A stretch of DNA of 39,862 nucleotides from Acaryochloris sp. IP29b_bin.176 (lineage in GTDB: Bacteria > Cyanobacteriota > Cyanobacteriia > Thermosynechococcales > Thermosynechococcaceae), in contig JANQPU010000164.1 of assembly GCA_028285315.1 (NCBI GenBank), positions 1 through 39,862 on the forward strand, given 5' to 3'. Numbering within the stretch: the first letter of the stretch is position 1; every line of letters begins with the position of its first letter. A program made the translations under genes and the position numbers. A model generated the notes under the pieces. It was not told the DNA's origin. It saw nothing but the letters and a program-made list of their open reading frames with translations, and did no database searches. This document shows, piece after piece, positions 1-39,862 of the stretch.

Positions 1-93
1 CAGACATCGGTTTGGCTCAGCACAGCACTTTGAACCTAAACCTACAATCCACACATCTAGACCCTATTTCACACTTACTTTATAAATGGCCTC

Positions 94-2340
94 TTAGAAG
101 GGTATAGAAATACCTGCGCCAACGGTGATTTCGTTTTGATCTCTGACACGGAGTTGATGCCAAGTCGATGAGCCCACGCGATTAGTGACGAAGAATTCAA
201 CATTGGGTTGATTCTGGCCTGATTCATCGCCTCCGATAATGCTTCTGGGATTCCAGCGCACGGCCACGGACCAGGGAATGCGATCAGCAAGGGTGTTGCC
301 GATAAAGGCATTGCCCTCACCCAAGAAATTGGCGCCCAATTCACCGACTAAGCTAAGGTCACGAATCACTTCAACGGAGCCACCCACATTAAAGCCTCCT
401 AGCTCCAGACCATCTCGCTGAACAAAACCCGCAATAGGAGTGAACCAAAAGGCCAGTTGATCGTTGACTTTGTAGTGTAGGGGTAAAGAAAGAGTCACTA
501 CAAAGCGTCTACCTTCTGGACTATCCGTTCTGAAAATTAGAGGAAAGTCTTTGGGGGCTCCTTGGCGAAACAAACCATTGCGATTGTTGTTATCAAAATT
601 ATCGAAGATATTATTGGTAAGTCCCACCGTTACTGCTGCACTGGCTGTCAAAGGCGCTGCCTCATCCTGGTTCAGCAGTCGCAGTTTAACGCCAAATCCT
701 TGCTCTGATTCGTCCACCTCCCCAAAGATATAGTCTAGGTAAGCTGAAAGTTCGAAATCCTTCGTCACTCCATAGCGAAGCGCGGTCTGAATGCCTTGTC
801 CGCCCCCCTGCAAATGGAAGAGGAAACGCTGACTGGGCACCGTCCCGCCATCAAAAAAGGCTAAACCATCGGTGGTATTGGTCGAATCTTGGCCATTCTG
901 CTCACGGTTGAAGCTATCGGCAATCCGACGATTGGCGGCCAAGAGACTCGGTAAAGAAATCACTCTCAAACCCAAGGCGGTTAAGTCTCGATCAGCTGTT
1001 AAGGCTAACGGTCCTTTGCTGCCAAACGTATTGGAGGCAAAGATATCGAGACCGAGGCTGGGATTAAGGAAATACCGCAGACCCGCATTGTAAGCAATAG
1101 ATTTGGCAGGCAATCCCGTATCCCGATTAAAACTGTTGTTGCCGGTAAAGGGCACAAACGCATCTCCCCAAAGGGTGATCCGAGGATGGACCTGATAAGA
1201 AATCGCCCCGCTTAACCCAAATGTCGTGCCGAAGGAACCTGGGTTGGCGAGGGGCGGACGGGGGATAAAGACCGCATTGCTATCGGAGAAGAAGGCAATG
1301 GTGGGTGAAAGGGTAAACTGCCAGCGATCGCTAACGGTAGCGGTGAAGGGAAATTGTAGGGCTGGAATTAAACTGCTGTCTTCCTGCTCAATCCCTCCGG
1401 GCGTAAATTCAAAGGTGCGATTGGTCAGGGGCACCGCCAGCGAGAAGGAACCGCTGAAGGCTAACGTATCATCGGTGTTATCCCAAAGTCTTTGCTTAAC
1501 GGATAGGGTTAAATCTCGGTTGTTGACCCGTCTAACAACGCCAAAAGGCCCCAGTCGGTCAGGGGTGCCTGTATCCACCACCTGCAGGGTTAAGTCTAGC
1601 TCTGTACTGTCTGTGATCCCCCAGGTAACGCCAAAATTAGGGTAGGCAGCTGTACCGCTATCCGCTTCAGTCCCCGGCAAAAAGAACAGGCGATTGTAGA
1701 GGCTCAGGGCGACTATTCCCTTGGGCAGGTGAATCGCCGTGGGTTGCTGAAATTGCTGATTGGCTAAAGGGCTAAACTGTGGGGTTGAATTGTCTTCGTT
1801 CTCCTCAACGTCCTTGTCAGTCTCAACATCAGTTTCGGCTGGCGGGACTGAGTCAACCTGGGCTAGATCCTCTGCACTCGTTGAGATGGGAATTGGAGCA
1901 GAGGCATTTTGCTGAGGGGTTACTTGAGAGATAAGGGTCTGCTGTGGAAGTAATGGTGTTGAACGAGACGGAGTTGATGGTGGGGGATGAGAGGCAGACG
2001 AGAGAGGTGTTTCCTCTGCGGTAACGTCTGAGCTAGCATTTGTAGGGCTGACAAGGGCGGCATTAACCTGTTGAGCAGCAGTGGATTGAAAACTAACTGA
2101 ATGAGTTGTCTTGCTTGAATTGGCAAATTTCAAGCTGCTGGAGGTCTGTTTGATCTGGATTGCCGGACTGTGGCTAAAACTGAAATCAGCCGTTTTTAGC
2201 TCAGATGAGTTGAGATGGCATGCGTCACATGAAGTAGGGGTGAGGAGTGGCTCTGAGAATGGGGTAGTCTCAGCATGGGTAGGTAGACTGCCACCCACGA
2301 TAGCTACGCAAATCCCAGTCGATAGGGTAATAAACTTCAT
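94..2340 (-). CDS. Outer-membrane beta-barrel protein with N-terminal CxxCH motif
   Basis: The 748-residue protein begins with a clear Sec signal peptide (hydrophobic to about residue 20, likely cleavage after THA at 21-23). Just behind it lies a single CDACH motif (C38, C41, H42), the form of a c-type heme attachment site. Residues about 50-205 are a low-complexity linker rich in Ser, Thr, Pro and Gln with an acidic patch. From about 205 to the end the sequence alternates short amphipathic strands with Asn/Gly/Asp-rich turns, and it ends in IPF with a terminal Phe, as outer-membrane barrels do. Function is not recognised. It may be a porin or a surface protein anchored by a barrel. Heme binding is only an inference from one short motif. 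No ribosome-binding site decides the start, but the signal peptide fits the ATG used. Confidence 0.7.
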   Translation of the reverse strand: MKFITLSTGICVAIVGGSLPTHAETTPFSEPLLTPTSCDACHLNSSELKTADFSFSHSPAIQIKQTSSSLKFANSSKTTHSVSFQSTAAQQVNAALVSPTNASSDVTAEETPLSSASHPPPSTPSRSTPLLPQQTLISQVTPQQNASAPIPISTSAEDLAQVDSVPPAETDVETDKDVEENEDNSTPQFSPLANQQFQQPTAIHLPKGIVALSLYNRLFFLPGTEADSGTAAYPNFGVTWGITDSTELDLTLQVVDTGTPDRLGPFGVVRRVNNRDLTLSVKQRLWDNTDDTLAFSGSFSLAVPLTNRTFEFTPGGIEQEDSSLIPALQFPFTATVSDRWQFTLSPTIAFFSDSNAVFIPRPPLANPGSFGTTFGLSGAISYQVHPRITLWGDAFVPFTGNNSFNRDTGLPAKSIAYNAGLRYFLNPSLGLDIFASNTFGSKGPLALTADRDLTALGLRVISLPSLLAANRRIADSFNREQNGQDSTNTTDGLAFFDGGTVPSQRFLFHLQGGGQGIQTALRYGVTKDFELSAYLDYIFGEVDESEQGFGVKLRLLNQDEAAPLTASAAVTVGLTNNIFDNFDNNNRNGLFRQGAPKDFPLIFRTDSPEGRRFVVTLSLPLHYKVNDQLAFWFTPIAGFVQRDGLELGGFNVGGSVEVIRDLSLVGELGANFLGEGNAFIGNTLADRIPWSVAVRWNPRSIIGGDESGQNQPNVEFFVTNRVGSSTWHQLRVRDQNEITVGAGISIPF

Positions 2341-2451
2341 ATTGAGAATAAGGACTCCACTGAATCTCTGATGTCAGTACAGGGACGTTCTCAGCCCTCG
2401 CTCAGCTCGGGCAGTTGGGGAAGAGTATACATCGGCTCGTGAGCACTCGGA

Positions 2452-3861
2452 TTAACGGCAAAAGACTTGAGCGTGGTTTGCCAAAACATCCATTTTTACG
2501 GAGCGATAATTAATTTGTTCTCCATCAACGGCAAGTAGGCCCTTGGAACTTAGCGGTTCTAGGCGTAGACAGCGCACCTTGTAGTATTCCATTTCTGGGA
2601 GGAGGAGATGCTCTCCAGTGGCAATTTTGAGGAATGCGGTCAGCAAGCGCCAGCGCGTAATTCCTTTACGAATGATTAAGACATCCATACAGCCATCCGC
2701 CAACCGCGCATGGGGTGCTGCCAAAACACTATGGGTGGCCCAAGCGACATTCATCACCCATAGGGCAACAAATTCTCCTTCGAGAACTTGCCAGCCTGGG
2801 GAGGAGGAATCCTCTAGCTCTGCCGTTGGTTGAGGCCAAGATGGAGAAGAGGGTTGTTGAGGGCCATGAGGGTTGGGGGGCCAGTCAGAGGCTGGAAGGA
2901 AGGAAATCCGACCTTGATAACTACGCAGGGCCAAAATGCTGAGAAAGGCATATAAATCACTGCGCAAGGAGCCCAAAAATTTGAGGAAACGAAGTTTATT
3001 GGATTTAATATCGATATCGCTAATTAAGGCCCAGGCTAAGGAGAGAATGCTGTAGTATTGTTTGCCGTCTTGCTTGACTACACCAAGATTGATGGGTTGG
3101 CACTGGCCTTTGGCAATGATGAAGGCCGCATTCCTTGGATCGTAAGTTTCTCTGGATAACTCTAGAATGGTTTTTCCCAAACCATTACCTGTCCCAGCCG
3201 GAATAATGCCGATGGGTTTTGCGATCGCAGCCTCTGCCTCGGCATGGGTCATCAGGCCATTGATCAGCTCATAAACGGTGCCATCGCCCCCAACAACCAC
3301 AAATCCATCTATTTTCGATAAGTCAAAGTCCCGAACGGACTGGATAGTCCGTTCTCCCCCTTGGGTTTCCAAGATACTGATCTGGCAATGGGCATCTTCT
3401 AAGATGGTCTGGATCGATTGAAAAACTTGTTTGGCTTGTCGTCGTCCACCCCTGGGATTGATTAGGACTTGAAGGTGGCGGGGAGGGACGATTTGCTGTG
3501 GCTGAATGGGGAGTCCTTGCAAGGCTTGACGAATGGCATTAATCCATTGAGATCGCATCTGCTCTGTGGAACAGACAAACTCATATTCCCTTAACTGTCG
3601 GTGCTGGGGTACAGTCCTAGGAGCGGGATAGGCACATAGAACAAATCCAAAGAATCCCTGTGGATATATTTTGCCAGTAGGCTTGACGCCGACCACGTCA
3701 TCAAAGGATAAAGTTTGTCGCAGGCCAGCATGGAACCAGGACAAACTGGTTGTCGTCAACCATCCTCTAGCCCGAATGTCAGCAGCGATTGGTTTTGAGC
3801 CGCTGACCAAAAATAGTTGTTCTTCAAAGACAATATCCAATTTAATCTGTTGCGAAAACAA
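2452..3861 (-). CDS. Diacylglycerol/sphingosine-kinase-like lipid kinase with PH-like N-terminus
   Basis: This is a 469-residue member of the DAGK catalytic (LCB5/YegS) family, which phosphorylates a lipid hydroxyl with ATP. The nucleotide-binding motif GGDGTVYELINGL and the following PIGIIPAGTGNGLGKTI are intact. The catalytic domain covers roughly residues 125-460. The first 115 residues do not belong to it; they form a beta-rich segment ending in an amphipathic helix (around STEQMRSQWINAIRQAL) that resembles a PH domain, an arrangement known from eukaryotic ceramide and sphingosine kinases. The only in-frame start near the N-terminus is TTG at 3859-3861, which shares one base with the divergent ATG of the next gene. 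The substrate cannot be told from sequence. Confidence 0.85.
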   Translation of the reverse strand: MFSQQIKLDIVFEEQLFLVSGSKPIAADIRARGWLTTTSLSWFHAGLRQTLSFDDVVGVKPTGKIYPQGFFGFVLCAYPAPRTVPQHRQLREYEFVCSTEQMRSQWINAIRQALQGLPIQPQQIVPPRHLQVLINPRGGRRQAKQVFQSIQTILEDAHCQISILETQGGERTIQSVRDFDLSKIDGFVVVGGDGTVYELINGLMTHAEAEAAIAKPIGIIPAGTGNGLGKTILELSRETYDPRNAAFIIAKGQCQPINLGVVKQDGKQYYSILSLAWALISDIDIKSNKLRFLKFLGSLRSDLYAFLSILALRSYQGRISFLPASDWPPNPHGPQQPSSPSWPQPTAELEDSSSPGWQVLEGEFVALWVMNVAWATHSVLAAPHARLADGCMDVLIIRKGITRWRLLTAFLKIATGEHLLLPEMEYYKVRCLRLEPLSSKGLLAVDGEQINYRSVKMDVLANHAQVFCR

Positions 3862-4412
3862 TGCTTTTCTGGACCCACTTTGCTCAAGATACTTTGAATA
3901 TTTTATGGCTAGGTGTTGGGCTATTCCTGGCTGGGGTCTTGGAGGCGTTCCTGTGGAAAACTAAACCTTTCGAACTTTTAAATGTGCCGATTCAATCCCA
4001 GTGGTTTGGTGTAAATAAGCGGTGGAGAGGATTGATTAGTTTACCACTAACCTGTGTGGTGAGTACCTTTTTACTGCAAGGATTGGAGTTTCAACTGTTC
4101 TCGAACTCAGGCCCGCAGATTCAATTATCCAACTTTAATTTTATTGAGTATGGATTGTTAGTCGGCTTTGTCTTTAACCTATCGGAGTTGCCGAATTCCT
4201 TCGTCAAAAGACGGTTACAGATTCCCCCTGGTGATGAAAATAACAAATTTTTCTATGTGATTGATCACATGGATTCGACCTATGGGGTTTTGCTCCTATG
4301 GTTTTTCTATTTTCACTTTCCATTGCATTTGATTTTAACGGGAGGAGTAGTAACACCCCTACTATTTATGGGTGCAACATGGGTGCGTAGACAGTTGGGT
4401 TTAAAGGCATAA
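3861..4412 (+). CDS. CDP-archaeol synthase (CarS)-like integral membrane protein
   Basis: The 183-residue protein has about four hydrophobic helices (near residues 10-28, 50-68, 85-105 and 145-175). Between them lie the signatures of the CarS/DUF46 family: FGVNKRWRGL, LPNSFVKRRLQIPPG and DHMDSTYG. In archaea this family transfers CMP from CTP to a phosphorylated isoprenoid glycerol ether; in bacteria the substrate is unknown, and a CDP-activated lipid is the reasonable inference. It sits head-to-head with the lipid kinase at 2452-3861, so a phosphorylated lipid from that enzyme is an attractive but unproven substrate. The ATG at 3861 gives a natural N-terminus leading straight into the first helix. 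Confidence 0.8.
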   Translation: MLFWTHFAQDTLNILWLGVGLFLAGVLEAFLWKTKPFELLNVPIQSQWFGVNKRWRGLISLPLTCVVSTFLLQGLEFQLFSNSGPQIQLSNFNFIEYGLLVGFVFNLSELPNSFVKRRLQIPPGDENNKFFYVIDHMDSTYGVLLLWFFYFHFPLHLILTGGVVTPLLFMGATWVRRQLGLKA

Positions 4413-4561
4413 CCCTAGTTGACAAAATTGATGAAGTCCCTCACAAATTCAAGAAAACAGGATTAATTTAAGTCAATGTCTAAGGTTAAATCTACTCTCA
4501 GCAAGAAAAGCAAATAAGCGGTAAGATTTGAGGTATTTGGATTAGGAGACGTGGCTTCTCT

Positions 4562-6169
4562 ATGCGAGTTTTACTGATTTACCCCCTCTTTCCAAAAAGT
4601 TTTTGGTCTTTTGAGAAAACCTTATCCTTAGTTGATAAGAAAGCATTATTGCCCCCCCTGGGGTTGGTTACAGTAGCCGCTATCCTTCCCCAAGAATGGG
4701 AGTTTCGACTCATTGATCGCAATATAGAGTCTGTACCTGAGCCCGATTGGGATTGGGCTGAGCTAGTGATTCTATCGGGCATGATTGTCCAAAAAGACGA
4801 TTTATTAGATCTCGTGGGCGAGGCTCATCGACGGGGTAAAAAAGTGGCAGTGGGTGGTCCCTACGCCACGTCAATGCCACAAGAGGTGCAGGCAGTGGGT
4901 GCCGATTATTTGATTTTGGATGAGGGGGAAATTACCCTACCCATGTTTGTGGAAGCCATCGAACAGGGCGAAGAATCTGGTGTCTATCGGGCTACTGAAA
5001 AGCCAGCGGTTACCGAAACCCCTATTCCCCGCTACGATCTGCTGAAATTTCCTGCCTACGACAACATGTCGGTGCAGTTCTCACGGGGATGTCCGTTCCA
5101 GTGCGAATTCTGCGACATTATTGTTCTCTACGGCCGTAAACCCCGTACCAAGACCCCAGCACAGCTCATTGGTGAGCTAGAACGACTTTACGAGTTGGGC
5201 TGGCGAGGGTCTGTGTTTATGGTGGATGACAATTTCATCGGCAATAAGCGCAATGTCAAACTGTTGCTGGCCGAATTACGAGGATGGATTGCGGAGAAGA
5301 ACTATCCCTTTAGCTTTGTAACTGAGGCTTCAGTAGATTTGGCTCAAGATCACGAGCTGATGGATCTGATGATTGAGTGCAACTTTAACAGCGTCTTCCT
5401 GGGCATTGAAACCCCAGATGAAGATAGCCTGAAGGTCACTAAGAAATTTCAGAATACTCGCGACTCCCTGAGTGAAGCCATTGATACCATGTCTGAAAAG
5501 GGATTGCGAATCATGGCCGGGTTTATTATTGGCTTTGATGGGGAAAAGAGTGGCGCGGGCGATCGCATTACCCGTTTCGTCGAAAAAACCAATATTCCGA
5601 TTGCCTTATTTAGTATGTTGCAAGCATTGCCGAATACGGCGCTTTGGCATCGCTTAGAAAAGGAAGGGCGTTTAATTAAAGACCAGGAAGGGACGGGAAA
5701 TCAAACCTCCTTGATGAACTTTATTCCCACGCGCCCCATTGAAGACATTGCAGAGGAGTATATTGAAGCTTTCTGCAATATCTATGACCCGCAAAAGTAT
5801 CTAGACCGCACCTTCCGCCATTTTATGAGTATGAAAATTCGTCCCCGGGCGGGCGGCTCGGGTAAGAGTTCTCTGAAGGTGAGCTGGTTAGATATTCGGG
5901 CGCTAGCAACTCTAGCTTGGCGACAAGGTGTTGTTCGCAAAACTCGCTGGAAGTTTTGGATTAATTTGTTCCGCATTCTCCAAAACAATCCTCAAGTTAC
6001 AACACGATATTTATCTGCTTCTGCCTTCGTAGAGCATTTCCTGGAATATCGGCAGATTGTGCGAGAGCAGATTGAATCTCAGTTAGCGGTGCATTTGCAG
6101 AATCATCCGAGGGTGGTCACATCAGCAGAAGCGTCGCCCACAGAACCAGTTACTGCGAAAACGGCCTAG
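4562..6169 (+). CDS. B12-binding radical SAM protein with DUF4070-type C-terminus
   Basis: The 535-residue protein has a cobalamin-binding-type Rossmann region at about residues 1-150 (opening MRVLLIYPLFP, with PPLGLVTVAA at 31-40). A radical SAM domain follows, with the cluster motif CPFQCEFC (C177, C181, C184). The C-terminal region from about 370 matches the DUF4070 type, including DPQKYLDRTFRHF. The hopanoid C-2 methylase HpnP has the same order and similar openings, but many cyanobacterial proteins of unknown substrate do too, so I do not assign hpnP. An AGGAG sits at 4544-4548, rather far (13 bases) from the ATG. The gene ends 27 bases before stpA and could be cotranscribed with it. A methyl transfer to an unactivated carbon is the usual chemistry of this class. 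Confidence 0.85.
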   Translation: MRVLLIYPLFPKSFWSFEKTLSLVDKKALLPPLGLVTVAAILPQEWEFRLIDRNIESVPEPDWDWAELVILSGMIVQKDDLLDLVGEAHRRGKKVAVGGPYATSMPQEVQAVGADYLILDEGEITLPMFVEAIEQGEESGVYRATEKPAVTETPIPRYDLLKFPAYDNMSVQFSRGCPFQCEFCDIIVLYGRKPRTKTPAQLIGELERLYELGWRGSVFMVDDNFIGNKRNVKLLLAELRGWIAEKNYPFSFVTEASVDLAQDHELMDLMIECNFNSVFLGIETPDEDSLKVTKKFQNTRDSLSEAIDTMSEKGLRIMAGFIIGFDGEKSGAGDRITRFVEKTNIPIALFSMLQALPNTALWHRLEKEGRLIKDQEGTGNQTSLMNFIPTRPIEDIAEEYIEAFCNIYDPQKYLDRTFRHFMSMKIRPRAGGSGKSSLKVSWLDIRALATLAWRQGVVRKTRWKFWINLFRILQNNPQVTTRYLSASAFVEHFLEYRQIVREQIESQLAVHLQNHPRVVTSAEASPTEPVTAKTA

Positions 6170-6196
6170 CGTGGGTTAGTTTCCTGGTCTTCACCG

Positions 6197-7477
6197 ATGC
6201 CTAATCTCCCTTTGTCTGAGCAAGTTTGGTCATTAAATCACGGTATATTTATTGATCAATGCGTTCAGCAACAGAATCTCTTAATTATTCAAGATTTAGA
6301 CGGGGTCTGTATGGGCTTGGTCAAAGACCCATTGACTCGTACCATCGATCCAGCCTATGTTCGTGCTGCCCAACAGCTAGATGGAAATTTTTATGTTCTC
6401 ACCAATGGTGAACATATTGGCAATAGGGGCGTGAATTATATTGTTGAGCAAGCCTTTGAACCAGATATCGTTGCTAAAGAAGGACTCTATTTACCGGGCC
6501 TTGCAGCGGGTGGGGTTCAATGGCAGGACCGATTTGGTACCGTTTCCCATCCAGGTGTGAGTTCTCAAGAGTTAGAGTTTCTCGCGTCTGTCCCCCAGCG
6601 GATCACCCAGCATTTACAGCAATATTTTCAGGTGCGAGCCGAGAATGACTCGCGAATTCAACCCTGTATCCAAGCTGCTGTTCTGGATAACCCCGTTTCG
6701 CCGACTGCAAATCTCAATGTATTCTATGACCATTTTGTAGATCAGATAGAACAGTATGGCCACCTGCAGCAAGAGATGCAGGGGTTGATGACGGAATTAT
6801 TGCAACAGGCTCAGGCTCAAGGACTCAGTCGGTCATTCTTTGTCCATTACGCTCCTAATTTGGGGAAAGACGAGCAAGGAAATGAAATTTTGCAGCCTGC
6901 CACACCGCAAGATGCTGGAACCACAGATTTCCAATTTATGTTGCAAGGCGGTATCAAAGAAGTTGGAGTGCTAGTGATCTTGAATCGCTATTATCACCAA
7001 TGCACCGGGCACTATCCTCTAGGCGAGGACTTTAACGCGCGACAGGCTCCCCAATCCCAGGTTGCATTAATGGCATTAGTCAAAGAAAACTTTGACCCCG
7101 CTCATATGCCCATTCTTATCGGTGTTGGGGACACAGTCACTAGCAAGGCTGTTGAAGAAGATGGAGAATTGCGGTTTCAGCGCGGAGGGAGCGATCGCAA
7201 CTTCTTACACCTCATTCAAACCCTTGGTCGAGAATTTAAGACTGACAATGTCGTTGGCTATGTTGATAGTAGTGGCGGCGAGGTCAAAAATCGCAAGCCA
7301 TTACAGCTAGAACTTGTACCTACTAATGCAATCGGTGCAAGCTCATATCGGGTCATTGCTGGCCCTGGAGATGATCGAGATACAGAAGACCCGTTAACCC
7401 TCAATGTAGTCTTTCCAAAAGGTCATACACAGTACATTCAGTGTTTTCGGGAAATTGCTCAGCGCCGCAAGCCATAA
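6197..7477 (+). CDS. stpA: Glucosylglycerol-3-phosphate phosphatase
   Basis: The 426-residue protein matches the cyanobacterial salt-tolerance phosphatase StpA (GgpP) along its whole length, and the length is as expected. It removes phosphate from glucosylglycerol-phosphate, the second step in making the osmolyte glucosylglycerol. The HAD-like catalytic motif IIQDLDGVCM (D33 and D35) is near the N-terminus, and FYVLTNGEH follows at about residues 69-77. The partner synthase gene ggpS is in this window at 25952-27457. The gene lies 27 bases behind the radical SAM gene and ends 4 bases from the convergent giant gene on the other strand, with no clear terminator between them. Confidence 0.93.
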   Translation: MPNLPLSEQVWSLNHGIFIDQCVQQQNLLIIQDLDGVCMGLVKDPLTRTIDPAYVRAAQQLDGNFYVLTNGEHIGNRGVNYIVEQAFEPDIVAKEGLYLPGLAAGGVQWQDRFGTVSHPGVSSQELEFLASVPQRITQHLQQYFQVRAENDSRIQPCIQAAVLDNPVSPTANLNVFYDHFVDQIEQYGHLQQEMQGLMTELLQQAQAQGLSRSFFVHYAPNLGKDEQGNEILQPATPQDAGTTDFQFMLQGGIKEVGVLVILNRYYHQCTGHYPLGEDFNARQAPQSQVALMALVKENFDPAHMPILIGVGDTVTSKAVEEDGELRFQRGGSDRNFLHLIQTLGREFKTDNVVGYVDSSGGEVKNRKPLQLELVPTNAIGASSYRVIAGPGDDRDTEDPLTLNVVFPKGHTQYIQCFREIAQRRKP

Positions 7478-7481
7478 AAAC

Positions 7482-10400
7482 TTAGACGGTGCTGTTAAAA
7501 GACCAATTCAAAATATCTTGGTCGTTGGTCCGTCCACCAGTACCAGCGGTAAACCCGACAAAGGCTTGATTTCCTAAGGTACCCGCTAAATCAATATTGG
7601 TGGATAGCACTGCATCGACGGGTTGGACGTCAGTGTCGGATAAATACACTCGCAGCAAGTCCGTGTCGCCGTCATAGTCCACCCAAGCGGTTAGAGGATT
7701 GCCATTATTTAAGTCAAAGGGAGCATTCACCGAAGCGAGCGCAGTGTCCACACTCCCATTCCTCAAAATAGATAAGTGGTTGTTATTGATATCGATAGCA
7801 CCATTATCGTAGGTATCGAATTCAATAGCGATACTATTGGCAATGCCTGCATAGCCTAAACTGCCACCTAGTCCGCCTAAAGCATTCGCTCCTGACGTAC
7901 TGTTTTGCAGGACTAAGGTAAAACCATCTGCACCATCAGTACCTTGGCCTCCCGTAATCTGGAATTGGAATTGAGTTGAGAAGCTGGTATCACTATCCAC
8001 TTGGAAGGCTTGATTGATAAAGGCACTCCCAGTTCGCCTACCACTGTCGGGTGTTAGACGGAGCCGATCGTTGTTGCCTGTCGCACTACCATTGAGATTA
8101 AGGGAGGAGAGGTCGGCAAAATTATCGAAGGATGTCGATAAATTGGGTTGTGGAGATTGACCGGAACTTACAGGATCCCAGCGTAAGATTTCCCCAGAGG
8201 CAAGATCAACACCATAAAGTCGACCATCAGGTCCCATCTTCATATCCACTACAAAGGGTATATTGGAATCAAAGACCTGGACATTCGAGATTTGGCGGTT
8301 GCTATCAAACGTAGCCGCATAGAGAGTGCCGTTATTAACATCCCCAAACATCAACGTATTGCTGTTGTAGAAATCTCCTACGGTGATAGCGTTAGCATTA
8401 TCGGGTGCTCCATGACTGCGCGATAACAGAGGAAAAACGGCTGCTGCATCTCCGGGATTATTTCGATTGCCGTTGCTGTAGAAGGAGGCGGCTTGGGACA
8501 GATCCTGATAGCCACCCGTTCGGTTGGGGCCTTCTAGGTAAGGCCAGCCAAAGTTAGAGCCTGCTACCCCGGTATTGATCTCTTCCCAACGGGTCCAACC
8601 GACATCACCAATGACGGGGAGCTGGGTGACAGGGTCAAAGGTAAACCGATAGGGGTTGCGGAGTCCTGAATAAAAAACCTTAGATGAGTTGCTGTTGGCA
8701 TCACCATTAAAGAAAGGATTGGTGGTAATGCCTTCACCTGTAATTGGATCGATGCGTAGAACCTTGCCCGATAAATTGTTGACATCCTGCACACGGACAC
8801 CACGAGGATCCGTGAAATTGAAGGACGTTCCATCTCCATTACTGAGATACAAGTACCCATCGGGTCCAAACTCTAAATCGCCAATGGAGTGGGATGTACT
8901 ATCTGTGGCTAGATAATCTCGAATATTTTGATTTTGCGTGCCAGGACGATCCGGATCGTTGTCTTGGGTGCCTGTATCAATTTGGTCAGCGGGAGCGGTG
9001 ATGGTGGTACCGTTGACGATACCAGACGGAAGAATTGAAATATTGCCAGTACTATTGCTATCTGGCTGACTGGTATAGGCCCAGGTGCTGTTAGTACCTG
9101 CTAAGACAACTAAGCTGTTTGGGTCGGCAACCATTGTAGTGGGATCGATCGTGAGTCTTACCATCCGCGAGGGGCGATTTCCATTGGCGTCGGGGGCGGC
9201 TAAGCCTGAATTGCCGATCGTTTCAGGAGGATCATAGGTATAGAGCAGATAGACATAGGGGGTGTTGGGGAAATCGGGATGAATCGCTAAACCCAGCAAG
9301 CCGCGATCGCGAGTATCATTCACTTGGCTAGATAGATTCACTAAGGGGGTGGATTGAAGCACGCCATTGTCAATGACTCGAACAACCCCGTTCTTTTGAG
9401 CAACCAGCATATATCTGCCATCAGGAGTCCAGTCCAGAGTAGTGGGTTGGATTAAGCCTGAGACTGCAGTGGTGCGATTAAGGTCACCTAAGGCTAAATC
9501 ATTATCGAGAATGGTGATATTGGTGGTGATGGTATTCCCAAGGATCCCCCCGGTCGGATTGCTGAGGGTAACAGCAAAGGTTTCGTCCCCTTCCACAAAG
9601 GCATCATTGAGAATAGGAATTGTCAGGGTTTGGGTGATTTGTCCAGCAGCAAAGTTCAGGGTACCGGAAGTTGCTGTGTAGTCTTCGCCAGCAACCGCTG
9701 TGCCATTACTGGTACTGAAGTCAACTGAAGCTGCACCAGAACTATCGCCGCTGCGCTGAACGGTGATCGAGGCTGTGGCCGTTCCTTCTTCCACGCTAAT
9801 GGCGGTATCCGTCACCGATAATGTGGATGCTGCATCATCATCAACAATTGTAATTAGGGCGGTGCGAGGTGCCCCTAAGCTACCATTGCTAGCATTTTGG
9901 ATGCCAACCGCAAAGGTTTCATTCCCTTCAAATAAGGTGTCATCAATAATCGGGATAGTGAAGGTCTTTTCCGTCTCGCCAATCTCGAAAACAATTTCGC
10001 CCGTATTGTCTCGCCCATTCAAGGTGGGAGGGGTGAAATCGACGTCGGCTGAGGCGGCATCTGCACCTCCCACTTCATTAGTGGTGTACTCAAGGGTAGC
10101 TCGGACCAGTGCCTCTCCTGTGCGGACTGCCGTAACAGTGACGACACCCGCAGATTCATCGACCAAAATCGGATCGGTATCCGCTAAGGAAAAGGTATCC
10201 GTAACTGGATCGGGTGTTTCTAGGAGGCCAGTATCCAGGGCTAAATAAGCCACATCTTCAAAGACATGTCGGGTTTCACTGTCTCTCGATTGCTCTTCTT
10301 CTAAAAATAGAGTTGCGCCCGTTGTGCCTAGGCTGCGATAGCGAATCGCAAAAGGATCGCCGCCATTGCTGGTGTTGGCCTGGGCTAAGACTATGGGTGT

Positions 10401-11531
10401 GTTGCCCCCACTGAAGACACTGTTAAAGCTGGCATTGGTATTCCGATGATCACTAGCGATTTGATCAGCAATATAAGGGATGGTACCAAAGGTGCCGCTA
10501 CTGGGTGCGATCGCAATCCAGTCTATGTCTTCAACCGCATGGGTTTGGTCAGTCAATTCTTCCTCTTGCAGTCGCAAATCAAATCCCGTCGGTGTAACAT
10601 TCCTGATACGCTCTGCAACGGCAAAGCGTTCATTCTCGCTCGTGGTTTGGGCAAATAATAATGGAGTGTTGGTAAAGGGGGTAGAAAAATCAATCGCTCC
10701 CCAATTGCTATTACTCTGGTTAGTTCCAGCTTGGAGGACGGTACCATCCGCTAAGGTATGAGTGCCTTCCTCAACGACTAAATAGCCAAGAGATTCCGTG
10801 GTGTGCCATTCGTCGAGGTACTCCCACTCATCAATGCGGACCTCGAAACTATTATTGGTTACATTCCGGATCCTGACCGTGGTGGGATGAGGTCCATTAA
10901 AGGAGGGAGGACCAGCGACTACAACGGGATTGGTATAGATTTCTTGAAGGGTAATGCGGGTCCATTGGTGATTGAGATTGTCGATTCTGCCACTTTCGCC
11001 AATGGTGGCTAAGGTACCTTGATAGGTCGATTGCCCTGTTTGACTCAATGCAACAGTGGCTTCTAAAGGCCCCACGCTTGTTTCTAGAGACCAGTTGCCA
11101 CCTTGCCCCGTTAAATCATCAGAGGCAGCCACATCGGCATTCGTTAGAGCACTGATATCTTGCAGAAGGGTTAATCCGTCATTCCCAGCACCGATATTGC
11201 AGCCGTAGAACAACAGATCGCCCTGTTCTGTCAGGGCCTCTCCCCAGCTTTCAAGGTCAGTTGCGTAAGTGTTGACGGTGCTTTGATTTAAGGCTGTATT
11301 GCCAAGTTGGATCGATCCTTGACTGCCGTGAGAAATGATGTGAATACTATCTAGATCCTGGAATTGAGACAGAGTGTGGGAAATTTGCTCAATAGTATCT
11401 GTTTGATTATTGAGTACAAAAACCTGATCCACGTTTAACTCTTGGATGAGGACATCCGTTTGTGCCAGTCCAGGAGCAATAAAAGCTACAGACAGGGGGG
11501 GATGCCCCTGGTTAAAAGAATTATGATTCAT
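7482..11531 (-). CDS. Giant surface protein: DUF4347, H-type lectin repeats, Calx-beta, sorbosone-dehydrogenase propeller, L-type lectin
   Basis: The 1349-residue protein has at least five domain types. Residues about 13-172 are a DUF4347 domain (IHIISHGS, LLFYGCNIGAG), common at the N-terminus of large cyanobacterial secreted proteins. Residues about 186-435 hold three repeats of an H-type-lectin-like fold, with recurring RIRNVT...F..R and a following acidic cluster. Two Calx-beta calcium-binding domains follow (about 445-567 and 570-678, each ending in DDD or DND). A PQQ-glucose/sorbosone-dehydrogenase-like beta-propeller runs from about 690 to 1130 (RGLLGLAIHPDF, GLRNPYRFTFDP, SNFGWPYLEGP). 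The last 200 residues are a legume-lectin-like fold (DGFTLVLQN, IAIEFDTYDN). There is no Sec signal peptide, so type I-like export is likely but no exporter lies nearby. Substrate and attachment are unknown. Confidence 0.85.
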   Translation of the reverse strand: MNHNSFNQGHPPLSVAFIAPGLAQTDVLIQELNVDQVFVLNNQTDTIEQISHTLSQFQDLDSIHIISHGSQGSIQLGNTALNQSTVNTYATDLESWGEALTEQGDLLFYGCNIGAGNDGLTLLQDISALTNADVAASDDLTGQGGNWSLETSVGPLEATVALSQTGQSTYQGTLATIGESGRIDNLNHQWTRITLQEIYTNPVVVAGPPSFNGPHPTTVRIRNVTNNSFEVRIDEWEYLDEWHTTESLGYLVVEEGTHTLADGTVLQAGTNQSNSNWGAIDFSTPFTNTPLLFAQTTSENERFAVAERIRNVTPTGFDLRLQEEELTDQTHAVEDIDWIAIAPSSGTFGTIPYIADQIASDHRNTNASFNSVFSGGNTPIVLAQANTSNGGDPFAIRYRSLGTTGATLFLEEEQSRDSETRHVFEDVAYLALDTGLLETPDPVTDTFSLADTDPILVDESAGVVTVTAVRTGEALVRATLEYTTNEVGGADAASADVDFTPPTLNGRDNTGEIVFEIGETEKTFTIPIIDDTLFEGNETFAVGIQNASNGSLGAPRTALITIVDDDAASTLSVTDTAISVEEGTATASITVQRSGDSSGAASVDFSTSNGTAVAGEDYTATSGTLNFAAGQITQTLTIPILNDAFVEGDETFAVTLSNPTGGILGNTITTNITILDNDLALGDLNRTTAVSGLIQPTTLDWTPDGRYMLVAQKNGVVRVIDNGVLQSTPLVNLSSQVNDTRDRGLLGLAIHPDFPNTPYVYLLYTYDPPETIGNSGLAAPDANGNRPSRMVRLTIDPTTMVADPNSLVVLAGTNSTWAYTSQPDSNSTGNISILPSGIVNGTTITAPADQIDTGTQDNDPDRPGTQNQNIRDYLATDSTSHSIGDLEFGPDGYLYLSNGDGTSFNFTDPRGVRVQDVNNLSGKVLRIDPITGEGITTNPFFNGDANSNSSKVFYSGLRNPYRFTFDPVTQLPVIGDVGWTRWEEINTGVAGSNFGWPYLEGPNRTGGYQDLSQAASFYSNGNRNNPGDAAAVFPLLSRSHGAPDNANAITVGDFYNSNTLMFGDVNNGTLYAATFDSNRQISNVQVFDSNIPFVVDMKMGPDGRLYGVDLASGEILRWDPVSSGQSPQPNLSTSFDNFADLSSLNLNGSATGNNDRLRLTPDSGRRTGSAFINQAFQVDSDTSFSTQFQFQITGGQGTDGADGFTLVLQNSTSGANALGGLGGSLGYAGIANSIAIEFDTYDNGAIDINNNHLSILRNGSVDTALASVNAPFDLNNGNPLTAWVDYDGDTDLLRVYLSDTDVQPVDAVLSTNIDLAGTLGNQAFVGFTAGTGGRTNDQDILNWSFNSTV

Positions 11532-12154
11532 TGTTATAAATAGAGTGAGGTAAGCAGATTACGATAGAACCCCTTAGCTTTGTATTTTTTACCTAGGAAC
11601 AGGTCTGCATCATTCAAAACCATGATGGTAGGAAAGCCCACGGAAACCCTTGGAACCTCTAAAGCTCAATAAAGTCCCAAAACAAACCTCTTGCGGGGAT
11701 TGTGCCTCGCAATCATGTTGATAGTTCTAAATTCAGAAAAGAATCTTCTGAAGCAGCGAAAATGATGCCAGTTACGTCATCTCAGCGGATGGATGTTAAG
11801 TCATCATCATATGAGATTATTCTCTAATGCAGATATTATAGTCTCTCTACTGAGAGCCTAATTTAGGCTGAGTTTATATTAGCAATTAATAGATTTTTTT
11901 GAACGTTTAATAGTTGTACATTAATTAATTTTCTGCGTAATTAAATCCACTTGATGGCAATAGTTAAGCAGGGCATCACCAATGGTGCATTCTTCCAATA
12001 AACCTCGTTAAAAATAGGCCCATGCTTGAAAAGTAAACCTAGGCTTGATTATACAAATCCAAGAATTAGGCCAACCGATTATGGATACTGCCTTTTGTAA
12101 TCGCCTTATTCGCCTCATTGACCCTCAACACAGCAAACGGATGTTTGACCCATG
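11532..12154. other. Intergenic region, AT-rich
   Basis: These 623 bases separate the start of the giant surface gene from the end of the small outer-membrane protein gene. The stretch from about 11815 to 11945 is very AT-rich and is the likely place for the promoter of the minus-strand giant gene. A plus-strand ORF of 33 codons (12081-12182) overlaps the end of the next gene. It has no ribosome-binding site and no known relatives that I recognise. I see no RNA gene or mobile element here. Confidence 0.5.
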
Positions 12155-12937
12155 TTATGGATTAAATGAGTGCCAAACCTGAACTTCAATTCCACTGGCA
12201 TCAGGACCCGTGACGTTCTTGAACCCCCCTAAGACTAAAGTTGTCTTATCAAGGACTTTCCAACGGACTTGACCAATCAATTTGGTAATATTCGTCTCTT
12301 CCGGCCTAAAAACGAGATCGTCCTGAAGGGTACGAACATAATCGACCTGAGCGGCAAGAGAGACGGGTTGAGCGATCGCTTGATTGACTTCAGCAAAGAC
12401 TCGCAGCTCATCGCTTTGAGACCCAAAGTAATCTCGATAGGCAATCTCCACCGTCCAATAACCCTCTCGGTTGCCCAATTGGTAGCTTTGGCTCAGGGGC
12501 AAGCGGAGTTCTGCTCCAAAGACATCTCTGCCGAGGGCTGGACTGGCATTCGCATCATAACCAGGCGGTAAGATCAAAATCCCTTGGATAGAGGCGGCTA
12601 GGGAATCATTTTTGAAATACCTCCAACGAGCGCCCAGTTCTAGATCGGCTATCCCTTGGTTGGTGAGTCCTGCTTGCTCAAGCCATTGGTAAGGAACTTT
12701 GAGAATCAGCGTTATATCCTCTCTTAACCCATACTCAACGTAGCCTTGCAATTCTAGCTTCTCAAAATCACCCGATTCAAAGGTGCGAAACGTAACACTG
12801 GTAAACACCTCCCCTTGGGGTTGAGTGAAGCCGCCAGCGATCGCACGAACAGCTCCACCGCACACTAGCAAGCCTCCCAGACTTAGGCTGGCGATGGCTC
12901 GGAAAATGTGGGAGAGGGGGGAGAAATGTTTCATCAT
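12155..12937 (-). CDS. Small outer-membrane beta-barrel protein, last gene of the polysaccharide cluster
   Basis: From the ATG at 12937 the protein has 260 residues: a signal peptide (about 30 residues, hydrophobic core near IASLSLGGLLVCGG) and then alternating amphipathic strands (GYVEYGLREDITLILKVPY, LELGARWRYF) typical of a 10-12-strand barrel. The reading frame can be extended upstream to a TTG at 12976, but that would put 13 residues in front of the signal peptide, so I chose the ATG pair at 12934-12937. It follows the Tat-exported protein gene by about 50 bases on the same strand and is probably the last gene of the operon. By position it could serve as an outer-membrane exit for the glycan, but a barrel this small could also be a lipid-modifying or structural protein. 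Confidence 0.65.
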   Translation of the reverse strand: MMKHFSPLSHIFRAIASLSLGGLLVCGGAVRAIAGGFTQPQGEVFTSVTFRTFESGDFEKLELQGYVEYGLREDITLILKVPYQWLEQAGLTNQGIADLELGARWRYFKNDSLAASIQGILILPPGYDANASPALGRDVFGAELRLPLSQSYQLGNREGYWTVEIAYRDYFGSQSDELRVFAEVNQAIAQPVSLAAQVDYVRTLQDDLVFRPEETNITKLIGQVRWKVLDKTTLVLGGFKNVTGPDASGIEVQVWHSFNP

Positions 12938-12988
12938 AATCAACCAAAGGAAATGGGGGACAGGAATGCCACGCAACTGAAGTGGGGG

Positions 12989-14056
12989 CTAGCGGGTTAA
13001 GAGTTGCAAGGTCTGGGCCGCCGTTTGGGAAAAGTGGACATCTCCCTTCAGAAGGCCATAGTGCATGATCGAAAACTTATCTAAGCCCAGACTTTGCACG
13101 GATTGCAGCCAATCAGGCTGCATCATCAGTAAAAAATCATGGGTGACAATGTCGGCACGTCCTCCGTGGGGATGGTTTTCCTTAATGGAAGGTTCATAGT
13201 GAGACACCATCAAAGAGGAGTGATACTGGGAAAAGACTTGGCAGCACTTGAGGATTTGAGCCGGATTCCCCCAGTCGGGTCGATTGAGTTGCGGGTTGTG
13301 TTCGCCCGTCAGAAACGGTCGCATCGATTGAAAGGCAATGCCATCCATCTGGGCCATGGTGTCAGCGAAAGGGGGAATCATGCTTTGCCCTCGGCGCTGC
13401 TGCGGATCGTCAAAGGTGGTAATCCAACCGCCCCAACTGAGGGCCACCCATGCCTGGGGTAGTTGGCGGCGAATGATCTGTCGTGCCCGCAGGAGATTGG
13501 CCATCAATGCCTGGTAGTATGACTCCGTGTCCGCATTGTAGGTATCTGCCGGTAAGCGCCAATAGGAAAACTCCGTCGCCAACGTCCAGTAGGTGGGTCG
13601 CTGCTGGGGGTTAGCCTGGCGAATATAGGTGGCAATTTCTTCCAAGTCTGCTAGATATTGACGGGAAAGATGATACTCGCCCGTGGGTAATTGGCGATCG
13701 TCTTCCCAGGTAATTACTTGTAAGCCATAGCCTTGCTCAAACCATTGGCTGAGGCGGTCTTCCTGATGCCAAGTGCGCCAAAAACTTAAGTCGCCCGTTT
13801 GGTGATCAAAACTGTTGAGCCAAGCCGCCAGAAATTGAGGAGACCAGGCTTGCAGGAGGGCTTTGACGGCTGGATCTGTGTGAATTTCCTGGAGGAGTCG
13901 AGCCGGATCTTCACCCAGGCCCAGTTGCCACGGTGATCCTGGGGTAGGGGGCAATGACTGAGATTGGGCTGAGGTGGATCGACCCTGAGCTAGACTGGCT
14001 AGCACGGCAGTGGCAAAGGCCCCCTGTAAGTAGCGACGGCGAGAAAAGACGGTCAT
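12989..14056 (-). CDS. Tat-exported hydrolase-like protein of the polysaccharide cluster
   Basis: The 355-residue protein starts with a twin-arginine signal (SRRRYLQGAFATAVLASLA), which predicts export of a folded protein to the periplasm. The mature part alternates helices and strands as in a TIM barrel, with TYWTLATEFSYWR (a candidate acidic catalytic residue) and WVALSWGGW as possible strand ends. I do not recognise a named family. A glycoside hydrolase is the best guess because cellulose-type operons carry a periplasmic glucanase (BcsZ). Its ATG overlaps the stop codon of the upstream membrane protein gene by four bases (ATGA), so the two are almost certainly translated in a coupled way. 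Confidence 0.6.
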   Translation of the reverse strand: MTVFSRRRYLQGAFATAVLASLAQGRSTSAQSQSLPPTPGSPWQLGLGEDPARLLQEIHTDPAVKALLQAWSPQFLAAWLNSFDHQTGDLSFWRTWHQEDRLSQWFEQGYGLQVITWEDDRQLPTGEYHLSRQYLADLEEIATYIRQANPQQRPTYWTLATEFSYWRLPADTYNADTESYYQALMANLLRARQIIRRQLPQAWVALSWGGWITTFDDPQQRRGQSMIPPFADTMAQMDGIAFQSMRPFLTGEHNPQLNRPDWGNPAQILKCCQVFSQYHSSLMVSHYEPSIKENHPHGGRADIVTHDFLLMMQPDWLQSVQSLGLDKFSIMHYGLLKGDVHFSQTAAQTLQLLTR

Positions 14057-15615
14057 GAGCGCTGCAACACTTGATAATAGGGAGAGTCAAAAATGGTGTG
14101 AAATCCTGGTACCGTCAAAGCTTCTTCAGAGTCAGGTTCGGCACCCATCTGTTGTGCCAATGGACGACGCACTGCGTCTTGCGATCGCAGAGGCGATCGC
14201 GCCCCTGCGACCACAATCCAACCAACCCATTGGTTTGGATAGTCCAGGGCCACATCAAACTCATATTGGTGGGGGAGAATCAGCCCCTCCGTATTGTGGA
14301 GGAGATACAGGATGGGGAAGTGGAGGCGATCATCCATCAAAATATGCTGCTGGGGTTGCCGAGTCTGAAACAAATATGCGGTGATTTTTCGCTGTTCTAT
14401 CGTTTTTTGGTGGAGCTGTTGGGCGGGTTGAAGTTCAGGTAAGTGCTGATGCGTGAGGTGTCGCCACAGCAGAATTTCATCTGGAATGACTTGATTTTGT
14501 TGCAACACCCAGCCACTGGACACCAAACTGACGGCTAACCCCAGCGTGATCAACAGTTTCCGCCAGGACTGCCTTGAGGGAAGCTGCCCTAGCAAAAGCG
14601 GCAGGAGCGCCAGATAAACCCCAAATTGACTGAGATTAGGAGTATAGAGCCCTTCCCATAGGTTGATCAGCAGCAGGACGATGGGCAAAGCTAGGATCAA
14701 TCCTACTTGCAGATGAAATTTCGTCCGCCAGATTAACCACACCATCAATAGGACATAAATAGGAGCAATTTGGATCATCCAACTGATGATCTTTAGGATG
14801 CCCTCCCCTACCCCGGCTTGCACAAAAAAGGAGTCCAAACCGGGTAATCGAACCCCACTACCGGGCTGACTCAAGAAGGCGAGGGGATTGTCCGTTGCCA
14901 GCCAGTTGAGATAGACACAAGTTCCAATGGCAAAAAGACTCATGGTCAGGACAATGAACAGAGCTGCTGCTCGATATTGCCAGGTTTCTGCCAGCAGCAG
15001 ACACCAAAGAGCAATGAGGATAAATACCAGTCCCCACCAAGCTTCAAATCGCAGCAGCATCAGTCCAGCAACCGTGAGCCCCACCAAAACGACTAGAAAG
15101 CTCAGCGGCAAGTCTTGGGGCTGGAGGATCTGCCACAGAAGACGCAGGGTAATCAAGAGTAGTAGCGTTGTAGCCACCCAGGTCGGGTCTCGTAACAGCA
15201 TCAGACCAAAGGCGGGGTGGAGCAGGATCAGCATCGTCCACAGGATTTGCCACAATCGAGACACCCCAAGCTTGCCCATGGTGCGGATGACTGACCCCAC
15301 GAGCAAGGTACCGCTGATCACCTGTAGGATCACAGGCGATCGCACCAAGGCACTGCCATACACCAGTAAGGGCGGAAAGGCATAGCCTGTAGCTACAAAA
15401 CTGGGCTCTGGCCCTTGCACTGCCAGGATCGCCTTGCTCCCTAAAAACGCAATGGGCTGAGGAATGTAGCCTTGCCAATCCAGCCCGATCACCAGGCCAG
15501 AAAGTCCAAGAATTGTCAGCACGCGCACGGCCCAGATCGCAGGCCCCTGTTGGCTGTCGAGGTTGGTGGGTAAAGACCGATCACCCTGTGTGCTTTTTGA
15601 CCTTACTGAGACCAT
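14053..15615 (-). CDS. Multi-spanning membrane protein, GT-C glycosyltransferase-like
   Basis: From ATG 15615 the protein has 520 residues with about ten to eleven transmembrane helices up to roughly residue 365 and then a soluble C-terminal part of about 150 residues. This layout (membrane body with a conserved short loop region plus a periplasmic tail) resembles GT-C glycosyltransferases that use lipid-linked sugars, but no diagnostic motif is visible, so the assignment is weak. The open frame reaches back to 15678 inside the synthase gene; ATG 15615 is preferred because a GGGAG lies about 10 bases upstream. Even so the gene overlaps the end of the synthase gene by 35 bases. It overlaps the next gene by four bases, so it belongs to the same operon. 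Confidence 0.6.
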   Translation of the reverse strand: MVSVRSKSTQGDRSLPTNLDSQQGPAIWAVRVLTILGLSGLVIGLDWQGYIPQPIAFLGSKAILAVQGPEPSFVATGYAFPPLLVYGSALVRSPVILQVISGTLLVGSVIRTMGKLGVSRLWQILWTMLILLHPAFGLMLLRDPTWVATTLLLLITLRLLWQILQPQDLPLSFLVVLVGLTVAGLMLLRFEAWWGLVFILIALWCLLLAETWQYRAAALFIVLTMSLFAIGTCVYLNWLATDNPLAFLSQPGSGVRLPGLDSFFVQAGVGEGILKIISWMIQIAPIYVLLMVWLIWRTKFHLQVGLILALPIVLLLINLWEGLYTPNLSQFGVYLALLPLLLGQLPSRQSWRKLLITLGLAVSLVSSGWVLQQNQVIPDEILLWRHLTHQHLPELQPAQQLHQKTIEQRKITAYLFQTRQPQQHILMDDRLHFPILYLLHNTEGLILPHQYEFDVALDYPNQWVGWIVVAGARSPLRSQDAVRRPLAQQMGAEPDSEEALTVPGFHTIFDSPYYQVLQRS

Positions 15616-17998
15616 GCTGAGTCTTCTCCCAATAAAAGGGCTTAGTAAACAGTTGCCAGAGGGCCATATAGGAGGCAATGGAATGGAGCTGCCAGTAGAT
15701 GGGATTGAGGAGGGCGTAGGGCAACAGCTGAAAATAGCGACGCCGAAACACCGCTGTCATGTTGAGGTAAATTCCCAAGGCATTCCCTAACAAGAGACAG
15801 ACTAGGGACAAGTACAGGGTCCAACTAGGGAACAAGTAGACCAGCCAAGTTTCGCGGGTGAGTAGCCAATAAAAATAGATCAGCCACAAAAAGGGGCTGC
15901 TGAGAAAGGCGACAATGGTGCCGCCAATAAAAAACTGATAGGCGAGCCAGTTTTTGAGACCAAGTTTACGAATCGATTTCCAGGGGTTACGATTATGCAC
16001 CAGCCACGTTTGCATATAGCCCTTAATCCAGCGCGATCGCTGGCGAATCCAATTTTTGGTTTGGCAATTCGCTTCTTCGTAGGTCGTGGAATTGATCACT
16101 CCCACGACATATCCTCGCTGGCTGGCTCGAATGCCTAAATCGGCATCTTCTGTTACATTAAATGGATCCCAGCCTCCTAATTGGCGCAAGAGATCGGTGC
16201 GAAAATGGTTACTGGTGCCGCCTAAAGGAATGGGAAATTGAAAGGATTCTAGTCCCGGCAGCAAACAATCAAACCAATAGGAATATTCCAACGTGAACAT
16301 CCGCGTTAGAAAATTCTCATCTCGGTTGAAATAGTTCAGTGCCGCTTGCACACAGGCGAGATTAGACGGCCCATTTTTAAAGGCCCACACGGCCTTAAGC
16401 AACTGATCAGGATCAGGGATATCTTCCGCATCATAGATGGTGAGATACTCGCCTCGGGCAAAGGCCAATCCGTAGTTACAAGCTTTGGGCTTGGTTTTAG
16501 GTTGACTATCGGGGATTAAAATAAACCGCACAAATCCCGGTGGATTGGCAGCTCGACTGGCTTCCAGAGTTACTTTATCTTTTTCTTCAAGGAGTAACAA
16601 TACATCCAGCTTTTCTTGGGGATAGTCTAGTTGCCGTAGCGCCTCAATCAAAATCGGTATCACTTCCGGTTCGTTGTAGACCGGGACCAGAACGGTATAG
16701 ACCGGTAACGATTGGGGTTGGAAATTTAAGGTCTCCCATCGGCCATGCTGTTGTTGGCGAACTTTGAGCCCTTGGACGCTCAGAATCAGCTTAAAGCCAA
16801 TGGCAATCACAAAGAACAAGTTGAGCACTAACATCACACCAGCTAGGGCTCCCCAAAAATGATGAGAGAGCAACCATAGCCCCATGACCGATAAACCATA
16901 CAACGTCAACAGTTGCGGAACTGTAAACACCCGTGCCGCCGACTCGTGGGGTGCCCGTTTGAGCAGTTGATAGATGGCGCGATCAGAAAAATCCTTGCGA
17001 AAATACTGGGCTAATAAGGTTGTAATATCTCTTTCTGTCCCCAAAACTTTGATAATCTCGATACCCGGAAATTTTTGATGAAGGATAGATTCGACCTCCG
17101 AGTTATAGGGATTTCGGATCACCACCTGAAGGGAACGCTCTCCTACCCAGGCTAGCGGGAAAAAATGGTGATCCATCATTGCTCTGGGTTGGAAGTTCTG
17201 AGCGAGTTGCACATCCACTTCTAAAAAATCTGTGCCCACCAACATGGAAATAATGGGAAGTTTGGCAAACTGGTTGAGGCGATCTTGATAACTCAGCTCC
17301 GAGAGATAGCCGAGTCGCGTCATAATGTCTCCCAGGGGCGATCCAGTCCGAGCCTGCACGAGCTGAATTTCGCGCTGTTGAGCCGGGGTCAGTTGTTGTT
17401 CCATCTGCTGCCAAATTTGCCGATCCACTTGATCCTGATAGATTTGATTGGCAATAAAACCAGAGCGAGCTAGCGCCTTAACAAAGGGAGAGTCGATGCT
17501 CTGAAAGGTTTTGGTTGGCAGCGCTTGGCGCAGCTGATCACAAGCCTGGGGCAATCGTCCCAGGCGTTGACCCATTAACAGGGCCAGCAATTGATTTTTG
17601 GTGATGGAAAGTTGCTCGAGGGTAACTTGGGGCCACACTCGATGCACCAGTTGCTTAATCTCAGGTTGATCAAACTGAACCACTGCAATCACCAATGTGT
17701 TCTCTGCCGTTAGGGCGCAGGGGAGAAACTCCAGTTTAATCAGTTGCTGAATCGGAAAATGATGGGCCAAGCGCTCGTCAATGTCATGTCCTGGGATTTG
17801 CAGCCACCCAGAAATAAAGGTTTGGTGTAATCGGCGAGAAATTTCTTGAGATAACTGGCTTTGAGAGGTGAAATCAAGCTGATCCAGGTTCTGCTGTAGG
17901 GTCTGAATCATGACATGTTGCACCAACTGCCAATGTTCGGGAGAAATATAGCCTCGGGAAATGAGATAAAAGCCCAGTTGTGTCAGTCTGTCACTCAT
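15581..17998 (-). CDS. Processive family 2 glycosyltransferase with tandem GspE-N/MshEN-like domains
   Basis: The 805-residue protein joins two modules. Residues 1-345 carry two GspE-N-like repeats: the first opens QLGFYLISRGYISP (7-20), the second PLGDIMTRLGYLS (221-233), each followed by the alpha/beta portion seen in type II secretion ATPases. After a membrane segment at about 362-408 comes a GT2 synthase domain with DAED (523-526), TEDAD (616-620) and QRSRW (653-657), the acidic pairs and QxxRW that mark processive bacterial glycan synthases. Further helices at about 680-780 complete the pore region. There is no C-terminal PilZ domain as in BcsA. NfrB-type synthases also combine GT2 with a GspE-N domain. 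The sugar used is unknown. It is encoded between a BcsB-like protein and a GT-C-like protein. Confidence 0.88.
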   Translation of the reverse strand: MSDRLTQLGFYLISRGYISPEHWQLVQHVMIQTLQQNLDQLDFTSQSQLSQEISRRLHQTFISGWLQIPGHDIDERLAHHFPIQQLIKLEFLPCALTAENTLVIAVVQFDQPEIKQLVHRVWPQVTLEQLSITKNQLLALLMGQRLGRLPQACDQLRQALPTKTFQSIDSPFVKALARSGFIANQIYQDQVDRQIWQQMEQQLTPAQQREIQLVQARTGSPLGDIMTRLGYLSELSYQDRLNQFAKLPIISMLVGTDFLEVDVQLAQNFQPRAMMDHHFFPLAWVGERSLQVVIRNPYNSEVESILHQKFPGIEIIKVLGTERDITTLLAQYFRKDFSDRAIYQLLKRAPHESAARVFTVPQLLTLYGLSVMGLWLLSHHFWGALAGVMLVLNLFFVIAIGFKLILSVQGLKVRQQQHGRWETLNFQPQSLPVYTVLVPVYNEPEVIPILIEALRQLDYPQEKLDVLLLLEEKDKVTLEASRAANPPGFVRFILIPDSQPKTKPKACNYGLAFARGEYLTIYDAEDIPDPDQLLKAVWAFKNGPSNLACVQAALNYFNRDENFLTRMFTLEYSYWFDCLLPGLESFQFPIPLGGTSNHFRTDLLRQLGGWDPFNVTEDADLGIRASQRGYVVGVINSTTYEEANCQTKNWIRQRSRWIKGYMQTWLVHNRNPWKSIRKLGLKNWLAYQFFIGGTIVAFLSSPFLWLIYFYWLLTRETWLVYLFPSWTLYLSLVCLLLGNALGIYLNMTAVFRRRYFQLLPYALLNPIYWQLHSIASYMALWQLFTKPFYWEKTQHGLSKVKKHTG

Positions 17999-18156
17999 GA
18001 TCTAATACCCTTTAGGGATGGCTATCGTGCGATGGTCTCCGACCGACCTACGTCCAAGGGACCGGCTATGCTTTTCATGTTGCTCCGCGAAACAGCCATC
18101 GCAACACCGCTTTGCAATCTTGCTAAGCCCTGGCAATAGCTGTTTTTGGCGTCGAA

Positions 18157-20241
18157 CTATGCATCAGAATGCGGATCTGCAGGTGGAACACTACCTTCAG
18201 CGGTGGGTTGAGGCTCATTTACCGAGTGGACAATGCTCTCTTGGGCCTTCTCCGATGGCTGTGCTTTCGAGGACTCTGGTGTGCCCGGCTGCGGTAAGCG
18301 CCCCAACTTCTTATAGAGATACCAGCATAGTCCGCCCCCCAGCCCAGCAATCAGAATAATGAACAGCCATCGATATCGACTCAGCCAAATTCTCCAGTCT
18401 AGGGCCTCAGGATAGTTGACCGTCAATGCTCTACCACTCAAGTCCCAGGAACGGACCTCTTGGAGTGACCCTGTAGAGGTGACAACATTGCCACGCATTC
18501 GTTGAGCCAGACCGGCTTGTGGATTTGCTAGCGATGACGTCAGTTGGGCGACCTTTTCAGCATCTGTGCCCCACCAGGACAGTCCTAAAGTGGGTTGATC
18601 TTGGTCATAGAAATACTGCAATAGCCCCAGAGAATCGGTGGGTTGTGCTGATAGAAGGACCTGTTGATTCAAAGGATTGATAATTTCAAAATTTTCCTGC
18701 AAGCGGATGGGGGCAGATGTGGGAAACTGTTCAGGTGCTACAGCAATAATTTGCCAAGTGCTCTCGTCGGCTTGGTTGATTAGCTGAGTCAATTGGTCAG
18801 GCGTTTCCCCTTTCACCAGTCTGGGGAAGATGGGCCGAGGGCTCATTTGATTCATCATCCCTAACAGATGGGCAGTGGATTGAATCAGTTCCGGTTGAGT
18901 ACCATCCACGACCATCCGACCTGGGCCTAAGAACTGATACGGTAGATCATTGAAAGTTTCTTCGGGCTGTTGCTCGCCACTCCAGGCTAAATAAGAGTCC
19001 CCCACCACTTGAAAGGTTAAATCGGAACCAGAGGCTTGGCAGTTTCCTTGGCTAGGGGCATGCTCAAAGACGATGTCTAGATCGTTGGTGCGCCGCAAAT
19101 TCTGAGTGGGTAAAAAGATCGTATCCTTTAGAGCGGTGGTTTGGGTGAGGTCATAGGTCTTCACTAAGGTGTTGTTGAGATAGATCTGACCATTGAGGCG
19201 ATCGCCATTCTGAACATTAACAGGTGTAAACAGACTGTTGAGCGACATCGCTAATTCTTGCGGACGAGTCTCCAATTGGGCTAGATCAAAATTAATACGG
19301 AACCGTTGGGTTCCCGATCCTCGCCTGGGACTTGTATCAAAGCCTAATTGTCGAAAAGAGATCCGCTGATCCTGGCTGCCTAGCGTATTTATGTCACCTG
19401 CATTGACCGCTGCTATAGCGGTTCCCTGGCTGCTAAACGGAACGCCGCCCCAATCAACCGCTAAACCCTTGACCACTTTGGGATCAGCACGCACCGTCAG
19501 GGTTGATCCTTTACGATTAATATCTGGTCCTGTGGTGCCGACATCTAAGCGCACTTGAGCACTATTAGGAGCAACCTTGGCAGTGGCGGTCTGCCAAAGT
19601 ACGGGGATTTGACGTTTACTGAAGTGGCCTGCTAGAAAGCCATACAGCCATAAGGCCGACTCCAGTTGCGCCGTGTCCAAATTGTTGGGCACGCTTAAGA
19701 CGACCTGGGGATAGGTGCCTGCAAAAAAACCATTAATGCTTTGATCTTCAACGTTGGGGATAATTTGGAAGAAACTGTCATTCTCGACGGTCAAATAGAG
19801 ATTGCCACTTTGGAGAGCATCACAAACGTCTTGCTGAGTAAAGAGATAGGGCGCTAAGGTGACTGAGATAAATGGCTCCCCTGTGGGTAGAGCCGAAATA
19901 GGAATCTTGAGGGTAGATTGCTTCCTCAGGGCTTCCACAGATGTCGCTACAATCGGTTCTTCATTCAGGAGGACACGAATGGATGAGTCTTTGTTCAGAA
20001 ATGGGGAAGGTTTAATCTGAAGGTTGAGAAAACTATTTTTAGTGTCTATGCCTCCAGGCGGCTGAGGAATACTAAATGTCAACTGGGGATTGATCCCTTT
20101 GAGGACAATATTGCGGCTATATCCTAAAGATTTAAGGGGGGTGATTTGGGGTGGGACTGCGCCGATGGATAAGGGACACCACAGTACACTGAGGGTGACA
20201 AATCCTGAGCAAAATAGGACTTGAGATTGATCGAAGCTCAT
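18157..20241 (-). CDS. BcsB-like periplasmic subunit of a polysaccharide synthase
   Basis: From ATG 20241 the protein has 694 residues: an N-terminal signal or anchor segment (about 12-28), a large beta-rich periplasmic region, and a single transmembrane helix near the C-terminus (WLFIILIAGLGGGLCWYLY) followed by a charged, Pro/Ser/Glu-rich tail. The composition, length and topology, and phrases such as NGFFAGTYPQVVLSVPNN and DLTFQVVGDSYLAW, fit the BcsB family. BcsB sits in the periplasm, is anchored by one helix and guides the nascent glycan from the synthase. It lies 158 bases upstream of the GT2 gene on the same strand and should be the first gene of the operon. The open frame extends to a TTG at 20265, but the ATG is more likely. 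Confidence 0.75.
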   Translation of the reverse strand: MSFDQSQVLFCSGFVTLSVLWCPLSIGAVPPQITPLKSLGYSRNIVLKGINPQLTFSIPQPPGGIDTKNSFLNLQIKPSPFLNKDSSIRVLLNEEPIVATSVEALRKQSTLKIPISALPTGEPFISVTLAPYLFTQQDVCDALQSGNLYLTVENDSFFQIIPNVEDQSINGFFAGTYPQVVLSVPNNLDTAQLESALWLYGFLAGHFSKRQIPVLWQTATAKVAPNSAQVRLDVGTTGPDINRKGSTLTVRADPKVVKGLAVDWGGVPFSSQGTAIAAVNAGDINTLGSQDQRISFRQLGFDTSPRRGSGTQRFRINFDLAQLETRPQELAMSLNSLFTPVNVQNGDRLNGQIYLNNTLVKTYDLTQTTALKDTIFLPTQNLRRTNDLDIVFEHAPSQGNCQASGSDLTFQVVGDSYLAWSGEQQPEETFNDLPYQFLGPGRMVVDGTQPELIQSTAHLLGMMNQMSPRPIFPRLVKGETPDQLTQLINQADESTWQIIAVAPEQFPTSAPIRLQENFEIINPLNQQVLLSAQPTDSLGLLQYFYDQDQPTLGLSWWGTDAEKVAQLTSSLANPQAGLAQRMRGNVVTSTGSLQEVRSWDLSGRALTVNYPEALDWRIWLSRYRWLFIILIAGLGGGLCWYLYKKLGRLPQPGTPESSKAQPSEKAQESIVHSVNEPQPTAEGSVPPADPHSDA

Positions 20242-20830
20242 CTTAGACGTTAATGGAAAGATCAAGGATGGCTATTTCCAAGGCTATCTGTCATCAAAGG
20301 TCTTGCACTTAGAAGAGGAACGGTCATCCATCATGATGAATGTATTGATGAGTCTCATTTAAAAAGAGCAATAAATTTTAGAGACAGAATCTAGCTTATG
20401 ACTTTGTAAATATAAATTCCATGAGTGGGATTAATCTAGATTTTTAACATCTATTTTAGAAAAATTAATAGCCATATTATTTGCCAATCATAATGTATTT
20501 CTGCTTTTTTGCATCAGTATTTCCATAAATAATTAATTTGCTTGTAGAGAAATAACATATATCTGAGATCCTTGATGACTAACATAGAAAAACTGTATTC
20601 AATCTATGAATAGCCATCATTCCTATATGAAGATTTTTCGGGTTAGCCTTTATGTCAATAACAGAAACATCGGCCAAGATTGGTGAAATGCATAACCACC
20701 AACCCTGTAATCACCCGATTGAGTTTACCAACTCTTTTGTCCCCATCACCTTAGCTGATAGAGATTTTTATGATGAATTTGCCTCTTTCCTTATCTAAGC
20801 GCTTAGCAGCGATCCAACCATGAATAAAGA
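20242..20830. other. Intergenic region upstream of the polysaccharide cluster
   Basis: These bases between the BcsB-like gene and the STAS gene are strongly AT-rich from 20370 to 20640 and must contain the cluster promoter if the five genes form one operon. No clean sigma-70 promoter pair stands out. A 48-codon plus-strand ORF (20652-20798) is listed separately. Confidence 0.45.
20652..20798 (+). CDS. Possible small protein (48 aa), unrecognised
   Basis: An ATG-TAA frame on the plus strand encodes 48 residues, acidic and polar at its end (LADRDFYDEFASFLI). It lies alone in an AT-rich gap and its base composition rises toward that of coding DNA. No clear ribosome-binding site precedes it and I recognise no family. 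It may be a chance ORF. Confidence 0.2.
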   Translation: MSITETSAKIGEMHNHQPCNHPIEFTNSFVPITLADRDFYDEFASFLI

Positions 20831-21157
20831 TCAATGAGATGAGGTATATGTATAGGTTTGTTCAAATTCTTGGCGATCACTATAAATTCTAAACAGTTTA
20901 TCTAGCTGAGTGAGTTCAATGATGCGTTGTGCTTGTAGGCTCAAGCCACAAAGAATGATTTCAGAATCCTGCTGTTTGGCCTCTTTTGAAATAGCTACTA
21001 AAACACCCAGAAATGAGCTATTCATGAACTCGATGTTGCAACAATCCAATAGAATAGCCTGGGTACCAGCATCAAGGAGATATCCAAGCTCAAGTCGTAA
21101 TCTGTCGATACAATGGGCATCTAATATGCTAGTCAAGTGAACGATTGCATGGGTCAT
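20831..21157 (-). CDS. STAS-domain protein (anti-sigma factor antagonist type)
   Basis: The 108-residue protein is a single STAS domain of the SpoIIAA/anti-anti-sigma type. The key loop reads CNIEFMNSSFLGVLVAI: the usual DSSG becomes NSSF, so the phosphorylatable serine is kept while the flanking Asp and Gly are changed. Such proteins switch partner kinases or sigma/anti-sigma pairs, and many cyanobacterial ones act with Hpk/PP2C-type response systems. No kinase or phosphatase partner is encoded nearby. It is on the same strand as, and about 590 bases upstream of, the polysaccharide cluster, which makes a regulatory link possible but unproven. Confidence 0.85.
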   Translation of the reverse strand: MTHAIVHLTSILDAHCIDRLRLELGYLLDAGTQAILLDCCNIEFMNSSFLGVLVAISKEAKQQDSEIILCGLSLQAQRIIELTQLDKLFRIYSDRQEFEQTYTYTSSH

Positions 21158-21640
21158 TGGAGCTTATCCTCGTCACGAAATAGTAATGCCTACCTCGCAA
21201 CTTCTTCATCCCCACTTTGTCGGAGGTAACCATTACTCTGACTATAGAAAATTAGCTGATGTGCTTGAACCGTCTTTCTGCGGATATTCTCAGCTGATAA
21301 TGACGTCAATCAGCGTCAAGCAATAATGAAGGTTTTGTCGAGAGGTGAGAGTTTTAAAGGTCATTAGAAATACGGACTTGAGGCTGGAGGACTGGCCAAG
21401 TCGATGGTATATTCAGCCCTATTTCAGTATTTATACGGGCTTTGGCCAGGGATCGAATGCTGACCCAGCACAAAAACTGCCCTTGATTCGGTCCAATGGC
21501 GAATCCTTAAGTCGATCGGTCCTCTCAAAACAGCCGGTGTGCTCAACTTGATCAACCGCAGGGTACGTGAATCTACAGAGCAGACAAGTGCCCATAGCGA
21601 TCGCACAAGGACTGGGCCAATGGGGTAAGGGTAGGACGCT
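21158..21640. other. Intergenic region without supported gene
   Basis: Between the start of the STAS gene and the end of glpK. Short overlapping frames exist on both strands (for example 21345-21551 plus), but none has a ribosome-binding site or recognisable domain. I see no terminator with a T-run behind glpK. Confidence 0.45.
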
Positions 21641-23152
21641 TTAATCAGTTGCCCAATCTTTAGACCGATCAACTGCTTTTTGCCAGGTTTTGAAATTGGC
21701 TTGAGCCGTTTGGGCTTTGGCACTGGGCTTAAAGACTTGATCGATTTTGCGCGCAGCAACTAAGGCAGTATAGTCTTGCCACAACCCAATCGCTAATCCT
21801 GCACCAAAGGCTGCACCCTGGGCGGTCGCGTCTAGAACCGCAGGCCGTTCGACGGGAATGCCTAAAACATCAGCTTGATACTGCATTAAGAAACTGTTTT
21901 CGCAGGCTCCACCATCGACCTTTAGCTCTTGAATGGGAGTGCCGCAATCTTGATTGACTGCATCGACGACTTCCTTGGTTTGGTAGGCGATCGCTTCTAG
22001 GACAGCCCGCACCATATGTTCTCGCTGGGCTCCGCGCGTAATCCCAAGAAAGGCTCCCCGAGCACTCATGTCCCAATGGGGAGCACCCAGCCCACTGAGG
22101 GCCGGGACAAAATAGACGCCGCCATTATCTTTGACGGCTTGGGCTAATCCTTCGGTTTCTGCGGCGTTAGTAATCAGCTTCAGGCCATCCCGCAACCACT
22201 GAATACAGGCACCAGAGGTAAACATACTCCCTTCAATCGCATATCCCGTGTGTGTTTGGTCATTTTGGGTTGCTGTCCAGGCCACGGTAGAAAGCAGGCG
22301 GTTACTGGAGCGGGCTATTTCACTCCCGGTATGGGCCACCAAAAAGGAGCCTGTACCATAGGTGCATTTGAGAGAACCAGGGCGATCGCAACCGTGAGCG
22401 AACAAAGCCGCTTGTTGATCGCCAAAAATAGCAGCAATGGGAATTTCCTGGCCTAGGAACTTGGCATCAGTTTTGCCAAAGACCCCTAAACTGGGCTGAA
22501 TCGCAGGCATGAAAGACTTGGGAATACCAAATAAATTGAGGAGATGGTCATCCCAGATGCCTTGGCTTAAATTCAGTAACAGGGTACGGCTGGCATTGCT
22601 GTGATCAGTCGCATGAACTTTGCCTCCCGTCAGATTCCAAAGGACCCAGGTATCAATCGTGCCAGCGAGGACATTCTCTAAATCGAGATTAGGGGTTTGC
22701 TTTTTAACCTCTGCCAGGAGCCACGCTAACTTACTCCCTGAAAAATAGGCATCGAGGACTAGGCCCGTGCGATCGTAAATCTCCTGGGTATAACCTTGCT
22801 CTGCGAGCTGGTTGCAATAGGCAGCGGTGCGACGGTCTTGCCAGACAATGGCTTTGTGCAATGGCTGACCCGTGGTTTTATCCCATAGCAGACAGGTCTC
22901 TCGCTGTACCGTCAGGCCGATGGCTGCAATCTGGGCTGGATCAATTTGGGCTTTAGCCACCACCGTTTCCATGGCCCAGCGGGTGTCACGCCAGATTTCT
23001 AAAGCATCATGTTCCACCCATCCAGGCTGAGGATAGTACTGCGGAAGTTCCTTGTAGGCTTGATCAACAATCTGGCCATCATGGTCAAAGAGCATGGCAC
23101 GATTACCAGTGGTCCCCAAATCCAAGGCCATGATGTAGGTGGCTGAAGTCAT
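21641..23152 (-). CDS. glpK: Glycerol kinase
   Basis: The 503-residue FGGY-family kinase phosphorylates glycerol with ATP to glycerol-3-phosphate. The N-terminal phosphate-binding loop (MALDLGTTGNRAMLFDHDG), GWVEHDALEIW, the central YAIEGSMFTSGACIQWLRDG, and the FGGY signature region (ALSGLGAPHWDMSARGAFLG, then KVDGGACENSFLMQYQADVL) are all present, and the length is normal. A GAGGAAG ribosome-binding site sits just in front of the ATG. It follows the GghA-like gene by 17 bases on the same strand. This pairing makes sense: the hydrolase frees glycerol from glucosylglycerol and GlpK returns it to glycerol-3-phosphate, the GgpS acceptor. Confidence 0.95.
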   Translation of the reverse strand: MTSATYIMALDLGTTGNRAMLFDHDGQIVDQAYKELPQYYPQPGWVEHDALEIWRDTRWAMETVVAKAQIDPAQIAAIGLTVQRETCLLWDKTTGQPLHKAIVWQDRRTAAYCNQLAEQGYTQEIYDRTGLVLDAYFSGSKLAWLLAEVKKQTPNLDLENVLAGTIDTWVLWNLTGGKVHATDHSNASRTLLLNLSQGIWDDHLLNLFGIPKSFMPAIQPSLGVFGKTDAKFLGQEIPIAAIFGDQQAALFAHGCDRPGSLKCTYGTGSFLVAHTGSEIARSSNRLLSTVAWTATQNDQTHTGYAIEGSMFTSGACIQWLRDGLKLITNAAETEGLAQAVKDNGGVYFVPALSGLGAPHWDMSARGAFLGITRGAQREHMVRAVLEAIAYQTKEVVDAVNQDCGTPIQELKVDGGACENSFLMQYQADVLGIPVERPAVLDATAQGAAFGAGLAIGLWQDYTALVAARKIDQVFKPSAKAQTAQANFKTWQKAVDRSKDWATD

Positions 23153-23169
23153 GATCTTCCTCGTAGGGT

Positions 23170-25746
23170 TTACACGGTCTTCTCTAGGAGTAACCCTTGA
23201 GTGTCCCTGAGTTCAAAAGATCTTAAGCTTTCGACATCATTGCCAATCTCTAAGCCGGGAGAGGTTAAAGCTACCTGCCATTCGCTGAGTTCCAGCTGTA
23301 ACCAGTCCCCCAGGGTAATGGTGGCAGGCTCACCGCCCATGTGGCTGACCATGACGATTTCTTCCGGCTGATCGATATCGGGGTCATGCTGAGTGCGATG
23401 GCCGTAGAACAACGTGTAGGGTTCTTCGGTGATCCGGTTAAAGCGATCGCGTTCCGTTAAGTTCTCGCTCAACCAAGGATGAACAAACCGATACTGACGG
23501 ACCGCTAGATTAAAGGCTACCTGTTTTGGGTCTAAACTATCTGCCCAATGCTTGACGTTGGAAAAATCGTAGCCATCTTCCATAAAGGCCCGTGCAAACT
23601 GCTTCAGTTTGGGTACATCCAAATCATTGATAAATTCAGGGCGATCGGAGTGTTTCAAGGATTCCAAACTGACGTTGGCACAGACACCCGCTTCTCCCCC
23701 AAAACAGCGCCGACATGTCTCTGCGACGATCTCCAAATCATAATCTGATTCCAGCATGGTAGTTTGTAAGGCTTTGGCAAACTGGCGCAACATCTCCAGA
23801 TCACTAAATCCTAAGTCCTTAAGTTGCCGAAAGACCTGAGGCTGATTATACAAATCGGGCGTCAATTGCCAGTCCAGGAAGCCAATCTCTTCGGAAACCA
23901 CTTTAACGCCATACAGCTCATCCGTATTACGGAAGAAGCCCCAAGCCCCTCGGAAGTTGGCGTTAAGAAACTCCATGGGTAAGCCAGGGCTAAATCCCAA
24001 GATCCAGAGCTTGATTGCCGGATTGTCATAGGCGGTCTTGATGACCTCTACAAGGGTCTCCCCCAAGTGCCAATTAATAGGGCCTTCTGGATCAATTTGA
24101 TTCCCTCGTCGCACTGTATCGTGATTGGCACAGCCGGTAATCCAGTGAGAGCCTTGGAACATCACCTCACAGATCCGCCGCCATTTTTGATCCCAAAACT
24201 GCTTGAGGACCGGGGTATTATGGGCAAAAATCAGCGGTCCCCATTGGTAGGAATGGGGTTCTAACTCCACTAGTTCTAAGTAGCGGGAGGATTCTTCCCA
24301 GCCGTTTTGGGGCCAAGGACGCCCATCTTCAAAGATGGTGAACAGCAAGCGTTCATGACCTTCAATGGCCTGGACGATGTTGCCCATTGCCCGCAAATAG
24401 CCATCGTCTTGCTCTACTAAATTGGTGAGGGGATTAAAAAATCGGAAATCTTGACCACCATCGACCCGAATGCCATCAACGCCTGTATTGTTTTTGCGCC
24501 GTTGCATTTCTAGTAAAATGGCGCGGACGGCGGGCAACTGATGGTTCAAATCCTGACCGTACATATTCGGTCCTTTTAGATACTGGCGACTGAGCAGTTT
24601 TTCGCACTGATTGTCAGCATGACCGTAGACCAAGTCATAAATGACTTGTATCGGCCCCTGGGAAAAATTATGGAGGGTAGAGATGAAATCAATGGTTTCA
24701 TCAGGCCGGAGCGTTTCTAAAACAGCGGGGTTGGTCGCGACTGATCCCAAAATAGGTACGTCATATCCCCAGTTTTGGGTATTAGGTTTGCGCAAGGTAA
24801 TTTTGACGGTTTGCGTATCTTCATCTGTGAGGCTGGTAGGTTCGGGGGGGCGGGCAAAAAACTCGTGATGATGATTGTCCTCGTCCAGCCGAAATTCAAT
24901 CGTCGGTTCTATGGGGAGTAGTTCAATGGCATCGTACCCTACATAGTTCTGCTCAGCAGGCGTGAGGGCTTCTCCCTGAGCCAGTTTGTCAGAAATACGC
25001 TGGTAGATCCGTGTCAGTCCCGCTAGAGTCCCTTCTGGAGAGGCCGTGTGGACATGCATCTGCAAAATACAGATAGGTGCTGGTAATCGCGGCGGTGGCT
25101 CTTTGAGATCGGACGCTAAAAAGCCTTTACGGGATTTGGTTTGGGCACCCGTTTGTTTAAAGTATTCTAAATCGGTACGCTGGCGCTGGAGGCGATCGCT
25201 ATCGTAGAGTTCCGCTGGGGCAAAGACACCGTAGGGCAATGAATAAGCCAGAGGATCGCGAGTGGTTTTAACTCGTCCTTGGTTATCAATATAGCGCAGC
25301 CAGTAAAAGCTGCCCGCTTGGTCGCGCGTGCCAGGTCGCAGCCCCTTGATCACGCCCCAAATATATTCACCTTGGAGAATGAGGGGAATGCGATCGCGCT
25401 GCCAGGTGATGACTTGCTCTGTTGCCTGAAAATTGATCGGCTCCAGAGGCGTAAAGACCTCTAAGTAAATACTGCGTTCCGACTGAATCACTTCAGAGGC
25501 TAGCCCAGGGGTCCAGAACCCGATTTCTGTGAGTCCATCTTCTCGGTAATGTGCCCCTAATCGAGTGGCAAGCAGTTGGCCTGTTTGAAAATAGGTCGCA
25601 TCAGATTGGTTAATATTGGCCGCCCAATCTAATAAGACTTGCGTTTCTTGGTCATCCAGAACGGGCTCGGGGAAAGCAGACTCAATCACAATTTTTGCGA
25701 CATGAATGACATTTTTGCTGTTGTCCAGCCTAGCAGAAAGCAGCAA
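23170..25746 (-). CDS. gghA: Glucosylglycerol hydrolase-like GH13-type protein
   Basis: The 858-residue protein is a glycoside hydrolase of the GH13 type: GVDGIRVDGGQDF (nucleophile Asp near residue 430), LLFTIFEDGRPWP (acid/base Glu near 470) and TGCANHDTVRRGNQ (region with His-Asp near 540). It matches my recollection of the Synechocystis slr1670 product, which hydrolyses glucosylglycerol; the position next to glpK and divergent from ggpS is the same gene association. The function is therefore likely osmolyte breakdown when salt falls. The start is uncertain: TTG at 25746 gives the full frame, while a GTG 19 codons further in (25689) is possible. Neither has a strong ribosome-binding site. 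Confidence 0.8.
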   Translation of the reverse strand: MLLSARLDNSKNVIHVAKIVIESAFPEPVLDDQETQVLLDWAANINQSDATYFQTGQLLATRLGAHYREDGLTEIGFWTPGLASEVIQSERSIYLEVFTPLEPINFQATEQVITWQRDRIPLILQGEYIWGVIKGLRPGTRDQAGSFYWLRYIDNQGRVKTTRDPLAYSLPYGVFAPAELYDSDRLQRQRTDLEYFKQTGAQTKSRKGFLASDLKEPPPRLPAPICILQMHVHTASPEGTLAGLTRIYQRISDKLAQGEALTPAEQNYVGYDAIELLPIEPTIEFRLDEDNHHHEFFARPPEPTSLTDEDTQTVKITLRKPNTQNWGYDVPILGSVATNPAVLETLRPDETIDFISTLHNFSQGPIQVIYDLVYGHADNQCEKLLSRQYLKGPNMYGQDLNHQLPAVRAILLEMQRRKNNTGVDGIRVDGGQDFRFFNPLTNLVEQDDGYLRAMGNIVQAIEGHERLLFTIFEDGRPWPQNGWEESSRYLELVELEPHSYQWGPLIFAHNTPVLKQFWDQKWRRICEVMFQGSHWITGCANHDTVRRGNQIDPEGPINWHLGETLVEVIKTAYDNPAIKLWILGFSPGLPMEFLNANFRGAWGFFRNTDELYGVKVVSEEIGFLDWQLTPDLYNQPQVFRQLKDLGFSDLEMLRQFAKALQTTMLESDYDLEIVAETCRRCFGGEAGVCANVSLESLKHSDRPEFINDLDVPKLKQFARAFMEDGYDFSNVKHWADSLDPKQVAFNLAVRQYRFVHPWLSENLTERDRFNRITEEPYTLFYGHRTQHDPDIDQPEEIVMVSHMGGEPATITLGDWLQLELSEWQVALTSPGLEIGNDVESLRSFELRDTQGLLLEKTV

Positions 25747-25845
25747 AATTTAGCGGACCTTAATTTGCAGTGTGAGGCATGTTGGCATAGGGTAGGCTTG
25801 GGTACATCTGTGATTGTATGGGGTATGAGAGGCTGTATTGAGTAG
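25702..25845 (+). CDS. Possible small ORF upstream of ggpS (47 aa)
   Basis: A plus-strand frame of 47 codons from ATG 25702 ends about 105 bases before ggpS and overlaps the 5' end of the divergent hydrolase gene. In Synechocystis a short ORF in the ggpS promoter region, ggpR, represses ggpS at low salt; this frame has a comparable place, but I cannot compare the sequences, and no ribosome-binding site supports it. Confidence 0.2.
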   Translation: MNDIFAVVQPSRKQQNLADLNLQCEACWHRVGLGTSVIVWGMRGCIE

Positions 25846-25938
25846 AGCCTGGATTCTGCATACCCAAGAGGTTGACGAATAGGGCAATGCTATTGGCTCT
25901 CAAGCTCGATCAGATTCCGTGAGATGCGTGCGACGAAT

Positions 25939-25944
25939 AGGAGG
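25939..25944 (+). promoter_or_regulatory. Ribosome-binding site of ggpS
   Basis: A perfect AGGAGG seven bases before ATG 25952 decides the ggpS start; the frame would otherwise extend to a GTG at 25919. Confidence 0.85.
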
Positions 25945-25951
25945 CCGTGAT

Positions 25952-27457
25952 ATGAAATCTTCCCTGGTGATTCTTTACCACCGTGAACCCTACGATGAGG
26001 TGATTGAGAACGGTAAAGTTCACTATCGGCCTAAGAAAAGCCCTAACGGCATCTTGCCCACCTTGAAAAGCTTTTTTGCCAGTGTGAATCAAGGCACTTG
26101 GATTGCCTGGAAACAGGTGACTGCTAGACAGCGTAATAACTTTGAACAACTGGTGACAGTCGAAGGGGAGGGCAATTACAATGTCTGCCGCATTCCTCTC
26201 AACGCCGATCAAGTTAAGCATTTCTATCACATCACCTCTAAAGAGGCATTCTGGCCCATTCTGCATTCCTTTCCCTGGCACTTTACCTATGAGTCCTCAG
26301 ATTGGGAAAACTTCCATACGATTAATCGCCTGTTTGCCGAAGCCGCCTGTGAGCAAGCTGCCGATGATGCCCTGATCTGGATTCACGACTATAACCTGTG
26401 GATGGCCCCTCACTACATCCGTCAGCTCAAACCCAATGCCAAGATTGCCTTTTTTCACCACACTCCTTTCCCATCTGTAGATGTATTCAATATCTTGCCT
26501 TGGCGGGAAGAAATTGTAGATAGTCTACTGTGCTGCGATATTGTTGGCTTTCACATTCCCCGCTACTCTGAGAATTTTGTCAATGTGGCCCGTAGTCTCC
26601 GCCCCGTAGAGGTGGTTGAGCAAGGTCCGATTCCTGAGCATATTACACCTGTGGGGACGGCTTTGGCTGAACCCAACATGACCACCTACCTGCGCTATAA
26701 AGGTCAGCTGGTCAATATTGACGCCTTCCCGGTCGGCACCAATCCCAAACATATTTTGGGAACGCTGAACCAACCCTCTGCCCAGAAGCGGTTAGCCGAA
26801 ATTAAAGAAGAATTGGGCGATCGCAAACTGATTATCGCTGCGGGTCGAGTGGACTATGTAAAAGGCAACCGTGAAAAGCTAGAAGCCTTTGGTCGCTTGC
26901 TGGAACGTCGACCTGATCTCCGTGGCAAAATTAACTTCGTGATGACCTGTGTGACGCCAGCCACGGGCATGCGAGTCTATAAAACAGCCCAAAGCCAGAT
27001 TGAACAGCAGGTCGGTAAAATTAATGGCCGCTTTGCCAAGTTGGGTTGGACGCCGATCCTGTTGTATACTCAACCGCTCCCCTTTGAAGAGTTACTGAGC
27101 TACTACCGAGCTGCTGATATTTGTTGGACAACCCCTCTGCGTGATGGCCTCAACTTGGTGGCGAAGGAATACATCATTGCCAAGGACAAACAGCCAGGGG
27201 TTTTAGTGTTGTCAGAATTTGTGGGAGCTGCGGTGGAGCTGCCAGAAGCCATTCTCACCAATCCCTATTCGATTGATCGCATGGATGAGGCGATCGACAA
27301 AGCCTTGGCGATGTCGGACGAAGAAAGCCAAAAAACGATGTCTAAAATGTTTGAAACCGTCACTAAGTATGACGTTGATTATTGGGCCAATCACCTATTG
27401 CAGAAGTTCAAAGCCATTCAATCCTCCCCAGCAGCGAATCAAGCTTCGGTTTCCTAA
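25952..27457 (+). CDS. ggpS: Glucosylglycerol-phosphate synthase
   Basis: The 501-residue GT20 enzyme transfers glucose from ADP-glucose to glycerol-3-phosphate, the committed step of glucosylglycerol synthesis. The N-terminus (KSSLVILYHREPYDEV, then KKSPNGILPTLKSFF) is that of GgpS rather than trehalose-6-phosphate synthase. GT20 features follow: FFHHTPFPSVDVFNILPW, AAGRVDYVKGN and WTTPLRDGLNLVAKEYI. The length agrees with GgpS proteins of about 500 residues. The start is fixed by an AGGAGG at 25939. It is divergent from the hydrolase and glpK, so the about 205-base gap between them must hold two opposed promoters, the expected site of salt control. Confidence 0.95.
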   Translation: MKSSLVILYHREPYDEVIENGKVHYRPKKSPNGILPTLKSFFASVNQGTWIAWKQVTARQRNNFEQLVTVEGEGNYNVCRIPLNADQVKHFYHITSKEAFWPILHSFPWHFTYESSDWENFHTINRLFAEAACEQAADDALIWIHDYNLWMAPHYIRQLKPNAKIAFFHHTPFPSVDVFNILPWREEIVDSLLCCDIVGFHIPRYSENFVNVARSLRPVEVVEQGPIPEHITPVGTALAEPNMTTYLRYKGQLVNIDAFPVGTNPKHILGTLNQPSAQKRLAEIKEELGDRKLIIAAGRVDYVKGNREKLEAFGRLLERRPDLRGKINFVMTCVTPATGMRVYKTAQSQIEQQVGKINGRFAKLGWTPILLYTQPLPFEELLSYYRAADICWTTPLRDGLNLVAKEYIIAKDKQPGVLVLSEFVGAAVELPEAILTNPYSIDRMDEAIDKALAMSDEESQKTMSKMFETVTKYDVDYWANHLLQKFKAIQSSPAANQASVS

Positions 27458-27472
27458 TCTGGTCGCTGTGAG

Positions 27473-27512
27473 CTTACACCTATTTAAAATTCTTGAAATG
27501 AATAGGTGCAAG
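27473..27512 (+). repeat. Hairpin/inverted repeat behind ggpS
   Basis: Arms CTTACACCTATT (27473-27484) and AATAGGTGCAAG (27501-27512) pair over 12 positions with one G-U pair and a 16-base loop. No T-run follows, so this is not a standard intrinsic terminator. It may still protect or end the ggpS transcript 15 bases after the stop codon. A related sequence lies at 29323-29339. Confidence 0.45.
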
Positions 27513-27669
27513 TTCATCCTGCGATTTCTATCAGTTCTTGACAGAGTGAGCTTGCCCCCACAATGGAGTGGGCACCACCTCAACAAACGGCGCAACAGCG
27601 TTTTGAGCTAGGATCATAGTATTAAGACTAATCCCTCTTAACTGTCCGACTCATCTCAAAGGAGGCATT

Positions 27670-29319
27670 GTGTTCTCGGGGTTAACGCAAACTGCCTCCC
27701 GGCAACGCGAAATCATTGAAGTTGTCCTCAGTAATGGCTGGGACTTCATGCAGCAATTACTCACAGGGGGTAAAGCGGATCAGCCCGCTTTGCCGCCCCC
27801 AGCCGTGCTGCGCAATATTCTCGTGGATCTAGGTCCCGTCTATGTCAAGTTAGGCCAGCTTCTGAGTACGCGGCCCGATATCCTGCCCTCTCCTTATATT
27901 GAAGCTTTGTCTACCTTACAGAGCAAGGTCCCTCCTGTTGCCTGGCCAGAAATCAAGGCTGTGATTCAGCAGCAAATTGCTCAAGAACTACGGTCCCAAT
28001 TTAAGGAGATTGATCCAATCCCAGTGGCGTCGGGGTCGATCGCCCAAGTCCATCGAGCGGTGCTGACGAGCGGGCAGCAGGTAGCCGTTAAGATACAAAG
28101 ACCGGGCATTGATGTTGTTGTTAATCAAGATATTACGCTGATTAATACCCTAGCCGATCTGGCTTCCCGCACGGATATTGGCAAAGAGTACGACCTTAAA
28201 GCCCTGGCGGCAGAATTCTCCAATGCCCTTTTGGATGAGCTAGATTTTACCGTCGAAGCGAGACATACGGAGCAGCTACGCCAGAACCTTTCGACCAGCC
28301 GCTGGTTTGATCCACAGCAGCTTGTCGTGCCCAAAATTAATCTGGCGTTGACGACTCAGAAAGTACTGGTGATGCAATGGTTGGAAGGAGAACCTCTCTT
28401 GTCTGCTAGTTTGCCCGTTACTCAGCAGGAGGCTCGGCAAGATACGGCCCGTCGGCAAGTGACAACGCTATTGTTTCGGGCGTTTCTACAGCAAATTTAT
28501 GTGGATGGCTTCTTTCATGCGGACCCCCATCCGGGTAATTTGTATTACCTGCGGGATGGTCGGGCAGCAATTTTAGACTGCGGGATGGTGGGGCGCTTAG
28601 ATCCCAACACCCAGCAGATTTTGACGGAAATGCTCTTGGCCATTGTGGACTTGGATGCCCAGCGCTGTAGCCGGCTGACGTTGCAATTGGCAAAAACGAG
28701 GCGGGCTGAGAATCTAGACCAACTTGAAAGCGATTTTGAAGCCCTGTTGCGGAAATACTATAACCGCAATCTGGCAGAAATTAATCTGGGAGAAGTGCTG
28801 TATGAAGTCCTGCAAGTGGCTCGCAATAATAAGTTGAAGCTCCCTGGGAATGTCGGATTATATGTGAAAGCGTTGGCGAACTTGGAGGGGGCTGCCCGCA
28901 CGTTTGATCCCAAGTTTAATGTATTGGATGAAGTGAAGCCGCTAATGAGCGATCTATTCCGGCGGCAGTTTGTGGGCGAAGATCCGCTGCCGACCCTGCT
29001 GCGGACAGCTCTGGATGTGAAGAGTTTGTCGTTGCGATCGCCCCGTCAATTAGAGCAACTACTTGACCAAGTCACGTCAGAATCATTGCAGTGGAATCTC
29101 AATCTATTGGGCTTAAATGGCTTGAGGAATACGGTTGATAATGCTGCCAATCGTCTGTCTTTCAGTATTTTGGTGGGGTCGCTGATTATGGGTGCGGCGA
29201 TGATTTCGGCGGAGAAGCAAACGGCGCTGTACTGGTTGAGTAATACCTTGTTTGCGGCAGCAAGTTTTTTGGGGCTGTGGTTAGCAGTGAGTATTTTGCG
29301 ATCGGGTAATCTACGCTGA
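27670..29319 (+). CDS. ABC1/UbiB-family atypical kinase
   Basis: The 549-residue protein is a full-length ABC1/UbiB/AarF-type kinase-like ATPase. It has the KxGQ helix (VYVKLGQLLSTRPDILP), the Ala/Ser-rich nucleotide loop (VASGSIAQVHRA), VAVKIQRPG, the catalytic-loop equivalent FFHADPHPGN and the metal-binding ILDCGMVGRLD. Two hydrophobic helices close the C-terminus (about 490-545), as in membrane-bound members. In plants and cyanobacteria the family supports prenylquinone (plastoquinone, tocopherol) metabolism. The particular role is not shown. The start is GTG at 27670 behind AAAGGAGG at 27658-27665. The gene converges with the methyltransferase at 29400. Two small hairpins (29343-29361 and 29365-29380) lie between them, without T-runs. 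Confidence 0.9.
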   Translation: MFSGLTQTASRQREIIEVVLSNGWDFMQQLLTGGKADQPALPPPAVLRNILVDLGPVYVKLGQLLSTRPDILPSPYIEALSTLQSKVPPVAWPEIKAVIQQQIAQELRSQFKEIDPIPVASGSIAQVHRAVLTSGQQVAVKIQRPGIDVVVNQDITLINTLADLASRTDIGKEYDLKALAAEFSNALLDELDFTVEARHTEQLRQNLSTSRWFDPQQLVVPKINLALTTQKVLVMQWLEGEPLLSASLPVTQQEARQDTARRQVTTLLFRAFLQQIYVDGFFHADPHPGNLYYLRDGRAAILDCGMVGRLDPNTQQILTEMLLAIVDLDAQRCSRLTLQLAKTRRAENLDQLESDFEALLRKYYNRNLAEINLGEVLYEVLQVARNNKLKLPGNVGLYVKALANLEGAARTFDPKFNVLDEVKPLMSDLFRRQFVGEDPLPTLLRTALDVKSLSLRSPRQLEQLLDQVTSESLQWNLNLLGLNGLRNTVDNAANRLSFSILVGSLIMGAAMISAEKQTALYWLSNTLFAAASFLGLWLAVSILRSGNLR

Positions 29320-29399
29320 GTTGAATTTTTAGGTGTAAGTTCATTCAATCCTTAATTGAATCCCAAACGTTATAGCGTTTATAGAGGGTTGGAGCCCGC

Positions 29400-29975
29400 T
29401 CAATACACCAAGGGCAATAATCTCCAAGTTGTGTCTGCATACTGCTGGTAAGACTGGCCAAAGAAAATAGTCAACATCTCTTCCTCGACTCGAATGCGAT
29501 ATATCTTGGCGGTCAATCCAGACAACAGCAAGGTCAATAAGACGATCCAGTTGGTTACGGCTAGACCCGCTCCCAGATCAACAATGGATGTTGCTAAATA
29601 TCCAGGATGACGGCTCCATCTGTAAGGTCCGTAATCTATGATGCGTTGGCCTTCAAGAGTGGTGAGAGTGCGTGTATAGTATTGCCCCAGCGTCATTGCC
29701 GCCCAAGATCGCAATCCTATGCCCAAAAGAGCGGTGAGAATGCCCAACCAGCCGATCCATACTGTCTGGAAAGACCCGATCTCTGATGGACTCAGTAAAG
29801 GTGCGCTAAGAATAACGATGAGATTGAACAAACTTGAGGTCCAGAGAAATTTAGAGCTACCCCTGTCCATGTCTCCTGGGTTGAGGCTTAACGCTGTTTG
29901 ACCTTTACGGAGGGCACGTTCGATTCCTAAAAAGAAAACGATTAAGGGGTAGACCAAGAGAGCAGTTGGTTGCAT
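29400..29975 (-). CDS. Isoprenylcysteine carboxyl methyltransferase-like membrane protein
   Basis: The 191-residue protein has about four or five transmembrane helices and the ICMT/PEMT-family core: YYTRTLTTLEGQRIIDYGPY, then RWSRHPGYLATSIVDLG, then RIRVEEEMLTIFFGQSYQQY. In this family the RHPxY and late Glu-Glu residues bind S-adenosylmethionine and the substrate at the membrane surface. Bacterial substrates are mostly unknown, since bacteria lack prenylated CaaX proteins; lipids or small isoprenoids are possible. It converges with the ABC1 kinase gene, with 80 bases between the stops. Confidence 0.85.
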   Translation of the reverse strand: MQPTALLVYPLIVFFLGIERALRKGQTALSLNPGDMDRGSSKFLWTSSLFNLIVILSAPLLSPSEIGSFQTVWIGWLGILTALLGIGLRSWAAMTLGQYYTRTLTTLEGQRIIDYGPYRWSRHPGYLATSIVDLGAGLAVTNWIVLLTLLLSGLTAKIYRIRVEEEMLTIFFGQSYQQYADTTWRLLPLVY

Positions 29976-30156
29976 AACTAGATTGCCAATCAGATCTATA
30001 TCAACTATGGCTTCCCAGTTTTATGGGATTTGTATGATACTTTGGTCCCTGTTTTAATCTATCAGCCTCGTTGTTGGCAGGTTGTTTGAAATGGGAGTGG
30101 AACAATTGTGGGGAAACATCGGTACCCTTGACAAGATTTTGCGAGACAAGCATGTT

Positions 30157-30579
30157 CTAAAAATTAATGCCCTCTCGTTCTATCTCGACCAACGTATTTT
30201 GCAGAATCTTCACCGTTCTTTGGCGCTGTTTCCATGATTTCAATGAGGCGGGATAAATCGCTAACCAGTGATTGAATCCTTGATAGGTTGTGCTGGTTGT
30301 ACAAACTAAATTTTTTGTGGTGGGTAAGTGTTTCTGCTGCAATGTCTCAATACAGTGGCTGACTTCATGGGATGAGGCAAACTCTAACTCAAATCCATCA
30401 ATTGTTACTAACAAGTAGGGAAATCCTTTCGCAAAAACACATGGCGGGAATGTGGGTTTATATTTGCCTGCATCCTTCCATTCTGCGGTTGGAGATGTCT
30501 CAGATATGGCTTTGTGTACCCACCAACTCATAGAGCTGAATCTTCGCTGTTGGTAATAGATGATGCGCCATTTCTTCAT
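30157..30579 (-). CDS. Hypothetical protein (140 aa)
   Basis: I do not recognise this protein. It is basic and aromatic-rich at the N-terminus (KKWRIIYYQQRRFSSMSWWVHK), shows no signal peptide or membrane helix, and has two widely spaced cysteines. The middle (PYLLVTIDGFELEFASSHEV) looks like beta strands followed by an amphipathic helix. Phrases such as FNHWLAIYPASLKSWKQRQR suggest a nucleic-acid- or membrane-surface-binding face, but that is a guess. The base composition is like that of the neighbours, and the frame is intact, so I take it as a real gene. It stands alone, with about 170 bases on either side. Confidence 0.6.
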   Translation of the reverse strand: MKKWRIIYYQQRRFSSMSWWVHKAISETSPTAEWKDAGKYKPTFPPCVFAKGFPYLLVTIDGFELEFASSHEVSHCIETLQQKHLPTTKNLVCTTSTTYQGFNHWLAIYPASLKSWKQRQRTVKILQNTLVEIEREGINF

Positions 30580-30686
30580 ACTTAATTCCTGGCTCTATTC
30601 AAGCCCAGCATCACTGTGACAGACTGGATATAAGGTAACCGGGAGTGAACAGTTGGCCTCTGTTAACTTAGATTTATAGTACAATA

Positions 30687-30733
30687 GAACTACTACTCAC
30701 TATTGCCTGTCTGTTTACTGGACAGGCATTTTT
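30687..30733 (+). ncRNA. Candidate short RNA ending in an intrinsic terminator
   Basis: On the plus strand a promoter-like pair, TTGGCC (30653-30658) and TATAGT (30675-30680) with 16 bases between, would start a transcript near 30687. It would run about 47 bases through an unpaired ACTACTACTCACTATT stretch into the terminator hairpin at 30705-30733. Both neighbouring genes are on the other strand, so this terminator serves no visible gene. No known RNA family is recognised. Confidence 0.3.
30705..30733 (+). terminator. Intrinsic terminator, plus strand
   Basis: Stem GCCTGTC / GACAGGC (30705-30711 and 30721-30727), nine-base loop, then A and five Ts. On the minus strand the stem is followed by AATAGTG and no T-run, so the signal is directional for plus-strand transcription. 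Confidence 0.55.
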
Positions 30734-30750
30734 GTCTAAGACTATCTTGA

Positions 30751-31785
30751 TCAACGCATGGGAACGTAACCTGCCTTCTGAATAAGGTTTTGGCCTTGAT
30801 CGGTCAACATCAGTTGGGCATAGGCATTCCCCGCTTGCTGGTCAGCTTGGCCATTTTCTTTGACAATCACAAACAAACGCCGCGTAATGGGATAATCCCC
30901 ATTCTTGAAGGCTGCAAAATTCAAGGTATTGCGCTGCTGAGGACAATTGGCAGGTTGAATGTAGGGGGCTTGATAAGGTGTAGTCCATTCATTGGGTTGA
31001 TGACCTATAGCAAGGGGCTTGATGGTGCATTGCGGCACAATTTCTGGGGCTGAAGCATAGTAAATGGCACCAATATTAGTGGAAACTTCTCGTATTGCTT
31101 CGGTTGTGGTTGAGCTGTATTGAATCGTTGAGTCAAAATCTTCTTTGGCAAGGACATTATCTTGAAAGAACTCCACGGTGCCTCCATCTTCTAGTCGCCT
31201 GGAGATGGGAGTGATGGGGGTGCTGGGGCCGCCGACTTGGTTCCAGTTTGTCACTTGGCCTGTGTAGATCTGTTTCAGCTGATCGAGAGTAATGCCTTCA
31301 ACTTGAAGATCGGGGTGAATCGCAACAGCAATCCCATCAATTGCAACGGGGACTTGCTTGAGTTGGTAGCCTCGGTCTTGTGCTTGTTGGAGTTCTTTGT
31401 CTTGGAGGGAGCGCGAGGATTGAGAAAACGCCAATTGGTCATCCAGCAGCATCCGAATGCCGCTACCAGAGCCAGGCGTTCCTGTCACTGGGTCGGTGTA
31501 GCGGAGTTGAAAGTCAGGCCAAACGGCTTGAATCAAGGGGTCTATTTCTTTTCGGATAGGTGCCCAGGTGGTGCTGCCGCCATAGTTGAATAGTCCTTGC
31601 GGTACTCCTTCAACTTCCTTGAGCGTTTTACGATTCTCTGAGGGGCTACCTTTCGAGGTTGAGAAGGGTGATTGCTTCAGAAATCCTTGTAGGGGCTCCC
31701 TAAAATACCAGATGATCCCTCCCGTGAGACCTGCCGTCAAGAGGAGTGATATGAATATAACCCCGATATCTCTGCTTTTAGTCAT
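30751..31785 (-). CDS. PstS-like phosphate-binding protein
   Basis: The 344-residue periplasmic-binding protein has an N-terminal membrane anchor (about 7-28, VIFISLLLTAGLTGGIIWYF) rather than a cleavable signal. A linker follows, and then the PstS-type fold: FNYGGSTTWAPIRKEID, GSGSGIRMLL (phosphate-binding Ser/Gly loop), QIYTGQVTNWNQVGGP, PISRRLEDGGTVEFFQ and NIGAIYYA. It would bind phosphate, or a related oxyanion, outside the cytoplasmic membrane. No pstC, pstA or pstB genes lie beside it, so it is a solitary copy; solitary PstS/SphX proteins occur in cyanobacteria. I see no convincing Pho box upstream. Confidence 0.87.
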   Translation of the reverse strand: MTKSRDIGVIFISLLLTAGLTGGIIWYFREPLQGFLKQSPFSTSKGSPSENRKTLKEVEGVPQGLFNYGGSTTWAPIRKEIDPLIQAVWPDFQLRYTDPVTGTPGSGSGIRMLLDDQLAFSQSSRSLQDKELQQAQDRGYQLKQVPVAIDGIAVAIHPDLQVEGITLDQLKQIYTGQVTNWNQVGGPSTPITPISRRLEDGGTVEFFQDNVLAKEDFDSTIQYSSTTTEAIREVSTNIGAIYYASAPEIVPQCTIKPLAIGHQPNEWTTPYQAPYIQPANCPQQRNTLNFAAFKNGDYPITRRLFVIVKENGQADQQAGNAYAQLMLTDQGQNLIQKAGYVPMR

Positions 31786-32276
31786 GAGATGTACCTGGCA
31801 TGAAGGGTAGCTATGAGGACAGCGTCTTTAACGGCATTAGCGATCGCAATATTGTCAGCCCGTGGACCCATATTCACGATTCCATCATCCCATTCCTTAC
31901 CTAACTGCGAATCCCACTATGCAATCTTGCAGACCACACCTGCAGTCTACATGGACTCGATGGCACGACCTCGATCACGTCTGACATTTGGAATGTTTCG
32001 ATACCTTCGTATTCTGATCGAAGGCAACCTTGATTTTGACCTAGTTTCGCATGGAGTGCCCACATTTTCGAAACGAGTGGGTATTTAAACTATGGTGTCC
32101 AAACATTTCTCCAGAGTAGCCAGAAACCATAAATATATAAAGTTATCTAACAGACAAAAGCCAGAGAGTTAACTTCTTGCACGGTTCTCTAAAAACCTGC
32201 CAAGTGTTTACCAGTATTTAATTTACCCTTGATACTATTAATAACAGTTTTGGTAAAGAAAACCTTCACTCACGAG
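31786..32276. other. Intergenic region between PstS-like gene and hli genes
   Basis: About 490 bases. A plus-strand ORF at 31813-32088 (91 codons) has no ribosome-binding site or recognisable domain, and I treat it as unsupported. A plus-strand terminator lies directly behind this region, so a plus-strand transcript of unknown content is possible. Confidence 0.4.
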
Positions 32277-32308
32277 CTGGCAATTAAATCAGGTTAATTG
32301 CCAGTTTT
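32277..32308 (+). terminator. Strong intrinsic terminator, plus strand, without recognised gene
   Basis: Perfect 11-bp stem CTGGCAATTAA / TTAATTGCCAG (32277-32287 and 32294-32304) with a six-base loop, followed by TTTT. On the minus strand the stem is followed by CTCGTG, so it works in the plus direction. No recognised plus-strand gene lies upstream of it. Confidence 0.6.
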
Positions 32309-32382
32309 CGCAATTAGCCACGCTCAATCCGTTTCCGGGCTAATAACTTAGTTTATGTTCAAACTGATATAGATTCCCAATG

Positions 32383-32408
32383 AAAAACCCCAACCATTTG
32401 TTGGGGTT
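32383..32408 (-). terminator. Intrinsic terminator of the hli operon
   Basis: Arms AACCCCAAC (32386-32394) and GTTGGGGTT (32400-32408) with a five-base loop. Read on the minus strand the stem is followed by a run of Ts (complement of the A run at 32383-32387), about 100 bases behind the second hli gene. Confidence 0.7.
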
Positions 32409-32508
32409 ACTAAAGGATTTTGTTGTTCTAAGAGATGGAGGTGTTGTAAAGCTAATGCGTTTCACAATGAAATGAGAAAAACTGGAAGACAAGGCTTTCC
32501 AGAGATCT

Positions 32509-32661
32509 TTAGAAAGTGAACCAGGTCACAATTTGACCAATAATGCCTTTTCCAGTAAGTGCTTCAGTAATCACTGCTAGGGTAAAACCAAGCATGGCGA
32601 GGCGGCCATTCCAGATTTCGGAAAAGGCGCTAAATCCAGTGAAAGAAGGTTGAGAATTCAT
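32509..32661 (-). CDS. High-light-inducible protein (Hli/SCP), second copy
   Basis: This 50-residue protein is a one-helix member of the light-harvesting-like family. The chlorophyll-binding signature EIWNGRLAMLGFTLAVITE (residues 15-33) includes the ExxNxRxAMxGF core, and the C-terminal ALTGKGIIGQI is the usual Hli tail. Hli proteins bind chlorophyll and carotenoid in the thylakoid membrane, protect photosystem II assembly and are induced by strong light and other stress. A ribosome-binding site (AAGGAG) precedes the ATG by about 11 bases. It follows the other hli gene by 65 bases on the same strand and is probably on the same transcript. Confidence 0.92.
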   Translation of the reverse strand: MNSQPSFTGFSAFSEIWNGRLAMLGFTLAVITEALTGKGIIGQIVTWFTF

Positions 32662-32726
32662 GACAATTTAATCTCCTTAATTAGTTAGCTTATAGGTGTT
32701 CAGTAACGACGGAAATATGTGGAGAT

Positions 32727-32870
32727 TTACATCAAACCCCAGAAGTGTAGAACACCTTTACCAGTAACTAGTTCGATTACAATAGCTGTGTAAAAACCTA
32801 CCATTGCAAGACGGCCACTCCAAGCCTCTGCAAAAGGATTGAATCCGAAAAAATTGCTAGATGAATTCAT
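32727..32870 (-). CDS. High-light-inducible protein (Hli/SCP), first copy
   Basis: This 47-residue protein has the one-helix Hli core [19 protein letters not shown] (residues 15-33) and tail [11 protein letters not shown]. In this copy the chlorophyll-ligand Asn of the usual ExxNGR motif is Ser. The paralogue at 32509-32661 keeps Asn. GGAG lies about 10 bases before the ATG. The gene is the first of the pair behind a promoter with an HLR1-type operator. The two copies are alike in the core but diverge in both tails, which points to an old tandem duplication rather than a recent one. Confidence 0.92.
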
Positions 32871-32907
32871 GATTTTAGACTCCGATTAATCATGTGTGTT
32901 GTGGTCT

Positions 32908-32945
32908 TGTAGCTGAATGTAACAATCTCGCAACAGTAAAGTCAA
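32908..32945 (-). promoter_or_regulatory. hli promoter with overlapping HLR1 (RpaB) site
   Basis: On the minus strand TTGACT (32940-32945) and TTACAT (32917-32922) are separated by 17 bases, placing the start near 32910 and a 5' leader of about 40 bases. The sequence GTTACATTCAGCTACA (32923 down to 32908) matches the HLR1 pattern, two TTACA-type halves spaced by four bases, with one mismatch (GCTACA). HLR1 is the binding site of the response regulator RpaB. Lying over the -10 and start, it would act as a repressor site released in strong light. Confidence 0.6.
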
Positions 32946-33621
32946 TAAAAATTTGAGTATAGTTAAATTTACTTGGCTAATATAAGATTTAGATATAAAA
33001 AACATAATTCTAAGTTACCTAGGAGTGGGGTAAATTCGGGCGTTATAGGCAAGGGGGATTGCGATCGCAACCCCCCTTGCCTACATCCAGTTCCATTTAT
33101 TCTTTGGAAGATTTTGTGGAAGCCCAAGTAGAGGCTCTGAAGCCCTCAGCTAGAGAGCAGCAAACGTATTTCGTCGTTTAGACAAGAAAGCAACGCCTGC
33201 GATGGGTTTTATGGATAGACCGATCACTATGCTTGAAATGCTCTGTTCTAGAGGATGGCAGCTTATACCCTCACTGGAGACCAATGTCCCTGAGTCTGAC
33301 TTGGCAATATAAACCCTGCGCTAAAAACCAGAAAAACTAGACCAACTGAGATCCCAATAGTCTTGGTAAAACATGACAGAAGTGATCTACCTTAAACCTA
33401 GAGATGTTGAAATCATAGTGATTACTCAGATAGTGATGTAGTGGTGTGTAACGCTTCTAAATTACAGGCACAATGCTCTGACTTCTCAAAAATAGTTTCT
33501 AGTCAGGCATGCCTCAGTAATTCACAGATGGAACTTGAAAAGTAAAGGAAAAAACTTTTCATCAGCGGTTAGCAGTTGGATTCTTGCGGTATCAGTCGGT
33601 AATTATCTCGAAATCTATAGA
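32946..33621. other. Intergenic region before the channel gene
   Basis: About 680 bases between the hli promoter and the channel ATG. It holds the palindrome at 33046-33083 (listed separately). From about 33110 to 33330 the base composition is gene-like and a plus-strand frame ends at about 33312, but no domain is recognisable and the frame is cut by stops upstream; it may be the decayed end of a gene. Confidence 0.4.
33046..33083. repeat. 38-bp palindrome centred on a HIP1 site
   Basis: The two halves, each 19 bases, are perfect inverted copies apart from one pair (33058 against 33071). The outer parts are TAGGCAAGGGGG and its complement, and the centre is GCGATCGC (33061-33068), the cyanobacterial HIP1 octamer. 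As RNA it would form a very stable hairpin in either direction, but no T-run follows. Confidence 0.7.
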
Positions 33622-35712
33622 ATGTCGGGTCCTGTTTTTCATTCAGCATCTACATTAGGCTATGTGCCAGACCAGTTCCTCGTTTGTGGCCTAGGAAGTT
33701 TGGGGCAGCACTGTGTCCGAATTTTGAGAAAGTTTAATGTTCTCGTTAGCGCAATTGAACTCTCCCCCAGCCCTGACTGGCAAGTTCTTCAAGATCCTAA
33801 CTTGCTCACAGCATTACATATTGGAGATTGTCGTCAAACGGAGTTGTTGTCAGAAGCCCAGGTAGAACGCTGTCGGGCCATCTTTTTAGTTACGAATGAT
33901 GAGCAAGTCAATTTGGAAACAGCCTTTGCAGCTCGATTGCTCAACCCGACGATTCGCTTGGTTGTCCGCTCAGCTAAGAAAAATTTGAATAAATTACTCA
34001 GTGAACAACTGGGAAATTTTGTTGCCTTTGAACCTACTGAACTATCAGCACCTGCATTTGCCCTGGCTGCACTTACTCATAGTGTTAGTTATCCTGATCA
34101 AAACGAGTTGCAGCACAACAGTATCCTTGGTTTTTTTACGATTGACCATGAATTATTCCATATCGTCAAACACACCACACAACGGGGTGATCAATGGAGC
34201 GGAAGATTTCAGTTATATGAACTCAATAATCGTCTAAGAAAGGTTTTGGCTTATCAACCTCAAGGAGGGAAGCATGCTTTTAACGAATTTTATAGCTGGC
34301 ATCCCTCTACAAAAGTTGAGGAGGGGCATGCTCTCATAACGGTTGAACGTTCGTATCCTATCGGGCCAATACAAACTTTATCTCCCAAGAACAATCGTAG
34401 ATTTCTCCCTCAGTTGTTAACGGTAATTCTTTATCCAAAGAAACGATGGAAACAATTCAATAAATTCCTCTTAAAGATATGGAATCGCACCGAATTGAAT
34501 CAAATTCAGAGGGTAGCGATTATATGCTTCCTAACGGTGATTGTCCTATGGAGTATCGGCACAGTTCTGTTTAGTCTTTACTATCCAGATATCGACCCGA
34601 TTGATGCATTTTACGCAGCAGCTGTTCTACTTTTAGGGGGGTATGGAGATCTCTTTGGTGAGATCTCTACCACTTTATCTCTTCCTTGGTGGCTTCGACT
34701 CTTTAGTTTTGGGCTTACCCTAGCTGGCACTGCATTTATTGGGGTCATCTATGCATTATTAATAGAAAAACTATTATCTTGGCGGCTACAGTTTTCAGAA
34801 CAAAGCCCCCCTTTGCCTGATCACCAACATGTCATCGTGATTGGTCTTGGGCAAGTTGGGAAAAGAGTAGCCTTATTATTACAAGAACTTCGGCAACCTG
34901 TGATCGGGCTCTCAGCTTCCTCATCTGATCAAATGCCTCGATTGCCCATAATAGAAGGGAATTTTCATTTGTCACTGGAGAAAGCTAATTTACTTGGTGC
35001 GAACAGTGTTGTGGCTGTGACCCAAGATGAGATGGAAAATCTGGAAATGAGCTTGCTCGCCCACGCAATCAACCCTGATTGCAGTTTAGTCATTCGTACC
35101 TATGAGCAACGATTTTCAGATAGAGTTGCACAGTTATTTCCCTATGCTCATGTTCTCTGTGCAGCGGCACTATCAGCAGAAGCATTTGTTGCTGCTGCAT
35201 TTGGTGAAAATGTACTGAGCTTATTTCGGATTGACCAGCAAACGATTTTGGCGACGGACTTTAACATTGAGCCTGAAGATACTTTGAATGGTCTTATTTT
35301 GGCTGAGGTAGCCTATGGCTATGGGGTGGTGCCAATTCTCCACCAGCGTGCAGGAGAAAGCACGCCCACATTCATGCCCTCGGATGATCTCCAGTTACGC
35401 TTGGGCGATCGCTTATTCGTCTTAGCCACAATAGAGGGATTACAAAGAGTCGAGAGTGGTCAGCGTCGCCCGCGAACTTGTCAAATTTATATTGATAAAG
35501 TCTTTACACCAGAGGGGGGATTTTTAGGTGCAAATGAGCTGTCCAGAGTATCAGGGTGTGACTTAAAAACGGCGCGAGATTTTATGAATGATGTTCCTGG
35601 GAAATTTCCTGTACCCATCTATACCCATCAAGCCCATCGACTGGTTGAGCGTCTTCAGTCTCTGAGAATCCTTGCTCATGCGCTTCCAATAGATCCTGAA
35701 TGCAAACAATGA
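33622..35712 (+). CDS. Potassium-channel-like protein with two TrkA-N (RCK) domains
   Basis: From ATG 33622 the protein has 696 residues. The order is an N-terminal TrkA-N domain (FLVCGLGSLGQHCVRIL; GxGxxG at 23-28), then two transmembrane helices (about 298-320 and 360-382) around a pore loop with the filter LLGGYGD (GGYGD at 339-343), and then a second TrkA-N domain (VIVIGLGQVGKRVALLL; GxGxxG at 408-413). The GYGD filter indicates a potassium channel, and the RCK domains would gate it by nucleotide or ion binding. Most prokaryotic channels of this type have the RCK only after the pore. The frame can be extended to a TTG at 33535, which would add 29 polar residues; the ATG was preferred. Confidence 0.85.
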   Translation: MSGPVFHSASTLGYVPDQFLVCGLGSLGQHCVRILRKFNVLVSAIELSPSPDWQVLQDPNLLTALHIGDCRQTELLSEAQVERCRAIFLVTNDEQVNLETAFAARLLNPTIRLVVRSAKKNLNKLLSEQLGNFVAFEPTELSAPAFALAALTHSVSYPDQNELQHNSILGFFTIDHELFHIVKHTTQRGDQWSGRFQLYELNNRLRKVLAYQPQGGKHAFNEFYSWHPSTKVEEGHALITVERSYPIGPIQTLSPKNNRRFLPQLLTVILYPKKRWKQFNKFLLKIWNRTELNQIQRVAIICFLTVIVLWSIGTVLFSLYYPDIDPIDAFYAAAVLLLGGYGDLFGEISTTLSLPWWLRLFSFGLTLAGTAFIGVIYALLIEKLLSWRLQFSEQSPPLPDHQHVIVIGLGQVGKRVALLLQELRQPVIGLSASSSDQMPRLPIIEGNFHLSLEKANLLGANSVVAVTQDEMENLEMSLLAHAINPDCSLVIRTYEQRFSDRVAQLFPYAHVLCAAALSAEAFVAAAFGENVLSLFRIDQQTILATDFNIEPEDTLNGLILAEVAYGYGVVPILHQRAGESTPTFMPSDDLQLRLGDRLFVLATIEGLQRVESGQRRPRTCQIYIDKVFTPEGGFLGANELSRVSGCDLKTARDFMNDVPGKFPVPIYTHQAHRLVERLQSLRILAHALPIDPECKQ

Positions 35713-35717
35713 CTCCT

Positions 35718-35763
35718 ACTGACGAAATGGTCAGTCACAAGCATTTCTGCTAGTGTTTGTGAC
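35718..35763. terminator. Weak hairpins between convergent genes
   Basis: ACTGAC / GTCAGT (35718-35723 and 35730-35735) and GTCACAA / TTGTGAC (35734-35740 and 35757-35763) can form two overlapping hairpins between the channel and YCII stops. Neither has a T-run. Confidence 0.3.
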
Positions 35764-35780
35764 AGCGTCAAACAACGAAG

Positions 35781-36050
35781 CTAAATGGCTTGAATCCATT
35801 CTCGGATTTCATATTCGGTCCAAATTCCGTTTTGCCAGTAGGGATCGGACTCGACGAGGTTGCGCACCATGGCTTCATCTTCAGCCTCATAGATGCCAAA
35901 GACCATTTTGATATCTTTAGTTGGGCCGATTGTGATGAGTGTCCCGGCTGCCTTTTGGGCATTAAGACCGTCCAAATGGGCTTGGCGATAGGGAGTTCGC
36001 TTTTCTAGCACTCCATCGCAGTAGCTCCCCCACATCACATATTTTGGCAT
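35781..36050 (-). CDS. YCII-domain protein
   Basis: The 89-residue protein is a single YCII domain, a ferredoxin-like fold found alone or fused to enzymes. It begins MPKYVMWGSYCDG and includes the family His in YRQAHLDGL and the DPYWQNGIWTEYEIREW close. The catalytic role is unclear in the family. The open frame runs on upstream to 36290, across the exonuclease gene on the other strand; the short form is right because a GGGAG lies about nine bases before ATG 36050 and the domain begins there. It converges with the channel gene and is divergent from the exonuclease gene, with 123 bases between. Confidence 0.85.
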   Translation of the reverse strand: MPKYVMWGSYCDGVLEKRTPYRQAHLDGLNAQKAAGTLITIGPTKDIKMVFGIYEAEDEAMVRNLVESDPYWQNGIWTEYEIREWIQAI

Positions 36051-36119
36051 TTTGTTGCGCTCCCCTAAATCTCTGTGGTGATTATAGCGGTCAGGCTGTC
36101 TTTTTCTGGGTCTATTCTG

Positions 36120-36146
36120 TTGAACCTTCCCTAATTTCTGTACAAT
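36120..36146 (+). promoter_or_regulatory. Possible promoter of the exonuclease-recF pair
   Basis: TTGAAC (36120-36125) and TACAAT (36141-36146) lie 15 bases apart, a short spacing. Start would be near 36153. A hairpin CAATGCCC / GGGCATTG (36143-36150 and 36165-36172) overlaps it and ends just before ATG 36174. Confidence 0.35.
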
Positions 36147-36173
36147 GCCCTTCAGAACGTATGGGGGCATTGC

Positions 36174-36803
36174 ATGGTATTGAGTGAGTTTCAGGTTTGC
36201 GATCGCGATCTCAGCGACGCCTTTCTCCAGGACTATCTCCAGGCGGATCGGATTGCGGTGGACACCGAAACCATGGGATTGAATCCCCATCGAGATCGCT
36301 TATGTCTGGTACAGATTTGCAATCCTGAAGGCCAGGTCACCGTCGTGCGGATTGCACGGGGACAACTGGATGCGCCCAACCTGAAGCAACTGATGGAATC
36401 GGAAAAAGTGCTAAAGGTGTTTCACTTCGCTCGGTTTGATATTGCAACGCTCCTACATCATCTCGATATTGAAACCATGCCCATCTTTTGCACCAAGATT
36501 GCCAGTAAACTGGTGCGAACCTATAGCCCTCGGCATGGCTTAAAGGAGCTGGTGCGAGAGCTGGTGGGTGAAGAATTAGATAAGTCAGCTCAAAGCTCCG
36601 ACTGGGGGAATGCTGAAAACCTCACAGAAGAGCAGTTGAACTATGCGTCGAATGATGTCCGTTACTTGCTATCAGCGCAAGCCACCCTCGTGAACATGCT
36701 AGAGCGGGAAGAGCGCTTAGAATTGGCGATGGCCTGTTTCCAGTGCCTACCCACGATCGTCACCCTTGACCTGATGCATTTTGAAAATATTTTTGAGCAT
36801 TAA
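36174..36803 (+). CDS. RNase D-like 3'-5' exonuclease
   Basis: The 209-residue protein is a DEDDy-type exonuclease domain without the HRDC domain that full RNase D carries. Motifs in order: Exo I VDTETMGLNP, Exo II KVFHFARFDIATL, and Exo III NYASNDVRYLL with the Tyr of the DEDDy class. It should remove nucleotides from 3' ends of RNA or DNA with two metal ions. Its stop lies 6 bases before the recF start, so the two are cotranscribed; a role in DNA repair is suggested by that context but the family more often handles RNA. Short proteins of this kind are common in cyanobacteria. Confidence 0.9.
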   Translation: MVLSEFQVCDRDLSDAFLQDYLQADRIAVDTETMGLNPHRDRLCLVQICNPEGQVTVVRIARGQLDAPNLKQLMESEKVLKVFHFARFDIATLLHHLDIETMPIFCTKIASKLVRTYSPRHGLKELVRELVGEELDKSAQSSDWGNAENLTEEQLNYASNDVRYLLSAQATLVNMLEREERLELAMACFQCLPTIVTLDLMHFENIFEH

Positions 36804-36809
36804 GCCCTT

Positions 36810-37934
36810 GTGTATCTTCAGCAGCTTCATCTGATTCAATTTCGCAACTATGTAGCACAGCAGGTGGAGTTCTCTGCTCCTAAAACGATATTGGTGGGGG
36901 CCAATGCCCAGGGAAAGTCCAACCTATTAGAAGCAGTGGAGCTGCTCTCAACCTTAAAGTCTCATCGAGTCAGTCGCGATCGCGACCTGGTAAAAGACGG
37001 TGAATCCCTCAGCCAGGTAACGGCAACCCTCCAACGGGAAAGCGGCCCCCTCGACTTAAGTTTGACTCTACGAGCCAATGGCCGTCGCACAGTGGCTGTC
37101 AATAGCGAAACCATTCGTCGTCAGCTTGATTTTCTGGGGCATCTAAATATTGTTCAATTTTCCAGTCTAGATATGGATCTGGTGCGGGGTGGGCCAGGGG
37201 AGCGGCGCAATTGGTTGGATACAGTGTTGGTACAGTTGGAACCCGTCTATGCTCACTTGCTGCAGCAATATCAGCAGGTTTTGAAGCAGCGCAATGCCTA
37301 TCTTAAGCATCATCGCTCTGATGATGCTCCTCAGCTTGACCCCCAACAACTTGTTCTTTGGAATCAGCAGCTTGCGGCCAGCGGCTCACGGGTGATTCAG
37401 CGGCGTCAGCGGATGCTGATGCGGTTAGTCCCCCTTGCCAATCACTGGCATCAAACCATTAGTGGTCACCAAGAACACCTGGAACTTCTCTATACCCCGA
37501 ATGTGAGCTATGACCCCCAACTCCCCGAACAGCTTTACCCTCAGTTTCTGAGCCAGCTTGAGGAGAAGGCCATGCTGGAGCAATTGCAAGGTCTGTCCCT
37601 TGTGGGTCCTCATCGGGATGAAGTTACGTTGCTGATTAATGGCACACCAGCCCGTCAATATGGGTCTCAAGGCCAGCAGCGCACGTTAGTACTAGCCCTA
37701 AAGCTGGCAGAGCTGAAGCTGATTGAAGAAGTGGTGGGAGAAACCCCGTTACTACTCCTAGATGATGTACTTGCAGAGCTGGATCTTAATCGGCAAAATC
37801 AGCTTTTGGATGCGATTCAAACTCGCTTTCAAACCCTAATTACGACAACCCACTTAGGGGCTTTTGATGCTAAATGGTTAGACTCTGCGCAAGTATTAAC
37901 GGTGAAAGCAGGGCAGATTCAGTTTTCAACCTAA
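36810..37934 (+). CDS. recF: DNA replication and repair protein RecF
   Basis: The 374-residue SMC-like ATPase loads RecA at single-strand gaps with RecO and RecR. The N-terminus MYLQQLHLIQFRNY, Walker A GANAQGKSNLLEAVE, signature YGSQGQQRTLVLALKLAEL and Walker B PLLLLDDVLAELD are all intact, and the length is normal. The start is GTG at 36810, with no strong ribosome-binding site, which fits translational coupling to the exonuclease gene that ends 6 bases before. In many bacteria recF lies between dnaN and gyrB; here it does not, as is usual for cyanobacteria. Confidence 0.96.
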   Translation: MYLQQLHLIQFRNYVAQQVEFSAPKTILVGANAQGKSNLLEAVELLSTLKSHRVSRDRDLVKDGESLSQVTATLQRESGPLDLSLTLRANGRRTVAVNSETIRRQLDFLGHLNIVQFSSLDMDLVRGGPGERRNWLDTVLVQLEPVYAHLLQQYQQVLKQRNAYLKHHRSDDAPQLDPQQLVLWNQQLAASGSRVIQRRQRMLMRLVPLANHWHQTISGHQEHLELLYTPNVSYDPQLPEQLYPQFLSQLEEKAMLEQLQGLSLVGPHRDEVTLLINGTPARQYGSQGQQRTLVLALKLAELKLIEEVVGETPLLLLDDVLAELDLNRQNQLLDAIQTRFQTLITTTHLGAFDAKWLDSAQVLTVKAGQIQFST

Positions 37935-37973
37935 CGCTATTCTGTAATTAGCACTGTTAGAACTGCTTTCGAC

Positions 37974-38537
37974 ATGGTTCAAGTTCCCTCTAAATCCCTG
38001 ACGCTGGAAGAATTTCTAAGGTTGCCGGAGACCAAACCTGCCAGTGAGTATATTGAAGGGCAGCTCCTGCAGAAGCCAATGCCCCAAGGAAAACATAGCC
38101 GTATCCAAGGTGAGCTATTAGCTGCGATTAATGCGGTAGTCAAGCCTGAACGAGTCGCTTGTGCCTTCCCTGAGCTGCGCTGCACTTTTGGCGGACGGTC
38201 AACGGTTCCCGACATTGCAGTGTTTATTTGGAATCGAATCCCTTGTGATGATAGTGGAGAAGTTGCGAATACTTTTTTGCTTGCACCTGATTGGGCAATT
38301 GAAATTTTATCGCCCGATCAAAGTCATACCCGTGTGACAAAGAACATTATGCATTGCCTTCAACATGGAACGTCGATGGGCTGGTTGATTGACCCTGACG
38401 AAAAAACTGTATTTGTGTATCGCCCTAAGCAAGAAATAGAAATCTATGATGAAGCGAATGAGGTATTGCTTGGACCTGATTTTGCAGATGGTCTGCAATT
38501 ATCAGTTGAGAACTTGTTTGCTTGGCTAAAGATCTAG
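37974..38537 (+). CDS. Uma2-family putative endonuclease (DUF820)
   Basis: The 187-residue protein is a Uma2 (DUF820) member, a PD-(D/E)xK nuclease fold very abundant in cyanobacterial genomes. The expected parts are present: LTLEEFLRLPETKPASEYIEG at the start, VPDIAVFIW (metal-binding Asp), DWAIEILSPDQS (Glu and strand) and the later GTSMGWLIDPDEKTVFVYRP. The biological role is unknown; such genes are often near mobile DNA. It follows recF by 39 bases on the same strand but is probably independent of it. Confidence 0.92.
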   Translation: MVQVPSKSLTLEEFLRLPETKPASEYIEGQLLQKPMPQGKHSRIQGELLAAINAVVKPERVACAFPELRCTFGGRSTVPDIAVFIWNRIPCDDSGEVANTFLLAPDWAIEILSPDQSHTRVTKNIMHCLQHGTSMGWLIDPDEKTVFVYRPKQEIEIYDEANEVLLGPDFADGLQLSVENLFAWLKI

Positions 38538-38681
38538 CAACCTGCTTCACCAACGTGCCGATATCTTCAAATTTCTATGCGATCGCGTTTGGTAAAGAGG
38601 ATAAAGGGTGATCGCTGTAATGTGGGGTAGCGAAGATGTAATTGATACAATAGACCCAAACGAATAGGGTAGTGGGAATCT

Positions 38682-38909
38682 ATGGATAGCGCTCTCCTCA
38701 GAGAAGCAGCTCTGAAGCTTTCAGCATTCGAGAGAGCACAGCTCATTGATACTTTGTGGCAGAGCCTTGACCCAGCTCATCAAGCAGAAATTGATCAGGC
38801 ATGGCTGGAAGAATCGAGCGATCGCTTATATGCCTGCCAGCGAGGTGAAATTGAGGCTGTGGATGGTGAAAGTGTCCTTTTAGAACTGAAAGAAAAGTTA
38901 TCTCGTTGA
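38682..38909 (+). CDS. Putative addiction-module antitoxin
   Basis: The 75-residue protein matches the short family of unstable antitoxins (TIGR02574 type): ALKLSAFERAQLIDTLWQSLD, then EIDQAWLEESSDRLYACQRGEIEAVDGE, with the terminal helix. The partner is normally a RelE/ParE toxin starting within its last codons, and here TTG 38906 overlaps the stop by four bases, but only the first 29 residues of that toxin remain. The antitoxin may therefore be an orphan. Confidence 0.85.
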   Translation: MDSALLREAALKLSAFERAQLIDTLWQSLDPAHQAEIDQAWLEESSDRLYACQRGEIEAVDGESVLLELKEKLSR

Positions 38910-38992
38910 AGAACTATCGTTTTCTTACTCCAGCAATTCTTGAAGTCGAAGCTGCCGCCAACGTCTATGAGGTTAATCGTTCTGAGCTAGGT
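38906..38992 (+). pseudogene. Truncated RelE/ParE-type toxin
   Basis: The frame that starts in the antitoxin stop (TTGA overlap) gives 29 residues typical of a RelE/ParE toxin N-terminus (YRFLTPAILEVEAAANVYEV, then NRSELG). After Gly29 the similarity stops; the frame continues but runs antisense through the end of the next toxin-antitoxin pair. The rest of the toxin (about 60-70 residues) is missing in all frames that I checked, so a deletion or replacement of the 3' part is more likely than a frameshift. Confidence 0.65.
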
Positions 38993-39054
38993 AGTTTGCC
39001 AAGCGATGGGAGTTTAACGCTGACTGTATCAATGCAGAAAATCACCAGCGCCGT

Positions 39055-39273
39055 TTACGACTTTCTTGACTCTCGCACGGCTGCTAAAATTTGCTTCTTT
39101 GACACAGTGGATTCAATACCTTCAACATCAAAGGGCGATTTTTTTGGCTTCTTTGCTTTGACAGAGAAAACAGCTCCATCTCTTCGTTTAATGATTACTT
39201 CTTCCGCCTGCGCTTGATTTAAAAGCTCTGACAGATTTTGCCTTGCCTCAGAATAAGTATAAACTTTCATCAT
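39055..39273 (-). CDS. Phd/YefM-type antitoxin
   Basis: The 72-residue protein begins MKVYTYSEARQNLSELLNQA, the Phd/YefM DNA-binding fold, followed by EEVIIKRRDGAVFSVKAKK and a toxin-binding tail. A GGAG inside the end of the PIN gene precedes two adjacent ATGs (39273 and 39270); the second has the better spacing. The stop of the toxin gene directly touches the first ATG. The antitoxin gene therefore follows the toxin gene, the reverse of the usual order. Confidence 0.85.
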   Translation of the reverse strand: MMKVYTYSEARQNLSELLNQAQAEEVIIKRRDGAVFSVKAKKPKKSPFDVEGIESTVSKKQILAAVRESRKS

Positions 39274-39663
39274 TCACTCCAATGTCTCTATGCTCATATT
39301 CTGAGCGACTGTTTTCAGGCGCGTATCTAAAGTTAGCAATGGACTAGATAACGTTTGAGCAACTTCTAGAAAATAAGCATCATAAGCATAAATATTATGC
39401 TCAATCGCGATTTCCAGCGCTTTAGGGATACTAACTTTTGCTAAACTCACCGGAATCTGCTGTGTTACAGAGTAAATGGCTTGTACATCGCTTGTTTCAA
39501 TTTGCCGCCTTTTAATCATAGCTGATAGGGCATTGCCGATTTCGTAATACAAAATTTCAGGTGCGTGTAAACTGCAACCATCCGTTATTTCGATGATCCT
39601 TGACTTACTCTCTTCTTCAAGCGCAACGGCCAAGAAGATATTGGTGTCTGAGACAACCTTCAT
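39274..39663 (-). CDS. PIN-domain toxin (VapC-like)
   Basis: From ATG 39663 the protein has 129 residues. The PIN acidic residues are visible in VVSDTNIFLAVA (Asp6), EILYYEIGNAL (Glu), the central YAYDAYFLEVAQ (Asp) and LLTLDTRLKTVA (Asp), so the nuclease site looks complete. PIN toxins cut tRNA or rRNA when their antitoxin is lost. A longer frame to 39729 would add 22 unlikely residues. It is cotranscribed with the Phd-type antitoxin that follows directly. An attC-like site lies about 100 bases upstream. Confidence 0.88.
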   Translation of the reverse strand: MKVVSDTNIFLAVALEEESKSRIIEITDGCSLHAPEILYYEIGNALSAMIKRRQIETSDVQAIYSVTQQIPVSLAKVSIPKALEIAIEHNIYAYDAYFLEVAQTLSSPLLTLDTRLKTVAQNMSIETLE

Positions 39664-39760
39664 ATACTTAATTGTACAATTGTACTTTTCATGTGGCAAG
39701 CACAAGCATGTTTCCCAATTTTTCAGCACAAAGAAAGGTAAATTATCCTACAAATTAAAA

Positions 39761-39845
39761 ACCTAACGTAGAGTTGTGCGGCGGTAGATGTTTTCAAATA
39801 ATTAGCCAGCATGTGTAGGGCGACCGCACCAACGTAGTGTTAGGT
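39761..39845. mobile_element. attC-like integron cassette recombination site
   Basis: The outer boxes are ACCTAAC (39761-39767, fits RYYYAAC) and GTTAGGT (39839-39845, fits GTTRRRY). Inside each lies a five-base spacer (GTAGA and GTAGT), then paired inner boxes GTTGTGCGG (39773-39781) and CCGCACCAAC (39824-39833). These pair with one extra base on one side, the extrahelical base expected in folded attC sites. The total of 85 bases is in the known range. No integrase gene is seen in the window, so this could be part of a cassette cluster without integrase, or the edge of an array beyond the end. Orientation is not certain. Confidence 0.55.
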
Positions 39846-39862
39846 TGTAAGCCGTACCACCG

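Follow-up and report, generated by a model that had tools for sequence, protein, structure and literature searches.

Exopolysaccharide cassettes in which a BcsB-like protein is paired with an EpsE/MshEN-GT2 synthase have been described under the names xag, sfz and sfb (PMC8250860, PMC4643136). In the cassette descriptions of the same two papers, the BcsB-like sfz1 is followed by sfz2, which has an EpsE-like N terminus and a GT2 domain, and then by sfz3 (1499–1535 bp), the hydrolase-like sfz4 (971–1037 bp) and sfz5 (929–983 bp). Xanthomonas xagABCD is introduced as a GT2-based cluster that putatively makes a biofilm polysaccharide, its product being unidentified, and a beta-1,4-mannanase has been implicated in dispersing the Xanthomonas xag biofilm (PMC3609779, PMC3528676).

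In this study, we analysed the window, that is, the whole stretch of 39,862 nt of DNA, in which a comparable set of five reading frames is present and intact on the minus strand (positions are those of the window):

18157..20241, minus strand: periplasmic subunit resembling BcsB, 694 aa with the ATG start (20265 from TTG), with a leader at the N terminus and a single transmembrane-like stretch at the C terminus
15581..17998, minus strand: GT2 polysaccharide synthase, 805 aa, with an N-terminal MshEN (GspE-N) region
14053..15615, minus strand: GT-C-like membrane glycosyltransferase, 520 aa from ATG (15678 from TTG)
12989..14056, minus strand: 355-residue exported protein with a twin-arginine-type leader, a putative carbohydrate enzyme without a named family
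12155..12937, minus strand: putative small outer-membrane beta-barrel, 260 aa from ATG (12976 from TTG)

With ATG starts, the BcsB and GT2 genes are separated by 158 bases, the GT2, GT-C and 355-residue genes overlap successively by 35 and 4 bases, and a gap of 51 bases precedes the barrel gene, which confirms the five one-strand genes and the overlaps given in an earlier reading of the sequence alone (the sequence-only reading). That reading took the genes for a glycan synthesis and export set, which is supported as a synthase-dependent type; its description of the set as of unrecognised type does not hold, since the xag/sfz/sfb cassettes as published have the same domain order and matching gene sizes (PMC8250860, PMC4643136). 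According to the Pfam search, the BcsB-like gene of the window adjoins a GT2 gene with an N-terminal EpsE/MshEN-type domain, the pairing described for xag/sfz systems. As in sfz and sfb of stalk-forming iron oxidisers, the BcsB and MshEN-GT2 genes are followed by three more, here of 1563, 1068 and 783 bp, a likeness seen in the printed order and sizes; the 520, 355 and 260 residues of their products compare with about 500, 330 and 315 in Table 2 of PMC8250860, the last protein being shorter in the window. However, sfz4 has been assigned to glycosyl hydrolase family 10 (PMC8250860) whereas the 355-residue protein fits no family, and sfz and sfb are described with a sixth gene (PMC8250860, PMC4643136). 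The likeness to xagABCD is one of description, and BcsB is not named within xagABCD itself in the accounts of that cluster (PMC3609779, PMC3528676). We consider it highly probable that the machine is a synthase-dependent exopolysaccharide system of the xag/sfz kind.

The E. coli NfrBA/NGR system also combines a GT2 with an MshEN domain and an outer-membrane protein (PMC8669469, PMC8669472), and a BcsB homologue is reported to cluster with NfrB, an MshEN-GT2, in Achromobacter (PMC8669472). However, NfrB carries MshEN at its C terminus and the window GT2 at its N terminus, and the annotation of the E. coli K-12 nfr stretch, with 12 features, lists no gene for BcsB, GT-C or the 355-residue protein. 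Listeria pssA-E has a BcsB orthologue together with a GT2 other than cellulose synthase, but c-di-GMP is sensed there by a separate degenerate GGDEF protein and the portions of the paper dealing with pssA-E do not mention a GT-C protein (PMC4125290). Actinoplanes imp was considered as a precedent and dropped, its clusters being presented in the published account as Wzx/Wzy- and GtrA-dependent; among the papers listed for Gloeomargarita and Thermostichus glycans, nothing usable emerged.

The BcsB-like subunit and the synthase

In the Pfam search the BcsB-like protein matches PF03170 as two partial stretches (56 bits, cut-off 21), and it falls below the cut-off of the NCBIfam BcsB model (14.1 bits against 1098). 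The BcsB family profile matches solved BcsB chains over positions 40–157 (3.1e-8), and transmembrane-like stretches lie at positions 8–26 and 625–643. The GT2 synthase contains PF13632 (88.9 bits) and two MshEN stretches (PF05157, 43.8 bits against a cut-off of 23.1), and its motifs D(A)ED at 523, TED at 616 and QRSRW at 653 are kept in all 8 synthases checked. Its best PDB match is BcsA (8.5e-12) and its best NCBIfam model is CelA, at 75.2 bits far below the cut-off of 699.1; a PilZ domain was not found in it at E<=1 in the Pfam search. The five-gene set resembles BcsABZC in its BcsB-like subunit, processive GT2, candidate exported hydrolase and candidate outer-membrane barrel, but differs from it in the CelA score and the missing PilZ domain, in a hydrolase candidate that is not GH8, in a barrel of only 260 aa with no TPR match and in the extra GT-C protein.

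The hallmark of the MshEN c-di-GMP receptor is a pair of 24-residue RLG...Q motifs (PMC5013675), and control by c-di-GMP was expected for the window synthase from its MshEN region. This was dropped because the contact residues are not conserved in the window GT2, where the best half-motif keeps 7/11 compared with 11/11 in one half of NfrB and 20/22 in a Geobacillus relative, and because the NF053729 score is below its cut-off (13.8 of 38 bits). With strict tandem spacing, NfrB and the G241 protein both reach 15/22, so that the score alone cannot separate them. Control of the window protein by c-di-GMP seems unlikely to us.

The GT-C-like, 355-residue and barrel proteins

None of these three proteins matched a Pfam family at E<=1. 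That the 520-aa protein is GT-C-like, as the sequence-only reading had it, is supported by a predicted model (pLDDT 77.5, pTM 0.79) that matches GT-C enzymes best among PDB structures. The top Foldseek match is ArnT (E 1.1e-4, TM 0.53), 7 matches lie at E<=0.001, and 17 of the titles at ranks 1–18 are enzymes or complexes that we take to be GT-C, rank 10 being an unspecified translocon chain. Judged from this model, a GT-C fold is very likely, and the putative decorating role of the protein has about an even chance of being correct.

The 355-residue protein matches neither a Pfam nor an NCBIfam family. Structure prediction, which the sequence-only reading had named as a check, gave a low-confidence model (pLDDT 52.4, pTM 0.56), perhaps a beta/alpha barrel, with no Foldseek match at E<=0.001 (the best was GH6, 1.4e-3). 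The candidate catalytic acids are Glu162, kept in 7/7 homologues, and Glu288, kept in 6/7 (Gln in L014). By eye, the protein has a layout in common with the GH26 pattern. Assignment to GH26, GH5 or GH113 was rejected on hhalign probabilities of 0.3% (four GH26 sequences), 0.1% and 1.6% (one GH113 sequence), respectively; as a positive control, the GH5-like protein of G085 and G241 reached 60.5% against GH5. A distant tie to the mannanase families may nevertheless exist, because the clan-level control of GH26 against GH5 also fails (3.4%). When the 355-residue protein was aligned with the GH5-like protein itself, hhalign matched the leader only. A plasmid search gave no match at 1e-5, the PDB sequence search a single match to a short isomerase chain (E 0.74), and the PDB profile search a single match over positions 1–71 (E 0.064). 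The earlier description of a Tat-exported hydrolase-like protein is weakly favoured by the low-confidence model and by the unrelated GH5-like neighbour of the barrel gene in two genomes, and for the putative trimming role we see the odds as balanced.

The barrel candidate has a leader and a C-terminal end of the VQVWHSF type. A home-made amphipathic-strand score lies above the shuffle mean in 9/9 homologues, and in 8/9 no more than 16 of 300 shuffles attain it; a significant PDB match was not found. The leader, the strand score and the C-terminal pattern lend slight support to the channel proposed in the sequence-only reading, a tentative assignment from sequence features that we place somewhat below even chances.

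Conservation and mannose-linked genes in relatives

Using tblastn, a homologue of each of the five genes was found in 6/6 related loci examined, the lowest identities being 57.9% for the 355-residue protein, 52.5% for GT2, 37.9% for BcsB, 33.2% for GT-C and 25.8% for the barrel. The synteny at issue in the sequence-only reading thus stands in so far as all five genes are linked in the six loci; however, in three of them (L011, L015, L016) BcsB-GT2 and the other three genes form divergent blocks, and in G085 and G241, two genomes of another genus, the BcsB-GT2, GT-C and barrel genes are dispersed and an unrelated GH5-like protein adjoins the barrel gene. L016 and G332 are apparently one contig (length 52366) and were counted once, and L004, L011, L017 and L019 all come from G177.

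Among 244 genomes, strong matches to BcsB occur in just one additional genus, that of G085 and G241, and the same holds for strong GT-C matches; this genus also has the barrel, with independent 216-bit matches from a search that covered 5 chosen genomes. G074 (19.6 bits, E 5.9e-4) was left out of the BcsB profile search before counting, the kept matches having 584–1146 bits, and G004, G010 and G018 (28.6–37.3 bits) were left out of a later profile search, with kept matches of 361–436 bits; the later profile holds sequences of all four genomes found strongly and is therefore informative on absence elsewhere only. As G000 and G177 supplied rows to the BcsB and GT-C profiles, the independent match is that of the further genus. 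The order BcsB-GT2-GT-C recurs in the plasmid loci L070 (Geobacillus) and L071 (Hyphomicrobiales), the L071 proteins being below Pfam cut-offs (BcsB 14.6 bits against 21; GT-C without a family).

A mannose-6-phosphate isomerase domain (PF01050) is encoded directly upstream of BcsB, on the same strand, in 3/3 divergent-type loci; in L070 a ManC-type protein overlaps BcsB by 4 bases, and in L071 a GH113 mannanase homologue adjoins BcsB, all 7 of its PDB matches listed at E<=0.01 being named beta-1,4-mannanases. The best PDB match of the GH5-like protein of G085 and G241 is a mannanase (3.7e-5). No mannose gene lies beside the cluster in the window and three other Acaryochloris-type loci (0/4), and a PF01050 gene is absent from the BcsB-GT2 loci of G085 and G241 and from L071. 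PF01050 is common (10/14 control genomes, 7 over the cut-off), and the mannose signs were noticed post hoc and without a control count. These linked genes in four lineages, a link that is new here, point to mannose in the polymer. The product, which the sequence-only reading had called unknown, is still so by experiment, but gene content now leads us to give a mannose backbone a probability of about one half.

Proposed mechanism and alternatives

The analysis shows the genes with their conservation and linkage, the domain identities and the GT-C-like model; from these we infer every biochemical step of the following mechanism. At the inner membrane, the GT2 would build a chain from an activated sugar and, with the BcsB-like subunit, pass it outward, much as BcsA-BcsB handle cellulose. 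On the periplasmic side, the GT-C protein may attach a side sugar taken from a polyprenyl-phosphate donor, while the 355-residue protein of Tat type may trim or release the chain in the manner of BcsZ. The small barrel may assist the passage of the chain through the outer membrane, and beta-linked mannose from GDP-mannose would most likely form the backbone. For the statement as a whole, from the xag/sfz-type machine with GT2/BcsB through GT-C decoration, trimming and barrel export to the beta-mannose backbone, the chances of being right or wrong appear equal. It is conceivable, though on balance doubtful, that BcsB/MshEN-GT2/GT-C clusters, among them those of the present cyanobacterial branch and probably also xag and sfz, are one dedicated bacterial beta-mannan synthase family, in which a GDP-mannose polymer is exported in a cellulose-like way, GT-C side sugars are added outside and the place of BcsZ is filled in turn by GH5-like, GH113 and unnamed 355-residue families.

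The same machine could instead build a glucose backbone, a cellulose-like or mixed beta-glucan from UDP-glucose, with BcsB in its usual job. This would agree with BcsA and CelA as the best solved match and best NCBIfam model of the GT2, and with the poor 355-residue model, whose nearest matches are glucanases of GH6 and GH5; however, the CelA score is far from its cut-off, PilZ is absent at E<=1 and the mannose-linked genes occur in four lineages. The CelA cut-off and the missing PilZ domain are the reasons why cellulose is no longer the first choice; it is kept as a rival of fairly low probability. A polymer based on N-acetylmannosamine, which has been suggested both for the NfrB glycan of E. 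coli and for a clostridial BcsA/B-GH113 locus, would be in line with NfrB being also a GT2 with MshEN and a proposed user of UDP-ManNAc (PMC8669469) and with the published interpretation of the clostridial BcsA/B pair, accompanied by GH113 and WecB, as making a ManNAc-rich polymer (PMC7710045). It is quite unlikely in our view, as it is GDP-mannose, and not UDP-ManNAc, whose route includes the isomerase domain and the ManC encoded next to BcsB.

The BcsB-GT2 pair and the GT-C, 355-residue and barrel trio might also be two separate systems that merely adjoin, which would explain the divergent blocks in three loci and the separated genes in G085 and G241. Against this, strong BcsB and GT-C matches occur in the same 4/244 genomes (G085 and G241 alone being independent of the profile rows) and BcsB-GT2-GT-C recurs in both plasmid loci, and we regard two systems as very improbable.

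A single xag/sfz-type machine, which we prefer, is a cluster of a kind already known from the published xag and sfz accounts; what is new is the mannose link drawn from linked genes in relatives, and the testable prediction that it provides. The Xag polymer is named as an open question, as is the substrate of the mannanase that disperses the biofilm (PMC3528676), and the cluster held responsible for the stalk matrix of iron oxidisers has no known product (PMC8250860). If the mannose reading is true, one enzyme assay would inform several systems. Some cyanobacteria would then have a BcsB-type export route beside the cellulose route, whose cyanobacterial loci lack bcsB according to the published description (PMC12430437), together with an exported enzyme family that is still without a name.

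Gene content and published counterparts

All five reading frames were confirmed at the coordinates claimed by the sequence-only reading, and its description of the cluster and its overlaps stands. The genes and their neighbours are as follows:

7482-11531, minus strand: adjoining 1349-residue protein in which DUF4347, Calx-beta, glucose/sorbosone dehydrogenase and legume-lectin domains exceed their cut-offs
12155-12937, minus strand: barrel protein
12989-14056, minus strand: 355-residue protein
14053-15615, minus strand: GT-C-like protein
15581-17998, minus strand: GT2 synthase with MshEN, a GspE-N-type domain
18157-20241, minus strand: BcsB-like protein
20831-25746, upstream of BcsB: STAS-domain protein, glycerol kinase and GHL5 (PF14872) protein

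Counted from ATG starts, the GT2 and GT-C-like genes overlap by 35 bases, the GT-C-like and 355-residue genes overlap by 4 bases and the barrel gene follows after a gap of 51 bases. Pfam names two of the five proteins, BcsB (56 bits) and the GT2 with MshEN. The genome itself (87% complete) holds a single BcsB locus and five further GT2 matches, the best with 30% identity over residues 390-664.

It had also been proposed that the cluster is of an unrecognised type, and this was not borne out, as clusters of the xag/sfz kind are already known. In passages of PMC8250860, a BcsB-like gene (sfz1) is followed by an EpsE-N plus GT2 gene (sfz2), an unknown gene of 1499-1535 bp (sfz3), a hydrolase-like gene of 971-1037 bp (sfz4), an unknown gene of 929-983 bp (sfz5) and a long sixth gene (sfz6), and a bcsB-xagB-xagC-xagD-like cassette is described in part of PMC4643136. 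Compared by these printed descriptions rather than by sequence, the window has the same order and roughly the same sizes, and by description its cluster is a cyanobacterial variant of the xag/sfz type. According to sections of a phylum survey, BcsB domains occur in very few cyanobacteria and BcsB was left out of further analysis (PMC4594306). Among the top-ranked titles of long result sets, we recognised no account of the cluster in cyanobacteria.

Linkage, dispersal and plasmid relatives

The 355-residue protein was found in two of 244 cyanobacterial genomes and its family profile in three of 386, the window's genome included in both. A scan of GTDB contigs, which requires exact short peptides and thus gives a lower bound, returned at least five related loci; once the region of the cyanobacterial genome G177 was added there were six outside the window, and tblastn placed all five genes in each (6/6). 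Three of them (L012, L013 and L014, two of these records bearing the name Acaryochloris) are co-linear with the window. In L011 (from G177), L015 and L016, which are provisionally labelled Thermostichus-type, as is the genome G177, BcsB-GT2 and the other three genes form two divergent blocks. Frameshifts in L013 (GT2 and GT-C) and L014 (BcsB) are possibly assembly errors. The STAS-domain, glycerol kinase and GHL5 trio recurs in L012 and is absent from the other five loci, and between the divergent blocks of L015 lies a protein (6708-7949) that reaches 21.5 bits for V4R, short of the cut-off of 31.

When BcsB and GT-C profiles were searched across the 244 genomes, strong BcsB matches (584-1146 bits, one weak row left out) were confined to four genomes, G000, G177, G085 and G241, and GT-C matches (372-852 bits) to the identical four. 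Both profiles contain G000 and G177 rows, so that only the one further genus, G085 plus G241, is independent; the chance of both families sharing it is about 1 in 107 (109 genera, if independent). A barrel profile lacking G085 and G241 sequences gave 216 bits in each of them in a search of five chosen genomes, and one including them gave, beyond the strong matches, only three in the 244 genomes (28.6 to 37.3 bits). Within the 20 kb fetched around BcsB-GT2 in G085 and G241, the other three genes are absent. The barrel gene lies elsewhere, with a gene for a 447-residue protein directly after it. The GT-C gene of G241 comes next, convergent and 8 bases away; that of G085 has yet another location. 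Scattered homologues had been named as evidence against a cluster, and this genus provides such evidence in part, although the genes still co-occur there.

A tblastn search of plasmids with GT2 matched 125 records, and six from the best 15 were inspected. BcsB, GT2 and GT-C occur in this order in two of the six, L070 from Geobacillus (156, 814 and 53 bits with the profiles built here) and L071, whose host is a Hyphomicrobiales bacterium (18.9, 626 and 20.7 bits, the first and last being marginal). In L075 (Nonomuraea) the protein adjoining GT2 matches PMT_2 below threshold (19.8 bits, cut-off 26.1), and in L072 (Frigoribacterium) the adjoining protein has no family; in L073 and L074 the profiles detect GT2 alone. 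The BcsB-like query matched one plasmid record, again L070. This 65 kb plasmid is typed conjugative, carries ManC, BcsB, MshEN-GT2 and a GT39-annotated gene at 5555-12292, and its GT2 shares 51.5% identity with that of the window over 75% of the query.

The GT-C-like, hydrolase-like and barrel proteins

The GT-C model, built from eight sequences (mean pLDDT 77.5, pTM 0.79), gave Foldseek PDB ranks 1 to 18 comprising ArnT, C-mannosyltransferase, oligosaccharyltransferases, AftA, AftD, AglB, PglB, Pmt4 and ALG3, all of them GT-C enzymes, and at rank 10 a translocon chain unspecified by its title. Seven matches had E<=0.001 (best ArnT, 1.1e-4, TM 0.53); a PDB search by sequence gave no significant match.

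The 355-residue protein bears a leader of the twin-arginine type. In its poor model (pLDDT 52.4, pTM 0.56) strands alternate with helices as in a (beta/alpha) barrel. No PDB match reached E 0.001; the nearest, from 1.4e-3, were GH6 and GH5 enzymes, with aldolases, synthases and isomerases also present. Glu162, just behind strand 155-160, is invariant (7/7), and Glu288 is replaced by Gln in L014. The protein is probably a carbohydrate enzyme without a family. Its relatives at L011:10360-11490 and L016:9974-11116 have AGCG in their leaders, which resembles a lipobox, and may be lipoproteins.

A local profile search found no relative of this protein in G085 or G241, nor did the 244-genome search, of which both are inferred to be part. 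There, an unrelated leader-bearing protein adjoins the barrel gene (Pfam Cellulase, 18 bits against a cut-off of 23.5). In the PDB it has 12 matches at E<=1, all with mannanase or mannosidase names bar one named both glucosidase and MAN5A; two fall below 0.001 (4awe leading with 3.7e-5). An unrelated GH5-like protein in this place is what would be expected of a position that needs a hydrolase.

The barrel protein has a leader and an aromatic C-terminal pattern. A home-made strand score exceeded the shuffle mean in 9/9 homologues and was reached by at most 16 of 300 shuffles in eight of the nine (53/300 for L012). A PDB sequence search gave no significant match (E 0.98). The protein may serve as a channel.

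Possible ligand and product

The MshEN domain of the window GT2 is above the Pfam cut-off, and the c-di-GMP contact residues described in part of PMC5013675 are not kept: the best half-motif scores 7/11, whereas the Geobacillus and Hyphomicrobiales relatives reach 10 and NfrB 11. The tandem motif scores 20/22 in Geobacillus and 17 in the Hyphomicrobiales protein; the strict tandem score is a blunt tool, being 15 for both NfrB and G241. In the cyanobacterial branch the ligand may have been lost, or a different one adopted. GT2 residues about 147-195, in the MshEN region, are present in Acaryochloris-type and absent from Thermostichus-type synthases.

Several neighbouring genes point to mannose. 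Upstream of BcsB in L011, L015 and L016, 80 to 148 bases away and with the same orientation, lies a small gene whose product is the C-terminal domain of a mannose-6-phosphate isomerase (PF01050; L015, 167 bits; the copies of G177 and of G332, apparently the L016 contig, 172 bits), and G177 and G332 each have one further copy elsewhere. The L070 gene for a ManC-type protein shares 4 bases with BcsB; the protein passes the cut-offs of PF00483 and PF01050 and, at 241 bits, misses the TIGR01479 threshold of 373. In L071 a divergent GH113 protein (113 bits, cut-off 27) adjoins BcsB, and all seven of its PDB matches at E<=0.01 are named beta-1,4-mannanase. With the GH5-like protein of G085 and G241, these signs span four lineages. 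Against mannose, neither the window nor any of the three other Acaryochloris-type loci has a mannose-type gene next to the cluster (0/4), and PF01050 matches occur in 10 of 14 control genomes. In passages of PMC7710045, a GH113 gene near a clostridial BcsA/B pair was interpreted as indicating a ManNAc-rich polymer, and portions of PMC9032380 report GH113 genes near GT2 genes, some mannosyltransferase-like; beyond these precedents, no mannan product of such synthases was met among top-ranked titles. From gene neighbourhoods we would predict mannose in the polymer of this cluster type. New here are the assignment of the GT-C protein, the exchange of the hydrolase and this mannose prediction.
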